NCBI RefSeq assembly: GCF_003418935.1
Contig: NZ_QVMT01000004.1
Span: forward strand, 124,282-188,281
DNA length: 64,000 nucleotides
Direction of reading: 5' to 3'
Origin: Emticicia sp. C21
GTDB taxonomy: Bacteria; Bacteroidota; Bacteroidia; Cytophagales; Spirosomataceae
The position numbers and the translations under genes were made by a program. The notes beneath the pieces were generated by a model. That model was not told the DNA's origin and did no database searches. It saw only the letters and a list, made by a program, of their open reading frames with translations. Shown in pieces: positions 1 to 64,000 of this stretch (the first letter of the stretch is position 1; the number at the start of each line of letters is the position of its first letter).

Positions 1-98
1 AATACCTTTTTGGTACGACGAAAGTTAAACAGATGAATAATAATTGGCACCGAAACAGCCAATAAACCCCACAAGAAAGACGGAAAGAGAAACTGCAT
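1..98 (-). CDS. BatA-type N-terminal membrane protein, 5' fragment
   Basis: The gene runs off the left edge of the window, so only about 32 codons are visible, read leftwards from an ATG at 98. They encode MQFLFPSFLWGLLAV, then a hydrophobic segment ending in IIIHLFNFRRTKK. A Trp-containing hydrophobic helix followed by HLFNFRR is the signature of the BatA/aerotolerance N-terminal domain, which opens many Bacteroidota membrane proteins, often with VWA or DUF4159-like domains behind it. The rest lies outside the window, so the full architecture cannot be told. A partial CCCCTAAAGG palindrome at about 106-115 sits just upstream of the start. Confidence 0.75.
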   Translation of the reverse strand, partial: MQFLFPSFLWGLLAVSVPIIIHLFNFRRTKKV

Positions 99-331
99 AT
101 ATCAAGCCCCTAAAGGTATATCATTTAAATTTTTAATAATAAACGTAAAAGTCTGAAATTCCTTTCAATGTTTCGTTGATATTTTACGCTTATTCGACAC
201 ATCAGCCAATTATTATGCCAAAGCCCGAGAATATTCAATCTTGAAAGTACAATTGAGAAGTTTTTAGGTAATAGCTAATCAATCATAATTAAATCAAAAT
301 AAATCAGATTAGCAAACTTAATAAAATAGAG

Positions 332-339
332 TAATTTTG
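332..339 (+). promoter_or_regulatory. -7 promoter box (TAATTTTG)
   Basis: TAATTTTG fits the Bacteroidota housekeeping -7 consensus TAnnTTTG. It lies 26 bp before the ATG of the S9 peptidase, which implies a leader of about 20 nt. No clear -33 TTTG element is visible at the usual spacing. The rest of the 99-365 spacer is A+T-rich with no other recognisable feature. Confidence 0.4.
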
Positions 340-365
340 TCAAAACTCATTACTCCCTGAATTAC

Positions 366-2720
366 ATGAAAAAACACTTCATTTTACTCACAGTTTTACT
401 GTATTCTATCACTACCCAAGCCCAATTGACTGTCGAGAAAATTATGCAGGAACCCTACAAGTGGATGGGAACAGCGCCCAGCAATATTTTCTGGTCAGAA
501 GATTCTAAAACCATTTATTTCTCCTGGAATCCTGATAAAAATAAGGGTGATTCTTTATACAAAATTGTTTTACCTAACAAAACACCAATAAAGATAACAC
601 CAAAAGAAAGGCGTGCCCTACCTTCGCAAACAGGTACTTATAATAGAGACAACTCATTGAAAGTATATGAAAAACAAGGAGAGTTATACCTTATGTATTG
701 CAAAACTTTGAAAATCAAGCAATTGACCAATACCATTGAACGAGAATCAAACCCGTACTTCAATGGCGATGAAACAAAGGTTATTTTTTCAAGAGGCGGC
801 AATATATTCAGCCTTAATCTGGAGGATGGTCTTATCTCACAAATATCAAATTTCATAACGGGAAGTAAAAAAGCAGAAACCAAACTCAACGATGAAGAGA
901 AGTGGTTGAAAGCAGACCAACTGGCTATGTTCGAGATATTGAAAGAACGCAAGGATAAAAAAGACGAAACTGAAAAAAATACTAAAGCCGACCAGGCGAA
1001 ACGTCCGAAAGAAATCTATTTAGAAGGCAAAAATCTGGAAGTACCAATGGTAAGCCCTGATATGCGTTACATTACCTATCGACTTTCAACCCCTGCTACT
1101 GGTGCTAAAAATACTATTGTACCAAGCTATGTGACAGAATCAGGCTTTACAGAAGATTTACCCGCACGCACTAAAGTAGGTAGCCCAATGACAAGCTACG
1201 ATAGCTATGTATATGATATCAAGAAAGATACGGTTTATCAGATTAGTACAAAAGATTTAGTAGGGCTTACACAACAACCTGAATTTCTGAAAGAGTATCA
1301 GAAACAATCTGATACAACTAAGAAGAGACCCGCCAGCCGCAAACTAATTATTACAGCCCCAAACTGGTCAGAAAATGGCTCAAATGCCGTGGTAGTAGTA
1401 CGTTCATTCGATAATAAAGACCGTTGGATTATGCTTTTAGACCCAGCTACAGGCAAACTTAAATTATTAGACCGTCAACATGACGAAGCATGGATAGGCG
1501 GGCCAGGTATGGGTTTTACGCTAAGTGCTGGTAATATCGGTTGGGTAGATGAGCAAACGCTTTACTTCCAATCAGAAGCGGAGGGATATTCACACCTTTA
1601 TACAATAAATGTGATTACAGGTGAGAAAAAACAATTGACCACAGGTAAGTTTGAAATACAACAAGCGCAATTATCAAAAGATAAGCAATGGTTTTATCTG
1701 ACGACTAACGAGGTACACCCGGGTGAAACTCATTTCTATAAAATGGCCGTAACTGGTGGAGAACGCACAAAAATCACTAGCATGATAGGAGGTAATGATG
1801 CAACTTTATCGCCTGATGAATCGGCAATTGCCCTGCGTTATTCTTATATGAATAAGCCCTGGGAATTGTTTGTGCAAGACAACAAGCCTACAGCTACAGC
1901 TGAGCAATTGACAAATTCATTGACAGATGAATTTAAAGCTTATGCCTGGAAAGAGCCACAAATTATTACTTTTAAGGCCCGCGATGGAGTTGATATTTAT
2001 GCCCGTATTTATGAGCCAACTAAAAAACTAAAAAACAAAAAAGCGGTTGTCTTTGTGCATGGTGCAGGTTATTTGCAGAATGTCCATAAATGGTGGAGCC
2101 AGTATTTCCGTGAGTATATGTTCCATAATTTATTGGTTGATAAAGGCTATACTGTTTTAGATATTGACTACCGTGCAAGTTCGGGCTATGGCCGCGATGT
2201 ACGCACAGGTATTTATCGCTTTATGGGAGGCAAAGACCTGACTGATAATGTTGATGGTGCTAAATTACTGGTTGACAAATATGGTATTGATCCTAAGAAA
2301 ATAGGCATTTATGGTGGTTCTTATGGTGGTTTCATTACTCTGATGGCTTTATTTACTACGCCAGACGTATTTGCAGCAGGTGCAGCCTTAAGACCTGTAA
2401 CAGACTGGGCAGCGTATAATCATGGTTATACAGCCAATATCCTCAATGAGCCTCAAACGGATAGTCTGGCTTATCGCAAAAGCTCTCCCATTTATCATGC
2501 TGCAGGTCTGAAAGGGCATTTATTAATTTGCCACGGTATGGTAGATGTAAACGTACATATTCAGGACTCTTACAGATTGGTGCAACGCCTGATAGAATTG
2601 AAAAAAGAAAACTGGGAAATGGCAAGTTATCCGATGGAAGACCACGGCTTTATAGAACCAACCTCCTGGATGGATGAATACAAACGAATTTTGAAATTAT
2701 TTGAAGAGCGATTGAAGTAA
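366..2720 (+). CDS. S9 family serine peptidase (prolyl oligopeptidase/DPP-like), exported
   Basis: A 784-residue protein with a signal peptide (residues 1-19, ending TQAQ), an N-terminal region of beta-propeller type (about 40-510) and a C-terminal alpha/beta-hydrolase domain (about 530-784). The nucleophile elbow GGSYGG places the catalytic Ser at residue 652. Asp727 (in MVDVNVH) and His760 (in EDHGF) complete the triad in the order and spacing of family S9. It should cleave short peptides in the periplasm, often after Pro or Ala, but specificity cannot be read from the sequence. A charged Lys/Glu-rich insert (about residues 160-220) interrupts the propeller. It is transcribed alone and faces the pnuC operon tail to tail. 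Confidence 0.9.
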   Translation: MKKHFILLTVLLYSITTQAQLTVEKIMQEPYKWMGTAPSNIFWSEDSKTIYFSWNPDKNKGDSLYKIVLPNKTPIKITPKERRALPSQTGTYNRDNSLKVYEKQGELYLMYCKTLKIKQLTNTIERESNPYFNGDETKVIFSRGGNIFSLNLEDGLISQISNFITGSKKAETKLNDEEKWLKADQLAMFEILKERKDKKDETEKNTKADQAKRPKEIYLEGKNLEVPMVSPDMRYITYRLSTPATGAKNTIVPSYVTESGFTEDLPARTKVGSPMTSYDSYVYDIKKDTVYQISTKDLVGLTQQPEFLKEYQKQSDTTKKRPASRKLIITAPNWSENGSNAVVVVRSFDNKDRWIMLLDPATGKLKLLDRQHDEAWIGGPGMGFTLSAGNIGWVDEQTLYFQSEAEGYSHLYTINVITGEKKQLTTGKFEIQQAQLSKDKQWFYLTTNEVHPGETHFYKMAVTGGERTKITSMIGGNDATLSPDESAIALRYSYMNKPWELFVQDNKPTATAEQLTNSLTDEFKAYAWKEPQIITFKARDGVDIYARIYEPTKKLKNKKAVVFVHGAGYLQNVHKWWSQYFREYMFHNLLVDKGYTVLDIDYRASSGYGRDVRTGIYRFMGGKDLTDNVDGAKLLVDKYGIDPKKIGIYGGSYGGFITLMALFTTPDVFAAGAALRPVTDWAAYNHGYTANILNEPQTDSLAYRKSSPIYHAAGLKGHLLICHGMVDVNVHIQDSYRLVQRLIELKKENWEMASYPMEDHGFIEPTSWMDEYKRILKLFEERLK

Positions 2721-2729
2721 ACAAAAATA

Positions 2730-2764
2730 AACAAGAAAGCCAGATAGTATCTGGCTATCTTGTT
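2730..2764. terminator. Bidirectional terminator hairpin
   Basis: A near-perfect inverted repeat with 17-nt arms and one A.A mismatch lies between the convergent S9 peptidase and pnuC-like genes and touches the pnuC stop codon. On the minus strand it is followed by a TTATTTTTG run, so it most likely ends the kinase/pnuC transcript. The plus-strand tail is weaker. Confidence 0.7.
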
Positions 2765-3416
2765 ATAGTGTTTTCTTATATTCTTTTGTCCAATTCACAG
2801 CACCAAATAAGGCTATCACACAGAACACAGCATAGAGTAGTGAATATAATTTCACCTCCTTCACATAGTACATATAAGTACTGATAATATCTATACCTAA
2901 CCAGAACCACCAGGCTTCCACTTTCTTACGGATTAGCAGAAATGTAGCAAAAATACTCATAACAGTCGTAAAAGAATCCATGTATGGGAATGCACTTGGC
3001 AGACTAAAAACCACGGGTAACCACTCGTGAAGATTTTTGGCAAAGGTGCCTAATAAGGCTGTGCCAGTTAATCCAGTCAGAGTCAGGAGTCCAAATTGCT
3101 GTAAAGACAACTGGCTTATTCTTAATTCATTCTTTTTATTAGCGTCTTGTTCTTTCGGGTACTTCCATTGCCAGAAACCAATCAGGTTTGTAATGAAAAA
3201 GAATACCTGCAAGAACATATCAGGATACAGCTGAATCTGATAAAACATCATAAAAGCCAACACTACATTTACCAGTCCCACAATCCAACTCCATACATTT
3301 TCCTGCGCTGAGAGAATCACTGCTACTAAACCTGAAATGGTAGCATAAAACTCCAGATAACTCATTTTTACACCCCAAAGCTCAAAAAATATATGATTAA
3401 TATCGAAAAAACTCAT
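2763..3416 (-). CDS. pnuC: PnuC-like nicotinamide (riboside) transporter
   Basis: A 217-residue inner-membrane protein with about seven hydrophobic segments. It shows PnuC hallmarks: a WSWIVGLVNVV segment early, the IQLYPDMFLQVFFF and GFWQW helix in the middle, and the DIISTYMYYVKEVKLY motif late. PnuC proteins import nicotinamide riboside or related vitamins by facilitated diffusion and depend on intracellular phosphorylation. A second Met (residue 18, before SYLEFYA) is an alternative start. The gene begins 3 bp after the stop of the upstream sensor kinase, so the two are almost certainly co-transcribed. No NadR-like kinase lies nearby, so the exact substrate stays open. Confidence 0.85.
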   Translation of the reverse strand: MSFFDINHIFFELWGVKMSYLEFYATISGLVAVILSAQENVWSWIVGLVNVVLAFMMFYQIQLYPDMFLQVFFFITNLIGFWQWKYPKEQDANKKNELRISQLSLQQFGLLTLTGLTGTALLGTFAKNLHEWLPVVFSLPSAFPYMDSFTTVMSIFATFLLIRKKVEAWWFWLGIDIISTYMYYVKEVKLYSLLYAVFCVIALFGAVNWTKEYKKTL

Positions 3417-3419
3417 ACC

Positions 3420-6400
3420 TTATTCTTTTTCCTCCAAGATAGGAATTGTAATTGTTACTTTCGTACCGATAGGCTTTTTTTCTTCATTATATAAATCCTC
3501 TGTAATTACCTTTGCCAGGTTTGTGTTATACTGTTTATTGAGTGTTTCTATGGTTTCCAATACATTTTTAGTCCCTTTAGAATCACGACGGTTGGCACTT
3601 AACTGATTCAATTCTCTTGATTTGCCTCGTCCTACTCCATTGTCTTCGATAGAGCATGAAACTGTGTTCTCTTCTTCATTTAAAGAATAATATACTATAA
3701 TTTTTCCTACGCCATCGGTTTTCTGCATTAAGCCATGCCATATTGCATTTTCAATATGGGGTTGAACAATCATAGTCGGGAACAGTATCTCATGTATGTT
3801 AATATTCTCATCAACCTTGATTTCAAAATCAAACCTTCTTTCCCCGAACCTCAGCTGCTCTAATTCAACATAAAGTTTTAAGAAGCTGACATTCTTTTCA
3901 ATTGGCACATAGGGCTTGTCGGTATTGTCTAATATTTGCCGTATCAGTTTGGCAAACTTAGACAGATACCTTGATGCCTCCTGATTCTCATTATACAAAA
4001 TAAAGCTATTAATAGAGTTCAGACAGTTGAATAGAAAGTGAGGATTCATTTGTGCCCGTAAAGCCCGCATTTCCAATTCTGCAATCTTTCGGTTTAGTTG
4101 GGTCTTTTCCGTTTCCTGTCTTTTCACCTGGCTCAACCTGAAAGAGAAAAATAGTATAATACCTGCAATAGCAAGACCCACTAGGGTATAAGCAAACCAG
4201 CTGTGTTTCCAGAATGGGGCAGTTACTCGTACTTTTACTTCCAGGGGCTTATCGTTCCAGGCTCCATCTGAATTAGCTGCTTTTACTCTGAACACATAAT
4301 CACCAATAGGTAATTGTGAATAACTCACAAAGTGTCTGTTGCCACTCTGCACCCAATCGTCATCAATACCTGATAATTGATAGGCGTATTGATTCTTTTT
4401 AGGAGAAATAAAGTCTAAAGCAGCAAAATCGAATGAAATAAAGTTGTTCAGGTAACTTATTTCTATAGGCTTGGTATGGTCATAAGCAAAAGGTTGATTC
4501 ATCACCTTTACTTCAGTAATAGCTACCTGTGGTTTGAAAGTATTGGTAGGTATTTTATCAGGATGAAAAATGTTAAAACCATTTACTCCCCCAAATGCCA
4601 GTTCATCTGTTGAGAGTTTAATGGCTGCCCCACCATTAAACTCGTTATTTTGCAAACCATCACTTACATCATAATTCGTAAAAGTTTTTCTCTTTTTATT
4701 AAACTTCGACAAACCAAAATTGGTACTTATCCAGATGTCGTTCCCATGTGGCAAAGCGAAATAAGCAATATTATTAGACATCCCATCGCTTACATTATAG
4801 GAGATAAATTTGTTGGTTGTAATATCTAAATGCGCCAGGCCTTGCGTATAGCTTGTAATCCAGAGATGCTTGTCATCATCCTGGAAAATCGATCCTATAT
4901 CGTCTAACACAATATTACGATTGATGCATTGGGTATTAACAACACTGATTTTCTTAGTATGATAGTCATATTTTAAAATATTTATTCTTCCTCCTATCCA
5001 TACATTTCCTTTACGGTCTTCGTAGAGAGTATTTACTAATTCTACTTCATTTTCTGTAGCATTAAAGGTTTCAACCTCATGTGTGGATAGATTATATTTT
5101 ACTACGCCATTCTGCGTGCCTAACCATAAATTACCATCGGTCGTATGAATCATTTTCTTAATGAACTGATTAACAAATCTTTTTGTCAATGCGGCATGTT
5201 CAGAGGCTAATGGATATATGCGTCTTTTTTCAAGGTTAAACTCAACTATATTGTCTGAAGTAGCTAACCAATAAATACCCGGCTTAATCTCAATAATGGA
5301 AAAAATACGATTTTGTTGAATATTTGTACTTAAAATATATTCAAATTTATTGGTCTTCCGGTTCCATAAATTCAGGCCTCCCCCATCAGTACCAATTAAC
5401 AGATAATCTCCCGATTCGCAGAATGTAAGAATAAACCTGTTGTTCAGACCATTGTCCATATTGATAGTCTTGAATTTTATATTACTCAGGTTAATTTTAC
5501 TGAGCCCCGAGTTATTGCTTCCAGCCCATATGACACCGGTATGGTCTTCAAAAGAAGTAAACAACGGTGAACCATGTACAAGATTAGGCTTATTATCATC
5601 AGATGGAAGCAAAAGCAACGTATTATTAACAGGATTATACTTAAAAAGTCCTACAAGCGTGCTTACCCATATATTTCCTTGCTTATCAGTATTAAGTCCA
5701 TTGACACTGAATTCTTTCAGATGAGGAAAGAACTTTTTAAAATCAATTATTTTAGTTTCATTCCAATTCTCATCTAAAACAATCATTCCCAGATTATCAG
5801 CATTAACCCAGGTCAGACTCCCTGCCTTTAAAAGACCAAAAGATATATTCTCGTTAAAATTTTTATAAATCCGTTTAGTTGATTTGGCAGAGGCCACATC
5901 ATATTCAAAAAATCCCTCAGTAGTCGAATAGAAAATCTTGCTAAAATCGTTGTTTAACACCAAATCAAATACATTACCAGCCGTTAGTTTTGTATGTTTT
6001 TTAGTCCGGATATTAAATGAATAAATGCCCTGATTGGTAGCTAACCAGAAAATATCTTTACCATTAGGATATATAGCCCTTACCCGAAAACCTGTCATAT
6101 AATTATGAAATGATTCGTCGTTAAGATTCATCTCAGACATGCCATTCCCAGTGGTAATCCATAATTTGCTTTCAGTTTGATAGATGGTATATATACGAGC
6201 ATGGGGTAACGAGTTTTTGGGTTTATCAGGGTCAGGTCGAAAAACTTTAAATTGGTAACCATCATATCGAAGTAGCCCATCATGCGAACCTAACCATAGG
6301 AATCCTCTTGTATCTTCCATAATGGATACTACTGTATTCTGTGGGAGTCCGTTGGTATTATCAAAATGTTCTATTATTCCGCTACCAATTTCCTGCGCAG

Positions 6401-6485
6401 AAAGTGGTAAACTAAGTAGATAAAAGAGGAAAATTTTATAGATTTTCGAGCAGTATAGTTTAGTATATGATTTGTTGATTTTCAA
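3420..6485 (-). CDS. Two-component propeller sensor histidine kinase (reg_prop/Y_Y_Y/LytS-type)
   Basis: A 1021-residue sensor. A signal peptide (about 1-30) precedes a periplasmic double beta-propeller of reg_prop repeats (recurring WLGSHDGL, NIWVST, NLWLGT and NVWIGG motifs) to about residue 660. A Y_Y_Y domain follows (about 690-755), then one membrane helix (about 768-790) and a coiled coil. The cytoplasmic His_kinase domain contains MNPHFLFN with phospho-acceptor His816, the N box PHIENAIWHGL (Asn913) and DNGVG. LytS-type kinases normally phosphorylate a LytTR response regulator, but none is encoded next to it. Hybrid versions of this architecture sense oligosaccharides in Bacteroides. 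Here the only operon partner is the pnuC-like gene. Confidence 0.92.
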   Translation of the reverse strand: MKINKSYTKLYCSKIYKIFLFYLLSLPLSAQEIGSGIIEHFDNTNGLPQNTVVSIMEDTRGFLWLGSHDGLLRYDGYQFKVFRPDPDKPKNSLPHARIYTIYQTESKLWITTGNGMSEMNLNDESFHNYMTGFRVRAIYPNGKDIFWLATNQGIYSFNIRTKKHTKLTAGNVFDLVLNNDFSKIFYSTTEGFFEYDVASAKSTKRIYKNFNENISFGLLKAGSLTWVNADNLGMIVLDENWNETKIIDFKKFFPHLKEFSVNGLNTDKQGNIWVSTLVGLFKYNPVNNTLLLLPSDDNKPNLVHGSPLFTSFEDHTGVIWAGSNNSGLSKINLSNIKFKTINMDNGLNNRFILTFCESGDYLLIGTDGGGLNLWNRKTNKFEYILSTNIQQNRIFSIIEIKPGIYWLATSDNIVEFNLEKRRIYPLASEHAALTKRFVNQFIKKMIHTTDGNLWLGTQNGVVKYNLSTHEVETFNATENEVELVNTLYEDRKGNVWIGGRINILKYDYHTKKISVVNTQCINRNIVLDDIGSIFQDDDKHLWITSYTQGLAHLDITTNKFISYNVSDGMSNNIAYFALPHGNDIWISTNFGLSKFNKKRKTFTNYDVSDGLQNNEFNGGAAIKLSTDELAFGGVNGFNIFHPDKIPTNTFKPQVAITEVKVMNQPFAYDHTKPIEISYLNNFISFDFAALDFISPKKNQYAYQLSGIDDDWVQSGNRHFVSYSQLPIGDYVFRVKAANSDGAWNDKPLEVKVRVTAPFWKHSWFAYTLVGLAIAGIILFFSFRLSQVKRQETEKTQLNRKIAELEMRALRAQMNPHFLFNCLNSINSFILYNENQEASRYLSKFAKLIRQILDNTDKPYVPIEKNVSFLKLYVELEQLRFGERRFDFEIKVDENINIHEILFPTMIVQPHIENAIWHGLMQKTDGVGKIIVYYSLNEEENTVSCSIEDNGVGRGKSRELNQLSANRRDSKGTKNVLETIETLNKQYNTNLAKVITEDLYNEEKKPIGTKVTITIPILEEKE

Positions 6486-6611
6486 GATGATATAGTGTTA
6501 AAGCAGGCCAGAATACCCTCTGTTTTATAAAACTTTATTCAATATAAATAAAAACTTTTTTATCAATCAAACAACAAATTTCAGGGTCTTTCAAATCGCC
6601 TGTTGTTTCCT

Positions 6612-6653
6612 GCCAAATATCAATCAAGTTCCGCCATATATCAATCGAAACCT
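6612..6653. repeat. 21-bp tandem direct repeat, possible operator
   Basis: Two copies of a 21-bp unit that starts GCC and contains ATATCAATC lie head to tail (6612-6632 and 6633-6653, 15 of 21 bases identical), followed by a third GCC at 6654. The repeat sits 127 bp upstream of the sensor-kinase start and 88 bp upstream of the divergent small membrane-protein gene. A spacing of two helical turns is what a dimeric regulator such as a LytTR protein would need. Confidence 0.4.
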
Positions 6654-6741
6654 GCCGAAAAAAAATCTGCGCATTCGCTAAAAAAAAATAGACTTATATT
6701 AGTCTGCAAGACAGTTAGGAATACATCAACAATTAGAAGCC

Positions 6742-7143
6742 ATGGAGTTATTTTTTCTGATATTGACGGGAGTCTTTATAATAGCAGCGTTTTGGGTAGC
6801 ACTCCTCAAAATCATTGCTCATTTAAGTGGGTGGAATACGCTGAAACATACCTATGAAACTACTTATACACACAACGAAATCAACTATTTTGGTATTTCC
6901 GGCAAAATCGGAAAGTTTTATTATAACAGTATTCTGAATGTATCCCTTTCAGAAGCAGGGCTATTTCTTTCAGTAGGCCCAATGTTTAGATTCGGGCACC
7001 CTTATCTGTTGATTCCCTGGAGTAATATCAAAAATATACATGAAAAAGGTAATACACTTTTCTGCGAGGTAGATGGGATTCAGATTGGTTTATCAAACAA
7101 AATTCATAATATCTTTAAAAGCTACCTGAGTGCCTATTCGTAA
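6742..7143 (+). CDS. Hypothetical small membrane-anchored protein
   Basis: A 133-residue protein that I do not recognise. Residues 1-24 form a hydrophobic N-terminal helix (MELFFLILTGVFIIAAFWVAL). The rest is a soluble, beta-rich domain with GISGKIGKFYYNS and the LLIPWSNIKNI stretch that resembles membrane-anchored PH-like (YdbT/YcxB-type) folds, although no motif proves it. The ATG at 6742 was chosen because it opens the hydrophobic helix. A short inverted repeat (AGACT...AGTCT, 6691-6706) lies 36 bp upstream. The gene is divergent from the propeller kinase and convergent with the racemase gene 11 bp downstream. Confidence 0.6.
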   Translation: MELFFLILTGVFIIAAFWVALLKIIAHLSGWNTLKHTYETTYTHNEINYFGISGKIGKFYYNSILNVSLSEAGLFLSVGPMFRFGHPYLLIPWSNIKNIHEKGNTLFCEVDGIQIGLSNKIHNIFKSYLSAYS

Positions 7144-7154
7144 TAGAGGTAATA

Positions 7155-7853
7155 CTAACCAGCAGATAAAGCAAATTCGACAGCTGCATTAGCGTGAATG
7201 AAAGTGGTATCAAATACGCGCACGGATACATCTTTCTGACTCAGAAGCATCGGAATTTCAGTACATCCGAAAATAATACCCTCAGCACCCTGGTTAATCA
7301 TATTTTTAATAATTGATAAATAGGCTTCTTTCGTTTCCTGCCTGATGAGTCCTTTACCTAATTCTTCTTTCAAGGTTTGCTGAATGTAATCTCTTACCTT
7401 CTGAGATTCGGGCACAAACGCTTCTATATGATATTCCCAGAGTTTGTTCAGATAAAAGTCCATTTCCATAGTAAACTTTGTACCCAGTAACCCTACTTTT
7501 TTAAATCCTTGCCCGTTTATCTCCTTAGCCGTTGCGCTTACAATATGAATAATGGGTAGGTCAATACTATTTTCTAATCTATCTGCAACGGCATGCGCCG
7601 TATTAGCACATAAAACGATTGCCTCGGCCCCTGCTCTCTGCAAATGCTGACAGGCCTCGAAAATAAGCTGATAGGTATTATCCCAATGGCCAAGCGTATT
7701 GTTTCTTTGAAAATCGTCAAAATTCAAGGAATAGATAATACATTCAGCAAAATTGAATCCACCTAATTTCTGATTAATACCCTCGTTGATATATCGATAA
7801 TAATCAATTGTAGAAACCCAACTGATACCTCCAACTAGCCCGATTTTCTTCAT
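7155..7853 (-). CDS. Aspartate/glutamate racemase family protein
   Basis: A 232-residue enzyme of the cofactor-independent Asp/Glu racemase family. It begins MKKIGLVGGISW, the conserved first strand and loop. The two catalytic cysteines are Cys82 (in VLCANTAH) and Cys197 (in FGCTEIPML), which deprotonate the alpha carbon from opposite faces. An upstream in-frame Met would add 11 residues (MLTFIEISKQS) unlike the family, so the start at 7853 is preferred. The likely reaction is interconversion of L- and D-aspartate or D-glutamate, but some relatives act on other amino acids. It is divergent from the AraC-type regulator. Confidence 0.85.
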   Translation of the reverse strand: MKKIGLVGGISWVSTIDYYRYINEGINQKLGGFNFAECIIYSLNFDDFQRNNTLGHWDNTYQLIFEACQHLQRAGAEAIVLCANTAHAVADRLENSIDLPIIHIVSATAKEINGQGFKKVGLLGTKFTMEMDFYLNKLWEYHIEAFVPESQKVRDYIQQTLKEELGKGLIRQETKEAYLSIIKNMINQGAEGIIFGCTEIPMLLSQKDVSVRVFDTTFIHANAAVEFALSAG

Positions 7854-7986
7854 GCTTTGCTTACTTATTTCGATAAATGTAAGCATTCATTCTATAAATT
7901 CTTTTGATTTTTTCATATATACTCAATTATGGCCTAATTTGTCTGTTGTTTTATACACCAACTTTAGTTCTCGGCACGTATTAATA

Positions 7987-8769
7987 ATGATATTTGAGAA
8001 TATAATCCCCGATAAATCAGTCTCTTTATTTATAAAGAATATCCTGGTTTTTGAAGAGTATGAAAATACTTCGAAAACTATCCTGCCTTTCTTTGCCGAT
8101 GGATACCCTGGTTTAATATTTCAGGAAACCCAAAACGGACTATTAGTTAATCCACACCGAAAACAAATGCCTGTATTATTTCTCTACGGGCAAACCATTC
8201 ACCCTATCGAATTGGTAATGGAGGGCAACTACAAACTTATCATATTTCAATTATACCCTTTTGTATTGAAAAGTTTCTTTGAGCTCGATCCCAAAAGCAT
8301 TAATGATAATTGTTATGATTTGATGCAATTAGATGATAATAAAATTGAGATTTTAATTCAAAAGCTAAAAGTTGAGTCCAATTTCAAAGACAGAATCAAT
8401 CTGTTATCTGACTTTCTATATACCCGCTTTCGAGTTAAAAAATCAACTATTGATTTCAAAATTAAACAATCTTTAGAACTAATTCTTGATAATAAAGGGC
8501 AATTAAGCATAGGAAAGGTATGTGAGGATTTGAAGTTAAACGAAAGGACTTTTGAACGAAGGTTCATAAACGAAGTAGGTATTTCAGCCAAGAAATTTTC
8601 ACAAATCATTCAGTTTCAACATACGCTGGAACAATTAACGGTAAAAGATTATACCAAACTAACTGATATAGTTTATACTAATGGTTTTGCAGACCAATCG
8701 CACTTCATTAAAGTGTTTAAGGCTTTTACGGGTAAAACTCCTAAAAAATTCAACCAGGTTAGATTCTGA
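7987..8769 (+). CDS. AraC family transcriptional regulator
   Basis: A 260-residue regulator. The N-terminal part (about 1-150) is a cupin-like effector region with the pattern of AraC-family sensors (FFADGYPGLIFQE...). The C-terminal 100 residues hold the paired helix-turn-helix: KVCEDLKLNERTFERRF, then FADQSHFIKVFKAFTGKTPKKF. Reading from an earlier Met at 7852 would overlap the racemase start and add 45 residues without family resemblance, so the ATG at 7987 is used. The DUF1772 gene starts 76 bp after its stop and is the natural candidate target or co-transcribed partner. Confidence 0.85.
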   Translation: MIFENIIPDKSVSLFIKNILVFEEYENTSKTILPFFADGYPGLIFQETQNGLLVNPHRKQMPVLFLYGQTIHPIELVMEGNYKLIIFQLYPFVLKSFFELDPKSINDNCYDLMQLDDNKIEILIQKLKVESNFKDRINLLSDFLYTRFRVKKSTIDFKIKQSLELILDNKGQLSIGKVCEDLKLNERTFERRFINEVGISAKKFSQIIQFQHTLEQLTVKDYTKLTDIVYTNGFADQSHFIKVFKAFTGKTPKKFNQVRF

Positions 8770-8845
8770 ACAAGTGTCGGTTTTCTTCTATTTTAACCCT
8801 GATATCCTGCTGAACTTTGTCGTATCATTTAAACAATATACGATT

Positions 8846-9412
8846 ATGAAAACAGCAGACATCATTTTAATCGCCACAACAACTGCAGCAGCTTTAATGG
8901 CAGGTCTTTTTTATGCATATTCCTGTTCAGTAGTAATAGGTTTAGGTAAACTCAACGATATAGAATACTTAAAAGCTATGCAAGCTATTAATAAAGAAAT
9001 ATTGAATCCGGTATTCTTTGCTGCTTTTCCAGGCATTTTGCCCTTACTCCTACTCAATACTTATCTCCACTCAGATCAGTCCAACTTCTTACTATTAGTT
9101 ATGGCAATGGTGGTCTATTTAATTGGTGTTTTTGGGGTTACAGTGGTTGGGAATATCCCATTGAATAATGGATTGGAGAGTTTCAATATTCTTTCTGCCG
9201 ATAGAGAAGCTATTGAGGCACAAAGAGCATTGTTTGAAAATAAATGGAACAAACTAAACCATGTGAGAACCATTTGCTCAATTATTACAGTTGTTCTTTT
9301 AATTACTGCCTGCTTATATAAGTACCGTTCTACTACAATCGCGAATAGCTCCGCCATTCATTCTACCAATAAAAATAAAGTCAATGCATTGACTTCTATA
9401 TTAAACTCCTGA
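8846..9412 (+). CDS. DUF1772 domain membrane protein
   Basis: A 188-residue integral membrane protein with four hydrophobic helices: about 6-30, 55-75, 82-104 and 148-170. The layout matches the DUF1772 family: an N-terminal helix with GLFYAYSCSV, a loop with LKAMQAINKEILNP, a VTVVGNIPLNN helix end, and a C-terminal WNKLNHVRT before the last helix. The family includes fungal anthrone-oxygenase-like proteins, but the bacterial members have no established activity. The ATG at 8846 is chosen because upstream codons overlap the AraC gene in another frame. It follows that regulator in the same direction. Confidence 0.75.
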   Translation: MKTADIILIATTTAAALMAGLFYAYSCSVVIGLGKLNDIEYLKAMQAINKEILNPVFFAAFPGILPLLLLNTYLHSDQSNFLLLVMAMVVYLIGVFGVTVVGNIPLNNGLESFNILSADREAIEAQRALFENKWNKLNHVRTICSIITVVLLITACLYKYRSTTIANSSAIHSTNKNKVNALTSILNS

Positions 9413-9555
9413 ATTGGGAGATTTAGCAGTAGATAAGTTGATTTTTACCGAAAATAAACTGAGTGCCACCGTTCCTATATTGTAATTTCTATCTTTCTGA
9501 AACAGCTGTTAGTTTTATAGCAAGAAAGAAGTAGGAATTTATTGATAGCTAAGAA

Positions 9556-9669
9556 ATGAAGACCAATTACGTAATAGCCACACCAAAGAACAAGAAAAGT
9601 GTAAAGAAATCAGCTTGGCGGGCAATGGTTGTCCGCCTCGCCTACTGGTGGAGGAATCAGTTTAAATGA
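9556..9669 (+). CDS. Candidate 37-residue basic small protein
   Basis: A short open frame begins at ATG 9556 and ends in TGA at 9667-9669, 4 bp from the convergent NtrY-like kinase stop. It encodes 37 residues: MKTNYVIATPKNKKSVKKSA, then a Trp/Arg-rich tail ending in WWRNQFK. The product is strongly basic (about 10 Lys/Arg, no Asp or Glu) with an amphipathic, aromatic C-terminal half, like small nucleic-acid- or membrane-binding peptides. A TATCTTTC element at about 9489-9496 resembles a -7 box. A hairpin (9617-9637) lies inside the frame. Translation is not proven, and I recognise no family. Confidence 0.45.
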   Translation: MKTNYVIATPKNKKSVKKSAWRAMVVRLAYWWRNQFK

Positions 9670-9673
9670 ACTA

Positions 9674-12600
9674 TTATTTCGTTGACGCTAACGGTAAATC
9701 AATAAAAAACGTAGTGCCACGCCCATCTTCGGTTTCAAACCAGATATTTCCTCCTGCATGTTCTACCCCTCGACGAGCCATCGCCAAGCCTAAACCGGAC
9801 CCTCCGATTTTTGTAGTGAAGTTCGGTAAAAATACTTTCTGGCGATGATTTTCGGGTATTCCTGAACCATTATCCTGTATTTCGATGATTACTTTATCTT
9901 CTTCGCTTTTATACAAACGTAGATTAATAATAGGTCTTTTCCCGGCAGGAACCGATTGAATGCCATTAATAATCAGGTTGGTAACTACCCGACTCATGAA
10001 CTGACGGTCGCCCACTACCCATGCTTCTTTTTCTTTAACGTAGGGATTGAGCGCAATCTTTTCATCCTCAGCATATAAATCGGCTGATTTCTGAATCAGT
10101 GGTACCAAATCAAATGTCTCGTTGCGAGGTACAGGCATTTTGGCAAACTCCGAGAATGAGTTAGCAATCTCGCTGATATTATCAATCTGCTCTGTCAAAG
10201 AATTTAAGGCTCTTCCAATACGCTCTTTGGCCTTCGGATTATCAACAACCAACGTGCGTTGTAACTGCTGAATAGATAGCTTCATAGGTGTCAGCGGATT
10301 TTTGATTTCATGCGCCACCTGTTTAGCCATTTCACGCCATGCCGTTTGTTTTTCACTCAACGAAAGTGCTACTTTACTCTCTTCTAGCTTCTTCAACATC
10401 TTGTTGTATTCGCGCATCAAAAGCCCGATTTCATCATCTGAATTCCAGTCTAACCGCTCATGCAATTTATCCAGATTGGTCTTTTTTAGTTTTTGGGCTA
10501 CAATTCTCAACGGATTCGTCAGAACATTCGAAGCAAAATAAGAAATAACTAATAAGATCAGGAACAGCCAGGTAAAGATATTCAGAATAGATGCGACTAC
10601 CTCAGTTACCTGACGGTCTAAAACTGGTTTAGCGTCAAAGAACGGAATACCTATTACACCCAAAGGCTTACTATCCTGCCCCTTGATAATCATATAGGAT
10701 GTTTTATAATTCAGGCTACCCAAGGTCTCTGTCAATAAGGCTTCATTTTCTTTTTCTTCAATAATCCGTCTATAAGCCACCGGATTAATGAAATTTGAAA
10801 TCAAACCATACTCATAAACTAGCGGACGGGTAGTCAGATTAAGTTTGCCATCTAAATTATATAAGTTGATATCCAATTTTGTATCGTGCGCCAGATCATT
10901 TATTTCCTGCTCCAGAAATGCCCTGCTCATACGCTTCTGCGTAAAATTCTCCAATTGCAATTGCACAGTAGACGTAATATTTTTGGTGTTATCCAGATAG
11001 GCTTTCTCCTGATTACTTACAAACGTTGAGTTAATGACACTCAGAGTAATAATTACTACCAAGACCAAAGGTACTAAGAACGCTGCATTGAGATATAGCT
11101 GAATTTTGGTAGAGAAATTCACATTCATATTCCTGAAACTGTACTTCAGGGTATACAACAGCATCACAAATACTATGCAAAGCACCGAAAGCAAAAACAG
11201 GAATGAGAAGTTTGGAAAAACACTCTGCCAAATATGGTATTTAGAAGAAATAACAATCTTGCGCCCATTCTGCCCGATTTTGCCTATATGATTATAGTCA
11301 TTCAACTCAATGCCTTTTTCATACAATTCTTTATTCTCTAATGTCGCAGCAGGTAATTTACGGCTATAATTATAGTTACCTGAGTTGAAAATCAACTGGT
11401 TTTTCTCATCATAAATGGCATAACTATAATTTTTGGTTTCAGGTGTCTGGGCAAACTTTTTATCCATTAACAATTCAGGATAAACACTCTCGGCAAACTC
11501 GTCGCGCAATTTCAACTCAAGCACTACACTCCCTATCGGACTATTATTTTTGCTGACAGGTATAAAAGCTACATATTGCTTAATAAAATTATTGCCTATA
11601 TCATCTATAAAAAATACATTCGGATTATTGGTTTTATACTCAGGCTTTTGGAAGTTTTCCTGATAATAAGCCAGATTATTTACCCCTTCTGATAGGTCCA
11701 GAGATTTGCCGTTTTTATTAAATGCCAGTACATCGGTATCATATCTGTCAAAATATAGATCAAGGTGTTTACTTTTAACAATCTGTTGCGTCTGTTCTCG
11801 AGCCAGGGTTGCTCGTGCCAAAGCAGCACTGATCGCAGTATCTTTTTGTACAGTCTGCACTACCCTCGCCAATAGACCCTCTCCTAATACATCATTTTCT
11901 GCCAGATACTTTTGTCCGAATTTCAGCTTATCATAAAAGTCTTTTTTCTGTTCTTCATGAAAAATGACAAACATGGCTATAAATGCAAATACAAAAGCAC
12001 CTGTAAAAAAATAGATGGTTGTTTTATACTTGAAATTATAGAAGAAGCGTGGGAATCTGTTAATATATACCAACAAGAAATAAAGCCCCACTACTATGTA
12101 TACCCAACGGAATTGATTGATTAAACTAATCACTAATAAACCCACTAACATTCCGGCTAACCAAAGGATTATCCCCATCTTAAAATCTTTATTCAACCTT
12201 AAGAAAAGGCTGCAAAGCAGGTGATTGAATAAGAAAAAGATAATGGACAGAACTACATAAAATAGCAGAGCAGCGATTTTCAATGATGAAAACGAAATGC
12301 TCAGGGCCAGGTCTAATGTAAACTGCGACATCTCGTAGACATTGCACAGGTTTCTGAAAAACAGACCTGTGATGGCAATTGATGTTGCTACCAGTACAAC
12401 TGAGATAATATTCTGTAGTAGCTTCGGTGTCTTAAAAAGTTTGTAGTAAGTATTAGACCGATAGAAGTAAGTAACCAGATAGCCTACTAATAAAAATACC
12501 ACAACGGCATTGAGCAGCATATCGCCAAGTGATGGCGCCAAAGCATTGATGGTTAGGAATTTAGGATTAAAGAGATTCGACTCGTAGACAACGAACGGAA

Positions 12601-13399
12601 TACTATTCGATAGCATCATGAGGCGAATAAAAATCAGATAAGCAGCCAGCAGTGCAAAAGCACGACCAAACTGATGTGCCTTTACCAGGTTAGCAATCCA
12701 TTGGGCTATATAAATACCTAATAAAAGAATGCTGATAGCGAGCAGGAAAAGCGTGTTACTCGGAATATTAGAAGTAGCCAGTTTTTCAAGCTGCGGCGGA
12801 ATGACAGAAAAAAGGAAATGCCCTTTATCATCAGTAATATTCAGAAATGCCTCTTTTGTGGCTTGCTCTGATACATTCTGTGGCTCAGTTGAGAATATTT
12901 TATGATTATACCCATTATGCAGATAATCGTTTTCGTTGTGGAATTTACGATAGAGATTAATTAACGAAAACACCTCCACTATACCACCTTTACTGCCAAA
13001 CTTGATGGCATTAACAATATATTTGCTATTGTCAGTGCTTAATAGTTTGGTTTCGGTATTGCCGGCTAATTCGGGATAGGTAGGCACAAAGCGGTGATCT
13101 GACCAATAAACTAATTGACCATTCTTAAAAATATAATAAGGATAAACCGTTACAGCTTCGAAATTCAGGAAAGTGCTTTCAGGCGCTTTCTGATACTGTG
13201 TTCCTATGCTGAAAAGCTCATCTTTTGACCGTACGATTTCATTCCTTATTCTTTCTCTGATAGCATTTACATAGTGTTCCTTTGATGCCCGGGGGGCATC
13301 TTTCTCAAAAATAAAGAAATTTAGGGCAGCAGTGATTGTAAATACTATGGAGAGAATAAGGAAGAGATGTTTCTTAAATAACTTCAAATCCATGTTCAC
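9674..13399 (-). CDS. NtrY-like membrane sensor histidine kinase
   Basis: A 1241-residue kinase, unusually long. An N-terminal anchor (about 13-30) is followed by an extracytoplasmic sensor, a block of about eight membrane helices (about 210-490), a second extracytoplasmic Cache-like region, two more helices (about 725-800), a third short sensor region and a helix before a HAMP domain (about 960-1010). The HisKA motif is AWREMAKQVAHEIKNPLTP with phospho-acceptor His1030. The HATPase domain has NLIINGIQSV, DNGSGIP and the GSGLGLA box. The H-box wording is that of NtrY-family kinases, whose partner is an NtrX (sigma-54 type) regulator. None is adjacent. It is the second gene of an operon, 46 bp after the IscA-like gene. 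Confidence 0.88.
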   Translation of the reverse strand: MNMDLKLFKKHLFLILSIVFTITAALNFFIFEKDAPRASKEHYVNAIRERIRNEIVRSKDELFSIGTQYQKAPESTFLNFEAVTVYPYYIFKNGQLVYWSDHRFVPTYPELAGNTETKLLSTDNSKYIVNAIKFGSKGGIVEVFSLINLYRKFHNENDYLHNGYNHKIFSTEPQNVSEQATKEAFLNITDDKGHFLFSVIPPQLEKLATSNIPSNTLFLLAISILLLGIYIAQWIANLVKAHQFGRAFALLAAYLIFIRLMMLSNSIPFVVYESNLFNPKFLTINALAPSLGDMLLNAVVVFLLVGYLVTYFYRSNTYYKLFKTPKLLQNIISVVLVATSIAITGLFFRNLCNVYEMSQFTLDLALSISFSSLKIAALLFYVVLSIIFFLFNHLLCSLFLRLNKDFKMGIILWLAGMLVGLLVISLINQFRWVYIVVGLYFLLVYINRFPRFFYNFKYKTTIYFFTGAFVFAFIAMFVIFHEEQKKDFYDKLKFGQKYLAENDVLGEGLLARVVQTVQKDTAISAALARATLAREQTQQIVKSKHLDLYFDRYDTDVLAFNKNGKSLDLSEGVNNLAYYQENFQKPEYKTNNPNVFFIDDIGNNFIKQYVAFIPVSKNNSPIGSVVLELKLRDEFAESVYPELLMDKKFAQTPETKNYSYAIYDEKNQLIFNSGNYNYSRKLPAATLENKELYEKGIELNDYNHIGKIGQNGRKIVISSKYHIWQSVFPNFSFLFLLSVLCIVFVMLLYTLKYSFRNMNVNFSTKIQLYLNAAFLVPLVLVVIITLSVINSTFVSNQEKAYLDNTKNITSTVQLQLENFTQKRMSRAFLEQEINDLAHDTKLDINLYNLDGKLNLTTRPLVYEYGLISNFINPVAYRRIIEEKENEALLTETLGSLNYKTSYMIIKGQDSKPLGVIGIPFFDAKPVLDRQVTEVVASILNIFTWLFLILLVISYFASNVLTNPLRIVAQKLKKTNLDKLHERLDWNSDDEIGLLMREYNKMLKKLEESKVALSLSEKQTAWREMAKQVAHEIKNPLTPMKLSIQQLQRTLVVDNPKAKERIGRALNSLTEQIDNISEIANSFSEFAKMPVPRNETFDLVPLIQKSADLYAEDEKIALNPYVKEKEAWVVGDRQFMSRVVTNLIINGIQSVPAGKRPIINLRLYKSEEDKVIIEIQDNGSGIPENHRQKVFLPNFTTKIGGSGLGLAMARRGVEHAGGNIWFETEDGRGTTFFIDLPLASTK

Positions 13400-13445
13400 C
13401 TATTTATTCTCGGGAAAAATTTAACGAAAACCATGCCAAAAGCAA

Positions 13446-13724
13446 TCAGTCTTTCAGAATTACAAAGCCCAATCCGGCTTCGGTTTGTGTGTAGTCTATC
13501 TTTACGCCTATCAGATACATGAGGTGTTTGCGGTCTATTACTACTTTTACCCCCTCTATATCATATGTTTCGTCCTGTTCAGTCGCTTTATCTAGACCTA
13601 AAAGATAGTTTGCCGAACAAGCGCCTCCTTTAATACCTACCCGTAAGGCATAACCATCAGGAATTTGTGGTGAATTGAGTGTTTTAGTTATTTCTTCTTT
13701 TGCTATTTCGGTAAATACTATCAT
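13446..13724 (-). CDS. HesB/IscA family protein lacking the C-terminal Cys pair
   Basis: A 92-residue protein with the HesB/IscA fold signature: MIVFTEIAKEEI, LRVGIKGGACSANY (Cys36) and VVIDRKHLMYLIGVKIDY. A-type Fe-S carriers ligate the cluster with this Cys and a C-terminal Cys-Gly-Cys, but here the chain ends GLGFVILKD with no second or third cysteine. It may therefore be a non-canonical or degenerate carrier that cannot bind a cluster in the usual way. An upstream Met would add 16 residues, but the start at 13724 fits the family. It is the first gene of an operon with the NtrY-like kinase. Confidence 0.8.
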   Translation of the reverse strand: MIVFTEIAKEEITKTLNSPQIPDGYALRVGIKGGACSANYLLGLDKATEQDETYDIEGVKVVIDRKHLMYLIGVKIDYTQTEAGLGFVILKD

Positions 13725-13776
13725 CTGGTTCGGCAACGTTATTCCCACATAGCAACAAAAATAATCACACATTCAT

Positions 13777-13808
13777 TACATTAGCTAATAGACTAATGTA
13801 TAATTTTG
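13777..13808 (+). promoter_or_regulatory. Palindromic operator abutting a -7 box
   Basis: The 8-bp arms TACATTAG and CTAATGTA (13777-13784 and 13793-13800) with an 8-bp spacer run directly into TAATTTTG (13801-13808), a match to the Bacteroidota -7 consensus. A dimeric repressor or activator bound here would control the membrane-anchored coiled-coil gene starting at 13838, and perhaps the divergent IscA-like/kinase operon starting at 13724. Confidence 0.5.
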
Positions 13809-13837
13809 CATCACAAAATTCTGAAAAAAGAAATCCA

Positions 13838-14362
13838 ATGGCCTTAGTGACCGAATTATTGAAGATTCTTATCCCTGCAGCGGCAGTTTTATATGGTATG
13901 TACCTCACTGTTCAGACCTTTTTACAAAAGCAGTTTGAACAAAAACAATTAGAGATTAAGCAAAAAAATACGGAGCTTGTTACACCCTTACGTTTACAGG
14001 CCTACGAGCGTATGACGCTTTTCCTGGAACGTATTACGCCTAATAACCTATTGGTAAGATTAGGCAATAGTGGTATGCAGGTACTTGATTTTCAGCAATT
14101 ATTATTAAGAGAAATCAGAGAAGAGTTCAACCATAATCTTTCACAGCAAGTTTATCTTTCACATGAAGCCTGGGAGAAAATCCGTCAGGCTATGAATGAC
14201 GTAGTAACTTTATTGAATACCTCAGCCAAAGATTTAGCTACTGATGCCCCTGCTATTGATTTATCCAAAAAAGTATTTGAACGGGTAATCACCGAAAACA
14301 AACAGCCTACTACTGATGCCCTCAAATTCTTGAAAGAGGAAATTCAGACCATGTTTATGTAG
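13838..14362 (+). CDS. Conserved membrane-anchored coiled-coil protein (hypothetical)
   Basis: A 174-residue protein with one N-terminal membrane helix (about 8-25, ILIPAAAVLYGMYLTV) and then a long Gln/Lys/Glu-rich helix (FLQKQFEQKQLEIKQKNTE) suggestive of a coiled coil. A helical domain follows with LRLQAYERMTLFLERI, FNHNLSQQVYLSHEAW and a C-terminal DALKFLKEEIQTMF. The layout resembles an uncharacterised Bacteroidota family with cytoplasmic helical tails, and I know no function for it. The ATG at 13838 is chosen because it follows the TAATTTTG box at a sensible distance. Its stop overlaps the convergent DUF421 gene by 8 bp. Confidence 0.65.
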   Translation: MALVTELLKILIPAAAVLYGMYLTVQTFLQKQFEQKQLEIKQKNTELVTPLRLQAYERMTLFLERITPNNLLVRLGNSGMQVLDFQQLLLREIREEFNHNLSQQVYLSHEAWEKIRQAMNDVVTLLNTSAKDLATDAPAIDLSKKVFERVITENKQPTTDALKFLKEEIQTMFM

Positions 14363-14939
14363 TTGCATTAGGTTTCTGCAAGGTTTTGTGAATACGTTTC
14401 CGGCGTGATTTTGTTTTAAAATCATCGGTCAATACACTTATATTACCATCAACTTCAAGCATGGCTAAATCAACGTCTTCAATTCTTTCAACGCCATGTT
14501 CTCTGATAGCAGCCTCCAGTTCGGCATGGCTAAAACCTGCTATTATCAGGTTTTTCTCTTGTATCGCACCGTTATAAATAAGCATAACGGGTTGCCCCTG
14601 TATAAGCCTGCCTATAGAGTCGTATCGGCCTATCAGTTTTTTCAGCACAAAATTGGCAATAAATAAACCTCCGGCTGCTGTGAGCCCACCGACTAATGAA
14701 TTATCCGGGCCTACCATGGCATTTTGCACAGCATTGCTGATGAGCAGGATAAAAACCAGGTCGATAACCGATAGCTGGGCTAGTTCTCTTTTACCAAAGA
14801 GTCTGATAGCTCCAATCATAAATAAGTAAACGGCTACAGCACGTAACATGAGGCCTAAATAATAATCCATATCCTGATAAATACGTATAGTCTTGTTCAA
14901 ATTTAATGAAACTTTTGTATCAGAAAAATTAATATTCAT
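14355..14939 (-). CDS. DUF421 (YetF-like) membrane protein
   Basis: A 194-residue protein. After a short N-terminal stretch come three membrane helices (about 28-105), with the DUF421 hallmark RLFGKRELAQLSVIDLVFILLISNAVQNAM. A cytoplasmic domain follows with GQPVMLIYNGAI, the helix HAELEAAIREHGVERIEDVDLAMLE and VDGNISVL. Family members such as Bacillus YetF/YdfS are inner-membrane proteins of unclear function, sometimes linked to spore or stress physiology. Start candidates are the Met at 14939 or the Met just before DYYLGL (about 14870). The 3' end overlaps the convergent neighbour by 8 bp, and the 5' side is divergent from the ECF sigma gene. Confidence 0.82.
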   Translation of the reverse strand: MNINFSDTKVSLNLNKTIRIYQDMDYYLGLMLRAVAVYLFMIGAIRLFGKRELAQLSVIDLVFILLISNAVQNAMVGPDNSLVGGLTAAGGLFIANFVLKKLIGRYDSIGRLIQGQPVMLIYNGAIQEKNLIIAGFSHAELEAAIREHGVERIEDVDLAMLEVDGNISVLTDDFKTKSRRKRIHKTLQKPNATT

Positions 14940-15064
14940 AGCTACCCGAAAGTGCCATTCTTGTCTCTCATGTATTGCTTTTTGTCGCATTTTTCACTAA
15001 CGTTGGGTATTATTTACAGGTAGAACGCAACCACCGCGCAGTTTTTTTCGTATTCAAATCAGTT

Positions 15065-15649
15065 ATGGTAAATCATTTGCCTGATAGTCCGGAAGAATTA
15101 TTGATTGCAAGCTTAAAGGGTGACCGAAAAAGCCAGGAAAGGCTTTATAGGCTATTCTATGGCTTTGCAATGGGGGTTTGTTTACGTTATAACCAGAATC
15201 GTGAAGAAGCGTTAGAAATTGTGAACGATAGCTTTATGAAAGTGTTCACCAAAGGAGAGCAATACGATGCCAGCGGGCGGCACTCATCCTACCCTTTCAA
15301 GGCATGGTTTAGAAGAATTATCGTCAACACAGCGTTAGATTATTACCGGAGCCAACAAAAACACTATTTCCACGAAAATCTCAATGAAGCATACGACGTT
15401 TCTTCAACTGAAAGTAATGCTTTGAGTCAACTGAATCATGACGAACTACTGGAACTTGTAAAGAGATTACCATCGGGCTATAAAATGGTATTCAATTTGT
15501 TTGTAATTGATGGGTTTTCGCACGAAGAGATAGCGCAGCAATTACAAATTTCAGTAGGAACATCAAAATCAAATTTATCACGCGCACGAGAAGCACTCCG
15601 AAAAATGATTATGAAAATTGAAGGTGCATTGACTGACAACAAAAATTAG
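15065..15649 (+). CDS. ECF-type RNA polymerase sigma factor
   Basis: A 194-residue sigma-70 family factor with only regions 2 and 4. Region 2 (about 20-95) has LYRLFYGFAMGVCLRY, EALEIVNDSFMKVF and FKAWFRRIIVNTALDYYR. Region 4 (about 130-185) has LPSGYKMVFNLFVIDGFSHE and the HTH EIAQQLQISVGTSKSNLSRA. The start at 15065 (MVNHLPDS) matches the family length. A longer frame from 14975 would overlap the divergent DUF421 gene. The next gene, 32 bp downstream, encodes a membrane protein with the N-terminal pattern of the proteins that accompany such sigma factors in Bacteroidota, so the pair probably forms one envelope-signalling unit. Confidence 0.9.
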   Translation: MVNHLPDSPEELLIASLKGDRKSQERLYRLFYGFAMGVCLRYNQNREEALEIVNDSFMKVFTKGEQYDASGRHSSYPFKAWFRRIIVNTALDYYRSQQKHYFHENLNEAYDVSSTESNALSQLNHDELLELVKRLPSGYKMVFNLFVIDGFSHEEIAQQLQISVGTSKSNLSRAREALRKMIMKIEGALTDNKN

Positions 15650-15681
15650 CAGGTTTCTGTATCAGAAGCCGTTTTTATAAA

Positions 15682-17343
15682 ATGAGCAAAAACCTACATG
15701 ATTTATCAGATGACGAGTTTGATGACCTTTTCAGAGATTCTGCTGAAAAGTCTGACATCGGCTTCGAACCTGATGCATGGAACAAAATGAGTCAAAAACT
15801 TGATGCGGCTTCTTTGCCTCCATCAAGTCAGGGTAAAGGAGGCAATCCACTGACGAAGTGGGGTTTGCCTGCAGTAGTTGTGTTGTTACTGCTGATTACA
15901 GGAACTTATTTCTTTTTAAGAAAACCATCAGACGCAGTAACGAAAATAAAAGGAGATACTAAAGAAAATCCGGTAAAGCAAACAGATAAGGTCGTAGAAA
16001 AAGATGTAGCAACACACAAAGTAGATACAGAGAACCCCGAAAATGCCAAAGAAACTACTATACAAAATGATACAGATAAAGTAGTTGCTCCAGATAGTAA
16101 GGAAAGCACTAAAAAGGCCAATGAAACATTAAAATCTACTGATAATACAACCGCTAAAGCGGAAAAAGTTGTTTCTCTGAAAGCTAAGCAAATGCAAGAG
16201 AATAGCAAGACAGATATAGCTGCAAAAGCAAATGTAACCAGGCAAGAAGAGACTCACCCTCTGGGAAGTGAAAGAAGAACAAAAATTATATCATCAGATA
16301 AAAAAACTACCGAAAATACTAAAACTAATGGTTATAAAGTAAATAAAAAATCCTCTGATGGGTCTACTCCTGCAAATGAAACAAATGCAGTAATTGCTAA
16401 AGATAGAATTGAAGCAAAATCTCAATTACCTATAATATCAGAGAAAGAAGAGAATAATAGTATAGGCAAAACTAACAAGCAACCATCTGCATTAAGAGAC
16501 ACAAGAACTGCCAATAATCAAAAAGCGGATGAAATCAACTCTTCCAATACTGTTAATAATGATTTGAAAACCGTGGTTCAAAGTCGGGCTTCAACAATAG
16601 ATTCAGCCGCTACAATTGAAAAAACGCAATGGGCATCTGTGAATGCACTGTCACCAGTCATACATTTGTATGATATAGGCTTGAAACTGCCAGATGTTCA
16701 ATTTGAATCGCCTGATCTTGCACCTGTAATAATGCCAAGGACAAATACTGCATTTAAAAGAGGATTAAATATACGTTTAGCTATATCTCCAGATTTGAGC
16801 TTTATTCCTTCAAACAAAATATTTAAAGTAGGTAATAACTGGGCGGCTATTCTGGAATATCGTTTTAATAATCGCATGAGCATCCAAACAGGTGTCATTC
16901 GTTCGATGAAGTACTATGGTGCATTGCCAAGCCAATATGAATGGAACGCTTACTGGACAATGCCATCGCCTCTGAAAGACATTGATGCAACCTGTAAAAT
17001 GCTCGATATTCCGCTTAATTTGAGATATGATATTTCACAAAAACCCAATAGTCGCTGGTTTGTAAGTGGTGGATTTACCAGTTATATAATGTTAAAGGAA
17101 GTATATCGTTATAACTATGAAAATCCTTATGACCCGAATATTAAGCGCAAAAGTTGGGAGGGCAAAACCGGAGCGTATCCATTTAGCGTACTAAACCTGT
17201 CAGTCGGATACGAAAGACAACTTTTCAGACGTTTAACTTTCCAGGCAGAACCCTTTTATAAAGCACCTTTAGGAAAAGTAGGTTATGGAAAAGTTCGTTT
17301 AGCTACAGCTGGTATATTTTTCTCTGTAAAATATCCTTTTTAA
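15682..17343 (+). CDS. Sigma-factor-linked membrane protein with C-terminal beta-barrel-like domain
   Basis: A 553-residue protein. An acidic cytoplasmic N-terminus (LSDDEFDDLFRDSAEK, then FEPDAWNKMSQKLD) precedes one membrane helix (about 61-79). A long, low-complexity, Lys/Thr/Glu/Asn-rich linker follows (about 85-310), then a C-terminal domain (about 345-553) of alternating hydrophobic strands with an aromatic terminal residue, in the manner of outer-membrane beta-barrel proteins. A single chain could thus link the inner membrane to the outer membrane through the periplasmic linker. The N-terminus resembles anti-sigma or regulator partners encoded beside ECF factors in Bacteroidota. Its role as an anti-sigma factor is inference. 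Confidence 0.7.
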   Translation: MSKNLHDLSDDEFDDLFRDSAEKSDIGFEPDAWNKMSQKLDAASLPPSSQGKGGNPLTKWGLPAVVVLLLLITGTYFFLRKPSDAVTKIKGDTKENPVKQTDKVVEKDVATHKVDTENPENAKETTIQNDTDKVVAPDSKESTKKANETLKSTDNTTAKAEKVVSLKAKQMQENSKTDIAAKANVTRQEETHPLGSERRTKIISSDKKTTENTKTNGYKVNKKSSDGSTPANETNAVIAKDRIEAKSQLPIISEKEENNSIGKTNKQPSALRDTRTANNQKADEINSSNTVNNDLKTVVQSRASTIDSAATIEKTQWASVNALSPVIHLYDIGLKLPDVQFESPDLAPVIMPRTNTAFKRGLNIRLAISPDLSFIPSNKIFKVGNNWAAILEYRFNNRMSIQTGVIRSMKYYGALPSQYEWNAYWTMPSPLKDIDATCKMLDIPLNLRYDISQKPNSRWFVSGGFTSYIMLKEVYRYNYENPYDPNIKRKSWEGKTGAYPFSVLNLSVGYERQLFRRLTFQAEPFYKAPLGKVGYGKVRLATAGIFFSVKYPF

Positions 17344-17391
17344 ACCGTGAGTTGGTATATTAATTGCTATTTTTGATTAAAAAATCATATT

Positions 17392-17946
17392 ATGAAAAAT
17401 ATTCTCTTATTAATAATATTTATTGCAGGAACTTATACCACGTTTGCTCAGGAAAGCAACGCATCTAAGGCAACAAAAGAAATACAGTGGATAAGTCTGC
17501 AGGAGGCCTACAATCGCACCCAGAAAGAGCCGCGTAAAACTATCATTGATGTCTATACGGCATGGTGTGGCTGGTGTAAAGTGATGGATAGAGAAACTTA
17601 CACTAACCCAGATGTAATTGATTACCTGAACAAAAACTATTACATGGTAAAGTTGGACGCGGAAACACGTCAGGAAATAGTAGTAGGAGGCGTGAAGTAC
17701 GGGTTTGACGAGAAAAGTAATACTAATCAAGCAGCAATTGCCTTACTTCAGGGTAAACTGAGTTATCCGACAACGGTCTTCTTAGATGCCCAATACAATA
17801 TGATTCAGCCTTTACCTGGTTACCTCGACGCAAAGGCGTTTCATCAGATTATCACTTTTATTGGTGGCGATAGTTACAAAAAAGAGTCATTCGAGCAGTA
17901 CAAAGAAGGTACTTATAAAGAAGCCTTCAAAGTTACTAAGTTATAA
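17392..17946 (+). CDS. Exported thioredoxin-like protein
   Basis: A 184-residue protein with a signal peptide (about 1-19, ending TTFAQ) and a thioredoxin fold of the DUF255/Thioredoxin_7 type. The active site is AWCGWCK, the cis-Pro is in LSYPTTVF, and the strand/helix order is normal. It should act as a periplasmic thiol-disulfide oxidoreductase, probably a reductase. A TATTTTTG box (17368-17375) lies 17 bp before the ATG. About 700 bp downstream lies a decayed copy of its 3' half, evidence of an old duplication. It follows the sigma/membrane-protein pair and may be read through from it. Confidence 0.85.
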   Translation: MKNILLLIIFIAGTYTTFAQESNASKATKEIQWISLQEAYNRTQKEPRKTIIDVYTAWCGWCKVMDRETYTNPDVIDYLNKNYYMVKLDAETRQEIVVGGVKYGFDEKSNTNQAAIALLQGKLSYPTTVFLDAQYNMIQPLPGYLDAKAFHQIITFIGGDSYKKESFEQYKEGTYKEAFKVTKL

Positions 17947-18017
17947 CTACTTAATAAAAAGCAGGAAAGTAATGATGATACTACCAATTAGTTCCTAATA
18001 TGAGAATATTTAGGAGC

Positions 18018-18503
18018 TTATCCTATATCTATAGGATTGGTATTAATTTTTAAATTTTCGATACTCCAATCAATACCTTTTATTATGTTTTTGATATCAT
18101 ATTGAAGTAGAAAATTTTCATCTTTTTCCCATTCAATTTTTTGTAAATCTTCATTCGTCATATCAGTAGTAATATTACATCCACAAATCTGTTGTGTGTG
18201 TGTTTTTGTGATTTTTGTATACATTCTACCTTTGAAATTAAATTTTTCAATACAAAACGCAGAGATATATTGGTCAGATAAGTCATAAACAATAAAAATC
18301 TCTGAACTATCACTCATCACCACACTTTTCCAATGCTTTAGTAACTCATGGAATATTTCTTTTACTGATAGTCTATAATTATTTTCGCTATTCCGTTCAA
18401 TCTTAAGAAAATCGGCAATATAATAGAAATCGACTTTTTCAACAGATTTTTCAGTTATTACTAAAATATCCGTTGTTTGGAAGTCCAGTAAAAATCTTAT
18501 CAT
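18018..18503 (-). CDS. Hypothetical protein, lineage-specific
   Basis: A 161-residue soluble protein that I do not recognise. It is A+T-rich in codon choice, acidic, and predicted to be alpha/beta mixed (VEKVDFYYIADFLKIER, EIFHELLKHWKSVV, EIFIVYDLSDQY). Its two cysteines lie close together (QICGCNI). The size, acidity and patchy position would suit an orphan immunity-type protein of a polymorphic toxin cassette, but nothing proves this. Its start overlaps the stop of an upstream same-strand frame by 4 bp (ATGA), as in translationally coupled pairs. The gene lies between the thioredoxin-like gene and its decayed duplicate. Confidence 0.5.
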   Translation of the reverse strand: MIRFLLDFQTTDILVITEKSVEKVDFYYIADFLKIERNSENNYRLSVKEIFHELLKHWKSVVMSDSSEIFIVYDLSDQYISAFCIEKFNFKGRMYTKITKTHTQQICGCNITTDMTNEDLQKIEWEKDENFLLQYDIKNIIKGIDWSIENLKINTNPIDIG

Positions 18504-18639
18504 GATATATTTTTCTTACTCCAGTCAAAGATATTCTGATTGGGATTAAAGTTTGATTCAAGTAAAAATAGAGATTTGGGTTGAGATATACATATGATTT
18601 TATTAACAATATCCAGAAAGAGTGGATAAAGTAAAATAA
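18500..18639 (-). pseudogene. 3' fragment of an unknown gene coupled to the 161-residue gene
   Basis: The minus-strand frame ending at 18500 stays open to 18730, but its first 30 codons or so are antisense to the thioredoxin relic starting at 18640. Only the last 45 residues or so (roughly LILLYPLFLDIV to NIFDWSKKNIS) look independent. I read this as the surviving 3' end of a gene whose 5' part was lost when it was joined to the relic. The 4-bp stop/start overlap with the downstream gene suggests the two once formed an operon. Confidence 0.35.
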
Positions 18640-18881
18640 GCGTTTGACGAGAGAGAAAATGCAAATCAGAAAGCCATCGCTTTAGTGCAGCGCAAATTGA
18701 GTTATCTGATAACAGTTCTTTTATTGACAATATAACATGATTCTGCCTTTCCGAGGTATCTCAATGAAAAGCATTTCATCAGGTTATTACTATTTTTGGT
18801 GGAGATAGCTGCGAAAAAGATTCTTTCAAATAATATAAAGAGGGCACTTATAAAGATGCCCTTAGAGATACTAAATTATAG
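18640..18881 (+). pseudogene. Decayed duplicate of the thioredoxin-like gene (3' half)
   Basis: Read with frameshifts, this stretch encodes FDERENANQKAIALVQRKL, then FHQVITIFGGDSCEKDSF, a stop, and YKEGTYKDALRDTKL. It lines up with the last 80 residues or so of the thioredoxin-like protein encoded at 17392-17946 (FDEKSNTNQAAIALLQGKL, FHQIITFIGGDSYKKESF, YKEGTYKEAFKVTKL). The CxxC half is gone. In-frame stops and at least two frameshifts show that it is dead. Confidence 0.85.
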
Positions 18882-18913
18882 TCATTAGCTTTATTGTTTT
18901 GAGTTCATAGGGT

Positions 18914-18950
18914 GGGCTGACGTCTTTAAAAGAAGTCAGCTCTTTTTGTT
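18914..18950 (+). terminator. Rho-independent terminator
   Basis: A stem pairing GGGCTGAC with GTCAGCTC (18914-18921 and 18935-18942) is followed by TTTTTGTTT. It lies 33 bp after the relic of the duplicated thioredoxin gene and was probably its original terminator. Confidence 0.7.
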
Positions 18951-19002
18951 TCATGACTATAATTGATTGCACAAAACTATAAGGGATTCCCTTTTTTGCA
19001 TA

Positions 19003-19038
19003 GCGTAAAAATACGCATTCTGTTAGGGGTTTTTACGC
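19003..19038. repeat. 9-bp inverted repeat
   Basis: GCGTAAAAA (19003-19011) and TTTTTACGC (19030-19038) form a perfect inverted repeat with an 18-bp loop, placed between two convergent 3' ends. The motif TAGCGTAAAAA recurs at 22653. No promoter is expected here, so a structural or repeat-family role is more likely than an operator. Confidence 0.4.
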
Positions 19039-19086
19039 AATCTTTACATCGGCTAACTAACAGACTCGATTTTAACACTAAACAAA

Positions 19087-19118
19087 AATCCCGATAAGGC
19101 CTAGGCCTTACCGGGATT
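19087..19118 (-). terminator. Terminator of the MFS transporter gene
   Basis: An inverted repeat of 15-nt arms (one G.U pair in the minus-strand RNA) with loop TA is followed on the minus strand by TTTTTGTTTAG. It lies 21 bp after the stop of the MFS gene. Confidence 0.85.
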
Positions 19119-19138
19119 GACATAGATTCTCCGCAAAA

Positions 19139-20398
19139 CTATTCTTCTAAGAAATCTAAATCTTTTCCGTGTGTTTCAGGAATAGTCAGAGTTGAGTAGA
19201 ATCCAATAGCAAAGCAAATTGCTCCCACAATCGCTCCGGCAATAATTACTCCTTGATCAGGCTTAAAGAATTTATAGAGAATGGTCATAATCACTACTGT
19301 ACCACGCACCATATTCGGCACTGTTGTAGCCGCAGTAGCTCTCAGGTTAGTACCAAACTGTTCGGCTCCTACTGTTACAAACATTGCCCAGTAACCTGTT
19401 CCTAGGCCTAACCAGCAACATACGCCATAAAGCATATTCGGGCTTTTGATACCGCCTGAAAACAAGAAGAATAATACACCAACAAGGGCAAAAGCCATCA
19501 TAGCGGCAATAGCTCTTTTACGTGAGTGAAACAAATGACTGATGAATCCACTCAGGAAATCACCAACTGAAATACCTACATAAGCCCACATAATAGCCAG
19601 ACCCGGGTCAACTTTTTCAGTAATACCCATTGCCTCACCAAACTCGTTGCTGAAATAGGTGAGAATACCAATGCAAAACCAGGTAGGAAGCCCGATACCA
19701 ATACATTTCATATATTTTATGAAGCGCTCACCGTTGGTAAAAAATGAAAAGAAATTCCCTCTCTCTACATGCTTCTTCCCTACTACATCTTTATAAATCC
19801 CTGACTCTATAACCCCTACTCGAAGTAATAGAAGAGCGACTCCCAAACCACCGCCTATCAGATAAGCAATCGTCCAGTCGCCTGAAAGTTTCACAGTAAA
19901 TGTAGCCACTACCGCCCCGCATAGACCTATACCAGCTACCAAAGATGTACCAATAGCACGCAGATGCTTAGGTAAAACTTCTGACACCAAAGTAATACCT
20001 GCTCCCAACTCTCCTGCCAAACCTACTCCAGCAATAAAACGTAGCCATTTATAGGCCTCCACCTTATCCATAAAACTGATATGAGGGATTAGACCGCAGG
20101 CAATATTAGCCAGGGAATAAGTAATAATTGAGCCAAAAAGTACTGATAAGCGACCTTTTTTGTCGCCTAATACACCCCATAAAATTCCTCCAATCAAAAG
20201 CCCAATCATCTGAAAGTTAATAATGGTTGTACCTACAGACGAGATTTCTTCTTTGGTAGAAAGACCAAGGCTTTCAAGGCTTTGCACACGCACAATGCCA
20301 AACAATTGCAGGTCATAAATGTCAACGAAATAACCAAGGGCAGCAACGATTACAGGAAGGCTAAAAAGATACTGCAAGGTCGTTTTTTCTTGCTTCAT
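19139..20398 (-). CDS. MFS transporter
   Basis: A 419-residue inner-membrane protein with about twelve hydrophobic segments in two halves. The loop after helix 2 reads GVLGDKKGRLSVL, the MFS signature (GxxxDxxGRR-like). A matching DFLSGFISHLFHSRKRA loop sits in the second half. The acidic residues DIYD in helix 1 and the overall layout resemble MFS sugar/acid symporters of the SHS/ACS type. Substrate cannot be assigned. The upstream DUF1080 gene (20483-21094) is on the same strand but separated by a strong terminator, so linked expression would need read-through. Confidence 0.88.
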   Translation of the reverse strand: MKQEKTTLQYLFSLPVIVAALGYFVDIYDLQLFGIVRVQSLESLGLSTKEEISSVGTTIINFQMIGLLIGGILWGVLGDKKGRLSVLFGSIITYSLANIACGLIPHISFMDKVEAYKWLRFIAGVGLAGELGAGITLVSEVLPKHLRAIGTSLVAGIGLCGAVVATFTVKLSGDWTIAYLIGGGLGVALLLLRVGVIESGIYKDVVGKKHVERGNFFSFFTNGERFIKYMKCIGIGLPTWFCIGILTYFSNEFGEAMGITEKVDPGLAIMWAYVGISVGDFLSGFISHLFHSRKRAIAAMMAFALVGVLFFLFSGGIKSPNMLYGVCCWLGLGTGYWAMFVTVGAEQFGTNLRATAATTVPNMVRGTVVIMTILYKFFKPDQGVIIAGAIVGAICFAIGFYSTLTIPETHGKDLDFLEE

Positions 20399-20435
20399 AG
20401 TGTTTAGGTATTTGATTTAGATTCAGTATTTCCAT

Positions 20436-20470
20436 AAAAATAGGCCGGATAAGCTATCCGGCCTATTTTT
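20436..20470. terminator. Perfect 16-bp bidirectional terminator hairpin
   Basis: The arms each contain TAGGCCGGATA or its complement, with flanking A5/T5 runs and a 3-nt loop (AGC). It lies between the DUF1080 stop (20483) and the MFS start (20398), so transcription of the DUF1080 gene should end here. Confidence 0.88.
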
Positions 20471-20482
20471 ACTAAGTATTTC

Positions 20483-21094
20483 TTAAAGTTCTTTAACAAC
20501 GATATTTTTCCATCTCACTTTAATTCCACCACCACTGTGAATTTGCAGAGCCAGTATACCGTCTCTTTCTCCAATTTTAGGATCATCCAGTTTAATCATT
20601 TCAGTACCATTCAGTATAGTAGTTACTACGTTATCTACTACTCTCACTGTCATAGTATTCCACTCTCCCATTTTCAGGGCTTTGTCTTTTTCAGCTTCTG
20701 GTTTAATAATCCAACCACGGCCATGAGACTCATAAATACCACCTGTATTGTGTCCCGGAGGAGCTACTTCTGCCTGCCAGCCTGTAATGGTAGTTCCGGC
20801 AATTGAAGAATGAAAAAACACACCACTGTTACCGTTTGCTTCTTGTTTGAAATCAAGTGTCAGCTCAAAATTTTTGAATTTCTTCTCAGTACCTAAATAA
20901 CCATATTGTTTGTCAGGACCGCTTTCGCAAACCAATATACCATCTTCAACATACCATTTTTCAGTACCGTATACCACCCATCCGGACAGGTCTTTACCAT
21001 TGAAAAGTTTTTCTCCTTTTTTGTTCTTTTGAGCAAAGCTCAGGGTAGAAATTAATAAAAAAGTAATAGTTAGGAAACGAAGTTTTGTGTTCAT
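20483..21094 (-). CDS. DUF1080 (3-keto-disaccharide hydrolase-type) exported protein
   Basis: A 203-residue protein with a signal peptide (about 1-21, LISTLSFAQ) and one concanavalin-like DUF1080 domain: LFNGKDLSGWVVYG, YGYLGTEKKFKNFELTLDFK, NSGVFFHSS, YESHGRGW, and GGIKVRWKNIVVKEL at the C-terminus. Members of this family include 3-keto-glycoside hydrolases and sugar-binding domains common in Bacteroidota and Planctomycetota. It is expected in the periplasm. The next gene downstream is an MFS transporter. The gene is divergent from the exported hypothetical protein at 21171. Short inverted repeats (AGAGT/ACTCT) in the 76-bp divergent spacer could be operators. Confidence 0.85.
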   Translation of the reverse strand: MNTKLRFLTITFLLISTLSFAQKNKKGEKLFNGKDLSGWVVYGTEKWYVEDGILVCESGPDKQYGYLGTEKKFKNFELTLDFKQEANGNSGVFFHSSIAGTTITGWQAEVAPPGHNTGGIYESHGRGWIIKPEAEKDKALKMGEWNTMTVRVVDNVVTTILNGTEMIKLDDPKIGERDGILALQIHSGGGIKVRWKNIVVKEL

Positions 21095-21170
21095 TTTGAA
21101 TAGAGTTTATTTACTCTTACAAAGAAAAGATAAATTTCTTATCTTGCATCACCAAGCAAAAACTATTTGT

Positions 21171-21914
21171 ATGATAAACCGAATATTCAGCGTTTTTCTT
21201 TTGTCATTTTCTCTTTTTAGCTCCTTTTCTTTTGCGCAAAACTCTCTGTCGAAAGAAACTTTTGATGGTTTAATCAATAACAAAATACCTATCTTAATGA
21301 CCCTTACTTTCGATGATAACCTTATCTACGGAACGTTAGTCTATAAAAGAGTAGGACAAGCCATTAAAGTAGTAGGTTCTTTAGAAAATGGTAATGTATT
21401 ATTGCATGAGTTCGATTCAAAATCGGAAGTAACAGGGATTTATTACGGCACAAGGAAAGGCGATGAGATTACAGGCTTCTGGTCGAAACCTAATAGCGAT
21501 AAAGAAATGAGTTTTAGTCTGAAAAAAACTTCGGACATAAAAATAGAATCTACACCTATTAATACTACAGGAACTTATGCCTATAGCTTTGGTAAAGAAG
21601 CAGGAACGGGAAGCATATACGTAAATCAGATTAGTAAGGATAAAATCATAGTTGAGATGCAAGCCATCAGGGGTGCCCCGAGTTACAATCAGGCCATTAT
21701 TGAGAAAACTACCCTTAAACTGAATGGTAACCAGGCCCTTTATGAAAATAATGAGTTTGGAAAATGTAAACTCAAAATCATTTTCTTTGAGGGCGGTGCT
21801 ACCATTGTCTATCAGGATGAAGCCTTTGAATGTGGATTTGGTAATGCGGCTACAGTAGCGGGAAATTATCTGAAATACGATAGCAAAGTGCCAAAGTTTG
21901 AAAAGCAGGATTAA
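21171..21914 (+). CDS. Exported hypothetical protein
   Basis: A 247-residue protein that I do not recognise. A clear signal peptide (about 1-23, FLLSFSLFSSFSFAQ) fixes the start at 21171 rather than further upstream. The mature part looks all-beta, with two similar halves. Each has a short strand run, a GxYxG-type turn (TGIYYGTRKGDEITGFW, then TGTYAYSFGKEAGTGS) and a closing hydrophobic strand, so it could be a lipocalin- or beta-sandwich-like secreted protein. The stop overlaps the convergent Cys-rich gene by 4 bp. Confidence 0.6.
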   Translation: MINRIFSVFLLSFSLFSSFSFAQNSLSKETFDGLINNKIPILMTLTFDDNLIYGTLVYKRVGQAIKVVGSLENGNVLLHEFDSKSEVTGIYYGTRKGDEITGFWSKPNSDKEMSFSLKKTSDIKIESTPINTTGTYAYSFGKEAGTGSIYVNQISKDKIIVEMQAIRGAPSYNQAIIEKTTLKLNGNQALYENNEFGKCKLKIIFFEGGATIVYQDEAFECGFGNAATVAGNYLKYDSKVPKFEKQD

Positions 21915-22342
21915 ACGACCAATTCCTGAGTTTCGGTCATACTGATTCTCTCTTGCTCATCAGCCTCGATATTATTTGTAATAATAAAAGGGCAAACGGC
22001 GCAAGCTTTATCACCGGATTGATAAAACCATCGACAATTAGAACGAATACTACAGGTGGGAAGATGAGCAAAGCCGTCAAAACCCTGATTCATATTAAGT
22101 ACCCTGTCGATAACTGTACAGCGCGATCCATCCCATTGCCTACATCCACCTTCCACACATTTATTTGTAAATCTGAAGCGTTTTTCGGGTGTATTGCCTT
22201 GATGGGCAATGGCAACAAATTCATTAGTGACATCAATTTTCTGAGGCAATAAACTGACAAAACCCTCTTGATTGACAATACCAATGACTGCCGCCCCAGT
22301 TTCACAAGTGGCACTGGGGCAGGCTTTGTCAAGCGATTTCAT
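21911..22342 (-). CDS. Cys-rich protein, possible metal- or Fe-S-binding
   Basis: A 143-residue protein that I cannot place. It has nine cysteines in three groups: Cys8-x4-Cys13, Cys62-x4-Cys67-x7-Cys75, and Cys97-x5-Cys103-x10-Cys114-x2-Cys117. The last group reads TCSIRSNCRWF, then ACAVCPFIITN. It has no signal peptide, so it should be cytoplasmic, where such spacing suggests a Zn site or Fe-S cluster rather than disulfides. The first half carries GAAVIGIVNQEGFVSLLPQ. The ATG shares its A with the TGA of the upstream gene, so the two are translationally coupled. Confidence 0.65.
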   Translation of the reverse strand: MKSLDKACPSATCETGAAVIGIVNQEGFVSLLPQKIDVTNEFVAIAHQGNTPEKRFRFTNKCVEGGCRQWDGSRCTVIDRVLNMNQGFDGFAHLPTCSIRSNCRWFYQSGDKACAVCPFIITNNIEADEQERISMTETQELVV

Positions 22343-22593
22343 CAGCCGTATCGGTTTACGATGTCGAAAGTTTTAGACACCTCAATGGCACGGAAATCTT
22401 TAAAACGGCGAAGCCAGATTCCCAGCCATTCAGGATTGATTTTCAACATATCTTTTTTCCCGATGGCAGCGGAGTGGTCAATACCGGCAACGTGCTTGGA
22501 CACTACCGCATTGAGTTCTTTTTGCAAGGCTGATTTTTGTTCTTTCGATAACTCAATGTTCTCAAGAACGACATTAAATTTTGTAGAAGGCAT
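22342..22593 (-). CDS. Small hypothetical protein coupled to the Cys-rich gene
   Basis: An 83-residue protein with no family I recognise. It starts MPSTKFNVVLENIELSKEQK, continues with a helix ALQKELNAVVSKHVAGID and ends LGIWLRRFKDFRAIEVSKTF, and is probably alpha-helical and cytoplasmic. A longer start at 22626 is possible, but a TACCTTTG -7 box covers 22624-22631, which makes that ATG an unlikely translation start. The stop codon overlaps the next start (TGATG). It could be a leader, chaperone or partner for the Cys-rich protein. Confidence 0.55.
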   Translation of the reverse strand: MPSTKFNVVLENIELSKEQKSALQKELNAVVSKHVAGIDHSAAIGKKDMLKINPEWLGIWLRRFKDFRAIEVSKTFDIVNRYG

Positions 22594-22623
22594 GGCTATA
22601 AAGTTTTGTAAAACATTATGGCT

Positions 22624-22631
22624 CAAAGGTA
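22624..22631 (-). promoter_or_regulatory. -7 promoter box (TACCTTTG)
   Basis: TACCTTTG matches TAnnTTTG exactly on the minus strand, 31 bp before the preferred start of the small gene at 22593. It implies a short leader and supports that start over the one at 22626. Confidence 0.45.
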
Positions 22632-22652
22632 GGTAAGATAAACTTTGCTTTT

Positions 22653-22688
22653 TAGCGTAAAAAGTCGTGAATCATAGCGTAGAAATAC
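22653..22688. repeat. 22-bp spaced direct repeat, possible operator
   Basis: TAGCGTAAAAA (22653) and TAGCGTAGAAA (22675) are direct repeats exactly 22 bp apart in the divergent spacer between the Cys-rich operon and the NTF2-like gene. Two helical turns is the spacing expected for a dimer binding direct repeats, as with LytTR regulators. It lies just upstream of the minus-strand -7 box. Confidence 0.4.
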
Positions 22689-22727
22689 TTAATTTCTTTA
22701 TATTTCAATCAATAAACCAAATAACCA

Positions 22728-23183
22728 ATGAAAAAACTATTTACACTCTTATTCCTGGTAATCTCAATATCCGCTTTTGCTCAGACAGACGAAGAGCAAA
22801 TCAAAGCCAGTATTAATCAGGTTTTTGATGGGATGCGTAAAAATGACACTACGCTTATCAGACAAGTGCTATACCCTTCATGCTTTCTGAAATCAATCGG
22901 AAAAAATAAAGACGGTGTAGTAAAACTACAGGAAGACCAGATTATTGACTGGCTGAAATCGGTAGGTACTAAACGTGATGGTGTAGTGCTTGACGAAAGA
23001 TTAACTTCTTATGATATAAAAATAGATGGCGAAATGGCTATGGCCTGGACACCCTATGAATTTTACGTGAACGATAAATTCAATCATTGCGGGGTTGATG
23101 TATTTACGATGATGAAAACTGATAAGGGTTGGAAAATTGTAGGTATTGTTGATACCCGTCGTAAAGACAATTGCAAGAAATAA
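22728..23183 (+). CDS. Exported NTF2-like (nuclear transport factor 2 family) protein
   Basis: A 151-residue protein with a signal peptide (1-19, LFLVISISAFAQ) and one NTF2/SnoaL-like cone fold: DEEQIKASINQVFDGMRKND, a middle region YPSCFLKS, then AWTPYEFYVNDKFNHCGVDVFTM and a final strand GWKIVGIVDTRR. The family covers ligand-binding proteins and enzymes, so function cannot be assigned. The SMP-30-like gene follows after 43 bp in the same direction, suggesting one operon of periplasmic proteins. Confidence 0.8.
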   Translation: MKKLFTLLFLVISISAFAQTDEEQIKASINQVFDGMRKNDTTLIRQVLYPSCFLKSIGKNKDGVVKLQEDQIIDWLKSVGTKRDGVVLDERLTSYDIKIDGEMAMAWTPYEFYVNDKFNHCGVDVFTMMKTDKGWKIVGIVDTRRKDNCKK

Positions 23184-23226
23184 TAATATCCAGTGTTCGT
23201 TGTTTATAGAACTATCAAATTCTGCC

Positions 23227-24126
23227 ATGAAAAAGACAGCCCTTATTGTAGTAATGTTGTTGAATGCTACTTGCATTTTTGCTCAAAAAAATATCTTTAT
23301 TGCTTCCGATCTGACCAAAGAGGGAGAATTCACCAATAATTGCGAAGGTCCATCAGTTGACAAAGACGGAAATATTTATGCTGTAAATATCAATCAGGAT
23401 GGTACTATTGCCAAAATTAGTTCTGATGGAAAAACAGCTATTTTCCTGACTTTACCCAATGGCAGTGTAGGCAACGGGATACGTTTTGGGGCAGAAAACA
23501 CTTTTTTCGTGGCAGATTACACACAACACAATGTACTAAAGGTAAATTTGAAAACCAAACAGGTAAGTGTGCTGGCGCACGTACCATCCATGAATCAGCC
23601 CAATGACCTGGCTATTATGAACAATGGAACTATCTTTTGCAGCGACCCTAACTGGAAAGAAAGCACGGGACAAATCTGGAAAGTAACCCAGGATGGTAAG
23701 GCTGAGTTACTGGTAAAGGATATGGGTACAACGAATGGTATTGAGGTAAGCCCTGACGAGAAAACATTGTATGTCAATGAGTCGGTACAGAAAAACGTTT
23801 GGGCTTTTGATATTACCCCGCAAGGTGCATTAACTAACAAACGTCTGCTGATAAAATTTGAAGATGGCGGTATGGATGGTATGCGCTGCGATGATGAGGG
23901 AAATCTGTATATTACCCGCCACGGACTTGGGATAATAGATATTGTTTCTCCGCAAGGTAAAGTTATCCAGACCGTGAAAATGAAAGGCAAGCTGACCTCC
24001 AATATCTGTTTTGGCGGTAAAGATGGCAAAACTTGTTATGTAACGCTACAAGACCGTAAATGTCTGGAAACTTTCCGAAGTAACAATCCAGGTAGAGAGT
24101 GGCATATGATGAAAAAGTTTAAGTAA
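23227..24126 (+). CDS. SMP-30/gluconolactonase-like exported protein
   Basis: A 299-residue six-bladed propeller protein with a signal peptide (about 1-20, ending CIFAQ). The markers are NCEGPSVDKDGNIYAVN with its metal-ligand Glu, PNGSVGNGIRFG, MNQPNDLAIMNNG with the Asn ligand, TNGIEVSPDEKTLYVNES and GGMDGMRCDDEGNLYITRHG with the Asp ligand. These match the SMP-30/LRE metal site (Glu, Asn, Asn, Asp). The probable activity is lactone hydrolysis on sugar lactones in the periplasm. The start at 23227 is fixed by the signal peptide. It converges on the ADC-like gene with a 5-bp gap. Confidence 0.88.
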   Translation: MKKTALIVVMLLNATCIFAQKNIFIASDLTKEGEFTNNCEGPSVDKDGNIYAVNINQDGTIAKISSDGKTAIFLTLPNGSVGNGIRFGAENTFFVADYTQHNVLKVNLKTKQVSVLAHVPSMNQPNDLAIMNNGTIFCSDPNWKESTGQIWKVTQDGKAELLVKDMGTTNGIEVSPDEKTLYVNESVQKNVWAFDITPQGALTNKRLLIKFEDGGMDGMRCDDEGNLYITRHGLGIIDIVSPQGKVIQTVKMKGKLTSNICFGGKDGKTCYVTLQDRKCLETFRSNNPGREWHMMKKFK

Positions 24127-24131
24127 TATAT

Positions 24132-24821
24132 CTACCTCTTCTTAAAGTAATCGTTTATCACCTTTGGAAAAGGAAAGGTCATTTTAAAATTTTTAATAGA
24201 TACTATAGCCAGTAATTTTGCTTGTGAAATATCAGGGAAATACTGGCTATTTACTTTTATACCTGATAGTTTAGCAAATGATGCTTTGCCATTCGTAGAT
24301 AAATGAGTAATAAGTAAATCGTTGTGAAGCTTTTGAGCTAGTTTCAATGGGAAGAACTTTGTGGTAACTGGAAAATTGAAATCGCCTTTTTTCAAACGAG
24401 CCTTAAAGAATACCTCATTATTAGTTTTTACTTCTATAATTTCTTCTCGTTCACTGATTTTTTGAATGTTGAAATCGGCCAATTCCTTTGGTATTCCCCA
24501 GTTCTCTCTTCCATTCCAGACACTATTATAAGATGAGACATAAATTTTCGATACTCCCCACGTTTTGATTGAAGCTTTGCTGAAATCGAATTTTCCGGGT
24601 ACAAATAGCAGTTCTCTATAAGGTCCAACATTAGAAGTTGTATAGTCTAGAAACATGACTGTACCCAAACCTAAAAGTCCATGCTTATATGCACTTTTCT
24701 GAAAATCATCCAAAAAACCCTGTTCCTGCACAAATACTTTCGAAAAACGAAACAGAAAGACGTATCCGTTTCCCGTTAATTTCCAGGGTGGTGGCGCAAT
24801 TTGTGTGGGTCCAAGGCTCAT
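24132..24821 (-). CDS. Acetoacetate decarboxylase-like protein
   Basis: A 229-residue protein of the ADC-like beta-barrel superfamily. It begins with PPPWKLTGNGYVFLFRF. GPYRELLFVPG is the strand that carries the catalytic region in true enzymes, and VWNGRENWGIPKELADF is a family hallmark. I do not see a confident equivalent of the Schiff-base lysine pair, so decarboxylase activity is doubtful. Many such relatives are of unknown function. The gene lies 3 bp after the FMN reductase gene and must be co-transcribed with it. Confidence 0.75.
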   Translation of the reverse strand: MSLGPTQIAPPPWKLTGNGYVFLFRFSKVFVQEQGFLDDFQKSAYKHGLLGLGTVMFLDYTTSNVGPYRELLFVPGKFDFSKASIKTWGVSKIYVSSYNSVWNGRENWGIPKELADFNIQKISEREEIIEVKTNNEVFFKARLKKGDFNFPVTTKFFPLKLAQKLHNDLLITHLSTNGKASFAKLSGIKVNSQYFPDISQAKLLAIVSIKNFKMTFPFPKVINDYFKKR

Positions 24822-24824
24822 ATT

Positions 24825-25385
24825 TTAAAAGGCAATCAGTTCTTTGGCTTGTCTTTCAAGAAATCTCTTATAAATATTGCAAACATGTTGCGCTTTAGCA
24901 TCATTCGGGTCTCTTGGGTTAAAATCTTCCCCATCAAAATGTTCCCAGATTCTCCCTAGTTTGATACGTAAGCCCATTACATCTGTTTCCATATAACTCA
25001 ATATATCATTCAGATGCCCTAAACCAGCAACATTACCCTGAACACCTGAAGATACACCCACTAAAGCTGCTTTTTTATAGTGAAAACTATCAGGATATCG
25101 CAACCCATCAAGAAAGGTTTTTAAAACACCCGGAAAAGAACCATTGTATTCTGGTACAACAAAAACGAATTTATGTGTAGTGTCTACAATAGTCTGAAAC
25201 TCATTAAATAAATCGTTCTTGCCATAATTATGGTAAAGAGCTGAAAAAGCAAAGTCTTCCGGCAAAGTAGCCAAATCTATCAGCTGGCTTTTTGCCCCTA
25301 ACGATTCTAACAATTTCTGATAATATATACCGACTTTTCTTGAAGCTGAATTAGGACGATTGGTACCAATGATTACTCCGATCAT
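24825..25385 (-). CDS. NAD(P)H-dependent FMN reductase family protein
   Basis: A 186-residue flavodoxin-fold enzyme of the NADPH-dependent FMN reductase family. IIGTNRPNSASRKV is the FMN-phosphate loop, and VPEYNGSFPGVLKTFLDGL is the family's second signature. The GVSSGVQGN loop supports flavin binding. It probably reduces flavins, quinones, azo or nitro compounds with NAD(P)H in the cytoplasm. It is the first gene of a two-gene operon with the ADC-like gene and is divergent from the AlkD-type gene across a 102-bp spacer. Confidence 0.88.
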   Translation of the reverse strand: MIGVIIGTNRPNSASRKVGIYYQKLLESLGAKSQLIDLATLPEDFAFSALYHNYGKNDLFNEFQTIVDTTHKFVFVVPEYNGSFPGVLKTFLDGLRYPDSFHYKKAALVGVSSGVQGNVAGLGHLNDILSYMETDVMGLRIKLGRIWEHFDGEDFNPRDPNDAKAQHVCNIYKRFLERQAKELIAF

Positions 25386-25487
25386 TTTAGAGAAAATTAA
25401 TTAAAAAAGGGTAAAGATTAATACCTCCCCACAGATTGTATTCTATCTTATTATTATCTTTAACAAAAATAACTCTAAATCGTTTCA

Positions 25488-26204
25488 ATGAACGAACTCA
25501 TTTCAGAATTACAGGCAATTGCCACCCCCGAACGGGCTAAAGCATCTGCCTGGTTTTTCAAAACAGGAAAAGGACAATATGGAGAAGGTGATGTTTTTAT
25601 TGGTATAACAACGCCAGATCTCCGTGCCATTTGTAAGAAATACGGTTCATTATCTTTGGAAAATTTACAGGTTTTGCTCAACGACCCTATTCATGAATAT
25701 CGTATGGCTGCTCTAATGATTCTGGTGAATCAAATGAAAAAAGCTAAAGGAGATGCCCAGAAAAGTATTTATGACTTTTATCTGAAGAATACCAAGCAAA
25801 TCAATAATTGGGATTTGGTCGATGCTTCGGCTCGTGATATTGTAGGGTATTATTTATTCGACAAAGACCGGCAGATATTATATGATATGGCTCACACCAA
25901 TCATCTCTGGACGCAACGTATAGCCATTATTGCCAGTTGGTATTTCATTAATAAAAATCAATACGAAGACACTTTCCGGATTGCTGAAATTCTGCTTTCG
26001 CATAAACATGATTTAATTCATAAAGCGGTCGGCTGGATGCTTCGGGAGATATGGAAAAGAGAAGAGGCCGGTGGCATAGAAGCCAAGCAAGTAGAGCAGT
26101 TTTTAAAGAAAAATATCAGTAGGATACCAAGAACGGCACTTCGGTACAGTCTCGAGAAAATGACTGAGGAGCGGAGGAAGTATTTTATGACATTACGTCC
26201 CTAG
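25488..26204 (+). CDS. AlkD-type DNA alkylation repair protein
   Basis: A 238-residue HEAT-repeat DNA glycosylase. The residues that line the DNA groove in Bacillus cereus AlkD (Trp109, Asp113, Arg148, Trp187) line up with Trp108 and Asp112 (in NNWDLVD), Arg144 (in WTQRIAI) and Trp183 (in VGWMLRE). The whole active surface is therefore conserved. AlkD excises 3- and 7-alkylpurines without base flipping. The helical pairs run the whole length, and size equals the family norm. It is transcribed alone. A TATCTTTA stretch at about 25453-25460 may be its -7 box. Confidence 0.9.
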   Translation: MNELISELQAIATPERAKASAWFFKTGKGQYGEGDVFIGITTPDLRAICKKYGSLSLENLQVLLNDPIHEYRMAALMILVNQMKKAKGDAQKSIYDFYLKNTKQINNWDLVDASARDIVGYYLFDKDRQILYDMAHTNHLWTQRIAIIASWYFINKNQYEDTFRIAEILLSHKHDLIHKAVGWMLREIWKREEAGGIEAKQVEQFLKKNISRIPRTALRYSLEKMTEERRKYFMTLRP

Positions 26205-26386
26205 CCATTCGGCGAATCGTCCCTGAAGGTGGATAATTTAAAAATATTCATTATATTTCCATCTGAGATATCCCTTGAACCTAATGAGGCATTTTACAAA
26301 GCACTAAGATTGTACTCATCTTATACTCCTTCAAACAGTTTAATGAAAACAACTCTTTAAATTACAGAGAATAATATTATTTAACC

Positions 26387-27130
26387 ATGATAAAGGAGTT
26401 TTTTGAAGAAATTGAAGCATCAGACGATTTTTTGAATCAACTGGACAGACAGATAAAGCCACAAATAGAGGCTTATTTTGACTATATATTTAACCATGAC
26501 GAAATAAGACTTCAATTGAAATACAATGGTTTTGAGACAATTCAGAAAAGAGATAGTGATAAAAAATATATAATCAGGTATGAGGGGAATATATCTAAAA
26601 TTACTGTAGGAGTGTACTTTGGCACAAAGCAAATATGTTTTCCCATTGGAATTGCTTGGATAGACCCTTATTATAGATTTGAAATAAAGCCGAAGGAATA
26701 CTTAAAAAGTGAGCCCATACTTTTTTGGATTATGGTTCCCTTTAATATTAATTTTTTAGAGGATATGAAAAAAATTATCCGAAGTTCAAAAACCAAGAAG
26801 TATGACTTTGGAAAGTTTAAATATGCTTTAAATATAAGCTCTTTAGGGATTGATATAACTATGAGTATCCAGACAATAGATGATAATTATGAAATACTTA
26901 CGCGTGAATTATCGTCAATCATGAGCGAATGGAATACAAATGCCGAAAATAATATAACTGGATATAAAGGCCTCATTCATTATGCAGAATTGGAAAGAGG
27001 ACCGATTCCGATGTTAGCTATAGCGAAGATAAATTTAGGCACAGCAGAAATGGATGGCCTGAAATTTATCCTGAAGAAAATCAACAAATTAGAGATTAGT
27101 CTTACTAAAGTTGAAATAGCAAGCATGTAA
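26387..27130 (+). CDS. Hypothetical protein
   Basis: A 247-residue soluble protein that I do not recognise. It opens with a helical segment (MIKEFFEEIEASDDFLNQLD), then alternates strands and helices, with YEGNISKITVGVYFGTK, a Pro/Trp-rich middle (FPIGIAWIDPYYRF, ILFWIMVPF) and a final helix DGLKFILKKINKLE. It has no signal peptide and no cysteine-rich site. A+T content and Ile/Lys-heavy codon use are higher than in the flanking genes, which is consistent with recent acquisition. A 182-bp spacer precedes it, in which I see no feature. Confidence 0.5.
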   Translation: MIKEFFEEIEASDDFLNQLDRQIKPQIEAYFDYIFNHDEIRLQLKYNGFETIQKRDSDKKYIIRYEGNISKITVGVYFGTKQICFPIGIAWIDPYYRFEIKPKEYLKSEPILFWIMVPFNINFLEDMKKIIRSSKTKKYDFGKFKYALNISSLGIDITMSIQTIDDNYEILTRELSSIMSEWNTNAENNITGYKGLIHYAELERGPIPMLAIAKINLGTAEMDGLKFILKKINKLEISLTKVEIASM

Positions 27131-27249
27131 AGAAGGTTTTCAAAGTTTTAATAAGTAAATTGCTAAATTAAACTCCGTACAACTTAGAGTATTTTACTCT
27201 GTGTTACCCAGTGGTTAAAATTTTTAATAGCAACAATCTTTTCCCATCA

Positions 27250-28512
27250 ATGAACAAACGTCAGTTTATTAAGACCATTGCTGCTACTGGCTTGGCTGTT
27301 CCTGCTTTTGGGGAGGGCTTTGAGAAAGCCTTAGCTAAAGTTCAAATACAAACCCCGGAAGAAACCGCAGAGAATGAGGAATTCTGGGCAGAGGTTAGGA
27401 GAGGTTATAAAATCAAGCCCGATTATGTGAATCTCGAAAACGGCTACTATTGTTTTACTCCTCAGGAAACCTTGCAGAATTATATCAGGCATGTGCAGGA
27501 TATTAACTTTCAGGGGTCTTATTATATGCGCACCCGACAATTTGATGATAAGGCTGAAATCAGAAAGAAACTGGCTGCCTTAGCTGGTTGTTCACATGAA
27601 GAACTAATAGTTACCCGGAATACGACAGAATCATTAGATACTGTGATTGCCGGGATAGACTGGAAAGCAGGCGACGAAGCCGTAATGGCCGAACAGGATT
27701 ATGGTGCGATGCTCGATATGTTTAAGTTACAAGCCCGCCGATATGGCATTATAAACAAGATTGTCTCTGTACCGAATCACCCCGCTTCTGATGAGGAAGT
27801 AGTTTCAATTTATGAAAAAGCCATCACACCTAAAACAAGATTGCTAATGGTTTGCCATATGATTAATATTACGGGGCATATCCTGCCTATCAGAAAAATA
27901 TGCGATATGGCGCACAGTAAAGGTGTTGAGGTAATGGTTGATGGAGCACATGCATTTGCACATATCAACTATAAAATCAGTGATTTGGGTTGTGATTATT
28001 ATGGAAGCAGTTTGCATAAATGGTTGAGTGTGCCGCTAGGCACCGGAATCTTATATGTAAAGAAAGATAAAATTGCCAAACTCTGGCAGATGTTTGGAGA
28101 TATGGGTTATAAAGATGATGATATCAGAAAGCTAAATCATACGGGCACTAACCCTGTACACACAGATTTAACCATTGCCGATGCCATTAACTTCTACGAA
28201 AAAATTGGTAGGGAACGCAAAGAGGCACGGTTAAGGTATTTGCAGGAGTACTGGACAAAACAGGTGAGAAACCTACCAAATATAGTATTGAATACACCTG
28301 CTGACAGTCATCGGGCCTGTGGGATAGCCAATGTAGGTATTGCAACTATGAAACCGACTGACCTTGCGAAGACCTTGTTGGAGCAATATAAGGTATGGAC
28401 TGTTGCCATTGACTCCCCTACCGTAAAGGGTTGCAGAATTACCCCTAATATCTATACGACAACTGCCGAACTGGATACCTTTGTACTAGCATTGAAAACT
28501 TTAGCTACATAA
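27250..28512 (+). CDS. Class V aminotransferase-like PLP enzyme, possibly exported
   Basis: A 420-residue fold-type I PLP protein of the isopenicillin-N epimerase/cysteine-desulfurase-like group. TRNTTESLDTVI is the phosphate/PLP loop, VMVDGAHAFAHI carries the PLP Asp, and SSLHKWLSVPLGTG holds the Schiff-base Lys257. The start at 27250 gives MNKRQFIKTIAATGLAVPA, a leader like a Tat or Sec signal but with KR instead of RR, so export is likely yet uncertain. Substrate is unknown; related exported proteins are common in Cytophagales. It is transcribed alone, and the hairpin at 28518 follows. Confidence 0.82.
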   Translation: MNKRQFIKTIAATGLAVPAFGEGFEKALAKVQIQTPEETAENEEFWAEVRRGYKIKPDYVNLENGYYCFTPQETLQNYIRHVQDINFQGSYYMRTRQFDDKAEIRKKLAALAGCSHEELIVTRNTTESLDTVIAGIDWKAGDEAVMAEQDYGAMLDMFKLQARRYGIINKIVSVPNHPASDEEVVSIYEKAITPKTRLLMVCHMINITGHILPIRKICDMAHSKGVEVMVDGAHAFAHINYKISDLGCDYYGSSLHKWLSVPLGTGILYVKKDKIAKLWQMFGDMGYKDDDIRKLNHTGTNPVHTDLTIADAINFYEKIGRERKEARLRYLQEYWTKQVRNLPNIVLNTPADSHRACGIANVGIATMKPTDLAKTLLEQYKVWTVAIDSPTVKGCRITPNIYTTTAELDTFVLALKTLAT

Positions 28513-28517
28513 AAAAT

Positions 28518-28538
28518 GCCCACGATTGACTCGTGGGC
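28518..28538. terminator. Terminator hairpin between convergent genes
   Basis: GCCCACGA and TCGTGGGC (perfect, 5-nt loop) lie between the aminotransferase and the DUF937 gene. The minus-strand RNA ends in ATTTTTTA, so it serves the DUF937 gene best. The plus-strand tail (TTGTAAC) is weak. Confidence 0.75.
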
Positions 28539-28574
28539 TTGTAACAATAGCAATCACCAGCAGATACTGATTTT

Positions 28575-29828
28575 CTATTTTTTTACTTTTACGGTTATTT
28601 TTGCGTCAACCTCGCTTACTGTTTTAGATTGTATATCTATCTGACTCTCCCGTACACCTTTTTCCAGTAAAGCTTCACGCAGGGCATAAGCACGGTCTTC
28701 ACCTAAGGTGCCACCACCGCTTTGTGAACCACCTGCGATGGTAATCTTAGCCTTTGAATTATTCTTCAAAAATCTTACCAAATCGTTTATATCACCCTTA
28801 CCACTGATTTCAGCGCTACCTTTTCTGAAATTAAGGTTGGGCAGACCAATCCAAGAAGTACTCGTATTTAATGCATTACTGATAGATTCTCCACTGCCTG
28901 ACGCATTATCTGCAGAGTTCACAGGCTTCTCCTCTATCTTTGGTAATTCTGCTTTCTTATCTGCTACTTTCGTATCTGCAGGCTTAGGTTCGACTTTTTC
29001 TACCGGGGTAGTAATAGTCAAAGTATCTTTTGGCACTATATTAAATGAAGTAGTATCAGGTATTACAGTGGCAGTAGAATCAGCCAATGGTAAAGATTGT
29101 GGCTGCGAATCCTGCTGTTTTTTGTACTTAAATACATAAAACAGAATAGCAATCAGAACTAAAGCCAATAAAACCCAGGGAATCCAGACCGCAGGACCTC
29201 CACCGGAGGCATTCGGGTTTGGATTGGCATCTTTCTCTTTTTCCTTTTTCTTCTCCTTAGCTTGTTCTCTAGCCGATTTTTTATTGACAGGTTCTTCTTT
29301 TGTAATCAGTTTATTAATCAAAACAGGTGGCAGGGCTGCCAATACAGCATCTCTCTGCTCATTTAACAACTTCATTAGTCCCGAAACCCCCATACCCTCT
29401 CTGGCAATTACTTTACCCAAAGCCCCTAAAACCAAAGGCGTTGCTAAACCTATTAAAGACGAAGCAGAAGTTTTACGAATATTGCTTAAAGCAGAAATAG
29501 TCTCAACAATACCATTACTTTTATTACCTAAAAAATGATTAAAGATATTTGTACCAATGGTTATTAATAATTGTGTTTTGTCGAAGTTTCCCAACAGATT
29601 AGGTAAATCATCAAGGATTTCTCCTGTGTGCCCACCATCCTTTAATACATCCATCACCTTGCCCGCACTCTCTTCTGTAGTAGTATTCTGTATAATACCC
29701 CCAAGTACTGTAGGAACGGCTTTATCTAAAGCAAGGCTGATATTTTCGGGGTGTTCGCCCAAAAAATTGCTAACTTTTTCAATAACTGAATCAGTCAGTT
29801 TGTCTTTTATCAGTCCAATAATATTCAT
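28575..29828 (-). CDS. DUF937 protein with transmembrane helix and OmpA-like C-terminal domain
   Basis: A 417-residue protein. Residues 1-160 form a DUF937 domain (LGEHPENISLALDKAVPTVLGGI and SLIGLATPLVLGALGKV repeats). A Lys/Glu-rich stretch (about 175-200), one membrane helix (215-233), a Pro/Lys/Ala/Thr-rich periplasmic linker (about 240-320) and an OmpA-like peptidoglycan-binding-type domain follow (about 335-417: LNFRKGSAEISGKGDIND, LGEDRAYALREALLEKGV). With positive residues before the helix, the DUF937 domain should face the cytoplasm and the OmpA-like part the periplasm. DUF937 is poorly characterised. Transcription ends at the 28518 hairpin. Confidence 0.75.
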   Translation of the reverse strand: MNIIGLIKDKLTDSVIEKVSNFLGEHPENISLALDKAVPTVLGGIIQNTTTEESAGKVMDVLKDGGHTGEILDDLPNLLGNFDKTQLLITIGTNIFNHFLGNKSNGIVETISALSNIRKTSASSLIGLATPLVLGALGKVIAREGMGVSGLMKLLNEQRDAVLAALPPVLINKLITKEEPVNKKSAREQAKEKKKEKEKDANPNPNASGGGPAVWIPWVLLALVLIAILFYVFKYKKQQDSQPQSLPLADSTATVIPDTTSFNIVPKDTLTITTPVEKVEPKPADTKVADKKAELPKIEEKPVNSADNASGSGESISNALNTSTSWIGLPNLNFRKGSAEISGKGDINDLVRFLKNNSKAKITIAGGSQSGGGTLGEDRAYALREALLEKGVRESQIDIQSKTVSEVDAKITVKVKK

Positions 29829-30121
29829 ACAAATCTTTTTCTCGTGTAGCTAATAATTATTTTTGGGGTACGATCATAACAATTATGTTTTTTACAAAAA
29901 CTATGCCCAAAATAGAGGCATTTCTAAAAAAAATCATATCCGTTTAATAAGAAAACGAAAAACCAAAGCTGCTATTTTCTGTTATACAAATTATAAATCA
30001 AGCATTTTAAAATATTGGCATACAAAGGGCAAAATATTACCATTTAAGAATATTATATGATTTTTTAAAGAATTTTACAATATAAATGACTGATAATCAT
30101 TCATTTATGATTTTTATAATA
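29829..30121. other. A+T-rich divergent spacer
   Basis: About 290 bp between the DUF937 gene and the next plus-strand gene, rich in A+T, with no gene, repeat or hairpin that I can support. A 65-codon open frame here is A+T-driven and lacks family resemblance. The promoter for the downstream gene lies at its right end. Confidence 0.5.
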
Positions 30122-30129
30122 TAATTTTG
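30122..30129 (+). promoter_or_regulatory. -7 promoter box (TAATTTTG)
   Basis: TAATTTTG is an exact match to TAnnTTTG, 26 bp before the ATG of the glycogen-binding-fold gene. The same box at the same distance occurs before the S9 peptidase gene. No clear -33 element is visible in the A+T-rich upstream sequence. Confidence 0.5.
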
Positions 30130-30155
30130 TTGCGAAAATCAAAACATGCATAAAA

Positions 30156-30461
30156 ATGGCACTTGTAAAACAATTTTCTAAAACCAAATCAGTTTGTAAA
30201 GTTACGTTCACGCTACCTTCAGAAGTTGTTAATGAAGCTAAGAAAGTAGCTCTTGTAGGTGAGTTCAATGAGTGGAACTCAACAGCTACCTTGTTGAAGA
30301 AACAAAAAGATGGTCAATATAAAGCTTCAGTAGAACTTCCTATCGGTTCAGAATTCCAATTCCGCTATTTATTGGATGGAACTAACTGGATTAATGATGA
30401 AGCTGCTGACAAATATGTGGCTAACGAATTCACTACAGACAACTCGGTAGTTGTATTGTAA
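30156..30461 (+). CDS. Small isoamylase-N/AMPK-type carbohydrate-binding-fold protein
   Basis: A 101-residue protein made of a single early-set (CBM48-like) domain: CKVTFTLPSEVVNEAKKVALVGEFNEWNSTATLLKK, then YKASVELPIGSEFQFRYLLDG and WINDEAADKYVANEFTTDNSVVVL. GEFNEWN and the FRYLLDG strand are hallmarks of glycogen-branching-enzyme and AMPK-beta domains. No catalytic domain is attached, so it is a stand-alone binder or regulator, presumably of glycogen or starch. Its perfect -7 box and very strong terminator suggest an abundant monocistronic message. Confidence 0.85.
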   Translation: MALVKQFSKTKSVCKVTFTLPSEVVNEAKKVALVGEFNEWNSTATLLKKQKDGQYKASVELPIGSEFQFRYLLDGTNWINDEAADKYVANEFTTDNSVVVL

Positions 30462-30477
30462 TTTGAAGAAGAAATTT

Positions 30478-30510
30478 AAAAGCCCAAACGGTGTCGTTTG
30501 GGCTTTTTTT
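30478..30510 (+). terminator. Strong rho-independent terminator
   Basis: AAAAGCCCAAACG pairs perfectly with CGTTTGGGCTTTT (loop GTGT) and is followed by further T residues, 17 bp after the stop of the carbohydrate-binding-fold gene. Confidence 0.93.
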
Positions 30511-30515
30511 GTATA

Positions 30516-30809
30516 CTACCGAATTGGCTCATAGTCTAGTTCCAGAAAACCTTCTACATTGGCTAACCAGTACTGGTCTACAAATGCCACATGCTCAGGG
30601 TGAGAATTATACTTCTCGTACAGGGCTCTATTGGCAAAATCCATAAACAAACCATAATCAAACGAATTATGCGTGCTCGTCTGCCGATAAGTTATAAAAT
30701 TCTCTACTCCTTCTATTGATGCCAGTTTATTTACTGCATCAAAAAATAACTGCTCTTCCTGAGACCCTATCGGGTGCTTTAGTTTAAATACAACTGAGTG
30801 GCGGATCAT
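30516..30809 (-). CDS. Stress-responsive A/B barrel (Dabb) protein
   Basis: A 97-residue protein with one Dabb domain: IRHSVVFKLKHPIGSQEEQLFF, then VENFITYRQTS, FDYGLFMDFANRALYEKYNSHPEHVAFVDQY and a final LELDYEP strand. The IRH...VFKLK start and the HPEH motif are family hallmarks. Such proteins are small dimeric ferredoxin-like barrels, named for plant stress induction, with some enzymes among them; bacterial roles are mostly unknown. It is convergent with the upstream gene and lies downstream of the ThuA fusion start on the same strand, separated by a 97-bp spacer with an imperfect inverted repeat. Confidence 0.85.
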   Translation of the reverse strand: MIRHSVVFKLKHPIGSQEEQLFFDAVNKLASIEGVENFITYRQTSTHNSFDYGLFMDFANRALYEKYNSHPEHVAFVDQYWLANVEGFLELDYEPIR

Positions 30810-30814
30810 TTTAT

Positions 30815-30900
30815 TGAGTGATTGATCGATTTAGTGAATTAGTGATTAGTAAATATATAATTCATTACTTAACTATTCAACAATTCACTCTTAATTACTC
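30815..30900. repeat. Imperfect palindromic spacer repeat
   Basis: The left part contains TTAGTGAATTAGTGATTAGT. The right part (30861-30900) is its approximate inverted copy (roughly 70% by eye), built of short GATTAGT-like units. It fills the spacer between the ThuA fusion stop and the Dabb start and resembles the purine-rich palindromes in the permease array in style but not sequence. Confidence 0.35.
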
Positions 30901-30906
30901 CTTGCA

Positions 30907-33900
30907 TTAATCAAATTTAAGGGTTTTAAATTTAATTAAGTTATCACTTGGTTTGTCTGGTTTCACTGCTACGATATATAAATCGCGGAAGCCCTCAACA
31001 GGTTTATCCAGTTTGCTTTCTACCCACTTCATTTTACCCCAGCCCTCTGTCGGACTAAAGGTAGTTGATGCAAGAATAGGCCCGGCCACTGAATTTTCTC
31101 TTACTTCTATCACACCCGATTTATCCAGAGAGGCATATTCAAAGGCAATAGTTTTGATATTGGTCAGGTCTATATTCTTGAATACGAGATAAGCCTTAGA
31201 AGCTCCTTGACGAAGTTCGCCCCAGTCAAACACAAAACCAGGGTGTCTGTCAGAATCCATCGCTCTTAGTTGGTGATAACGCAAGCGAGTAACGTCTTCT
31301 GATTTTTCCGGTTTTGCGCCTGCTGCGCCATTGTCAACATATGTCGCCTTAACAGTATAATATCCGGTTGTTTTGTTTTCTAAATGCTCTTTTAATGGCA
31401 GAATGCCATTTGCTCCGATAGGCTTAAAGTTCTTGTTAGGGTCATTGATGGCCAGAATATACTTCACCATTTCGTCGGCATCCTGAGAAGATATTTGCGG
31501 GTGCGCACTCATCACGTGTGTGCTGCCCCAGCTACCACCACCACCATCAATAATTTTCTTCGATAAAGTCCTGATAGTTTTGTTATCTCCACTACCATAT
31601 TTTTTTGAAATTGCTAAAAATGATGGACCTACCGAAGTTTTATCGATTGTATGGCAAGCTTTGCAATCGCTGGCTTCTATCAGAGTTTTACCTAATGAGC
31701 CTAATTCTACTTTAGAATCTGATTTTGCACCACTCACTGGTTGATAAGGGTTCGGATAGTAGTTATACTCTACCTTACGCTTTTTGGCATTGATAACCTT
31801 GTCTTCTGCATCATTAATTGATACTGTATATTCAAAAGGTTGGTTATCCCAATAGAAAGACTTGTTTTTCTTTGCATTGATTGCCACTACCGGAACAGCA
31901 TTGCCTACCCTTACATTCAGTGTATCCGTGCCTGTTCTACCTGCGGCATCCTTAGCCATAAAAACTACTTTATAATTGCCGTTTTTGTCGAAGGTATGCG
32001 TATACATAGCTTTATCAGCCGGCAATTTAGCACCATTAATATACCATTCGTAAGTAAGTTTATCATCAAAATCTAAATCTACTCCTCTACCCGCAAAACG
32101 TAGTCTTAGCGGGGCTTTGCCTGCCCACTCTTTATACTGAGGCACATCTCTGATTTCGGAAGTAATAAATGATTCTTTATTTTTTCTCACTGCTAAAACC
32201 GTATCTACAATACTGGCTATGGCTTGTGGCGCTCTGTTATCGTAATTATACTCAATTTTCACCAAACGGGCATCGGTATTATCAGCGCCATAAACCGAGC
32301 CGTATTCCAATACGTACATAATACCTTCTTTGCTGAATGCCAAGTCAATTGGTCGTCTGAAATCGCCTTTCGTTGGCATAAATGGCTCTGTTTTTACGTA
32401 GTTCTCATCTTTGTCAAATCTGACTGCCAACATCCAGTTACGCATCCAGTCGAAGATAAACAAGGCACCATCATAATACTTAGGTATCTTGTTCTTAGTA
32501 CTAGAAGCTTCATTATAGGTATAAAACTGACCTGCCATCGCACTACGCCCACCTGTACCTAATTCAGGGAAATCAGGTGATAAGGCATACGGATACCATA
32601 ACATAGGCGGTGTAGCTGCAGGTAATTCTTTCAGTCCTGTATTATTAGGTGAGTTGTTGACAGGTTTTTTAGGGTCATAATTAGCGCCAGGTTTTCCGGT
32701 TTCAAAATCCCATTCGGCATAGGCGTAGTTGTTACCTACAAAATACGGCCATCCGAAATTGCCCGGCTTTTTAGCCTGATTAAATTCATCATACCCTCTT
32801 GGGCCTCTTGGGCTATCTTCTCCGGCATCAGGGCCAATTTCTCCCCAATAGATGGTACCCGTTTGAGGATTGATGGCAATTCTATATGGATTCCGACAAC
32901 CCATGGCATAAATTTCGGGCTTTGTATTCTCCTTCCCTACTTCAAACATATTTCCTTTTGGAATGGTGTATGTACCGTCTGGTTGTGGGTGAATACGAAG
33001 TATCTTACCTTTGAAATCATTGGTATTAGCCGCTGAACGTTGCGCATCCATCGGGTAATATTGTGGGTCGGTACGTTCGTCAATAGGTGCATAGCCATTC
33101 GATGGGAACGGTGTAGTACCATCACCAGTCGATAAAATCAGGTTACGGTCTTTATCAAATGCCAGAGAGCCGCCATGATGCGAACCACTATTAATTTGTA
33201 CAGGTACTTTTAATAAGACTTTTTCAGAAGCTAAATCAATTACATCTTTAGTTGAAATGGTAAACCTTGATAGATTGAAATAAATCGGCTCACCCTCAAT
33301 AGGCGGAGAATAATATAAATACATCCAACGATTGGTATCAAAATCAGGATCAAGTGTGATACCTATCACACCTGTGCCCCCTTTCATTACGACCGGGAAA
33401 CGATGAATCAGTTTGAATTTATTGGTTTTGGTATCAAATACTGATAGATTACCTGCTAGTTCGGTCATGTACACCTTTCCGTCGTTAGATACAGCCAATT
33501 CCATGGGATTATTCAGGTCGTTCACCAAAACCGTTTTCTCAAATCTGTTTTCTTCCGGCATGGTTACCGAATAGGCTTTAGAATAATCCAGCGGTTTCCC
33601 GTCACCCATCGCATAGTTAATACCACCCAGAAGGTGTTTCTGAAATAATGGTTCAGAAAAACTATCATCATTGTGTCCACCTCCGGTAAAGAAAGACCTG
33701 CCGCCATCAAATTCATGATACCAGGCAATCGGGTGATTTCCTCCGTTGGTACCACCATCGTAGGTGCTTTCATCCAGATATGCCAAAGGTTTTATGTTGC
33801 GGTAGATAGACTTATAATTATACCATTCATCGGTGCGCTCCCATTTATCAGGTAAATGATTGGTTGAGATATGCGATTTATCTGTTACAAGTACTGTGGC

Positions 33901-34347
33901 CTTTCTAACGTTTGAGTTATTCGGGTGGCTTTCAAAGTATGCTCCTACCAATTGCCCATACCATGGCCATTCGTACTCTGTATCAGCCGCCGAGTGGATA
34001 CCCACAAAACCACCCCCAGCCTGAATGTACCTTTCAAACGCTGCTTGCTGTGCATTGTTCAGAACGTTCCCGGTAGTTGAATTGAAGATAACGGCATTAT
34101 ACTTTTTAAGATTATCGTCGGTGAAATCATCTGAGTTTTCTGATATATCAACTCCGAAATTATTCTCCTGACCTAATTTTTTTATCCCTTCTTTGCCAAA
34201 AGGAATACTTGAGTGTCGCCAGCCTTTGGTTTTAGAAAATACTAAAACTCTTTTTTGCTGGGCTGAAGCACCATGATAAATGAAAGTCGTAAATAGGGTG
34301 CAAAGAACCCACAAGCTGAAAGAGAGTCTTTTAGCAGGTTGTTTCAT
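30907..34347 (-). CDS. ThuA / sugar dehydrogenase / cytochrome c / carbohydrate-binding fusion
   Basis: A 1146-residue exported protein with a signal peptide (about 1-29). A ThuA-like domain follows (about 33-245: RVLVFSKTKGWRHSSI, GGGFVGIHSAADTEYEW, WYHEFDGGRSFFTGGGH). Then comes a PQQ-type glucose/sorbosone dehydrogenase propeller (about 275-690: NPMELAVSNDGKVYMTE, GSHHGGSLAFD, GCRNPYRIAINP), a PKD-like segment (about 715-820), a class I cytochrome c domain (Cys895-x2-Cys898-His899 in CKACHTID, with a likely Met ligand in HVMSAHP) and a C-terminal CBM6-like beta-sandwich (about 1010-1146). Such chains probably oxidise sugars in the periplasm and pass electrons to the attached haem. A strong -7 candidate is not evident upstream. 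Confidence 0.9.
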   Translation of the reverse strand: MKQPAKRLSFSLWVLCTLFTTFIYHGASAQQKRVLVFSKTKGWRHSSIPFGKEGIKKLGQENNFGVDISENSDDFTDDNLKKYNAVIFNSTTGNVLNNAQQAAFERYIQAGGGFVGIHSAADTEYEWPWYGQLVGAYFESHPNNSNVRKATVLVTDKSHISTNHLPDKWERTDEWYNYKSIYRNIKPLAYLDESTYDGGTNGGNHPIAWYHEFDGGRSFFTGGGHNDDSFSEPLFQKHLLGGINYAMGDGKPLDYSKAYSVTMPEENRFEKTVLVNDLNNPMELAVSNDGKVYMTELAGNLSVFDTKTNKFKLIHRFPVVMKGGTGVIGITLDPDFDTNRWMYLYYSPPIEGEPIYFNLSRFTISTKDVIDLASEKVLLKVPVQINSGSHHGGSLAFDKDRNLILSTGDGTTPFPSNGYAPIDERTDPQYYPMDAQRSAANTNDFKGKILRIHPQPDGTYTIPKGNMFEVGKENTKPEIYAMGCRNPYRIAINPQTGTIYWGEIGPDAGEDSPRGPRGYDEFNQAKKPGNFGWPYFVGNNYAYAEWDFETGKPGANYDPKKPVNNSPNNTGLKELPAATPPMLWYPYALSPDFPELGTGGRSAMAGQFYTYNEASSTKNKIPKYYDGALFIFDWMRNWMLAVRFDKDENYVKTEPFMPTKGDFRRPIDLAFSKEGIMYVLEYGSVYGADNTDARLVKIEYNYDNRAPQAIASIVDTVLAVRKNKESFITSEIRDVPQYKEWAGKAPLRLRFAGRGVDLDFDDKLTYEWYINGAKLPADKAMYTHTFDKNGNYKVVFMAKDAAGRTGTDTLNVRVGNAVPVVAINAKKNKSFYWDNQPFEYTVSINDAEDKVINAKKRKVEYNYYPNPYQPVSGAKSDSKVELGSLGKTLIEASDCKACHTIDKTSVGPSFLAISKKYGSGDNKTIRTLSKKIIDGGGGSWGSTHVMSAHPQISSQDADEMVKYILAINDPNKNFKPIGANGILPLKEHLENKTTGYYTVKATYVDNGAAGAKPEKSEDVTRLRYHQLRAMDSDRHPGFVFDWGELRQGASKAYLVFKNIDLTNIKTIAFEYASLDKSGVIEVRENSVAGPILASTTFSPTEGWGKMKWVESKLDKPVEGFRDLYIVAVKPDKPSDNLIKFKTLKFD

Positions 34348-34603
34348 AGTAATAAGGTTAAATAGAAAGAATTCAAATATAACTATTTCTTGTTAAACCT
34401 TTGCTATTTTAAGATAATTCAGAATAATTATGCGATGAAAAAGCACAAATACACTTCAAATAAGAATCAATTAACTCATTTTACAGTATTTTATTTTATC
34501 AAATTGACTATTCACAGGTTTTCAACTATTTAATTAAACCCAAACAAAAATCATATTTTGACATAGTTTTAACTATTTTTGATGTATCAATAAGAGATAT
34601 ATC

Positions 34604-35332
34604 ATGATTGATTCTGAAACCCCGAGGCTCTCGCGACTTACTGCCATTATTACTTTCCTGCAAACAAAACGTTTAGTTACTTCTACCGAATTAGCTAAGA
34701 AATTTGGTGTAAGTATCAGAACCATTTACCGGGACATCAGGGCTTTGGAGCTATCCGGTATTCCCATTTGTACAGAAGAAGGAAAGGGGTATTCTTTGGT
34801 TGAAGGATTTTCATTAGCCCCTGTCATGTTTACTGAAACAGAAGCCAATGCCTTGATAACTGCTGAACAACTGGTATTGAAAAACAGCGATACTTCTTTT
34901 ATTAAAAACTATCAGGATGCGCTCATTAAGGTAAAAGCTGTACTACGCACCAATACCAAAGAAAAAGCCCGGATTCTGGCCGAAAGAATTATATATAGAA
35001 ATAATACTCCGCAAAGTAGTAGTAGTCATTATTTGTCAATTATCCAGTTAGCGCTTACTAATTATGCGCCCATCCGTATCAATTATGTGTCATATGAGAA
35101 TAATACTACCCAAAGAGTAGTTGAACCCTTTGCCTTATATAATACACAGGAAAACTGGGTGTTGATTGCCTACTGCCGGATGCGAAAAGAGAATCGCTCG
35201 TTCAGATTAGATCGTATTCAGTCCTTAGAGACCTTGCCTGAGAAGTTTCAGCCACAAAACATTACCTTGCAGGAATATTTTGAATCGGTGAGAAAGAAAT
35301 ATTTTAATACCCCTGACATACCTCTGTCTTAA
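34604..35332 (+). CDS. WYL domain transcriptional regulator (HTH_11, YafY-like)
   Basis: A 242-residue regulator. The HTH (about 10-65) reads LSRLTAIITFLQTKRLVTST, ELAKKFGVSIRTIYRDIRAL, then GIPICTEEGKGYSLVEGF. A helical linker leads to the WYL domain (about 145-215: APIRINYVSYENNTTQRVVEPFALY, ENWVLIAYCRMRKENRSFRLDRI). WYL domains bind nucleotides or nucleic acid-derived ligands. The two small genes that follow after 16 and 2 bp are probably in its operon. A TATTTTTG box (34574-34581) lies 22 bp before the ATG. Confidence 0.88.
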   Translation: MIDSETPRLSRLTAIITFLQTKRLVTSTELAKKFGVSIRTIYRDIRALELSGIPICTEEGKGYSLVEGFSLAPVMFTETEANALITAEQLVLKNSDTSFIKNYQDALIKVKAVLRTNTKEKARILAERIIYRNNTPQSSSSHYLSIIQLALTNYAPIRINYVSYENNTTQRVVEPFALYNTQENWVLIAYCRMRKENRSFRLDRIQSLETLPEKFQPQNITLQEYFESVRKKYFNTPDIPLS

Positions 35333-35348
35333 TGGTAAGCTAGTTTTG

Positions 35349-35828
35349 ATGGAAACAAAAAGCAAAATCATGAATTTAACACACATCCCGGCGTTTGCCT
35401 TCATTGGCTTAAGCATCAGAACAACGAATGAAAATCAGCAAGCCATGCAGGATATACCTGCTTTATGGGCGAAATTCTTCGCAGAGAATACACTTGCCAA
35501 AATCCCCAACAAAGTAGATGATACCCTTTATTGCATCTACGCAGATTATGAAAAAGATTATACTAAGCCTTATACAACGTTTTTAGGCTGTAAAGTAGAA
35601 AACCTTGATAGTATCCCTGATGGATTGACAGGGAAATTAATAGATGGAGGAAATTATACTACATTTACAGCAAAAGGAAATCTTAATGAAGGAATTGTGG
35701 TGCAGAAATGGATGAAAATCTGGAACAGTAATTTAGACAGAGCCTACACTGCAGATATTGAGGTATATAGACAAAAAGCTCAAAACCCTGAAAATGCCGA
35801 AGTGAATATACTGATAGCTATCAAATAA
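35349..35828 (+). CDS. GyrI-like/AraC-effector-binding domain protein
   Basis: A 159-residue protein with one GyrI-like domain: PAFAFIGLSIRTTNENQQA, ALWAKFFAEN, LYCIYADYEKDYTKPYTTFLGCKV, TFTAKGNLNEGIVVQKWMKIW and a final ADIEVYRQK strand. This fold binds small molecules in transcription regulators such as BmrR and SoxS-like proteins, or acts alone. It lies 16 bp after the WYL regulator and 2 bp before the DUF1801 gene, in one operon. Some codons further upstream are open (a TTG at 35346), but the ATG at 35349 is the natural start. Confidence 0.85.
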   Translation: METKSKIMNLTHIPAFAFIGLSIRTTNENQQAMQDIPALWAKFFAENTLAKIPNKVDDTLYCIYADYEKDYTKPYTTFLGCKVENLDSIPDGLTGKLIDGGNYTTFTAKGNLNEGIVVQKWMKIWNSNLDRAYTADIEVYRQKAQNPENAEVNILIAIK

Positions 35829-35830
35829 AT

Positions 35831-36199
35831 ATGTTAAGCCCGATAGACCAATATTTTGAACAACAGGAAGAACCCATTAAAAGCTGTCTGCTTTTCCTGA
35901 GATCGTTTATATCAAAGTTCGATGCAGATATTACAGAAACATGGAAATACAAGATGCCTGTATATTGTTACAAGGGTAAAATGCTATGTTATTTGTGGAT
36001 ATATAAAAAATATAAAAGCAATAGCATTCCCCTCCCCTATATTGGCATTATCGATGGCAACCTGATAGATGAACCAGATTTGATTAAGGAAGCACGAGCC
36101 AGGATGAAAATTCTGCTTATAGACCCCAATGAGGATATTCCTGTTGAGAGAATTAAGAGGCTTTTGAGGGCGATGATACAATTAAGACAGAATTTTTAG
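35831..36199 (+). CDS. DUF1801 domain protein
   Basis: A 122-residue protein with the DUF1801 pattern: IDQYFEQQEEPIKSCLLFLRSFI, then ITETWKYKMPVYCYKGKMLCYLWIYKK and a helix VERIKRLLRAMIQL at the C-terminus. The family is small, cytoplasmic and uncharacterised; frataxin-like folds have been suggested. It is the last gene of the WYL/GyrI/DUF1801 operon and ends 11 bp before a strong hairpin. Confidence 0.8.
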   Translation: MLSPIDQYFEQQEEPIKSCLLFLRSFISKFDADITETWKYKMPVYCYKGKMLCYLWIYKKYKSNSIPLPYIGIIDGNLIDEPDLIKEARARMKILLIDPNEDIPVERIKRLLRAMIQLRQNF

Positions 36200-36210
36200 G
36201 AGTTAAAAAG

Positions 36211-36257
36211 AACTCTCTATCAAGTGCTTTCATTTTAGAAAGACTTGATAGAGAGTT
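36211..36257. terminator. Long bidirectional terminator between the WYL operon and the permease array
   Basis: A 15-bp perfect stem (AACTCTCTATCAAGT with its complement) closes over a second inner stem (CTTTC/GAAAG). T-rich tails flank both sides. It ends the plus-strand WYL operon and sits 56 bp after the stop of the last permease on the minus strand, so it marks the 3' end of the array. Confidence 0.88.
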
Positions 36258-36312
36258 TATATTTATAAAAAACGTTTCTATTTGTACCTTTTTCCCTTCG
36301 CCTTTCTCTAAA

Positions 36313-38745
36313 CTATTCCGTTTTTAATGACTTCACCGGATTCATCAGAGCCGCTTTGATGGCCTGGAAACTAATAGTAGCAAAAGCAATAACCACAGCC
36401 ATTACTCCGGCCAGGATAAATATCCACCAGGCGATTTCTGTTCTATAAGCGAAATCCTGTAACCAGCTATACATAAAATAATAAGCAACAGGCGATGCTA
36501 CTATTAGTGCTATTAATACTAACTTCAATAAGTCTTTTGATAGCAAGAGAATAATACCCGGAACAGTAGCACCTAAAACTTTGCGAATGCCAATCTCTTT
36601 AGTACGTTGCTGAACAATGTAACTTACCAGCCCTAACAGGCCCATACAAGCAATAAGAATACCCAGAAATGAAAATATCCAGAATACTTGTTGAGATACC
36701 TTTTCATTTCTATATAATTCTGCCAAATCTGCATCCAAGAAAGCATAATTAAAAGGTTGTTCCGGTAAAAACTTCTTCCATGTTTGTTGTAATTGCCCTA
36801 CAACTGACTGAAAATCAGAGGTGTTAATTCTTGCGGCAATCAGATTACTTGCACCACCAAAAAAGCGATTATTGACAATAAACAAAGGCGTGATTTTTTG
36901 ATGCAACGAAGAGAAGTGGAAGTCTTTTACTACACCTACGATGGTATAGGTAACTTCAGGGCCATCGCCCTGCACCAGATTGTCAGGACTGAATATTTTC
37001 TGCCCGATAGGATTTTTAAGACCAAGTGCTTTTACTGCTTCCTGATTCAGAATGACCGATAAAGAATCGTTAAATTCTCTCTGGAAGAAACGCCCTTCGG
37101 CTACTTCCATATTCAGGGTTTGCAGGTAGCCTTCATCAGCCATCATGGTTTTACCTGTTACAGTTTCTTTTTCACCACCTTTACGGAAAGTAATTCCAAA
37201 GAAAGCTTCCTGCCCCGGTTCAGCACTTGTACCTCCTACTTTTTCAACACCTGCAATTTTCTTTATTTCTTCTTTAAACACTTTAGTACGATCTCCTAAA
37301 AATCCGGCACCTCTTAGATGAATCACAAAATCTTTAGAGTAGCCGAGTTCTTTATTCTGAATAAAATTCAGTTGTCGGTATACCACCAGCGTACTGATAA
37401 TCAAGATGATGGAAATAGAAAATTGAAAAACTACTAAACCATTACGCAAGGCATGCCCTTGTTTTTTAGAAGCAAACTTACCCTTAAGCACCTGTATTGG
37501 TTGGAATGAAGACAAAACCCCTGCCGGATATAAACCTGCCATTAAACCTACAGCTATTGATAGAATCAGCATGAGAGGTATGGTTTGCCAGGTAAAGAAA
37601 TTATCTAATGCCAATTGTTTATTGGCTAAATTATTGAAGAAGGGTAACGCCAATACTACTATTAAAGTTGCTACCAACAAACTTGTTACGCTCAACAAAA
37701 CAGACTCTGTCAGAAACTGAATAGATAACTGCGATTTCGTTGACCCCAGTGTTTTACGGATGCCAACTTCCTTGGCTCTTTCAGTAGAACGGGCTGTAGC
37801 TAAATTCATAAAATTGATACAAGCAATCAGCAATACAAAAACGGCAATTACCATGAAAATATATACCAGATTTCTACTACCATTCGCACCCAATTCAGCT
37901 TCCAGATGCGATTCTAAATGAATACTTTGTAAAGGCTGTAAGAAATAAAAGTAGCCATTGCCAGCCTTTACATAATCTTTGAAAGATACTCCAAAAGTCC
38001 GTTGCACTTCTCCTGCTGCATACTTTTCAACAATGGCAGGTATTTTGGCTTGTACTTGCTCGGGCGAAGTATGTGGTTTTAATAGAAGATAAGTTGAGGC
38101 AGAAAAACTGATATGATTGGTAGCCTCGGCAAAGCGATTACCCTTAATTGCACCCAGAAAATCGAATTGAAAATGAGCATTCTTAGGAACATCAGTACAG
38201 ACTGCTGTTACTTGAAATTTTGGCCCTTGCACCAGTTCTATATATTTGCCTATTGCATTGGTTGTGCCGAAATAGCGTTTAGCTGTGCTTTCTGTCAATA
38301 CAACAGTATTCGGTGCTAACAATGCTTTTTCAGGATTGCCTTGAAGCAATGGCAATTTAAATACCTTGAAGAAATTGGAATCAGCAAATAAAACGTTTCT
38401 CTCCTGATACACCTGATTATTGTGTCTGATAAGCGTTTCACCGCCGTTATCAAAAATTCTAACGGTTTCTTCTACCTCAGGCAATTCTTTCTTTACCGAT
38501 TGGGCATAAGAAGGCGGAATAATAGCATACTTGGTCGACCTACCCGGGTAGATACGTTCAAGTGCCATGCGATAAACCCTGTCACCATTCTCCCAGAATT
38601 TATCATAACTCAATTCATCAAATACAAACATTAGAATCAGGATGCAGGAGGCCATCCCAATCGAAAGTCCGGTAATGTTAATTAAGGTTTGTAGTTTGTT
38701 TTTCAACAAATTTCGCCAGGCGATTTTTAAGTAATTGCGAATCAT
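36313..38745 (-). CDS. FtsX/MacB-type ABC permease, array copy 1
   Basis: An 810-residue permease that serves as the reference for the array. It has a positively charged start (MIRNYLKIAWRNLLKNK), TM1 (about 20-43), an extracytoplasmic MacB_PCD-type domain (about 50-280) and FtsX half one (TM2-4). A box after TM2 reads ACINFMNLATARSTERAKEV. Then come TM5 (about 437-460), a second periplasmic domain and FtsX half two (TM6-8, about 687-798) with YIVQQRTKEIGIRKVLG. It ends NPVKSLKTE. The two halves are an internal duplication. Such permeases need a separate ATPase; the box after each first helix is the likely coupling surface. It is the last gene transcribed and has its own long upstream spacer with a putative sigma-54-type promoter. 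Confidence 0.92.
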   Translation of the reverse strand: MIRNYLKIAWRNLLKNKLQTLINITGLSIGMASCILILMFVFDELSYDKFWENGDRVYRMALERIYPGRSTKYAIIPPSYAQSVKKELPEVEETVRIFDNGGETLIRHNNQVYQERNVLFADSNFFKVFKLPLLQGNPEKALLAPNTVVLTESTAKRYFGTTNAIGKYIELVQGPKFQVTAVCTDVPKNAHFQFDFLGAIKGNRFAEATNHISFSASTYLLLKPHTSPEQVQAKIPAIVEKYAAGEVQRTFGVSFKDYVKAGNGYFYFLQPLQSIHLESHLEAELGANGSRNLVYIFMVIAVFVLLIACINFMNLATARSTERAKEVGIRKTLGSTKSQLSIQFLTESVLLSVTSLLVATLIVVLALPFFNNLANKQLALDNFFTWQTIPLMLILSIAVGLMAGLYPAGVLSSFQPIQVLKGKFASKKQGHALRNGLVVFQFSISIILIISTLVVYRQLNFIQNKELGYSKDFVIHLRGAGFLGDRTKVFKEEIKKIAGVEKVGGTSAEPGQEAFFGITFRKGGEKETVTGKTMMADEGYLQTLNMEVAEGRFFQREFNDSLSVILNQEAVKALGLKNPIGQKIFSPDNLVQGDGPEVTYTIVGVVKDFHFSSLHQKITPLFIVNNRFFGGASNLIAARINTSDFQSVVGQLQQTWKKFLPEQPFNYAFLDADLAELYRNEKVSQQVFWIFSFLGILIACMGLLGLVSYIVQQRTKEIGIRKVLGATVPGIILLLSKDLLKLVLIALIVASPVAYYFMYSWLQDFAYRTEIAWWIFILAGVMAVVIAFATISFQAIKAALMNPVKSLKTE

Positions 38746-38753
38746 GCCCCTAG

Positions 38754-38765
38754 CCCCTAAAGGGG
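38754..38765. repeat. CCCCTAAAGGGG palindrome before array copy 1
   Basis: A 12-bp palindrome 9 bp upstream of the copy 1 ATG, within the ribosome-loading region. The same palindrome lies before copies 9 and 10 and after the stops of copies 2, 6, 10 and 11, so it is a repeat family of the array spacers. Confidence 0.75.
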
Positions 38766-38940
38766 GACTTGTTTAAAGGTTATTGAAAATTTGAGCCCCC
38801 AACCGAACGGTGAACCGTCTCTAAAGGTGAGGTTAGAAGAAAAGTAAATTATCTTATTCTCTATACTAAAACAATTTAACAATCTTATCATAAAAGTTTA
38901 TGTGGTTCAATCAGTCATTGTTTCATAAAGATACACCCCC

Positions 38941-38957
38941 TCAAAAAACATACCTAA
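38941..38957 (-). promoter_or_regulatory. Sigma-54-like -24/-12 element upstream of copy 1
   Basis: On the minus strand this reads TTAGGTATG, six T, then GA. It keeps the -24 GG and the GG-N10-G spacing of sigma-54 promoters, but the -12 is GA rather than the usual GC. The match is partial; the support comes from the same layout upstream of copies 5 and 7. Confidence 0.4.
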
Positions 38958-38973
38958 CATACAAACAACTCAC

Positions 38974-38989
38974 TATCAACATTTTACAC
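38974..38989 (-). promoter_or_regulatory. Conserved GTGTAAAATGTTGATA block upstream of copy 1
   Basis: This 16-bp block is repeated upstream of copy 7 (15 of 16 bases), ending at the same distance from the -24 GG in both (37 bp from first G to last G). Function unknown; it may be a bend or protein site in the promoter. Confidence 0.5.
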
Positions 38990-39009
38990 AGACAACTACA
39001 CAGAAATTC

Positions 39010-39044
39010 GTCCACAAGCGGACAGTTTTCGTACGGTAGCGTAC
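39010..39044. promoter_or_regulatory. Tandem palindromic activator sites upstream of copy 1
   Basis: Two palindromes, GTCC-N6-GGAC (39010-39023) and GTACG-N4-CGTAC (39031-39044), have centres 21 bp apart. They lie about 87 and 108 bp upstream of the predicted start, as NtrC-type enhancer sites do. An equivalent pair lies upstream of copy 7. Confidence 0.55.
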
Positions 39045-39191
39045 ATGGGAATAAAAGAGAAAAAAGGAGAAAGGCAAAAGGAAGAACGATTGTTGGGGCT
39101 GAAAAAAAGGAACACGGAGAAAGTATGTTTTTCTTTCTACGTGTTCTATATTTTTTTTGTCCGCTGCTAAACTTCTCAAGCGCAAGCAACT

Positions 39192-39202
39192 CCCCTTTAG
39201 GG
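39192..39202. repeat. CCCCTTTAGGG palindrome after copy 2 stop
   Basis: The palindrome follows the copy 2 stop by about 24 bp, behind a G+C-rich tract with GCGGCC-type hairpins. The flank GAGTTGCTTGCGC on the minus strand also occurs, with small changes, after copies 10 and 11. Confidence 0.7.
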
Positions 39203-39226
39203 ACGGTCCGCCGCTGCGGCCGGGGG

Positions 39227-41586
39227 TTACTCCGTCTTCAACGACTTAACCGGATTCGAAAGCGCCGCTTTAATCGCCTGATAACTGATGGTCAATAAGG
39301 CAATGGATACAGCCATTAGCCCGGCTAAGGCGAAAGTCCACCAGCCTATGGTAATTCGGTAATTGTAGTCAGCTAACCATTTAGTCATAGCCCACCAGGC
39401 AATAGGTGAAGCTACGGCAAAGGCGATGATTACAAGTCTTAGAAAGTCTTTTGAGAGCAAAGCCGTAAGGTTAAAGGTACTTGCGCCTAATACCTTGCGG
39501 ATACCGATTTCTTTGATACGGTTTTCGGCAGTAAAAGTTGCCAAACCGAATAATCCTAAGCAAGAGATAATAATAGCTAAAGATGAGAACACCCCTGCAA
39601 AAGTGCCAAAGCGCTGTTGAGTACCAAATTTCTTCCCGTAATCATCATCTACAAACTGATACTGGAATGGATATGCGGGATTGTACTTTTTCGTTACAGT
39701 TTCCAATGCAGCCAGATTCTGTTGAGTAGAGCGGTCTTTATTGAAACGAACTGTAATTACATTATCCCAATTACGGGGTTTTACTAATAAGGGCTTGTTA
39801 TCACCATAAGGCGAGCGAAGAATAAAGTCTTTCAATACACCTACGATGATAAAAGTTCTTTCATCGTTTTTCACCCACTCTCCTACCGGATTTTTCAATC
39901 CCATTACTTTCACTGCAGACTCATTCACAAGCATCGCCAGAGAGTCAGTTTTATAGGTATAGATATCTATGTCGCGGCCGTCTACCAGTTTCATACCCAT
40001 GGTTTTGGCAAAATTAGCTGAACAGGTCATTACATCAAAATCAATCTTATGATTCTCAGGGCTGCCTTTCCACTGCACACCCCAGGTATCGCTCCAACCC
40101 TGCGATACAGGTGAATTGGTTTTGCAAATGCTTTCTGCTGTACCATTATTCAACAATTCCGAGCGAATAAGTTCATAATTTTTACCCATGTCTCCGGTCA
40201 TGTACATAAATACCAGATTCTCACGGTTATATCCTGACGGACGGCCTTGTCCATGCTTAATCTGTTTATACACAATAATCGTACTGATAATGAGCATGAT
40301 AGAGAAAGAAAACTGAATCACAACCAGAACTTTGCGAGGAGTAACTGCCTGATTCCCTGCTTTGAAGAAACCTTTCAATACCTTAATAGGTCTGAAAGAA
40401 GACAGATAAAAAGCAGGATAGCTACCTGCCAATACACCTGTCAGAAGTACGATAATTAAGGCTGCCATCCAGTAATAAGGATTAGCGAAGTCAAGTGTTA
40501 ATTGTTTGGTAGTAAGTGTATTAAAACTTGGTAAAGTAGCATAAACAAGCAAAATGGCAAGAGCAAAAGAAATTGCCGACATAAGTATAGATTCCCCTAA
40601 AAATTGAGAAATAAGTCCTCTACGTTCAGCTCCGACTACTTTTCTGATGCCTACCTCTTTGGCTCTTTTTTCAGAACGTGCCGTACTTAAATTCATGAAA
40701 TTGATACAGGCTATTAATAAAATAAAGATGGCGATAATAGCGGCCAAACGCACATAAGTGATACCTCCGCCCACTATTTTACCCTCTTTAAACTCCGAGT
40801 ATAAATGCCAGAATTTAGCCGGATGCAAAAACACCTCTGTATCTTCTTCTTTATTCGAATGATTGATAGTGATATCCTTTATCTTCTTATTGACCAGATC
40901 AACTGATACGTTTGGCTTGAGTTCTATATAAGTCTGGTAAGAATTATTGCCCCAGTAAGAATTTTCGTTGCCCTCTTTTACAAGGTACTTCCAGGGAAGC
41001 AGGTATTCAAAACCGAAGCGGGTATTATTAGGTAAATCTTTCAGAACACCCGTTACCTTGAAATTATCCTTATTATCAATTTTCAGGATTTTGTTCATGG
41101 CAGGTTCATCTCCGAAAACTTTCCTGGCCATTTTTTCGGTAATCACAATGCTATAAATACCGTCTAAGGCATTTTTGGCACTGCCCTCTTTAAATGGGAA
41201 CCCGAAAATGGTAAGTAAGGCAGGGTCGCAGATATTTCCTGAAATAAATACGCCTTTTTCTTTATAACTAACCAGTCTTTCACCTCCCCAACTCACAAAG
41301 CGAGCCGTTTCGGCTATATCAGGGTACTCAGCTTTCAGGGCAGGCCCTAAAGGAGCAGGCGTAGTTCCCCAGCACCAGAGTTCACCATCAAAAGTATTGC
41401 GGTTATATGCCTGATAAATCAGGTCTTTCTTTCGTAAGACTGATCGTAGCTTAACTCATTCTCAATCCAGAGCAAGAGCAACATTGTGCCTGCCAGCCCA
41501 ACGGCAAGGCCAAAAATGTTGATAAACGAATAAACCTTGTTTTTAAACAGGCTTCTAAAAGCGATTTTGAAGTAATTCTTTAGCAT
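39227..41586 (-). pseudogene. FtsX/MacB-type ABC permease, array copy 2, frameshifted
   Basis: The reading frame starts at 41586 (MLKNYFKIAFRSLFKNK), runs to a stop at 41419-41421 and resumes in another frame to NPVKSLKTE at 39227. The break falls at a run of three T at 41426-41428 (A on the minus strand). Restoring one base gives SYERKDLIYQAYNRNTFDGE, which joins the halves without a gap. Apart from this the protein is full length (about 787 residues) with both FtsX boxes (ACINFMNLSTARSEKRAKEV and LATFTAENRIKEIGIRK). It is either a recent inactivation, a phase-variable run or a sequencing error. It belongs to the same subfamily as copies 7, 9 and 11. Confidence 0.85.
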
Positions 41587-41695
41587 AATTTTATAAGTAA
41601 ATGGAGAAAGGAAGAAGAAGACTGTCCCTAGAAGAGCATATGAGAGGAATCCTCCTTTTACATTTTCCTTTATTCGGATTGGCAATGAGTACAAG

Positions 41696-42154
41696 CGAAT
41701 AAGTCTTTACATAATAGACCCACAATATTTCTAATAGTTGCATCTAATACTCTTCTTGTACCAAATTCTTTTACTTTTTGCTCGGCAGTAAAAGAAATCA
41801 ATCCAAATACCCACTGCAGGCATCAGAATAGATACATCGGTGAAGCCCGCAAAAAGATACTCATTACGTTATTCGGAAAGATATTGTTTATTAAAAATCG
41901 GCTAAGAAATAAAAATTAAAAGGTAAATCAGTTTTATATTTTTTATAGACTTTCTTGACAGAAGTCACCTTTTGCTGTAGGTCTAATTTGGGGTCAATTT
42001 TAATATATAGGGTGCGTAGTTGACTAGTATCTTTTACTACTCAACTACGCACCCTAGCATATATTTTTTGTTGGAGAGAAGTAAAATTGAAATCTTTAAG
42101 TACTCCTATTTTTCAGTAAATTCCTAAAAGCGATTTTAGGTAGCTTTCCAGCAT
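41696..42154 (-). pseudogene. Relic of another FtsX/MacB-type permease, array copy 3
   Basis: On the minus strand the relic begins MLESYLK, then (after a frameshift) AFRNLLKN, and jumps straight to VLKDFNFTSLQQKI, a segment that lies near residue 600 in intact copies. After a 49-bp inverted-repeat insert it continues with LYIKIDPKLDLQQKVTS, VYKKYKTDLPFNFYFLADF and the second FtsX box as FTAEQKVKEFGTRRVLDA, NIVGLLCKDLF. About 500 residues are deleted, including the whole first FtsX half. The relic ends inside the second half, with no membrane helices 7-8. Confidence 0.82.
42008..42056. repeat. 16-bp inverted-repeat element inside the permease relic
   Basis: TAGGGTGCGTAGTTGA (42008-42023) and its perfect complement (42041-42056) flank a 17-bp loop, bordered by TATAT-like sequence on both sides. 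It interrupts the coding frame of the relic. A miniature transposable element or stem-loop insertion fits best; the plus-strand T run that follows could also make it a terminator. Confidence 0.6.
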
Positions 42155-42166
42155 ACGGTTTGCTTT

Positions 42167-42217
42167 GAGCATGGAGCAGAGGGTATAGGGAAGCGTTTTA
42201 CCCTGTGCTCTATGCTC
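42167..42217. repeat. 19-bp imperfect palindrome after copy 4
   Basis: GAGCATGGAGCAGAGGGTA pairs with its near-complement at 42199-42217 (17 of 19 bases), 5 bp after the copy 4 stop. It may end copy 4 transcription, but no T run follows on the minus strand, so it looks more like a spacer repeat. Confidence 0.65.
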
Positions 42218-42221
42218 ACTA

Positions 42222-44657
42222 CTACTCTGATTTTAATGATTTTACTGGATTCATTAATGCTGCTCTGATAGTCTGGTAGCTGATGGTTAGTAAGGCTATA
42301 GTGATGGCTATGATACCTGCCAGAGCAAATACCCACCATTTCATCTCGATATGATAAGCAAAGTCTTGTAACCAGCTGTGCATAGCCCAGCCGGCAACCG
42401 GGAAGGCGATCAAAGCTGCTATCAATACCAGTTTTACAAAATCTTTAGTCAGAATCACAATGATACTACTGATACTTGCTCCTAAAACTTTGCGAACACC
42501 TATTTCCTTAATACGTTGCTCGGCCGCATAAGTAGCCAGACCAAATAACCCTAAACAAGCAATCAGTATAGTCAGGATAGCCACTATCAGGAATATGGTT
42601 TGTTGTATCTGGTCTTGTTGATAGAATAAATCCCATTGCTGGTCTAAAAAATGATATTCAAACAAATGTTGCGCATCTATGCTATGCAGGATATTATCCA
42701 TCTGCTTGAGTGTTTCAGCGATGTTTTCGGTGGTAACCCTGCTGCTGAAATAATCAATATTCTGAATAGGATTATTACGAAAGCCCAAAACCATAGGCGA
42801 TACAGCCTGATGTAAAGACTGGAAGTTAAAATCTTTTACGATTCCTACCACTCTTACATTGAAAGAGGCATCGAGTTTTTCGATACTTCCTCCAAAGTCA
42901 ACACTTGGAATCTCAATAATCTGATTCGATGCCTGAGTAATGCCCAGTTGTTTAGCAGCGCTTTCGTTAATAATAACGGCGGTAGAGTCGACTGTGCCTG
43001 TATTAATTAAATTTCTTCCTTTTAGTAGTTGAATATCATAAGTTTTCAGGAATTGGTCGTCAATACCTAGGAAATACATATCCTTACCTTCCAATGAGGT
43101 AACATTTTCATTTTTCACTCTCACTTTAGCTAAGTTTTTCCACTCGCCCGGTACGCGCGAACTAACCGAGACATTTTTTACCTGAGACAATTTGGCAAAT
43201 TCTCTTTTAATGGTTTCAGCACCCCGCCTAACCTTACCACTATTAATATCTACAATCACCAATTGGTCTTTCTTAAAACCCATATCTTTAGTATCTACAT
43301 ATTTCATTTGCAGATAGACAATCGTAGTGGCCACTATCATAATGATAGACAACGAGAACTGAAATATGACCAAAAAGCGGCGAATAGAAAGATTTCCCTT
43401 ACCAACGTTAATTTTATTCCTCAGCAATAAAATCGGCTTAATACGAGATTGGAAGATGGCAGGATACATGCCAGACATAAGGCTGGCTACTATTACCATT
43501 ATACCCACACCTATCCAGATTCGATAATCTGTACCAAAGTCGAGCGTGAGTTTCTTATGTGTAAAATTATTAAAATAAGGCAGCGATGTCTGTACAACTA
43601 ACAGTGCTAGTACTAAAGCAAAGAAAGTTACCAAAAAAGCTTCTGCAATAAACTGTTTAATGAGATTCTCTCGAGAGGCACCTGCTGTTTTGCGTACGCC
43701 TATTTCTCTGGCACGATTGGCAAATCTGGCTGTGGTTAGATTCATGTAATTAATACAGGCAATAACCAATACAAAGACCGCCAGCACAGCAAATATATAG
43801 ATATAGGTTAGGTTACCTCCCGATGCTCCCTGAAAATCGTTTGAGTAAAAATGAATATCTTTTATCGCCTGAAGCGAATAAGCATATTTATCTTTTTCTT
43901 CCTGTGAGCGTTTAGATTTTATTAACTGATTGAGTTTTGCCTCTAGATTTTTAGTGTCAGCTTTTTCGTCGAGCAGAAAGTAGGTTGTAAAGTTATCAGA
44001 ACTCCAGTCTGAACTAATAAAATCACGGAAACGCTTACCAGTAAGACTTGATTCTGAAAAAATCAGATTGAAAGAGATATGCGAATTGACAGGAATATCT
44101 TTCAGAACGGCAGTTACCGTATAAGGAAGAGAATCGCCATCTACTTTAATCGCTTTACCAATAACATTGGTTGAATTAAAGTATTTCATCGCTGATTCTT
44201 CTGTCAGAACTACTGAATTCGGAGCTGTTAAAGCTGTTTTTCGGTCGCCTGCTAATAAATCGAAGTCTAATACCTCTAAAAAATTGCTATTGGCAATCGA
44301 AAAGTTTTCGTAAAAAACGTTCGTATTTTCCTGTGTACCCACATTGGTTCTACCCGAAGTGGTAAATCTGGCTGCTTTTTTGATTTCCGGGAAAGTAGTT
44401 TTTCCGGTCTCAGATATCTGGTAAGCTACACTGGCTACTTTGGCTTCCTTTCCCTCGGCAGAAACCTTCTTATTCACTACCCGATAAATATGGTCGGCAT
44501 GGGTATGAAAGCTGTCGAACGTCAGTTCATCAAAAATGTACAATGCGATTAAAAGAAAGCTGGTTAAGCCAACCATTAAGCCGAAGATATTGATAAAAGA
44601 GAACACCTTGTGTCTCATCAAATTTCTCCAGGCGATTTTAAAGTAATTTTTTAGCAT
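42222..44657 (-). CDS. FtsX/MacB-type ABC permease, array copy 4
   Basis: An 811-residue permease with the full array layout. The first box is ACINYMNLTTARFANRAREI (note the NYMN and FANRAREI variants) and the second LATYAAEQRIKEIGVRKVLG. The C-terminus is NPVKSLKSE, the only copy with Ser in place of the penultimate Thr. The loop after TM5 reads LQMKYVDTKDMGFKKDQL instead of the QQIQHA or QQLNYIQ patterns, so it is a lineage of its own. The downstream neighbour is the relic copy 3, and a 19-bp palindrome sits between them. It starts 137 bp after copy 5 stops, across a purine-rich inverted repeat. Confidence 0.92.
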   Translation of the reverse strand: MLKNYFKIAWRNLMRHKVFSFINIFGLMVGLTSFLLIALYIFDELTFDSFHTHADHIYRVVNKKVSAEGKEAKVASVAYQISETGKTTFPEIKKAARFTTSGRTNVGTQENTNVFYENFSIANSNFLEVLDFDLLAGDRKTALTAPNSVVLTEESAMKYFNSTNVIGKAIKVDGDSLPYTVTAVLKDIPVNSHISFNLIFSESSLTGKRFRDFISSDWSSDNFTTYFLLDEKADTKNLEAKLNQLIKSKRSQEEKDKYAYSLQAIKDIHFYSNDFQGASGGNLTYIYIFAVLAVFVLVIACINYMNLTTARFANRAREIGVRKTAGASRENLIKQFIAEAFLVTFFALVLALLVVQTSLPYFNNFTHKKLTLDFGTDYRIWIGVGIMVIVASLMSGMYPAIFQSRIKPILLLRNKINVGKGNLSIRRFLVIFQFSLSIIMIVATTIVYLQMKYVDTKDMGFKKDQLVIVDINSGKVRRGAETIKREFAKLSQVKNVSVSSRVPGEWKNLAKVRVKNENVTSLEGKDMYFLGIDDQFLKTYDIQLLKGRNLINTGTVDSTAVIINESAAKQLGITQASNQIIEIPSVDFGGSIEKLDASFNVRVVGIVKDFNFQSLHQAVSPMVLGFRNNPIQNIDYFSSRVTTENIAETLKQMDNILHSIDAQHLFEYHFLDQQWDLFYQQDQIQQTIFLIVAILTILIACLGLFGLATYAAEQRIKEIGVRKVLGASISSIIVILTKDFVKLVLIAALIAFPVAGWAMHSWLQDFAYHIEMKWWVFALAGIIAITIALLTISYQTIRAALMNPVKSLKSE

Positions 44658-44670
44658 AATTTTGTAAGGA

Positions 44671-44793
44671 TAACGGAAAACGGAGAAAGGAAAAAGGATT
44701 TATTAAACCCCTTTTCCTCTACCCTTGCTTATTTTAATTTAAAAATTCTAATGTTTGAAAAATCCTTTTTCCGTTTTCCTGTCTCCTTTCTCC
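44671..44793. repeat. Purine-rich inverted repeat between copies 4 and 5
   Basis: A left arm rich in GGAAAACGGAGAAAGG (44671-44700) faces a right arm (44761-44793) whose complement reads AGGAAAACGGAAAAAGGATT, separated by 60 bp of A+T-rich sequence. Similar arms occur in the spacers of copies 5-7. Confidence 0.65.
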
Positions 44794-44794
44794 C

Positions 44795-47233
44795 CTACTC
44801 CGTCTTCAACGATTTCACAGGATTCATCAAGGCTGATTTAATAGCCTGATAACTTACGGTCAGGATAGCAATAGCCACTGCGATTACCCCCGCTAATGCA
44901 AAAACCCACCACTCTATTTCTATACGATAGGTAAAATCAGTGAGCCATTTATTCATTAACCACCAGGCTATCGGGCTGGCAACCAATAAGGCAATGACTA
45001 CCAATTTAATAAAGTCTTTGGTTAAAAGCGTAGTGATGCTGAATACTGATGCACCTAATACTTTGCGGATACCTACCTCTTTGGTACGTTGTTCAGAAAT
45101 GTAGGTTACCAATCCGAATAAGCCTAAACAAGCAATCAGAACAGTAAGTATAGCAAATGTGATAGCTATTTTACCCACCCTTTGCTCGGCTCTGTACATC
45201 TGATCAAAACTCTCATCTAAAAAGCTATAGCTGAAAGGCATCTCAGGCGCCATAGCTCTGTATTTCTTTTCAATTTTATTGACAAGCCCCTGCAAATCAT
45301 CGGTGCGCACTTTAAATGCCATCGTCCAGTCGCTTTTGCCTAAGCGCATACTCAAGGGCCCGATGGTTTCGTGCATAGAAGAGAAATGAAAGTTTTCAAC
45401 TACGCCAACTATCTCGTAAGATTTAGTCTGACCTGAACCTGGAGGGCCGTCTGAAGTATACAGTTTTTTCCCAATAGGGTCTTCATAGCCTATTATTTTA
45501 GCCGTAGCTTCATTGATAATAATACCGCTTGAATCAGAGCCAAAATCTTTAGAGAAATTTCTGCCTTTTACAATTTTCATTCCCAGCGTAGGGATATAAT
45601 CATAGTCTATCCGCCAGGTTTGCATATTGAAGCCATTCTTCATATCCATCACCGCTTCTTTTGAGAAACTATTATCATTACGGGAAGAATTAGAAACTGG
45701 TAAATACGCTGCATTAGTGCCATTCTGCACACCTGCCAGTTTCATTACTTCATTCTTGAAAGATTCTGACTTCTGACCTAATGCACTTGTTCCATCAACC
45801 ACTAATACCTGATCCTTATTGAAACCTATATTTTTAGTCTGGATATAGTTTAACTGACGATACACAATAATAGTACTGATAACCAGAAAGATTGAAGTAA
45901 AAAACTGGAAGGTTACCAAAGCATTGCGAAAATTACTTTTCTGAAATCCGGCATTTACTTTGCCTTTTAGTACAACAATCGGCCTGAAAGAGGAAAGGAA
46001 AAATGCAGGATAATAACCTGCAAGAATACCTACCACGATAGGTAATAGCAATAAGAAAGGCAGGGTTTTTACAGAAAATAAGGTACCCAATGTAAAAGCT
46101 TTAGCTGCCAAATCATTAAAATAGGGTAATATCAGCCAGGTTAATAGTAAAGCTACCACAAAGGCCAGGTAACTCATCAAGGTTGACTCTGCCATGAACT
46201 GGCTCATTAAAGTGCCTTTACCCGTACCTAAAACCTTGCGAATACCCACCTCTTTCGCCCGATTGGCTGAACGCGCCGTTGAAAGATTCATGAAGTTGAT
46301 ACATGCCAATAGCAAAACAAAGAAGGCAACTGCCGAGAAGATATAAACGTATTGGATATTGCCATTCACGCCCAATTCCGGAAATCTATCTGATTTCAGG
46401 TGAATATCAGTCAATGGCATCAGGCTATACTCTAATTTATTACCAGATTTTCTGAATTCTTCTATGCTTTTTACCTGCATAAATTCTCTTGCCTGTGGCA
46501 CTACATATTTGACAATTACCTGCTCTAGCTTCTTCTCAAAAGCTTTATAATCAGACCCTTTTTTCAGAACAATATAGGTATGAAAGTTATGGCTTAGGAA
46601 ATTTCCGAATCCATAATCCACATTATCCATCGAAAATATCATATCAAAATGAAAGTGTGAATTCTTCGGAATATCTTTTATTATGGCAGTAATGTTGTAC
46701 TGTATTTTATCCTGAATACCTACTTCAAGGCTCTTGCCTAAAACATCGGTTGTACCAAAATATTTTTTCGCAGCACTCTCGCTAATAACAACTGTATTAG
46801 GTTGATCTAAGGCAGTTTTCGGATTGCCTGCTATCACAGGCAAGGTAAATACATCAAAGAGTGTTGAGTCGGCATAAACCACGTCATTTTCTGTAATATA
46901 CTCATTGCCTTTTTTAACAAATTTAGAGCCCTCGCTGGCATAGAATCTTACATATTGCTCTACTTCGGGATAGTCCTTTTTCAATACAGCCCCGGCAGGA
47001 TCGGCACTTACTGCCAATCGCAGGTCTGTACCACCGAAACGTATATCAGCCTCTAACCGATAAATTCTGTCGGCTTTTTCATGGAATTTATCATAGCTGA
47101 GTTCATCGACTACATATAATCCTATGAGTATAAAGCTGCTGAAGCCAATGGCCAGACCAGAGATGTTAATAAGCGAAAAAGTCTTGTTTTTCAACAAATT
47201 CCGCCAGGCGATTTTCAAGTAATTGCGTATCAT
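44795..47233 (-). CDS. FtsX/MacB-type ABC permease, array copy 5
   Basis: An 812-residue permease of the QQLNYIQ subfamily shared with copies 1 and 8. It starts MIRNYLKIAWRNLLKNKTF, has ACINFMNLSTARSANRAKEV after TM2 and LVTYISEQRTKEVGIRKVLG after TM6, and ends NPVKSLKTE. The second periplasmic domain keeps FSFLDESFDQMYRAEQRVG, the segment before TM6 that is conserved across the array. A 292-bp spacer precedes it, with a sigma-54-like element and one GTAC palindrome at the position of the distal site upstream of copy 7, so it may start its own transcript with copy 4. Confidence 0.92.
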   Translation of the reverse strand: MIRNYLKIAWRNLLKNKTFSLINISGLAIGFSSFILIGLYVVDELSYDKFHEKADRIYRLEADIRFGGTDLRLAVSADPAGAVLKKDYPEVEQYVRFYASEGSKFVKKGNEYITENDVVYADSTLFDVFTLPVIAGNPKTALDQPNTVVISESAAKKYFGTTDVLGKSLEVGIQDKIQYNITAIIKDIPKNSHFHFDMIFSMDNVDYGFGNFLSHNFHTYIVLKKGSDYKAFEKKLEQVIVKYVVPQAREFMQVKSIEEFRKSGNKLEYSLMPLTDIHLKSDRFPELGVNGNIQYVYIFSAVAFFVLLLACINFMNLSTARSANRAKEVGIRKVLGTGKGTLMSQFMAESTLMSYLAFVVALLLTWLILPYFNDLAAKAFTLGTLFSVKTLPFLLLLPIVVGILAGYYPAFFLSSFRPIVVLKGKVNAGFQKSNFRNALVTFQFFTSIFLVISTIIVYRQLNYIQTKNIGFNKDQVLVVDGTSALGQKSESFKNEVMKLAGVQNGTNAAYLPVSNSSRNDNSFSKEAVMDMKNGFNMQTWRIDYDYIPTLGMKIVKGRNFSKDFGSDSSGIIINEATAKIIGYEDPIGKKLYTSDGPPGSGQTKSYEIVGVVENFHFSSMHETIGPLSMRLGKSDWTMAFKVRTDDLQGLVNKIEKKYRAMAPEMPFSYSFLDESFDQMYRAEQRVGKIAITFAILTVLIACLGLFGLVTYISEQRTKEVGIRKVLGASVFSITTLLTKDFIKLVVIALLVASPIAWWLMNKWLTDFTYRIEIEWWVFALAGVIAVAIAILTVSYQAIKSALMNPVKSLKTE

Positions 47234-47359
47234 AATTTTTAAGTTAACGGAAAAAGGAGAAAGGAAAATGGAGAAAGGTGGTTCAATTAATTTCTCAATC
47301 TTGGTTACTCTTTTTCAATCGGTTTATGTTTAAAATATTACCATTATGATAGTTAAGAT

Positions 47360-47376
47360 GCAAAAAACACTCAAAA
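47360..47376 (-). promoter_or_regulatory. Sigma-54-like -24/-12 element upstream of copy 5
   Basis: On the minus strand this reads TTTTGAGTG, six T, then GC. Here the -12 GC is right but the -24 is TG rather than GG, the reverse of copies 1 and 7. The 17-bp length equals theirs. Confidence 0.35.
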
Positions 47377-47377
47377 C

Positions 47378-47420
47378 GTTACAGAAAATAAATACTTTTT
47401 ACACTATTTTTATCTGTAAC
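47378..47420. promoter_or_regulatory. Inverted repeat CGTTACAGA/TCTGTAACG upstream of copy 5
   Basis: A perfect 9-bp inverted repeat with a 25-bp spacer lies immediately upstream of the sigma-54-like element. It has no counterpart upstream of copies 1 and 7, so copy 5 may have an extra regulator. Confidence 0.45.
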
Positions 47421-47451
47421 GCCTTTATAATCAAAACTTCATTGCCACAAT

Positions 47452-47464
47452 GTACACTAAGTAC
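47452..47464. promoter_or_regulatory. GTAC-N5-GTAC palindrome upstream of copy 5
   Basis: The centre (47458) is 82 bp from the end of the sigma-54-like element, as is the distal palindrome upstream of copy 7. The proximal partner present upstream of copies 1 and 7 is missing here. Confidence 0.4.
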
Positions 47465-47504
47465 TCAATATGGCACAATTATCATTTTCTTCCAGTCTTA
47501 AGCT

Positions 47505-47516
47505 ACCCTTTAGGGG
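47505..47516. repeat. ACCCTTTAGGGG palindrome after copy 6 stop
   Basis: A variant of the CCCCTTTAGGGG repeat 10 bp after the copy 6 stop, behind CCCCCAGC on the minus strand. Confidence 0.6.
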
Positions 47517-47525
47517 CTGGGGGTT

Positions 47526-49973
47526 TTACTCAGTCTTCAAAGACTTCACCGGATTCATCAAAGCGGCTTTAATCGACTGAAAACTGATGGTGATAAGCGC
47601 AATGATTAAGGCAGAAATACCTGCTATCAGGAATACCCACCATTGTATATTAATTCTACTGGCAAAATCCTGCAGCCATTGGTTCATTACTCCCCAGGCA
47701 AGTGGGAAGGCAATCAGGGAGGCAATGAGTACCAGTTTCAGAAAATCCTTAGAGAGTAGCACTACAATGCTTGAAATACTTGCCCCTAATACCTTGCGAA
47801 CACCAATTTCTTTGGTACGTTGCAAAACATTGTAAGAAGATAAACCCAATAGCCCTAAACAAGCCACAAAAATGGCCAGCATAGCAAAAAAGCCGAATAC
47901 TTTTCCGAAGAGAATATCTGATTTATACTGACGATCGAAATGTTTATCAAGGAAGAAATAATTAAATGGATCGTTCGGAAAATAACGATTCCATAAGCCC
48001 TGAACCTCTCCCAGGGTTTTGCTAACATCAGCAGTTTTTAGTTTGATAGAATGAAATCCGCCATTTTGCAGGTTTATTCTCGCCACCATCGGGTTAACTG
48101 CTCTTTTCAAACTTTCCTGATGGAAATCTGCCATTACACCAATTACATTTACTGTATCACCACCGACAACTACTTTTTCGTTAATAGCCTTTTGTGCATT
48201 CTCTATCCCCAATGCTTTTACGGCCGATTCATTCAATAATATATTTTTGCGATGTTGATCTTCACCAAATTTTTCAGAGAAGGCTCTTCCCGCTACCATT
48301 TTCATATCATACGCCGGAACGAAATCATAATCCATCGACATGATGTACATAGTCGTGTTAAATTCTTTCGGTTTACGTATCCATCTTGCTCCATTGGTCC
48401 AATAAACTTCATCACCTGGTACAGTCGATGATAAGGTAATATTTTCAGCACCATTCAGTTTCAGTATATCGTTTTTAAATGGTTTAAAAGAAGATTGAAA
48501 CAAAGAATCCTGTACTGAACTCGCTCCCTCCAACACCAAGGTTTGTGCAATATCAACACCCAACTTCTGATTTCTCATATAGTTTATCTGTTGATATACT
48601 ACAATAGTGCCTATAATTAAAGCAATAGAGGCCGAAAACTGCGAAACAATTAATACCCGACGCATAGACACGCCACCTGTCAATCTAGGCATAATACCTT
48701 TTAGAACAATAATAGGTTTTACACCAGACATCACAAACGCCGGATACATTCCTGAGAGAAAAGTCCCTCCTACAAAAACAAGGAGCATAATTAGCCAGAA
48801 ACCTATGTTATTGCTAAAATTGAAGGTGATTTGTTGCTCTAAGAAATTACTGAAGGAAGGCATGGCAAAGTACGCAATGGTAAAAGATAGCACTAATGCC
48901 GAAAGATTAAGAATCAGGCTTTCCATCATGAACTGCCCTACCAATTGCTCTCTCAGAGCACCCATTACTTTACGAACACCCACCTCCTTAGCTCTTTCTA
49001 AAGAGCGTGCAGTAGCCAGATTGATATAGTTAGTCCAGGCAATAGCCAGAATAAAGAAGGCGATTAAAAATAACCAGGATACTGCCTGACCATTGCCATT
49101 CACTTCTGCTTCCTGATTAAAGTTGGCATATAAGTGAATATCTGTCATTGGCATCAGGTAAGCCTCCGTTCTGCGGTTACTTTTAGGGTCTCTTTTAGAG
49201 TTAATGTAACGGTCACATAATGACTGCATTTTTGCCTGTACCTGTGCTATAGTAGCATCCGGACGAAGCTTAAAATAAGTGTAGAAATCATACCAACCCC
49301 AGGCTGTTTCGGTAGCGTTTTCGGTATCACCCCTTTCTTTAAGAACTTTACCCAATGTGCTATAGGATACCAGATAATCAATGATCAGGTGAGAATTCTT
49401 AGGATAATCCTTAAAAACGCCTGAAACTTCAAAAGCACGCGGATTACCCATGCCGCCTACTTTTAATATTTTACCTAATGGATTTTCGTCAGCGAAATAC
49501 TTTTTAGCATAGCTTTCTGACAGCATTATCTTTTCGGGAGCATTCAGCGCAGTGGCAGAATTGCCCTTTACCATTGGTATCGTGAATATTTTCAATATAG
49601 AAGGGTCGGCAAAATAGCCTTTTTGCTCATTGAATTTTATATTACGTGCTTCGTTTGTAAGCAATATATTGGCATCAATCAGACGTCCGGCTTCTTCAAT
49701 TTCCGGAAATTCTTTCTTCATGGTCGGCGCAAATGCCGGATAAACCGTGGCCGATTTCCAAAGTAATTTGCCCTCGTTGTAATTATCTATACGTAAGCGG
49801 GCGATCCTTTCGGCGTCTTCATGAAATTTATCAAAACTACGCTCATAATTTACATACTGCAGAATCAGCAGACAGCAGGTCATACCAATAGCTAGGCCGA
49901 AGATATTCAGCAAAGTAAAACCCTTTCTTTTTGAAAGGTTTCTTAAGGCGATTTTTAGATAGTTACGTAGCAT
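47526..49973 (-). CDS. FtsX/MacB-type ABC permease, array copy 6
   Basis: An 815-residue permease, the longest here. It starts MLRNYLKIALRNLSKRKGF. The TM2 box is AWTNYINLATARSLERAKEV, so the ACINFMN of other copies is replaced. The second box is LSSYNVLQRTKEIGVRKVLG. The loop after TM5 is QQINYMRNQKLGVDIA. It ends NPVKSLKTE and keeps FLDKHFDRQYKSD before TM6. It is therefore a separate lineage within the family. It lies 83 bp after copy 7, across a hairpin, and ends 292 bp before copy 5. Confidence 0.92.
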   Translation of the reverse strand: MLRNYLKIALRNLSKRKGFTLLNIFGLAIGMTCCLLILQYVNYERSFDKFHEDAERIARLRIDNYNEGKLLWKSATVYPAFAPTMKKEFPEIEEAGRLIDANILLTNEARNIKFNEQKGYFADPSILKIFTIPMVKGNSATALNAPEKIMLSESYAKKYFADENPLGKILKVGGMGNPRAFEVSGVFKDYPKNSHLIIDYLVSYSTLGKVLKERGDTENATETAWGWYDFYTYFKLRPDATIAQVQAKMQSLCDRYINSKRDPKSNRRTEAYLMPMTDIHLYANFNQEAEVNGNGQAVSWLFLIAFFILAIAWTNYINLATARSLERAKEVGVRKVMGALREQLVGQFMMESLILNLSALVLSFTIAYFAMPSFSNFLEQQITFNFSNNIGFWLIMLLVFVGGTFLSGMYPAFVMSGVKPIIVLKGIMPRLTGGVSMRRVLIVSQFSASIALIIGTIVVYQQINYMRNQKLGVDIAQTLVLEGASSVQDSLFQSSFKPFKNDILKLNGAENITLSSTVPGDEVYWTNGARWIRKPKEFNTTMYIMSMDYDFVPAYDMKMVAGRAFSEKFGEDQHRKNILLNESAVKALGIENAQKAINEKVVVGGDTVNVIGVMADFHQESLKRAVNPMVARINLQNGGFHSIKLKTADVSKTLGEVQGLWNRYFPNDPFNYFFLDKHFDRQYKSDILFGKVFGFFAMLAIFVACLGLLGLSSYNVLQRTKEIGVRKVLGASISSIVVLLSKDFLKLVLIASLIAFPLAWGVMNQWLQDFASRINIQWWVFLIAGISALIIALITISFQSIKAALMNPVKSLKTE

Positions 49974-50007
49974 TTGAATATAGGGTTAAGAGAGAAAGGA
50001 AAACGGA

Positions 50008-50046
50008 GAAAGGAACAAGTAAAAAAGTTTTCCCCTTGTTCCTTTC
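50008..50046. repeat. Purine-rich inverted repeat between copies 6 and 7
   Basis: GAAAGGAACAAG (50008-50019) and its perfect complement (50035-50046) lie just after the copy 7 stop, set in longer GGAGAAAGGAA-type arms. The GGAACAAG core also forms the hairpin upstream of copy 7. No T run follows on the minus strand, so it is not a classical terminator. Confidence 0.65.
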
Positions 50047-50056
50047 TTCCCTCCAA

Positions 50057-52447
50057 CTATTCTGTTTTCAACGACTTCACTGGATTAGCTAGTGCCGCTT
50101 TAATGGCCTGATAGCTCACTGTCATTAAAGTCACGATTAATGCCACAACAAGCACTAATAAGAATACGCCTACACCAATGTCTATTTTGTAGGTATAGTC
50201 TTTCAGCCATTCCTTCATGGCATACCAGGCGATAGGTGAAGCAATAGCACAAGAAATGACAATTAACTTCACGAAGTCTTTTGAGAGTAAGCCCCAAAGG
50301 TTGGCAACGCTGGCTCCCAGTACTTTTCTTACACCTATTTCTTTCTTGCGTTGTTCAGCCATAAATGAAGCTAAACCAAACAAGCCCAGGCATGAAATGA
50401 AGATAGCTAATACTGAAATGATAGCAGCCAAATTGCCAATCAGCTCTTCGTAGTTGAATTTTGTGGCATATTCACTGTCTGCAAACTTATAGGCAAACGG
50501 AAAGCCCGGATTGTATTTATCGAAAATTGGTTTAATACGTTTGATAGCTTCGGCACTCGCAACATTCGGGTTGATTCTGACATTAATAAAATTTACCCAA
50601 CCTTTCTCGAATACGATAGTTAGCGGTGCAATATCACGATAAGGCGACTGCATCATTACATCTGCTACCACTCCTACTATTCTGCGATCTTTGCCATTCC
50701 ATTTTACCATTTCATCTACCGGATGTTTCAGCCCCATTCGTTTAACGGCGGCCTCATTCAGAATTACACCTGTAGAATCAGTCGAAAACTCTTTAGAAAA
50801 ATCTCTACCTTCTTTTAATTTTACACCTATTGTTTTTACATAATCATAATTGGTAGCAATGGTATTAAAAAGAACTGATTTTTCTTCCGGTGTTGAGCCT
50901 TTCCACTCCCAGCCATTATTATTACTGTAGATATCAGTTGGTGGCGAATTAGTTTCGCAAACAGATGATACCATTCCTGAAGCAATCAATTCGTTGCGGA
51001 GAGGCTCATAATTGTCAATCAGGTCTTTAGAAACTTCTACCGAAATAAGCCCCTGACTATTAAATCCAATAGGACGGTTTTTAGCATGCTGTATCTGCTG
51101 ATAGATAATCACAGTGCCAATCATCAGTACAATAGAGAAAGTAAACTGGATAACTACCAGAATTTTGCGTGGTAAAGAGGCATTCTTACCCACATGTACG
51201 CCGCCTTTCAGGATTTTAACAGGGTTGAAAGAAGATAGATAAAGGGCAGGATAGCTTCCGGCTAATAAACCTGTAAATAGTGTAAAACCTAGTATAATTG
51301 CCCAGAAAACAGGATTATCAAACTGAATACTCATCAGTTTTTCGGTCAGTTTATTAAAGTATGGCAACGAAAGTGCTACAAGAAGAAATGCTACTATCAA
51401 CGCCAGAAAAGCAATCAGAATAGATTCGCTCAAAAACTGGCCGATTAATTGTTTACGGGCTGACCCAACTGCTTTGCGTACACCCACTTCTTTGGCGCGC
51501 TTTTCCGAACGGGCAGTACTCAGGTTCATGAAATTGATACAGGCAATTACCAGAACAAAGATGCCGAAAATACCAAACAGCTTCACGTATCTGATGAATC
51601 CACCTGAGTTCACACCATCGGTAAAATCGGAGTATAAGCGCCATTTTTCCATTGGGTGTACAAAGACAGCAGGCTTAATGCTTTTTTGCATCAGCTCATT
51701 ATCTTTAAAATGGTCTAATACCACATTCTTGATTTTGGTACTGGTTTTTTCAGGGTCAACACCATCCTTCAGCTGTGCATACGCCTGCCATGAATTATTA
51801 CCCCAGTTTGTTTTATGAAATTTTGGAATCCAGTCGTAAATTTTTTCCTGTAAATGCCAGGGCATCAGATAATCGTATTGCAAGGTGGCGTTCTTTGGCT
51901 GTTTTTCTACTACAGCAGTTACCTTCAGATTCATTGTATTATCTACTCTCACTACCTTGCCAACAGGGTCTTGCTTACCAAAAAGAGCTTCGGCCGTTTC
52001 CTCTGTCAATACGATAGAATAAGGCTCTTTCAATGGGTCTTTATCTCCATTTTTAACTTTCAATGAGAACATATCAATGGCATCCTGGCCAATAAAATGT
52101 CCGAATTTCAAAAATTTCTGATTACCTACTACTAGTGAGCGGGTACTACCCCAGTCGCACATGGCTACAGCTTTAAAATCAGGGAATTTTGTTTGCAATT
52201 CATCTCCCATCGGGAAAGGGATGGCATCTTGTGTACCTCGTTTTCCATCAAAGGTCTGATGCATTTTAATCTGATAAAGCGTAGCATAATTGGCATGGTG
52301 CTTATTGGCCGACAGCTCGTCGTTTATCCAAAGACCGATCATCATAGCCACTGCCATACCTACGGCCAGACCAAAGACATTAATAAACGAGTAAACCTTA
52401 CTCTTAGCAAGATTTCTCCAGGCGATTTTTAAGTAATTGCGTATCAT
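50057..52447 (-). CDS. FtsX/MacB-type ABC permease, array copy 7
   Basis: A 796-residue permease of the QQIQHA subfamily (with copies 2, 9 and 11). The start at 52447 (MIRNYLKIAWRNLAKSKVY) is fixed by alignment with the other copies. A longer frame from 52567 would translate spacer repeats. The boxes are ACINFMNLSTARSEKRAKEV and LASFMAEQRKKEIGVRKVLG; the end is NPVKSLKTE. The first periplasmic domain starts NKHHANYATLYQIKMHQ, close to copies 9 and 11. A 418-bp spacer with a hairpin, a sigma-54-like element and two palindromic sites precedes it, so it probably heads a transcript with copy 6. Confidence 0.93.
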   Translation of the reverse strand: MIRNYLKIAWRNLAKSKVYSFINVFGLAVGMAVAMMIGLWINDELSANKHHANYATLYQIKMHQTFDGKRGTQDAIPFPMGDELQTKFPDFKAVAMCDWGSTRSLVVGNQKFLKFGHFIGQDAIDMFSLKVKNGDKDPLKEPYSIVLTEETAEALFGKQDPVGKVVRVDNTMNLKVTAVVEKQPKNATLQYDYLMPWHLQEKIYDWIPKFHKTNWGNNSWQAYAQLKDGVDPEKTSTKIKNVVLDHFKDNELMQKSIKPAVFVHPMEKWRLYSDFTDGVNSGGFIRYVKLFGIFGIFVLVIACINFMNLSTARSEKRAKEVGVRKAVGSARKQLIGQFLSESILIAFLALIVAFLLVALSLPYFNKLTEKLMSIQFDNPVFWAIILGFTLFTGLLAGSYPALYLSSFNPVKILKGGVHVGKNASLPRKILVVIQFTFSIVLMIGTVIIYQQIQHAKNRPIGFNSQGLISVEVSKDLIDNYEPLRNELIASGMVSSVCETNSPPTDIYSNNNGWEWKGSTPEEKSVLFNTIATNYDYVKTIGVKLKEGRDFSKEFSTDSTGVILNEAAVKRMGLKHPVDEMVKWNGKDRRIVGVVADVMMQSPYRDIAPLTIVFEKGWVNFINVRINPNVASAEAIKRIKPIFDKYNPGFPFAYKFADSEYATKFNYEELIGNLAAIISVLAIFISCLGLFGLASFMAEQRKKEIGVRKVLGASVANLWGLLSKDFVKLIVISCAIASPIAWYAMKEWLKDYTYKIDIGVGVFLLVLVVALIVTLMTVSYQAIKAALANPVKSLKTE

Positions 52448-52478
52448 AATTTTGAGGTATTGGAAAAAGGAGCAGGGA

Positions 52479-52517
52479 GAACGGAACAAGGAAAAGCAAA
52501 TACGACTTGTTCCGTTC
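52479..52517. repeat. 12-bp hairpin upstream of copy 7
   Basis: GAACGGAACAAG (52479-52490) and its perfect complement (52506-52517), extended by imperfect GGAAAAAGGAG-type arms, fall in the leader between the predicted promoter and the copy 7 ATG. In the RNA it could modulate translation. Confidence 0.65.
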
Positions 52518-52556
52518 GACGTTTTCCTTTCTCCATTTTCTATTGTAATTATAGCA

Positions 52557-52573
52557 TCTAAAGCCATGCCAAA
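52557..52573 (-). promoter_or_regulatory. Sigma-54-like -24/-12 element upstream of copy 7
   Basis: On the minus strand this reads TTTGGCATG, GCTTTA, then GA. The -24 half (TTGGCATG) is the best match of the three to the sigma-54 consensus TTGGCACG. The -12 is GA instead of GC. It lies about 110 bp before the ATG. Confidence 0.5.
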
Positions 52574-52589
52574 ATCACAACACTCTTAT

Positions 52590-52605
52590 TATCAACATAT
52601 TACAC
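52590..52605 (-). promoter_or_regulatory. Conserved GTGTAATATGTTGATA block upstream of copy 7
   Basis: This block differs by one base from the one upstream of copy 1 and has identical distance to the -24 GG. Conservation across otherwise different spacers implies function. Confidence 0.5.
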
Positions 52606-52622
52606 CCAGTTAAAAATAAAAT

Positions 52623-52661
52623 CCTGTCCGAAAATGGACAGGATTTCGTACAGTAACGGAC
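52623..52661. promoter_or_regulatory. Tandem palindromic activator sites upstream of copy 7
   Basis: CCTGTCC-N6-GGACAGG (52623-52642) and GTACAGTAACGGAC (52648-52661) have centres 22 bp apart. They lie about 88 and 110 bp upstream of the predicted start. Both palindromes share the GTCCG/CGGAC or GTAC halves found upstream of copy 1. Confidence 0.6.
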
Positions 52662-52865
52662 AAGCACTTCCGAAAGGTTTTATCATGATTCGTATTTATG
52701 ATTTTTTAAGCTAGCTTATACTAAACTTATATTATAATCATAAAATCAACCAGAGCAATTCATAACAAAAAATCCAAGGCAGATTTGAATGAAATAGAGA
52801 ATAAATAATCAAAAGGAAAAAGTCTTTGTTGGGTATGCCCATTAACCTTTATTCCATGCCCTTCG
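52662..52865. other. Rest of the copy 7/8 spacer
   Basis: About 200 bp of A+T-rich sequence between the activator sites and the copy 8 stop. A weak 9-bp inverted repeat (TTTATGATT at 52695-52703, complement at 52736-52744) is all I see; there is no convincing terminator for copy 8 and no gene. Confidence 0.4.
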
Positions 52866-55286
52866 CTATTCCGTCTTCAAACTCTTTATCGGATTTGTCA
52901 GTGCTGCCTTAATAGCCTGAAAGCTAATTGTAAGCAATGCTACACCAATAGCACCTGCACCTGCCAGTACAAATACGGGCCATTCAATATCTACTTTATA
53001 AGCAAAATCCTGTAGCCATTTACCCATTCCCCAATAGCCTAATGGGAAAGCGATTAAACAGGCTATCAGAATTAATTTTACGAAATCAACTGAAAGTAAA
53101 ATCACAATTTGTGATACATTGGCACCTAATACCTTACGGATGCCTATTTCTTTGATGCGTTGCTCGGCGGTAAAAGTGGCTAGTCCGAATAAACCTAAGC
53201 AGGCGATAAAAATGGTAAGTCCCGTGAATATGCCTAAAATGACACCGGTTTTTTGTTCGGCCATATAGCTTTTATTGAAAAGCTCGTCAAGAAACGCATA
53301 ATCGAAAGGTTCTTCTACTTTAAATGTCGCCCATTGGCTTTTTATGTCTTTTAACAAGCCCGGAATATCCTGCGCTTTCACTTTTATTATTAAACCCGAA
53401 TTGTTTTCCAGTACCATTGCCAATGGAGCAATTTCTTCATGCAATGATCTGAAATGAAAATCTTTTACTACACCAATAACTTTATATACTTTCTTATTCC
53501 CCTGGTTATCCGTAAATCTATTTACAGTATGCCCTACGGCATCTTTGCCCCAGCCATAAATTTTAGCAATTGTTTCGTTGATAATTATTCCCGACGAATC
53601 TGTTGCAAATTCTTTTGAAAAATTGCGCCCACTTACTAATTCCATTCCCATAGTCGGAATATACTGATCATCTACCTGATAGATGATGGTTCTTCTGTTC
53701 TGATTAACTTTTTCATCCGGATAAGTCCCCGACATATTGGTATTGGTAGGTCCGGCAGGTAAGTATCCCGAAACAGTGACATTCATTACTCTGGGGTCTC
53801 TCAGAAGCTGGTCTCTGAAAATCAGTTCATTTTGCCCCAATGCCCATGAGTTTCTTAAAACCAATAACTGGTCTTTATTATACCCAAGTTTTTTGCTTTG
53901 GATATAAGATAACTGCTGATAAACGATAGTAGTACCTATAATTAAGGCAATAGAAATCATAAACTGAAAAACAACCAGACCGCTTCTCAAACCAATATTT
54001 TTGCCAGCCGCCATAAACTTGCTTTTTAGAACCGAGGCCGGTTTGAATGAAGAAAGGAAGAATGCCGGATAGCTCCCTGCTAATAAGCTTACCAATAAAC
54101 CAAATAAAACAAGTCCTGTAATTACAAGCAGATAATTAGTGAATTGCAGGCTTAATTCCTTACCCGATAAATCATTAAACAGAGGCAACGCTATTCTAAC
54201 CATCACCAATGCCAGGGCTAAAGCAAAAAAGGTGAGCATTAATGATTCAAGAAGAAACTGCCCTATTAACTCGTATTTAACTGACCCTAATACCTTTCTG
54301 ATACCAACTTCTTTGGCACGTTTTGAAGCACCTGCCGTAGAAAGATTCATGAAGTTGATACAGGCAATCAATATCATAAAGATGGCAATCGCCCCAAATA
54401 TGTATACATAACGAACATCACCACCGGGCTCAATACTCACACTAAAATCGGAGTATAGGTGAATATCTGTTAATGGTTGTAAATGAAATCTTATATCATT
54501 ACCTTTTTTTCTGAATTCGCTCAATGTTACGCCTAAAGCCTTTTGCAATTGAGGCGCCACATATTTTTCTATCAACTGCGGTAGTTTGGCTTCAAGTTTT
54601 TTATAATCCTGACCTTTGCGTAATAGTAGATAAGAGAAATAATTAGATTCCATCCAGCTCGTTCCCTTCGCCTCTTCCAGACTTGCCATTGAACCAAACA
54701 AATCAAAATGAAAATGTGAATTAGCAGGCACTTTCTCAATGACACCCGTTACCTTATAAACCTGTTTCCAATCCTTGAAAGTCAATACTTTACCGATTGG
54801 GTCTTCCTTCCCAAAGTATTTATTGGCCATTGCCTGAGTAATCACTATAGTATTAGGTTCAAGCAATGCGGTTTTCGCGTCTCCTTTAATGAGCGGAAGT
54901 GTAAATATCTGGAAGAAGTTAGCGTCAACATAAGCCAGATTGCCATCCTTGAAGGTTTTTTCTCCAACAGTAATTTTATGGTAGCCATAGTTTCTTAGCC
55001 TGGTAGCATCTTCTACCTCCGGGTAATCATTTTTTAGAGTAGAGGCTGTCGGAGCCATAGTTACGGCCTCTTTCATGTCTTCTCCATTAATTGTCCCTTT
55101 AAAAACCACACGCACCATCCTGTCTGCCTTTTCATTGTATTTATCATAACTTAATTCATCCTGTACAAAAAGCATGATGATTAAGCAAGTGGCTATACCA
55201 ATAGCCAGCCCAAATACATTGATAGCAGAAAAAACCTTATTTTTCACAAGGTTACGAAATGCGATTTTCAGATAATTGCGTATCAT
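52866..55286 (-). CDS. FtsX/MacB-type ABC permease, array copy 8
   Basis: An 806-residue permease of the same subfamily as copies 1 and 5. It starts MIRNYLKIAFRNLVKNKVF. The boxes are ACINFMNLSTAGASKRAKEV (the usual ARS is AGA) and LATFTAEQRIKEIGIRKVLG, and the end is NPIKSLKTE. The loop after TM5 reads QQLSYIQSKKLGYNKDQL. FLDELFNKSYMAEQKTG precedes TM6. It follows the embedded amidohydrolase after 66 bp, with no hairpin between, so the two may share a transcript. Confidence 0.92.
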   Translation of the reverse strand: MIRNYLKIAFRNLVKNKVFSAINVFGLAIGIATCLIIMLFVQDELSYDKYNEKADRMVRVVFKGTINGEDMKEAVTMAPTASTLKNDYPEVEDATRLRNYGYHKITVGEKTFKDGNLAYVDANFFQIFTLPLIKGDAKTALLEPNTIVITQAMANKYFGKEDPIGKVLTFKDWKQVYKVTGVIEKVPANSHFHFDLFGSMASLEEAKGTSWMESNYFSYLLLRKGQDYKKLEAKLPQLIEKYVAPQLQKALGVTLSEFRKKGNDIRFHLQPLTDIHLYSDFSVSIEPGGDVRYVYIFGAIAIFMILIACINFMNLSTAGASKRAKEVGIRKVLGSVKYELIGQFLLESLMLTFFALALALVMVRIALPLFNDLSGKELSLQFTNYLLVITGLVLFGLLVSLLAGSYPAFFLSSFKPASVLKSKFMAAGKNIGLRSGLVVFQFMISIALIIGTTIVYQQLSYIQSKKLGYNKDQLLVLRNSWALGQNELIFRDQLLRDPRVMNVTVSGYLPAGPTNTNMSGTYPDEKVNQNRRTIIYQVDDQYIPTMGMELVSGRNFSKEFATDSSGIIINETIAKIYGWGKDAVGHTVNRFTDNQGNKKVYKVIGVVKDFHFRSLHEEIAPLAMVLENNSGLIIKVKAQDIPGLLKDIKSQWATFKVEEPFDYAFLDELFNKSYMAEQKTGVILGIFTGLTIFIACLGLFGLATFTAEQRIKEIGIRKVLGANVSQIVILLSVDFVKLILIACLIAFPLGYWGMGKWLQDFAYKVDIEWPVFVLAGAGAIGVALLTISFQAIKAALTNPIKSLKTE

Positions 55287-55352
55287 AATTTATGTTTTAT
55301 TGCACCTGATACAATAAATGTTCGGGCATTGATGCTGAACTATTTTTAACTG

Positions 55353-56630
55353 TCATTTTATAATTTCTCCCTCTTTCATAACAAAAACTACCTTTTCAAG
55401 CGTACGAATATTATCCAAAGGGTTTTCTTCTACTGCAATTATATCGGCAAAGTATCCATTCAGAAGTAGCCCGATTTTGCCTTCACCAGCTAGAAGGTCA
55501 CCAGGATGCATTGTAGCCGACTGTAGAATCTGAAGGTTAGTCATTCCAGCTTCTTTATATGTGCCATAAGAGCTCGCTGCCATCTGGCCTCTTGTAATAC
55601 TAGCGTTATAATAATATAAGTCTGATCCAAAGGCAATTTTAACCTTAGCTGCTACGGCTCTCTGAATTCTTTTCTGATACCGTTCAACTCCTTGCGCATC
55701 GGTTGGCACTAAATAGATATTTTTTTCGGCCATAAGTTGAAGTACTTCCGATGAAAGTGTGTATCCATGTTCAATTGAACTAACTCCAGCCTTTATTGCG
55801 AGTAGCGAAGGACCATCGCCATTAGTAGCATGTGCCGCTACTTTAAGTCCAGCCCTCTTTGCTTCATCTACTATTGCTGTCAACTCCTCCTCACTTAAAA
55901 CAAGCCTGCCATTGTTAACAATAATTTTAATACAATCTGCTCCATCATAAATCGCTTGTCGAACTGCCTTTCGAGCATCATCAATGCTATTTATTTCAAT
56001 GTATTCTTTTGAGATAATTACATTCTGAACTTCTGGAGTCATTTTAGAAAATTGACCTCCAATTGGTGAAAGTGCCCTTGTTGTAACAAATAAACGAGGT
56101 CCAATAATCCAACCTTTATTTATTGCATCCCGGAGAGCCACAGCACTATTCATTCCTGAATTACCTAAATCTCTGACTGATGTATAGCCTGACATTAGCA
56201 TCTCCCTGGCATATTTGGCTCCCAATAATGCTCTATCACCTTCTGTTAGCTTTACAGTTTCAATAATGATATTGGCTCCAGATACTCTTTCAAGTTCACC
56301 GTAGTATTCATGACACAAATGGGTATGGGCATCAATTAAACCTGGTAAAATATATTTATCAGATAGGTTAATTATTTTAGCACCATCAGGAATGGGTAAA
56401 CCCGTACCAATTTTTTCAATTTTCCCATTCCGGATATAAAGCACCGGATTTACAACTGTTTTCCCATTTTGAACATCAATTAGTGCTTTTGCCATTAAAA
56501 CAGTCACGACATTCGTATTATCTTTAACAGACTGCCCATATGAGAGAGTAACAGTTAACAATAGTATAAGACCTGCTTTAAAATTTACTACATTTTTAAA
56601 TATTGAATGATTTAGAATTTTAGCAACCAT
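55353..56630 (-). CDS. Exported metal-dependent amidohydrolase embedded in the permease array
   Basis: A 425-residue amidohydrolase-superfamily enzyme. A hydrophobic leader (about 18-33, ending LSYG) suggests export or anchoring. The metal ligands fit a two-metal prolidase/imidazolonepropionase-like site: His102 and His104 (in DAHTHLCHEY), Lys235 (in CIKIIVNNG, the probable carbamylated bridge), His267 (in AAHATNGDG), His288 (in SIEHGY) and Asp337 (in FGSDLYY). The reaction is hydrolysis of an amide, peptide or cyclic substrate in the periplasm; the exact substrate is open. It is the only non-permease gene between copies 8 and 9, with gaps of 66 and 55 bp. Confidence 0.88.
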   Translation of the reverse strand: MVAKILNHSIFKNVVNFKAGLILLLTVTLSYGQSVKDNTNVVTVLMAKALIDVQNGKTVVNPVLYIRNGKIEKIGTGLPIPDGAKIINLSDKYILPGLIDAHTHLCHEYYGELERVSGANIIIETVKLTEGDRALLGAKYAREMLMSGYTSVRDLGNSGMNSAVALRDAINKGWIIGPRLFVTTRALSPIGGQFSKMTPEVQNVIISKEYIEINSIDDARKAVRQAIYDGADCIKIIVNNGRLVLSEEELTAIVDEAKRAGLKVAAHATNGDGPSLLAIKAGVSSIEHGYTLSSEVLQLMAEKNIYLVPTDAQGVERYQKRIQRAVAAKVKIAFGSDLYYYNASITRGQMAASSYGTYKEAGMTNLQILQSATMHPGDLLAGEGKIGLLLNGYFADIIAVEENPLDNIRTLEKVVFVMKEGEIIK

Positions 56631-56685
56631 TTTTTTTATTCAAAATTTGTAAGTAATTAAACTACTTTTCGGTATTACTCTCCTT

Positions 56686-59106
56686 TTACTCTGTTTTTAA
56701 ACTCTTTATCGGATTCATCAAGGCTGCTTTTACCGCCTGATAGCTGACCGTTAGTAATGTAATACTTAGTGCACCTAAACCTGTTACTACGAAAATCCAC
56801 CATGATATTTCGGTATGGTAGTTATATTTTGTTAACCATTGACTCATGAAATAGTAGGCAATTGGCGTAGCCACCAGGCATGAGATAACAACGAGCACTA
56901 CAAAATCCTTAGACAACATTTGCCAGAGACTGGTTACACTTGCACCCAATACTTTACGAATACCGATCTCTTTGGTACGTTGTTCAGCTACGAATGAAGC
57001 TAATCCGAAAAGACCTAAACACGAGATAAAGATGGCCAATAAGGCAAAGAAACTGGCTAATTTACCTATACGCTCTTCCTGATCAAATTTATTACCATAC
57101 TGTTGGTCTACAAACTTATAATCAAATAAAGCAGATGGCACTATCTCTCTGAACACCGCTTCTATTTTAGGCAAAGCCTCACTAGCACTGATACTAGGTT
57201 TGATTTTGATAATCATCTGACTAACATCCACATATTTCGGGTCCAAGAAATAGAAGGAGCGTTTTACAGGGTCGTATGGCGACTGCATCACTAAATCTTT
57301 AACTACTCCTATAATCTGCCAACTTTCGTTTCCACCTTCATCTAGGTTAGTAATAAATTCTCCAACAGGATTTTTAAGTCCTAAGTACTTTGCGGCAGTT
57401 TCGTTGATAATGATAGCATTTGAATCTGTTGCATAAGCTCTCGAAAAATCACGTCCTTCTTTAATTTTCCAGTCTACCAGTTTTCCAAAATCATGAGTTA
57501 CATTGATTACTGCAAAATCAGAGGCTAGTTCAGGGTCTTTGCCTTTCCAGTTATAGCCACCTGCATTACTCCATATTTCTGTCATTGGGCTCGACGAAAG
57601 CGCCAGATTCTCTATCATTCCGGTAGCAATCAATTGATTTTTTATTACATCCTGCTTGCCCTGATAATTAGGGTCATTCAACGATACTTTGATTAATCCT
57701 TCTCTATTATAACCTACAGGTCTATTACGGGCATGTTGAATCTGTTGATACACCACAATAGTACCCACAATCAATACCACCGAAACTGTAAACTGAACAA
57801 CTACTAAAACCTTACGAGGCAAAGATGAAAATCGCCCTAGTTTGAAGGTGCCCTTTAATACCTTTACAGGCTGAAACGACGATAGATAAAAAGCAGGGTA
57901 CATACCTGCCAGAGAAGCAGTAAATATGATAAATGCCATACTGATACCCCAGAAAACCGGATTAGTAAATGGCACAGACATATCTTTATCGGCCAGATTA
58001 TTAAACCACGGCAATGCCAATATCACAAAACCAATAGCTAAAGCAAAGGCAAACAAAACAACTAAAAACGATTCACTCAAAAACTGCTGAATCAACTGTA
58101 CTCTGACAGAACCGATGGCTTTACGGATGCCTACTTCTTTCGCACGTTTTTCAGAACGAGCCGTGCTCAGATTCATGAAATTGATACAGGCTAATAGTAA
58201 AACAAATATACCTACTATACCAAACAACCATACGAAGGTGATACGTCCACCTGCTACTTTGCCCTCTTTAAACTCAGAATACAAGTGCCATTGTTTCATC
58301 GGGTATAAGAATATTCCCGGGTTATATTTTCTCCAGTCTTTCGCAATTTCTTTAGGCGCATTTTTATCATAAAAGCCTTTCAGCCCTGCATTCGCCTGTT
58401 CAACTGATACATTCGGGTGAAGTTGTACATAGACATTGAATGAGCTATTTTCCCACTGATTTTCACATGATTTTACCCAATCGTTTGATGATACCCATAA
58501 TGACCAAGGGGAGAAAAACTGCACTTCGCTGAAACGGTTATTTTTTGGCAAATCTTCATATACTCCTCTCACCACCACATCCATGCGGTTGTCTATTTTC
58601 ATATTTTTGTTGATGGGATCATGACTTCCAAATATAGCTTTGGCAGTAGACGAGGACAGAATAATTGAATGTGGATCTTGTAATGAAGCGGCTGAGCCTT
58701 TCAGCATCTTTAATGAAAGCATATCTATCACGTCTCCATCAATAAACTCTCCTCTTTTAGGATATTTTTCATTGCTTAAAGAAAGTGTATAATCTCCAAT
58801 CCAAAACGCCAGTAATACATGCTTAAAATAGTGTTTGTAATTGTTTTTAAGGGTTGTTCCAATCGGGAATTGTAAAGCAGGGCCGCTTCTTGTAATTCCC
58901 GTATTTGGGTCTGTACCTAAGCTGCGTATCTGCGCAATAGAGTCATAGTTTTTATGAGATTTATTGTACGATAATTCGTCATAAATCCATAGTCCAATCA
59001 ATATGGCTACCGACATCCCGACGGCTAGTCCACCAATATTGATGAATGAATAAACCTTGTTCTTGGCAAGATTCCTGAATGCGATTTTGAAATAGTTGAA
59101 TAACAT
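56686..59106 (-). CDS. FtsX/MacB-type ABC permease, array copy 9
   Basis: An 806-residue permease close to copies 7 and 11. It starts MLFNYFKIAFRNLAKNKVYS, and TM1 contains GGLAVGMSVAILIGLWIYDEL. The first periplasmic domain begins YNKSHKNYDSIAQIRSLGTD, which copy 11 shares almost word for word. The boxes are ACINFMNLSTARSEKRAKEV and LASFVAEQRTKEIGIRKVLG; the end is NPIKSLKTE. These two copies look like the most recent duplication in the window. A CCCCTAAAGGGG palindrome lies 24 bp before its ATG. Confidence 0.93.
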   Translation of the reverse strand: MLFNYFKIAFRNLAKNKVYSFINIGGLAVGMSVAILIGLWIYDELSYNKSHKNYDSIAQIRSLGTDPNTGITRSGPALQFPIGTTLKNNYKHYFKHVLLAFWIGDYTLSLSNEKYPKRGEFIDGDVIDMLSLKMLKGSAASLQDPHSIILSSSTAKAIFGSHDPINKNMKIDNRMDVVVRGVYEDLPKNNRFSEVQFFSPWSLWVSSNDWVKSCENQWENSSFNVYVQLHPNVSVEQANAGLKGFYDKNAPKEIAKDWRKYNPGIFLYPMKQWHLYSEFKEGKVAGGRITFVWLFGIVGIFVLLLACINFMNLSTARSEKRAKEVGIRKAIGSVRVQLIQQFLSESFLVVLFAFALAIGFVILALPWFNNLADKDMSVPFTNPVFWGISMAFIIFTASLAGMYPAFYLSSFQPVKVLKGTFKLGRFSSLPRKVLVVVQFTVSVVLIVGTIVVYQQIQHARNRPVGYNREGLIKVSLNDPNYQGKQDVIKNQLIATGMIENLALSSSPMTEIWSNAGGYNWKGKDPELASDFAVINVTHDFGKLVDWKIKEGRDFSRAYATDSNAIIINETAAKYLGLKNPVGEFITNLDEGGNESWQIIGVVKDLVMQSPYDPVKRSFYFLDPKYVDVSQMIIKIKPSISASEALPKIEAVFREIVPSALFDYKFVDQQYGNKFDQEERIGKLASFFALLAIFISCLGLFGLASFVAEQRTKEIGIRKVLGASVTSLWQMLSKDFVVLVVISCLVATPIAYYFMSQWLTKYNYHTEISWWIFVVTGLGALSITLLTVSYQAVKAALMNPIKSLKTE

Positions 59107-59130
59107 AACCCCTCCGAATCGTCGGACCGT

Positions 59131-59142
59131 CCCCTAAAGGGG
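59131..59142. repeat. CCCCTAAAGGGG palindrome before copy 9
   Basis: A perfect 12-bp palindrome 24 bp upstream of the copy 9 ATG, next to a second small inverted repeat in the CCTCCGAATCGTCGGACC stretch. Confidence 0.7.
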
Positions 59143-59220
59143 GATTTTAAAAGTTTTATAATATTTTCCTCCATCCCCATTTTATTTAAGCTTGCGCAAC
59201 TACTCATGCGTAAGCAACTT

Positions 59221-59231
59221 CCCTTTAGGGG
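59221..59231. repeat. CCCTTTAGGGG palindrome after copy 10 stop
   Basis: This lies 29 bp after the copy 10 stop, behind a G+C-rich GCGCGGGG tract. The flank TTGCTTACGCATGAGTAG on the minus strand recurs after copy 11. Confidence 0.65.
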
Positions 59232-59259
59232 CCGGGCGGACGCCGCGCGGGGCGGTATT

Positions 59260-61614
59260 TTACTCCGTTTTTAAAGTCTTTGCCGGATTGGTCTGTGCTA
59301 CTTTCAATGAGAAAAAGCCTACAGCACTCAACGCGAAACCTATTACAATCAATAAAAGTATTCCCATAGCCAGGTAACCTATGCCATTATTGAATACCAT
59401 GAAACTATTCATAAATACAGCCACTGCTATGCCGGCAGGAACAGCGATTACTGTGGCAATGGTCAGTAATTTGATGAAATCGCGCGACATCAATCTTATT
59501 ACCTCTGAAACATTAGCCCCCAATACTTTTCTGATACCAATTTCTTTCGTTCGTTTTTCTAAGCTATAGGTAAGTATGCCTATAAGTCCGAGAATGGCTA
59601 TCACAAAAATGGCAAGTCCTTCCATGCTCATAAACTTCATATCTTCGAAAGGATAATACACTTCATATAAATCAGTATCCAGCCACGAGGCATTCATTTC
59701 TTTGTAGGGGTTCTGTTTCTTCCATAGTGTTTCTATGGTAGCTTTAAGGGCTTTTCTGTCTCCAACAGCGCTTGTTTTCAAACACATTACTTTGAATAAG
59801 GCCGGCTGATACTGAAAAACCAAAGGCTCAATCTTACTTTCATAGTTATAATGACAGAAGTTTTCAACCACTCCGACAATAGTTGCAGAAAGCGTATCAT
59901 TCACAATAATAAGCTTACCTATTGCATCTTGTGCCGAACCAATCCGAAGATTTTCTATAGTTTTTTGGTTTACTACGACCATAGGTGACGGATGCTCTGA
60001 ATTGCTCTCAATAAGGTTTTTACCTGCTACGAATTTCAGACCCATATTCTCAATAAAATTGTGGTCTGTAGCATAGTAGAATGCGGGTCTTGGCGCGTCA
60101 GTTTTGGCACTTTTAATACTCGAGTAGGTAGGTTTATTACCAAAACTCAGAGAAGTATATCCTATTTTCTGTACTTCTTTAACAGAACTTATATCAGTTG
60201 CCAGTAATTTACTTTTAGTGCCCGCCAGGCTTATATTAAGTATGTTTTCGCGTTGATAGTTCTCATTATCATTGGCCATATAACTTACCTGATGGAAAGC
60301 CTGCCCCATAAAGAATATGTAAATCAACGCTATGGTGAACTGCACTACAATCAATGATTTTCGGAAACCTATTTTCCTGAAACCTAAAGGAGAAACAGCG
60401 CCTTTTAATACTTTTACAGGCTGATAAGAGGAAAGAATAAGGCTTGGGGATGCCCCGGCTACTAAACCAAGAATCAGATTAAATGCAAAAAATAGCAAAA
60501 CAAGATAGCCCAAGTGGTCAATATCCCAGGTAAGCCAGGAAACATGCATATTTTCTTTAATAAACCATAGGATAAGCAAACCAAAGCCCAAGGCTAAATA
60601 AGAAACTAATACAGACTCTGTCAGGAACTGAAATACCAGTTGTGGTTTTGTTGCACCCATTACTTTTCTTACCCCAACCTCACGGCTTCTATTCATAGAG
60701 CGTGCTAATGTAAGATTAATATAATTTAAGGCTGCCAGAGCAATCATAATCAATTGAAAAGCGAAATTGATATAGATACTTCTGATATCCTGAATGTATG
60801 GGTCATTCTCCAATATTTCTTTGGCTGGTGAAATTTCAGCCAGATTTTGTGCTTTAAATTGCAGATTTTTCTCGGCCTTTGTTCCGAGTAATTTATTTAC
60901 TTCTTTTGATGTCTCTGACAATTGTTTATTCAGTTCGTCAGTCGTTTTCCCTTTTGTTATTTTTAAAAAGGTATGGGCATTAAATGCGGTCCAATCATTT
61001 GCTGTGCTGTCTTTATAGCCATCAGTCGAAATGAACACGTCAGTTCTGAACTGGGTTTTCATTTCATTAAATGGCTTTAATACCCCAACAATTTTAAACC
61101 CACCATATTTAGGGTGCTCCAGTACATTTCCAACGGGATTGGTGTCTTTAAAAAACCATTGAGCTGTCTCGTGGGTAAGCACCATTGTATTAGGTTCTAT
61201 AGCATAAGTACCTTTCTCTAATGGGAAATTAAATATCCGAAAAAACGAAGCATCTGTATAAATGGCGTTGGCATTCTTAGTTTTGAAACCATTACTTAAT
61301 AACCAACCACGATCCCGTACTATAGTGGTTGATTGGTCAATTCCTGCCAGATTTTCTTTAATCTGCTCACTCAATAAGAATGGACTCGATGCCCAATTAA
61401 TTATCTGTCCGTCTTTTTGTTTTTCGTCGGTTATTACTCTCACTATCTGTTCGCTATCCTTATGAAAATTATCATATTCATAATAATTCACAATCTGAAT
61501 CAATGACATCAAAGCAGAAGGAATAGCCAGGCTCAACCCCAATATATTTATCAGAGAGAAGAGTCTATACTTCAGAAGATTTCTCCACGCGATTTTTAGA
61601 TAGTTTAAAAGCAT
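59260..61614 (-). CDS. FtsX/MacB-type ABC permease, array copy 10 (divergent)
   Basis: A 784-residue permease, the most divergent and shortest intact copy. It starts MLLNYLKIAWRNLLKYRLFS, but TM1 continues LSLAIPSALMSLIQIVNYYE. The first box is ALNYINLTLARSMNRSREVG, the second IGILTYSLEKRTKEIGIRKVLG, and the end NPAKTLKTE. TM5 leads into QAFHQVSYMANDNENYQREN. Because it keeps both FtsX halves and both periplasmic domains, it should still fold as a permease, but its extracytoplasmic domains may recognise a different cargo. It lies between the closely related copies 9 and 11. Confidence 0.9.
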   Translation of the reverse strand: MLLNYLKIAWRNLLKYRLFSLINILGLSLAIPSALMSLIQIVNYYEYDNFHKDSEQIVRVITDEKQKDGQIINWASSPFLLSEQIKENLAGIDQSTTIVRDRGWLLSNGFKTKNANAIYTDASFFRIFNFPLEKGTYAIEPNTMVLTHETAQWFFKDTNPVGNVLEHPKYGGFKIVGVLKPFNEMKTQFRTDVFISTDGYKDSTANDWTAFNAHTFLKITKGKTTDELNKQLSETSKEVNKLLGTKAEKNLQFKAQNLAEISPAKEILENDPYIQDIRSIYINFAFQLIMIALAALNYINLTLARSMNRSREVGVRKVMGATKPQLVFQFLTESVLVSYLALGFGLLILWFIKENMHVSWLTWDIDHLGYLVLLFFAFNLILGLVAGASPSLILSSYQPVKVLKGAVSPLGFRKIGFRKSLIVVQFTIALIYIFFMGQAFHQVSYMANDNENYQRENILNISLAGTKSKLLATDISSVKEVQKIGYTSLSFGNKPTYSSIKSAKTDAPRPAFYYATDHNFIENMGLKFVAGKNLIESNSEHPSPMVVVNQKTIENLRIGSAQDAIGKLIIVNDTLSATIVGVVENFCHYNYESKIEPLVFQYQPALFKVMCLKTSAVGDRKALKATIETLWKKQNPYKEMNASWLDTDLYEVYYPFEDMKFMSMEGLAIFVIAILGLIGILTYSLEKRTKEIGIRKVLGANVSEVIRLMSRDFIKLLTIATVIAVPAGIAVAVFMNSFMVFNNGIGYLAMGILLLIVIGFALSAVGFFSLKVAQTNPAKTLKTE

Positions 61615-61622
61615 GCTCCTAG

Positions 61623-61634
61623 CCCCTAAAGGGG
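61623..61634. repeat. CCCCTAAAGGGG palindrome before copy 10
   Basis: A perfect 12-bp palindrome 8 bp upstream of the copy 10 ATG. The surrounding minus-strand sequence, AAGTCCCCCTTTAGGGGCTA, also precedes copy 1. Confidence 0.75.
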
Positions 61635-61704
61635 GACTTTTTAAAAGTTAGATATTATGTTCCTTAAAACCCCTTTTTGCTTAATTACTCGTGCGTAAGC
61701 AGCT

Positions 61705-61716
61705 CCCCTTTAGGGG
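61705..61716. repeat. CCCCTTTAGGGG palindrome after copy 11 stop
   Basis: A perfect palindrome 12 bp after the copy 11 stop, followed on the minus strand by AGCTGCTTACGCACGAG. With the one at 61623 it frames the 113-bp spacer. Confidence 0.75.
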
Positions 61717-61728
61717 CGGGGGGCGCGT

Positions 61729-64000
61729 TTACTCTGTCTTCAAACTCTTTACCGGATTCAACAACGCTGCCTTAACAGCCTGATAGCTTACTGTTAATAA
61801 GGTAAGTATTAATGCCCCACCGCCCGCTGTGGCGAAAATCCACCATGACAGTTCGGTGTGGTAAGTATATTTCTGTAACCAGTTATCCATGAAATAGTAG
61901 GCTATTGGTGCAGCTATTATGCATGAAATGATAACCAGTACAACAAAGTCTTTTGATAACATTTGCCAGAGGTTGGCTACACTAGCCCCTAATACCTTGC
62001 GGATACCAATTTCTTTGGTGCGTTGCTCGGCTACGAAAGAGGCTAAGCCAAAAAGCCCGAGACAAGAAATGAAAATAGCCAGAATAGCAAATAGCGTAGA
62101 TAACTGACCAATACGCAGCTCCTGAGAGAATTTTTTATTATAATCTTCATCTACAAATTTATAGTCAAATGAGGCTGATGGTACCAGTTTATGAAATATG
62201 GCTTCAATCTTTGGCAAGGCTTCAGTTGGATTGACGCTCGGTTTAATCCGCATGGTCATCTGGCTTGAAAATCTACTAACATCTAAAAAATAGAATGTCC
62301 CATTGATTTCTTCGTATGGCGATTGAATAATCATATCTTTAGTAACGCCTACTATCTGCCAGCTGAACTTTCCGTCTTCTGTTTTAATGTATTCGCCAAT
62401 CGGATTTTTTAATCCTATTTGCTTAGCCGCAGCTTCATTAAGAATTACAGCTGCTGAATCAGTTTTGAAGTCAGTGGAGAAATCACGCCCTGTTATCACC
62501 TTCCAGTTGATCACTTTACCAAAGTCTTCTGTTACCCATACTTTATTGAAACCTGATGGTGCTTCCGGGGCTTTGCCTTTCCAGACAAATCCGCCACCTC
62601 TGTTCCAGATAGATGTTAATGGGCTATTAGAAAGGGCTACATCTGATACCATTCCTGAATTTAATAACTCAGTTCTGAACAGATCATACTTACCTTTATA
62701 GTTAGGATCATTCAGACTAATAGTGATTAAGCCCTCTTTACTATAGCCAACCGGACGGTTTTTAGCATGTTGGACTTGTTGATAAACTACCATGGTTCCG
62801 ATAATCATCACAACCGAAACAGTGAATTGAACCACTACTAATGCTTTACGTGGAATTGTTGCAAAGCGGCCAGTCTTAAAAGTACCTTTGAGTACTTTAA
62901 TAGGTTGGAAAGAGGATAAATATAAGGCCGGATAAATACCTGTAAGGATACCTGTTAAAACGATAAAAGCGGCACAGGCCCACCAGAAATAGGTATTGAT
63001 AAATGGCAGAGCGATATCTTTATCTGCTAATTCATTAAACCCATTCAGAGAGAAAACTATAATCAGACATGATAAAGCAAATGATATCAATACCACTAAA
63101 AAAGACTCACTGAAAAACTGGCTTACCAACTGGCTACGAACAGACCCAATAGCCTTGCGGATACCTACTTCCTTTGCACGTTTCTCTGAACGAGCAGTAC
63201 TTAGGTTCATAAAGTTGATAGAAGCCAATAAGAGCACAAAAACGCCGATAATACCAAATAGCCAGACAAACGTAATGCGTCCGCCCGTTGGCAGGCCATC
63301 TGTAAAATCTGAATACAAATGCCATTGTTTCATCGGATACACAAATATTTCCGGGTTATAAGCCTTCATGATTGAATAAAAATCCTTTGGCGAATTTTTG
63401 GCATAAAAATTTTTCAGACCTGCATGTGCGGTTTCCAGACTTATATTTGGTTGCAATTCTACATAGATGCCAAAAGAAGTATTACCCCATGACGTCACAT
63501 TTGCTTTTACCCATTCATTTGAAGACACAAACAAGTCCCAGGGAGTGAAGAATTGCACTTCGCCAAAGCGTGAATTCTTTGGTATATCCTCATAGACACC
63601 CGTAACTTTTACATCAATTTTGTTATCAATTTTCAGGGTTTGGTTAATCGGGTCAGCATTGCCAAACATGGCCTCAGCAGTTGATTTTGATAGTACGATC
63701 GAATGATGGTCTTTTAAGCCATCATACGTGCCTTTCAGCATTTTCAGAGAAAGTAACTCGAGAATACCAGGCTCAACAAAATGCCCTCTTCTACTCAGGT
63801 TTTTCTCTCCCAACTTCAAAGTATAGTCATTTACAGCCCATGAGGTTAGCACTTTACTGAATAGATGCTTATAATTCTCCTTCAAGGCAGTACCCATCGG
63901 AATTTGCATATGCGGACTACCCTCACTTACTCCGGTAGTTGGCTCGGTAGAGATAGAGCGAATCTGCCCTATTCTATCATAATTTTTATGATATTTATTG
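61729..64000 (-). CDS. FtsX/MacB-type ABC permease, array copy 11, 5' end outside window
   Basis: At least 757 residues; the frame stays open to the window edge at 64000. The visible N-terminal part (NKYHKNYDRIGQIRS) aligns with residue 48 or so of copy 9, so only about 48 residues and TM1 are missing. The boxes are ASINFMNLSTARSEKRAKEV and LASFVAEQRTKEIGIRKVLG; the end is NPVKSLKTE. It is nearly co-linear with copy 9 over its whole length, including MKQWHLYSDF before TM2 and QHAKNRPVGYSKEGL after TM5. The array therefore continues or begins beyond the window. Confidence 0.93.
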   Translation of the reverse strand, partial: NKYHKNYDRIGQIRSISTEPTTGVSEGSPHMQIPMGTALKENYKHLFSKVLTSWAVNDYTLKLGEKNLSRRGHFVEPGILELLSLKMLKGTYDGLKDHHSIVLSKSTAEAMFGNADPINQTLKIDNKIDVKVTGVYEDIPKNSRFGEVQFFTPWDLFVSSNEWVKANVTSWGNTSFGIYVELQPNISLETAHAGLKNFYAKNSPKDFYSIMKAYNPEIFVYPMKQWHLYSDFTDGLPTGGRITFVWLFGIIGVFVLLLASINFMNLSTARSEKRAKEVGIRKAIGSVRSQLVSQFFSESFLVVLISFALSCLIIVFSLNGFNELADKDIALPFINTYFWWACAAFIVLTGILTGIYPALYLSSFQPIKVLKGTFKTGRFATIPRKALVVVQFTVSVVMIIGTMVVYQQVQHAKNRPVGYSKEGLITISLNDPNYKGKYDLFRTELLNSGMVSDVALSNSPLTSIWNRGGGFVWKGKAPEAPSGFNKVWVTEDFGKVINWKVITGRDFSTDFKTDSAAVILNEAAAKQIGLKNPIGEYIKTEDGKFSWQIVGVTKDMIIQSPYEEINGTFYFLDVSRFSSQMTMRIKPSVNPTEALPKIEAIFHKLVPSASFDYKFVDEDYNKKFSQELRIGQLSTLFAILAIFISCLGLFGLASFVAEQRTKEIGIRKVLGASVANLWQMLSKDFVVLVIISCIIAAPIAYYFMDNWLQKYTYHTELSWWIFATAGGGALILTLLTVSYQAVKAALLNPVKSLKTE

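Follow-up and report, generated by a model that had tools for sequence, protein, structure and literature searches.

Sigma-54-dependent control of FtsX-like permeases (COG0577) has been predicted for the Bacteroidia (PLoS One 2025, PMC12316311), and in the accessible portion of that paper the authors call this link first evidence. The permease family and the sigma factor are the same as those considered here. As far as its accessible portion goes, the prediction was made at the COG level with a consensus of the TGGCACN5-7TTGCT type, and neither an activator nor a dyad or IHF site is named for the permeases; the term 'MacB' is absent from its main text. It was the only report on the permease family returned by our literature search, which had most subscription journals outside its scope and returned nothing on the regulator, the dyad or the array.

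A comparable promoter arrangement is described for the orp operons of Desulfovibrio vulgaris (activator DVU2106, IHF). According to the accessible sections of PMC3897727 and PMC4641369, their activator carries a GAFTDA loop, as does the one reported below. Further shared features are divergent sigma-54 operons, palindromes that serve as activator sites (one of them at -88) and IHF sites placed between these and the promoters (PMC3897727, accessible sections); they were demonstrated experimentally in D. vulgaris, whereas here they are predicted from sequence. DVU2106 is listed, in the accessible part of PMC4641369, as a single-component regulator of cell-division genes, whereas the present one is an exporter-linked response regulator. 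The best solved chain for our regulator is 4l4u (E 2e-87), of the NtrC/ZraR type. The receiver (PF00072), the sigma-54 AAA+ domain (PF00158) and the Fis-type HTH (PF02954) are held in common with this type, while the GAFTDA loop and the linkage to HlyD and permease arrays are not. Sigma-54 control by an NtrC-type regulator is already known, and the proposed exporter regulon is a large addition to it. New here are the candidate activator and kinase, the dyad, the IHF-like site, their fixed geometry, the target set and a relaxed -12 with near loss of C.

The window, i.e. the whole stretch of 64,000 nucleotides analysed (C28:124282-188281), comes from the 6.64 Mb genome of Emticicia sp. C21. A series of MacB_PCD/FtsX permeases occupies its minus strand from position 36313 to 63909 and onward, and this array extends past the window to C28:229.8 kb. 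Both domains were present in all eight window permeases scanned; ABC_tran was absent from all eight, and the ATPase genes are separate. The best solved chain for the permease is MacB (5lil, E 1.4e-13), and the likeness to MacAB-TolC includes the MacB periplasmic core, FtsX, and the presence of an HlyD adaptor, an ATPase and TolC-like genes under the same cassettes. The permeases are nevertheless two-module proteins and are referred to as MacB-like, not MacB, because the ATPase is not fused. At least 115 FtsX matches (150 of 158 candidates scored) were found in the genome, corresponding to 53 two-module permeases, 25 of which lie in the array beside a single ATPase gene. The HlyD adjoining the array and its counterpart in Emticicia agri share 98% identity. 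Two rpoN genes (two PF00309 matches above the cut-off) are present in the genome.

Sigma-54 promoters very probably occupy the spacers upstream of copies 1 and 7; at these, the NtrC-type regulator encoded on C28 and its kinase would activate the exporter family. The proposed sequence of events is as follows. A histidine kinase would phosphorylate the response regulator, which would then bind two dyads of the TGTCCG-n4-CGGACA type near -109 and -88. The IHF-like site may be where an HU/IHF-type protein bends the DNA, and the regulator's AAA+ ring would open sigma-54 polymerase at a TTGGCAY..TTTG element located 88-91 nt from the distal dyad. The same cassette is found at the HlyD-ATPase head of the array, at four array permeases, at an ATPase-TolC pair elsewhere and at PadR-permease operons, which suggests that one signal would turn on the whole MacAB-TolC-like family, with joint export of a putative substrate. 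The 53 permeases have no known role; a candidate regulator, kinase, dyad and promoter grammar would make both the signal and the substrate open to testing. Features of the locus are listed in Table 1.

Table 1. Cassette components and genes of the permease array (window positions, except where C28 is given).
Feature	Position	Strand	Basis or remark
Copy 1 permease (MacB_PCD, FtsX)	36313..38745	-	domain scan
Copy 1 -24/-12 element TAGGTATGTTTTTTGA, predicted start 38929	38941..38956	-	promoter score, synteny
Copy 1 IHF-like site, block GTGTAAAATGTTGATA of the sequence-only reading	38974..38989	-	matches YAAnnnnTTGATW
Copy 1 proximal candidate activator dyad GTCCGCTTGTGGAC	39010..39023	-	dyad scan, leave-out profile, synteny
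Copy 1 distal candidate activator dyad GTACGCTACCGTAC	39031..39044	-	kept in E. agri and strain BO119
Copy 5 -12-like element TTTGAGTGTTTTTTGC, unsupported as member	47360..47375	-	promoter score
Copy 5 GTAC dyad, unsupported as member	47452..47464	-	no profile match at five orthologues
Copy 7 permease (MacB_PCD, FtsX)	50057..52447	-	start corrected from 52567; domain scan
Copy 7 -24/-12 element TTGGCATGGCTTTAGA, predicted start 52545	52557..52572	-	promoter score, synteny
Copy 7 IHF-like site, block GTGTAATATGTTGATA	52590..52605	-	matches YAAnnnnTTGATW
Copy 7 proximal candidate activator dyad GTCCATTTTCGGAC	52626..52639	-	dyad scan, leave-out profile, synteny
Copy 7 distal candidate activator dyad GTCCGTTACTGTAC	52648..52661	-	kept in BO119; absent at E. 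agri orthologue
ATPase, ahead of the array's first permease	C28:230860-231537		
HlyD adaptor, ahead of the array's first permease	C28:231595-232845		

Copies 1 and 7 are indeed preceded by a common layout. Their paired dyads are 21-22 bp apart (helically phased), with centres at -108.5/-87.5 and -109.5/-87.5 from the predicted start, just where an earlier reading made from the sequence alone had placed the tandem palindromes. That reading also had the conserved block at one and the same distance from the -24 GG in both copies; the distance is indeed equal but amounts to 19 bp, not 37. GG-n10-G, i.e. the -24 GG and the -12 G, was found in both. Copy 1 has the lowest promoter score (16.5 of 24), with TAGGTA instead of TTGGCA. 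The copy 7 gene probably starts at the corrected position given in Table 1, because the longer start codon falls within the -24 element.

Dyad pairs (GTMC-n5-7-GKAC twice, gap 3-9 nt) were sought in 818 kb, or 12% of the genome, in stretches mostly chosen around exporters and regulators. Eleven places were found, copies 1 and 7 included. With 30-149 nt searched on the gene-ward strand, and a promoter score matrix drawn up after seeing these 11 sites, the distance of the best sigma-54-like element from the distal dyad was 88-90 nt in 10 of the 11 places and 98 nt, longer by about one helical turn, in the eleventh. A profile built from the nine other sites, with both window sites omitted, recovered copy 7 with E 1.4e-14 and copy 1 with E 7e-10 (818 kb, both strands), so that the shared layout, as proposed earlier, is far beyond what chance would give. 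When only the six PadR-type sites went into the profile, the copy 1 dyads (E 7e-6) and copy 7 (E 9e-4) were still matched.

In the whole genome, the 11-site profile detected at least 14 cassettes at E<1e-10, with 150 of 9030 loose candidates scored, so that weak sites could be missed; 11 of the 14 had trained the profile, and C12:402131, C1:229741 and C28:77437 had not. All 14 strong cassettes listed precede exporter genes. Seven lie ahead of a PadR-like gene plus permease (among these, Pfam was used to check the PadR-like gene of C5), four ahead of array permeases, and one each ahead of HlyD, a lone permease and an ATPase paired with a TolC-like gene. The layout is thus no feature of random spacers, an outcome the sequence-only reading had named as one that would tell against it. 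A fifteenth place, C1:372919 (E 6e-5), is likewise ahead of a permease. Neighbour chaining placed 48 of the 53 two-module permeases co-directionally behind one of the 15 cassettes; these genes may be transcribed from the cassettes, a suggestion to be read with most caution for genes far from the cassette. That almost all of the expanded permease family answers to a single two-component system with sigma-54 as its dedicated master switch, the family having spread by co-copying of permease and cassette while the GAFTDA activator co-evolved with a C-less -12, is a speculative extension that we consider rather doubtful.

The cassette is not confined to this genome. Among the best 80 of 283 HlyD loci compared, a profile match lies ahead of HlyD, on its strand, in 76 at E<=0.01 (in 65 of 80 by a local HMMER run), while L152, L154 and L175 have matches on the opposite strand only. 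An orthologue of the C28 regulator occurs within 71 of the 80 loci, in 66 of them divergent from HlyD; nine loci lack it in the stretch examined, L190 and L124 having little upstream sequence. Strict dyad pairs are present ahead of HlyD in 26 of the 80 relatives, and in this profile-free spacing test the best promoter element was at 88-91 nt in 26 of 26.

Scoring of 24 candidates per genome gave cassettes at E<=1e-5 in at least 47 of 146 genomes of the order, and 85 of the 146 yield a regulator match at E<=1e-100. Such a match was obtained in 44 of the 47 genomes with cassettes vs 41 of the 99 without (Fisher p 2.8e-10, a value that is overstated because the genomes are related and the cut-off admits a paralogue of the type encoded at C23:493395). 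Naming the activator from presence alone was therefore dropped. Three genomes (G027, G034 and G087) have cassettes and no regulator match at E<=1e-100. In a sample of 29 cassettes, one per genome, 21 were ahead of exporter parts or PadR (BLAST), and one (L209) was ahead of an HlyD-like plus TolC-like pair (by eye). For the other seven, also judged by eye, what follows is no exporter part: outer-membrane or small secreted proteins, a peptidase, an ECF sigma factor, or nothing that could be clearly made out.

At the orthologous genes of closely related strains, E. agri and strain BO119 retain the copy 1 dyads together with the IHF-like site and a stretch of 20 bases spanning -24/-12; in the two closest relatives this stretch does not differ by a single letter, whereas its flanks do. 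The copy 1 cassette was not found at the orthologous gene in strain 21SJ11W-3. BO119 also retains the copy 7 cassette; at the orthologues of this gene in E. agri, 21SJ11W-3 and E. aquatilis no such cassette was found.

The NtrC-type regulator that had been expected near the array was located at its far end, 45 kb outside the window (C28:233216-234568, 450 aa). It lies just upstream of the array in divergent orientation to HlyD, and a cassette occupies the interval between the two genes. Its loop reads GAFTDA, not GAFTGA, and GA[FY]TDA was found in 70 of 70 complete orthologues. Both GAFTDA and GAYTDA are listed among the variants that would keep activity (PMC4641369, accessible part). A naturally variant activator is thereby paired with a defined promoter set. 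A kinase-like gene is located directly 3' of the regulator in Runella and Larkinella, and in Lacihabitans an ATPase-TolC pair, the regulator and the kinase are grouped ahead of HlyD (two of the relatives' kinases were checked by Pfam); the regulator, kinase, HlyD, ATPase, TolC and permeases are thus linked at the level of sequence. In the present genome, the best match to this kinase is C30:307063 (58%, HATPase domain), which is the probable partner of the C28 regulator.

The activator need not be the same everywhere. The paralogue C23:493395 shares the GAFTDA loop and has a nearly identical recognition helix (LTRxALYRR), and another HlyD, for which there is a weak cassette match (C23:501717, E 0.02), is encoded on the same contig; with a kinase of its own, it is the chief candidate for serving some or all of the cassettes. 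However, it is the C28 regulator that is divergent from a cassette and HlyD, and the regulators found at HlyD loci are closest to that of C28 in 71 of 71 cases, so that a role for another activator is unlikely. The housekeeping sigma factor uses TAnnTTTG boxes. Were it to transcribe these genes, the dyads would be operators of an ordinary regulator. The spacers of copies 1, 5 and 7 all contain one-mismatch boxes but no exact one, and promoters of this type were rejected. Such transcription would also leave unexplained both the TTGGCAY..TTTG element at a fixed distance in the 26 strict pairs and the neighbouring sigma-54 activator, and we regard it as very improbable. Some cassettes are close copies of each other, e.g. 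copy 7 and C28:203111, and cassettes turn over among relatives, which would be in keeping with functionless repeats duplicated along with the permeases. Yet outside the dyads and the promoter the PadR-type cassettes are unlike those of the array type, and the copy 1 core is identical in three species with changed flanks; we give this explanation almost no credence. Activation by the C28 regulator from sigma-54 promoters thus remains the preferred reading for copies 1 and 7, where the common NtrC-type activator proposed earlier is well supported by genome-wide, cross-species and synteny data. The same proposal is unsupported for copy 5.

Copy 5 had been included as a third member that retains only the distal palindrome. 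The palindrome and a promoter-like element are present, 89 nt apart, but this geometry is at chance level. Among 132 single dyads in the 818 kb, a sigma-54 score >=17 at 88-91 nt was observed for 11; nine of these are in dyad pairs and the other two are copy 5 and C1:218345, the latter within a permease gene. Two such dyads outside pairs compare with about 0.7 expected from the background rate. The full profile gave no match to the copy 5 spacer at E<=1000, none there in any 818 kb run, and none at five orthologues. In the aligned spacer of strain BO119 the -12-like TTTTTTGCATCT is kept, and neither dyad nor -24 was seen; the E. agri spacer is only 115 bp long. Membership of copy 5 was therefore rejected, and its layout looks like chance or a worn-out relic. 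The 89-nt spacing and the -12-like letters kept in BO119 would also fit a true member that is worn down yet working, which in view of the chance-level geometry and the lack of profile matches is quite improbable.

Promoter letters were examined in 87 cassettes, which are distinct but not independent because related species are included. The two letters of the -24 GG and the -12 G are each conserved in 99% of them; this, like their spacing, is in part a product of selection, the best-scoring elements having been picked with the profile and a range of 78-111 nt. C follows the -12 G in 8% of the cassettes, and this rarity is not a product of selection, because the score favoured C. The GA at -12, which the sequence-only reading had regarded as a weak point, therefore seems to be no weakness in this family; the near absence of the C of the usual consensus still counts against the sigma-54 reading. 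According to the accessible part of PMC12316311, C after the -12 G is usual and not required, and validated promoters without it are named there. Similar intergenic elements outside the regulon have C at this position in two of eight cases; the idea that its loss is peculiar to this regulon was dropped, being inseparable from a genome-wide habit. A matrix expecting TTGC may miss such sites in this order, and a grammar of dyad spacing, IHF-like site and relaxed -12 could improve sigma-54 promoter prediction there.

Within the block GTGTAAnATGTTGATA lies YAAnnnnTTGATW, which on the opposite strand reads as the E. coli IHF consensus WATCAANNNNTTR (as quoted in the accessible part of PMC5963220). 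A perfect match to it between dyads and promoter was present in 17 of the 87 cassettes vs 0.9 expected from dinucleotide shuffles, and a match with at most one mismatch in 57 vs 14.0 expected. One gene of the HU/IHF family was found (C28:259509), and the nearest solved chains to its product are HU and IHF.

The predicted sigma-54 promoters, or cassettes, combine two TGTCCG-n4-CGGACA-type dyads, an IHF-like site and a -24/-12 element. Among the 87 cassettes compared, the base following the G of -12 was A (41%), G (39%), T (11%) or C (8%). At C1:137308 in the source genome and in 8 of the 87 cassettes, the distance between dyads and promoter is longer by about one helical turn, with the dyads 99-104 nt from the model start. 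By eye, the genes behind the cassettes at five loci in other genomes of the order (L203, L217, L197, L214 and L218) do not seem to encode exporter parts; their apparent products are an ECF sigma factor, outer-membrane proteins and small proteins that are secreted.

The contig carrying the second GAFTDA activator (C23) also holds FtsX permeases and another HlyD gene, for which the profile search of the genome returned a cassette match at C23:501717 that is weak (E 0.02). Of the two rpoN genes, the one on C14 has an activator (C14:21103) in its vicinity, as well as a match to a kinase-like gene (C14:23000).

Copies 2 and 3 of the permease array (window 39227-42060, minus strand) appear to represent a single permease broken into two ORFs, adjoined by an apparent 3' remnant of a further permease. 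Several spacers in the window are flanked on both sides by CCCCTTTAGGGG-type repeats, which are located directly at start codons. The 1146-aa protein encoded in the window combines ThuA, glucose/sorbosone dehydrogenase, PKD, cytochrome c and CBM6 domains.

Coordinates of features in the window and elsewhere in the source genome
Feature	Location	Strand
Second GAFTDA activator with kinase-like neighbour	C23:492083-494744	
rpoN	C29:184158	
rpoN	C14:19187	
Multidomain protein, 1146 aa	window 30907-34347	-
CCCCTTTAGGGG-type repeats, example spacers	window 38746-38770, 59120-59262, 61640-61720	
ORFs of apparently split permease (copies 2/3)	window 39227-41296, 41419-41694	-
Palindrome beside copies 2/3	window, near 42009-42055	
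Amidohydrolase gene, within permease array	window 55353-56630	-
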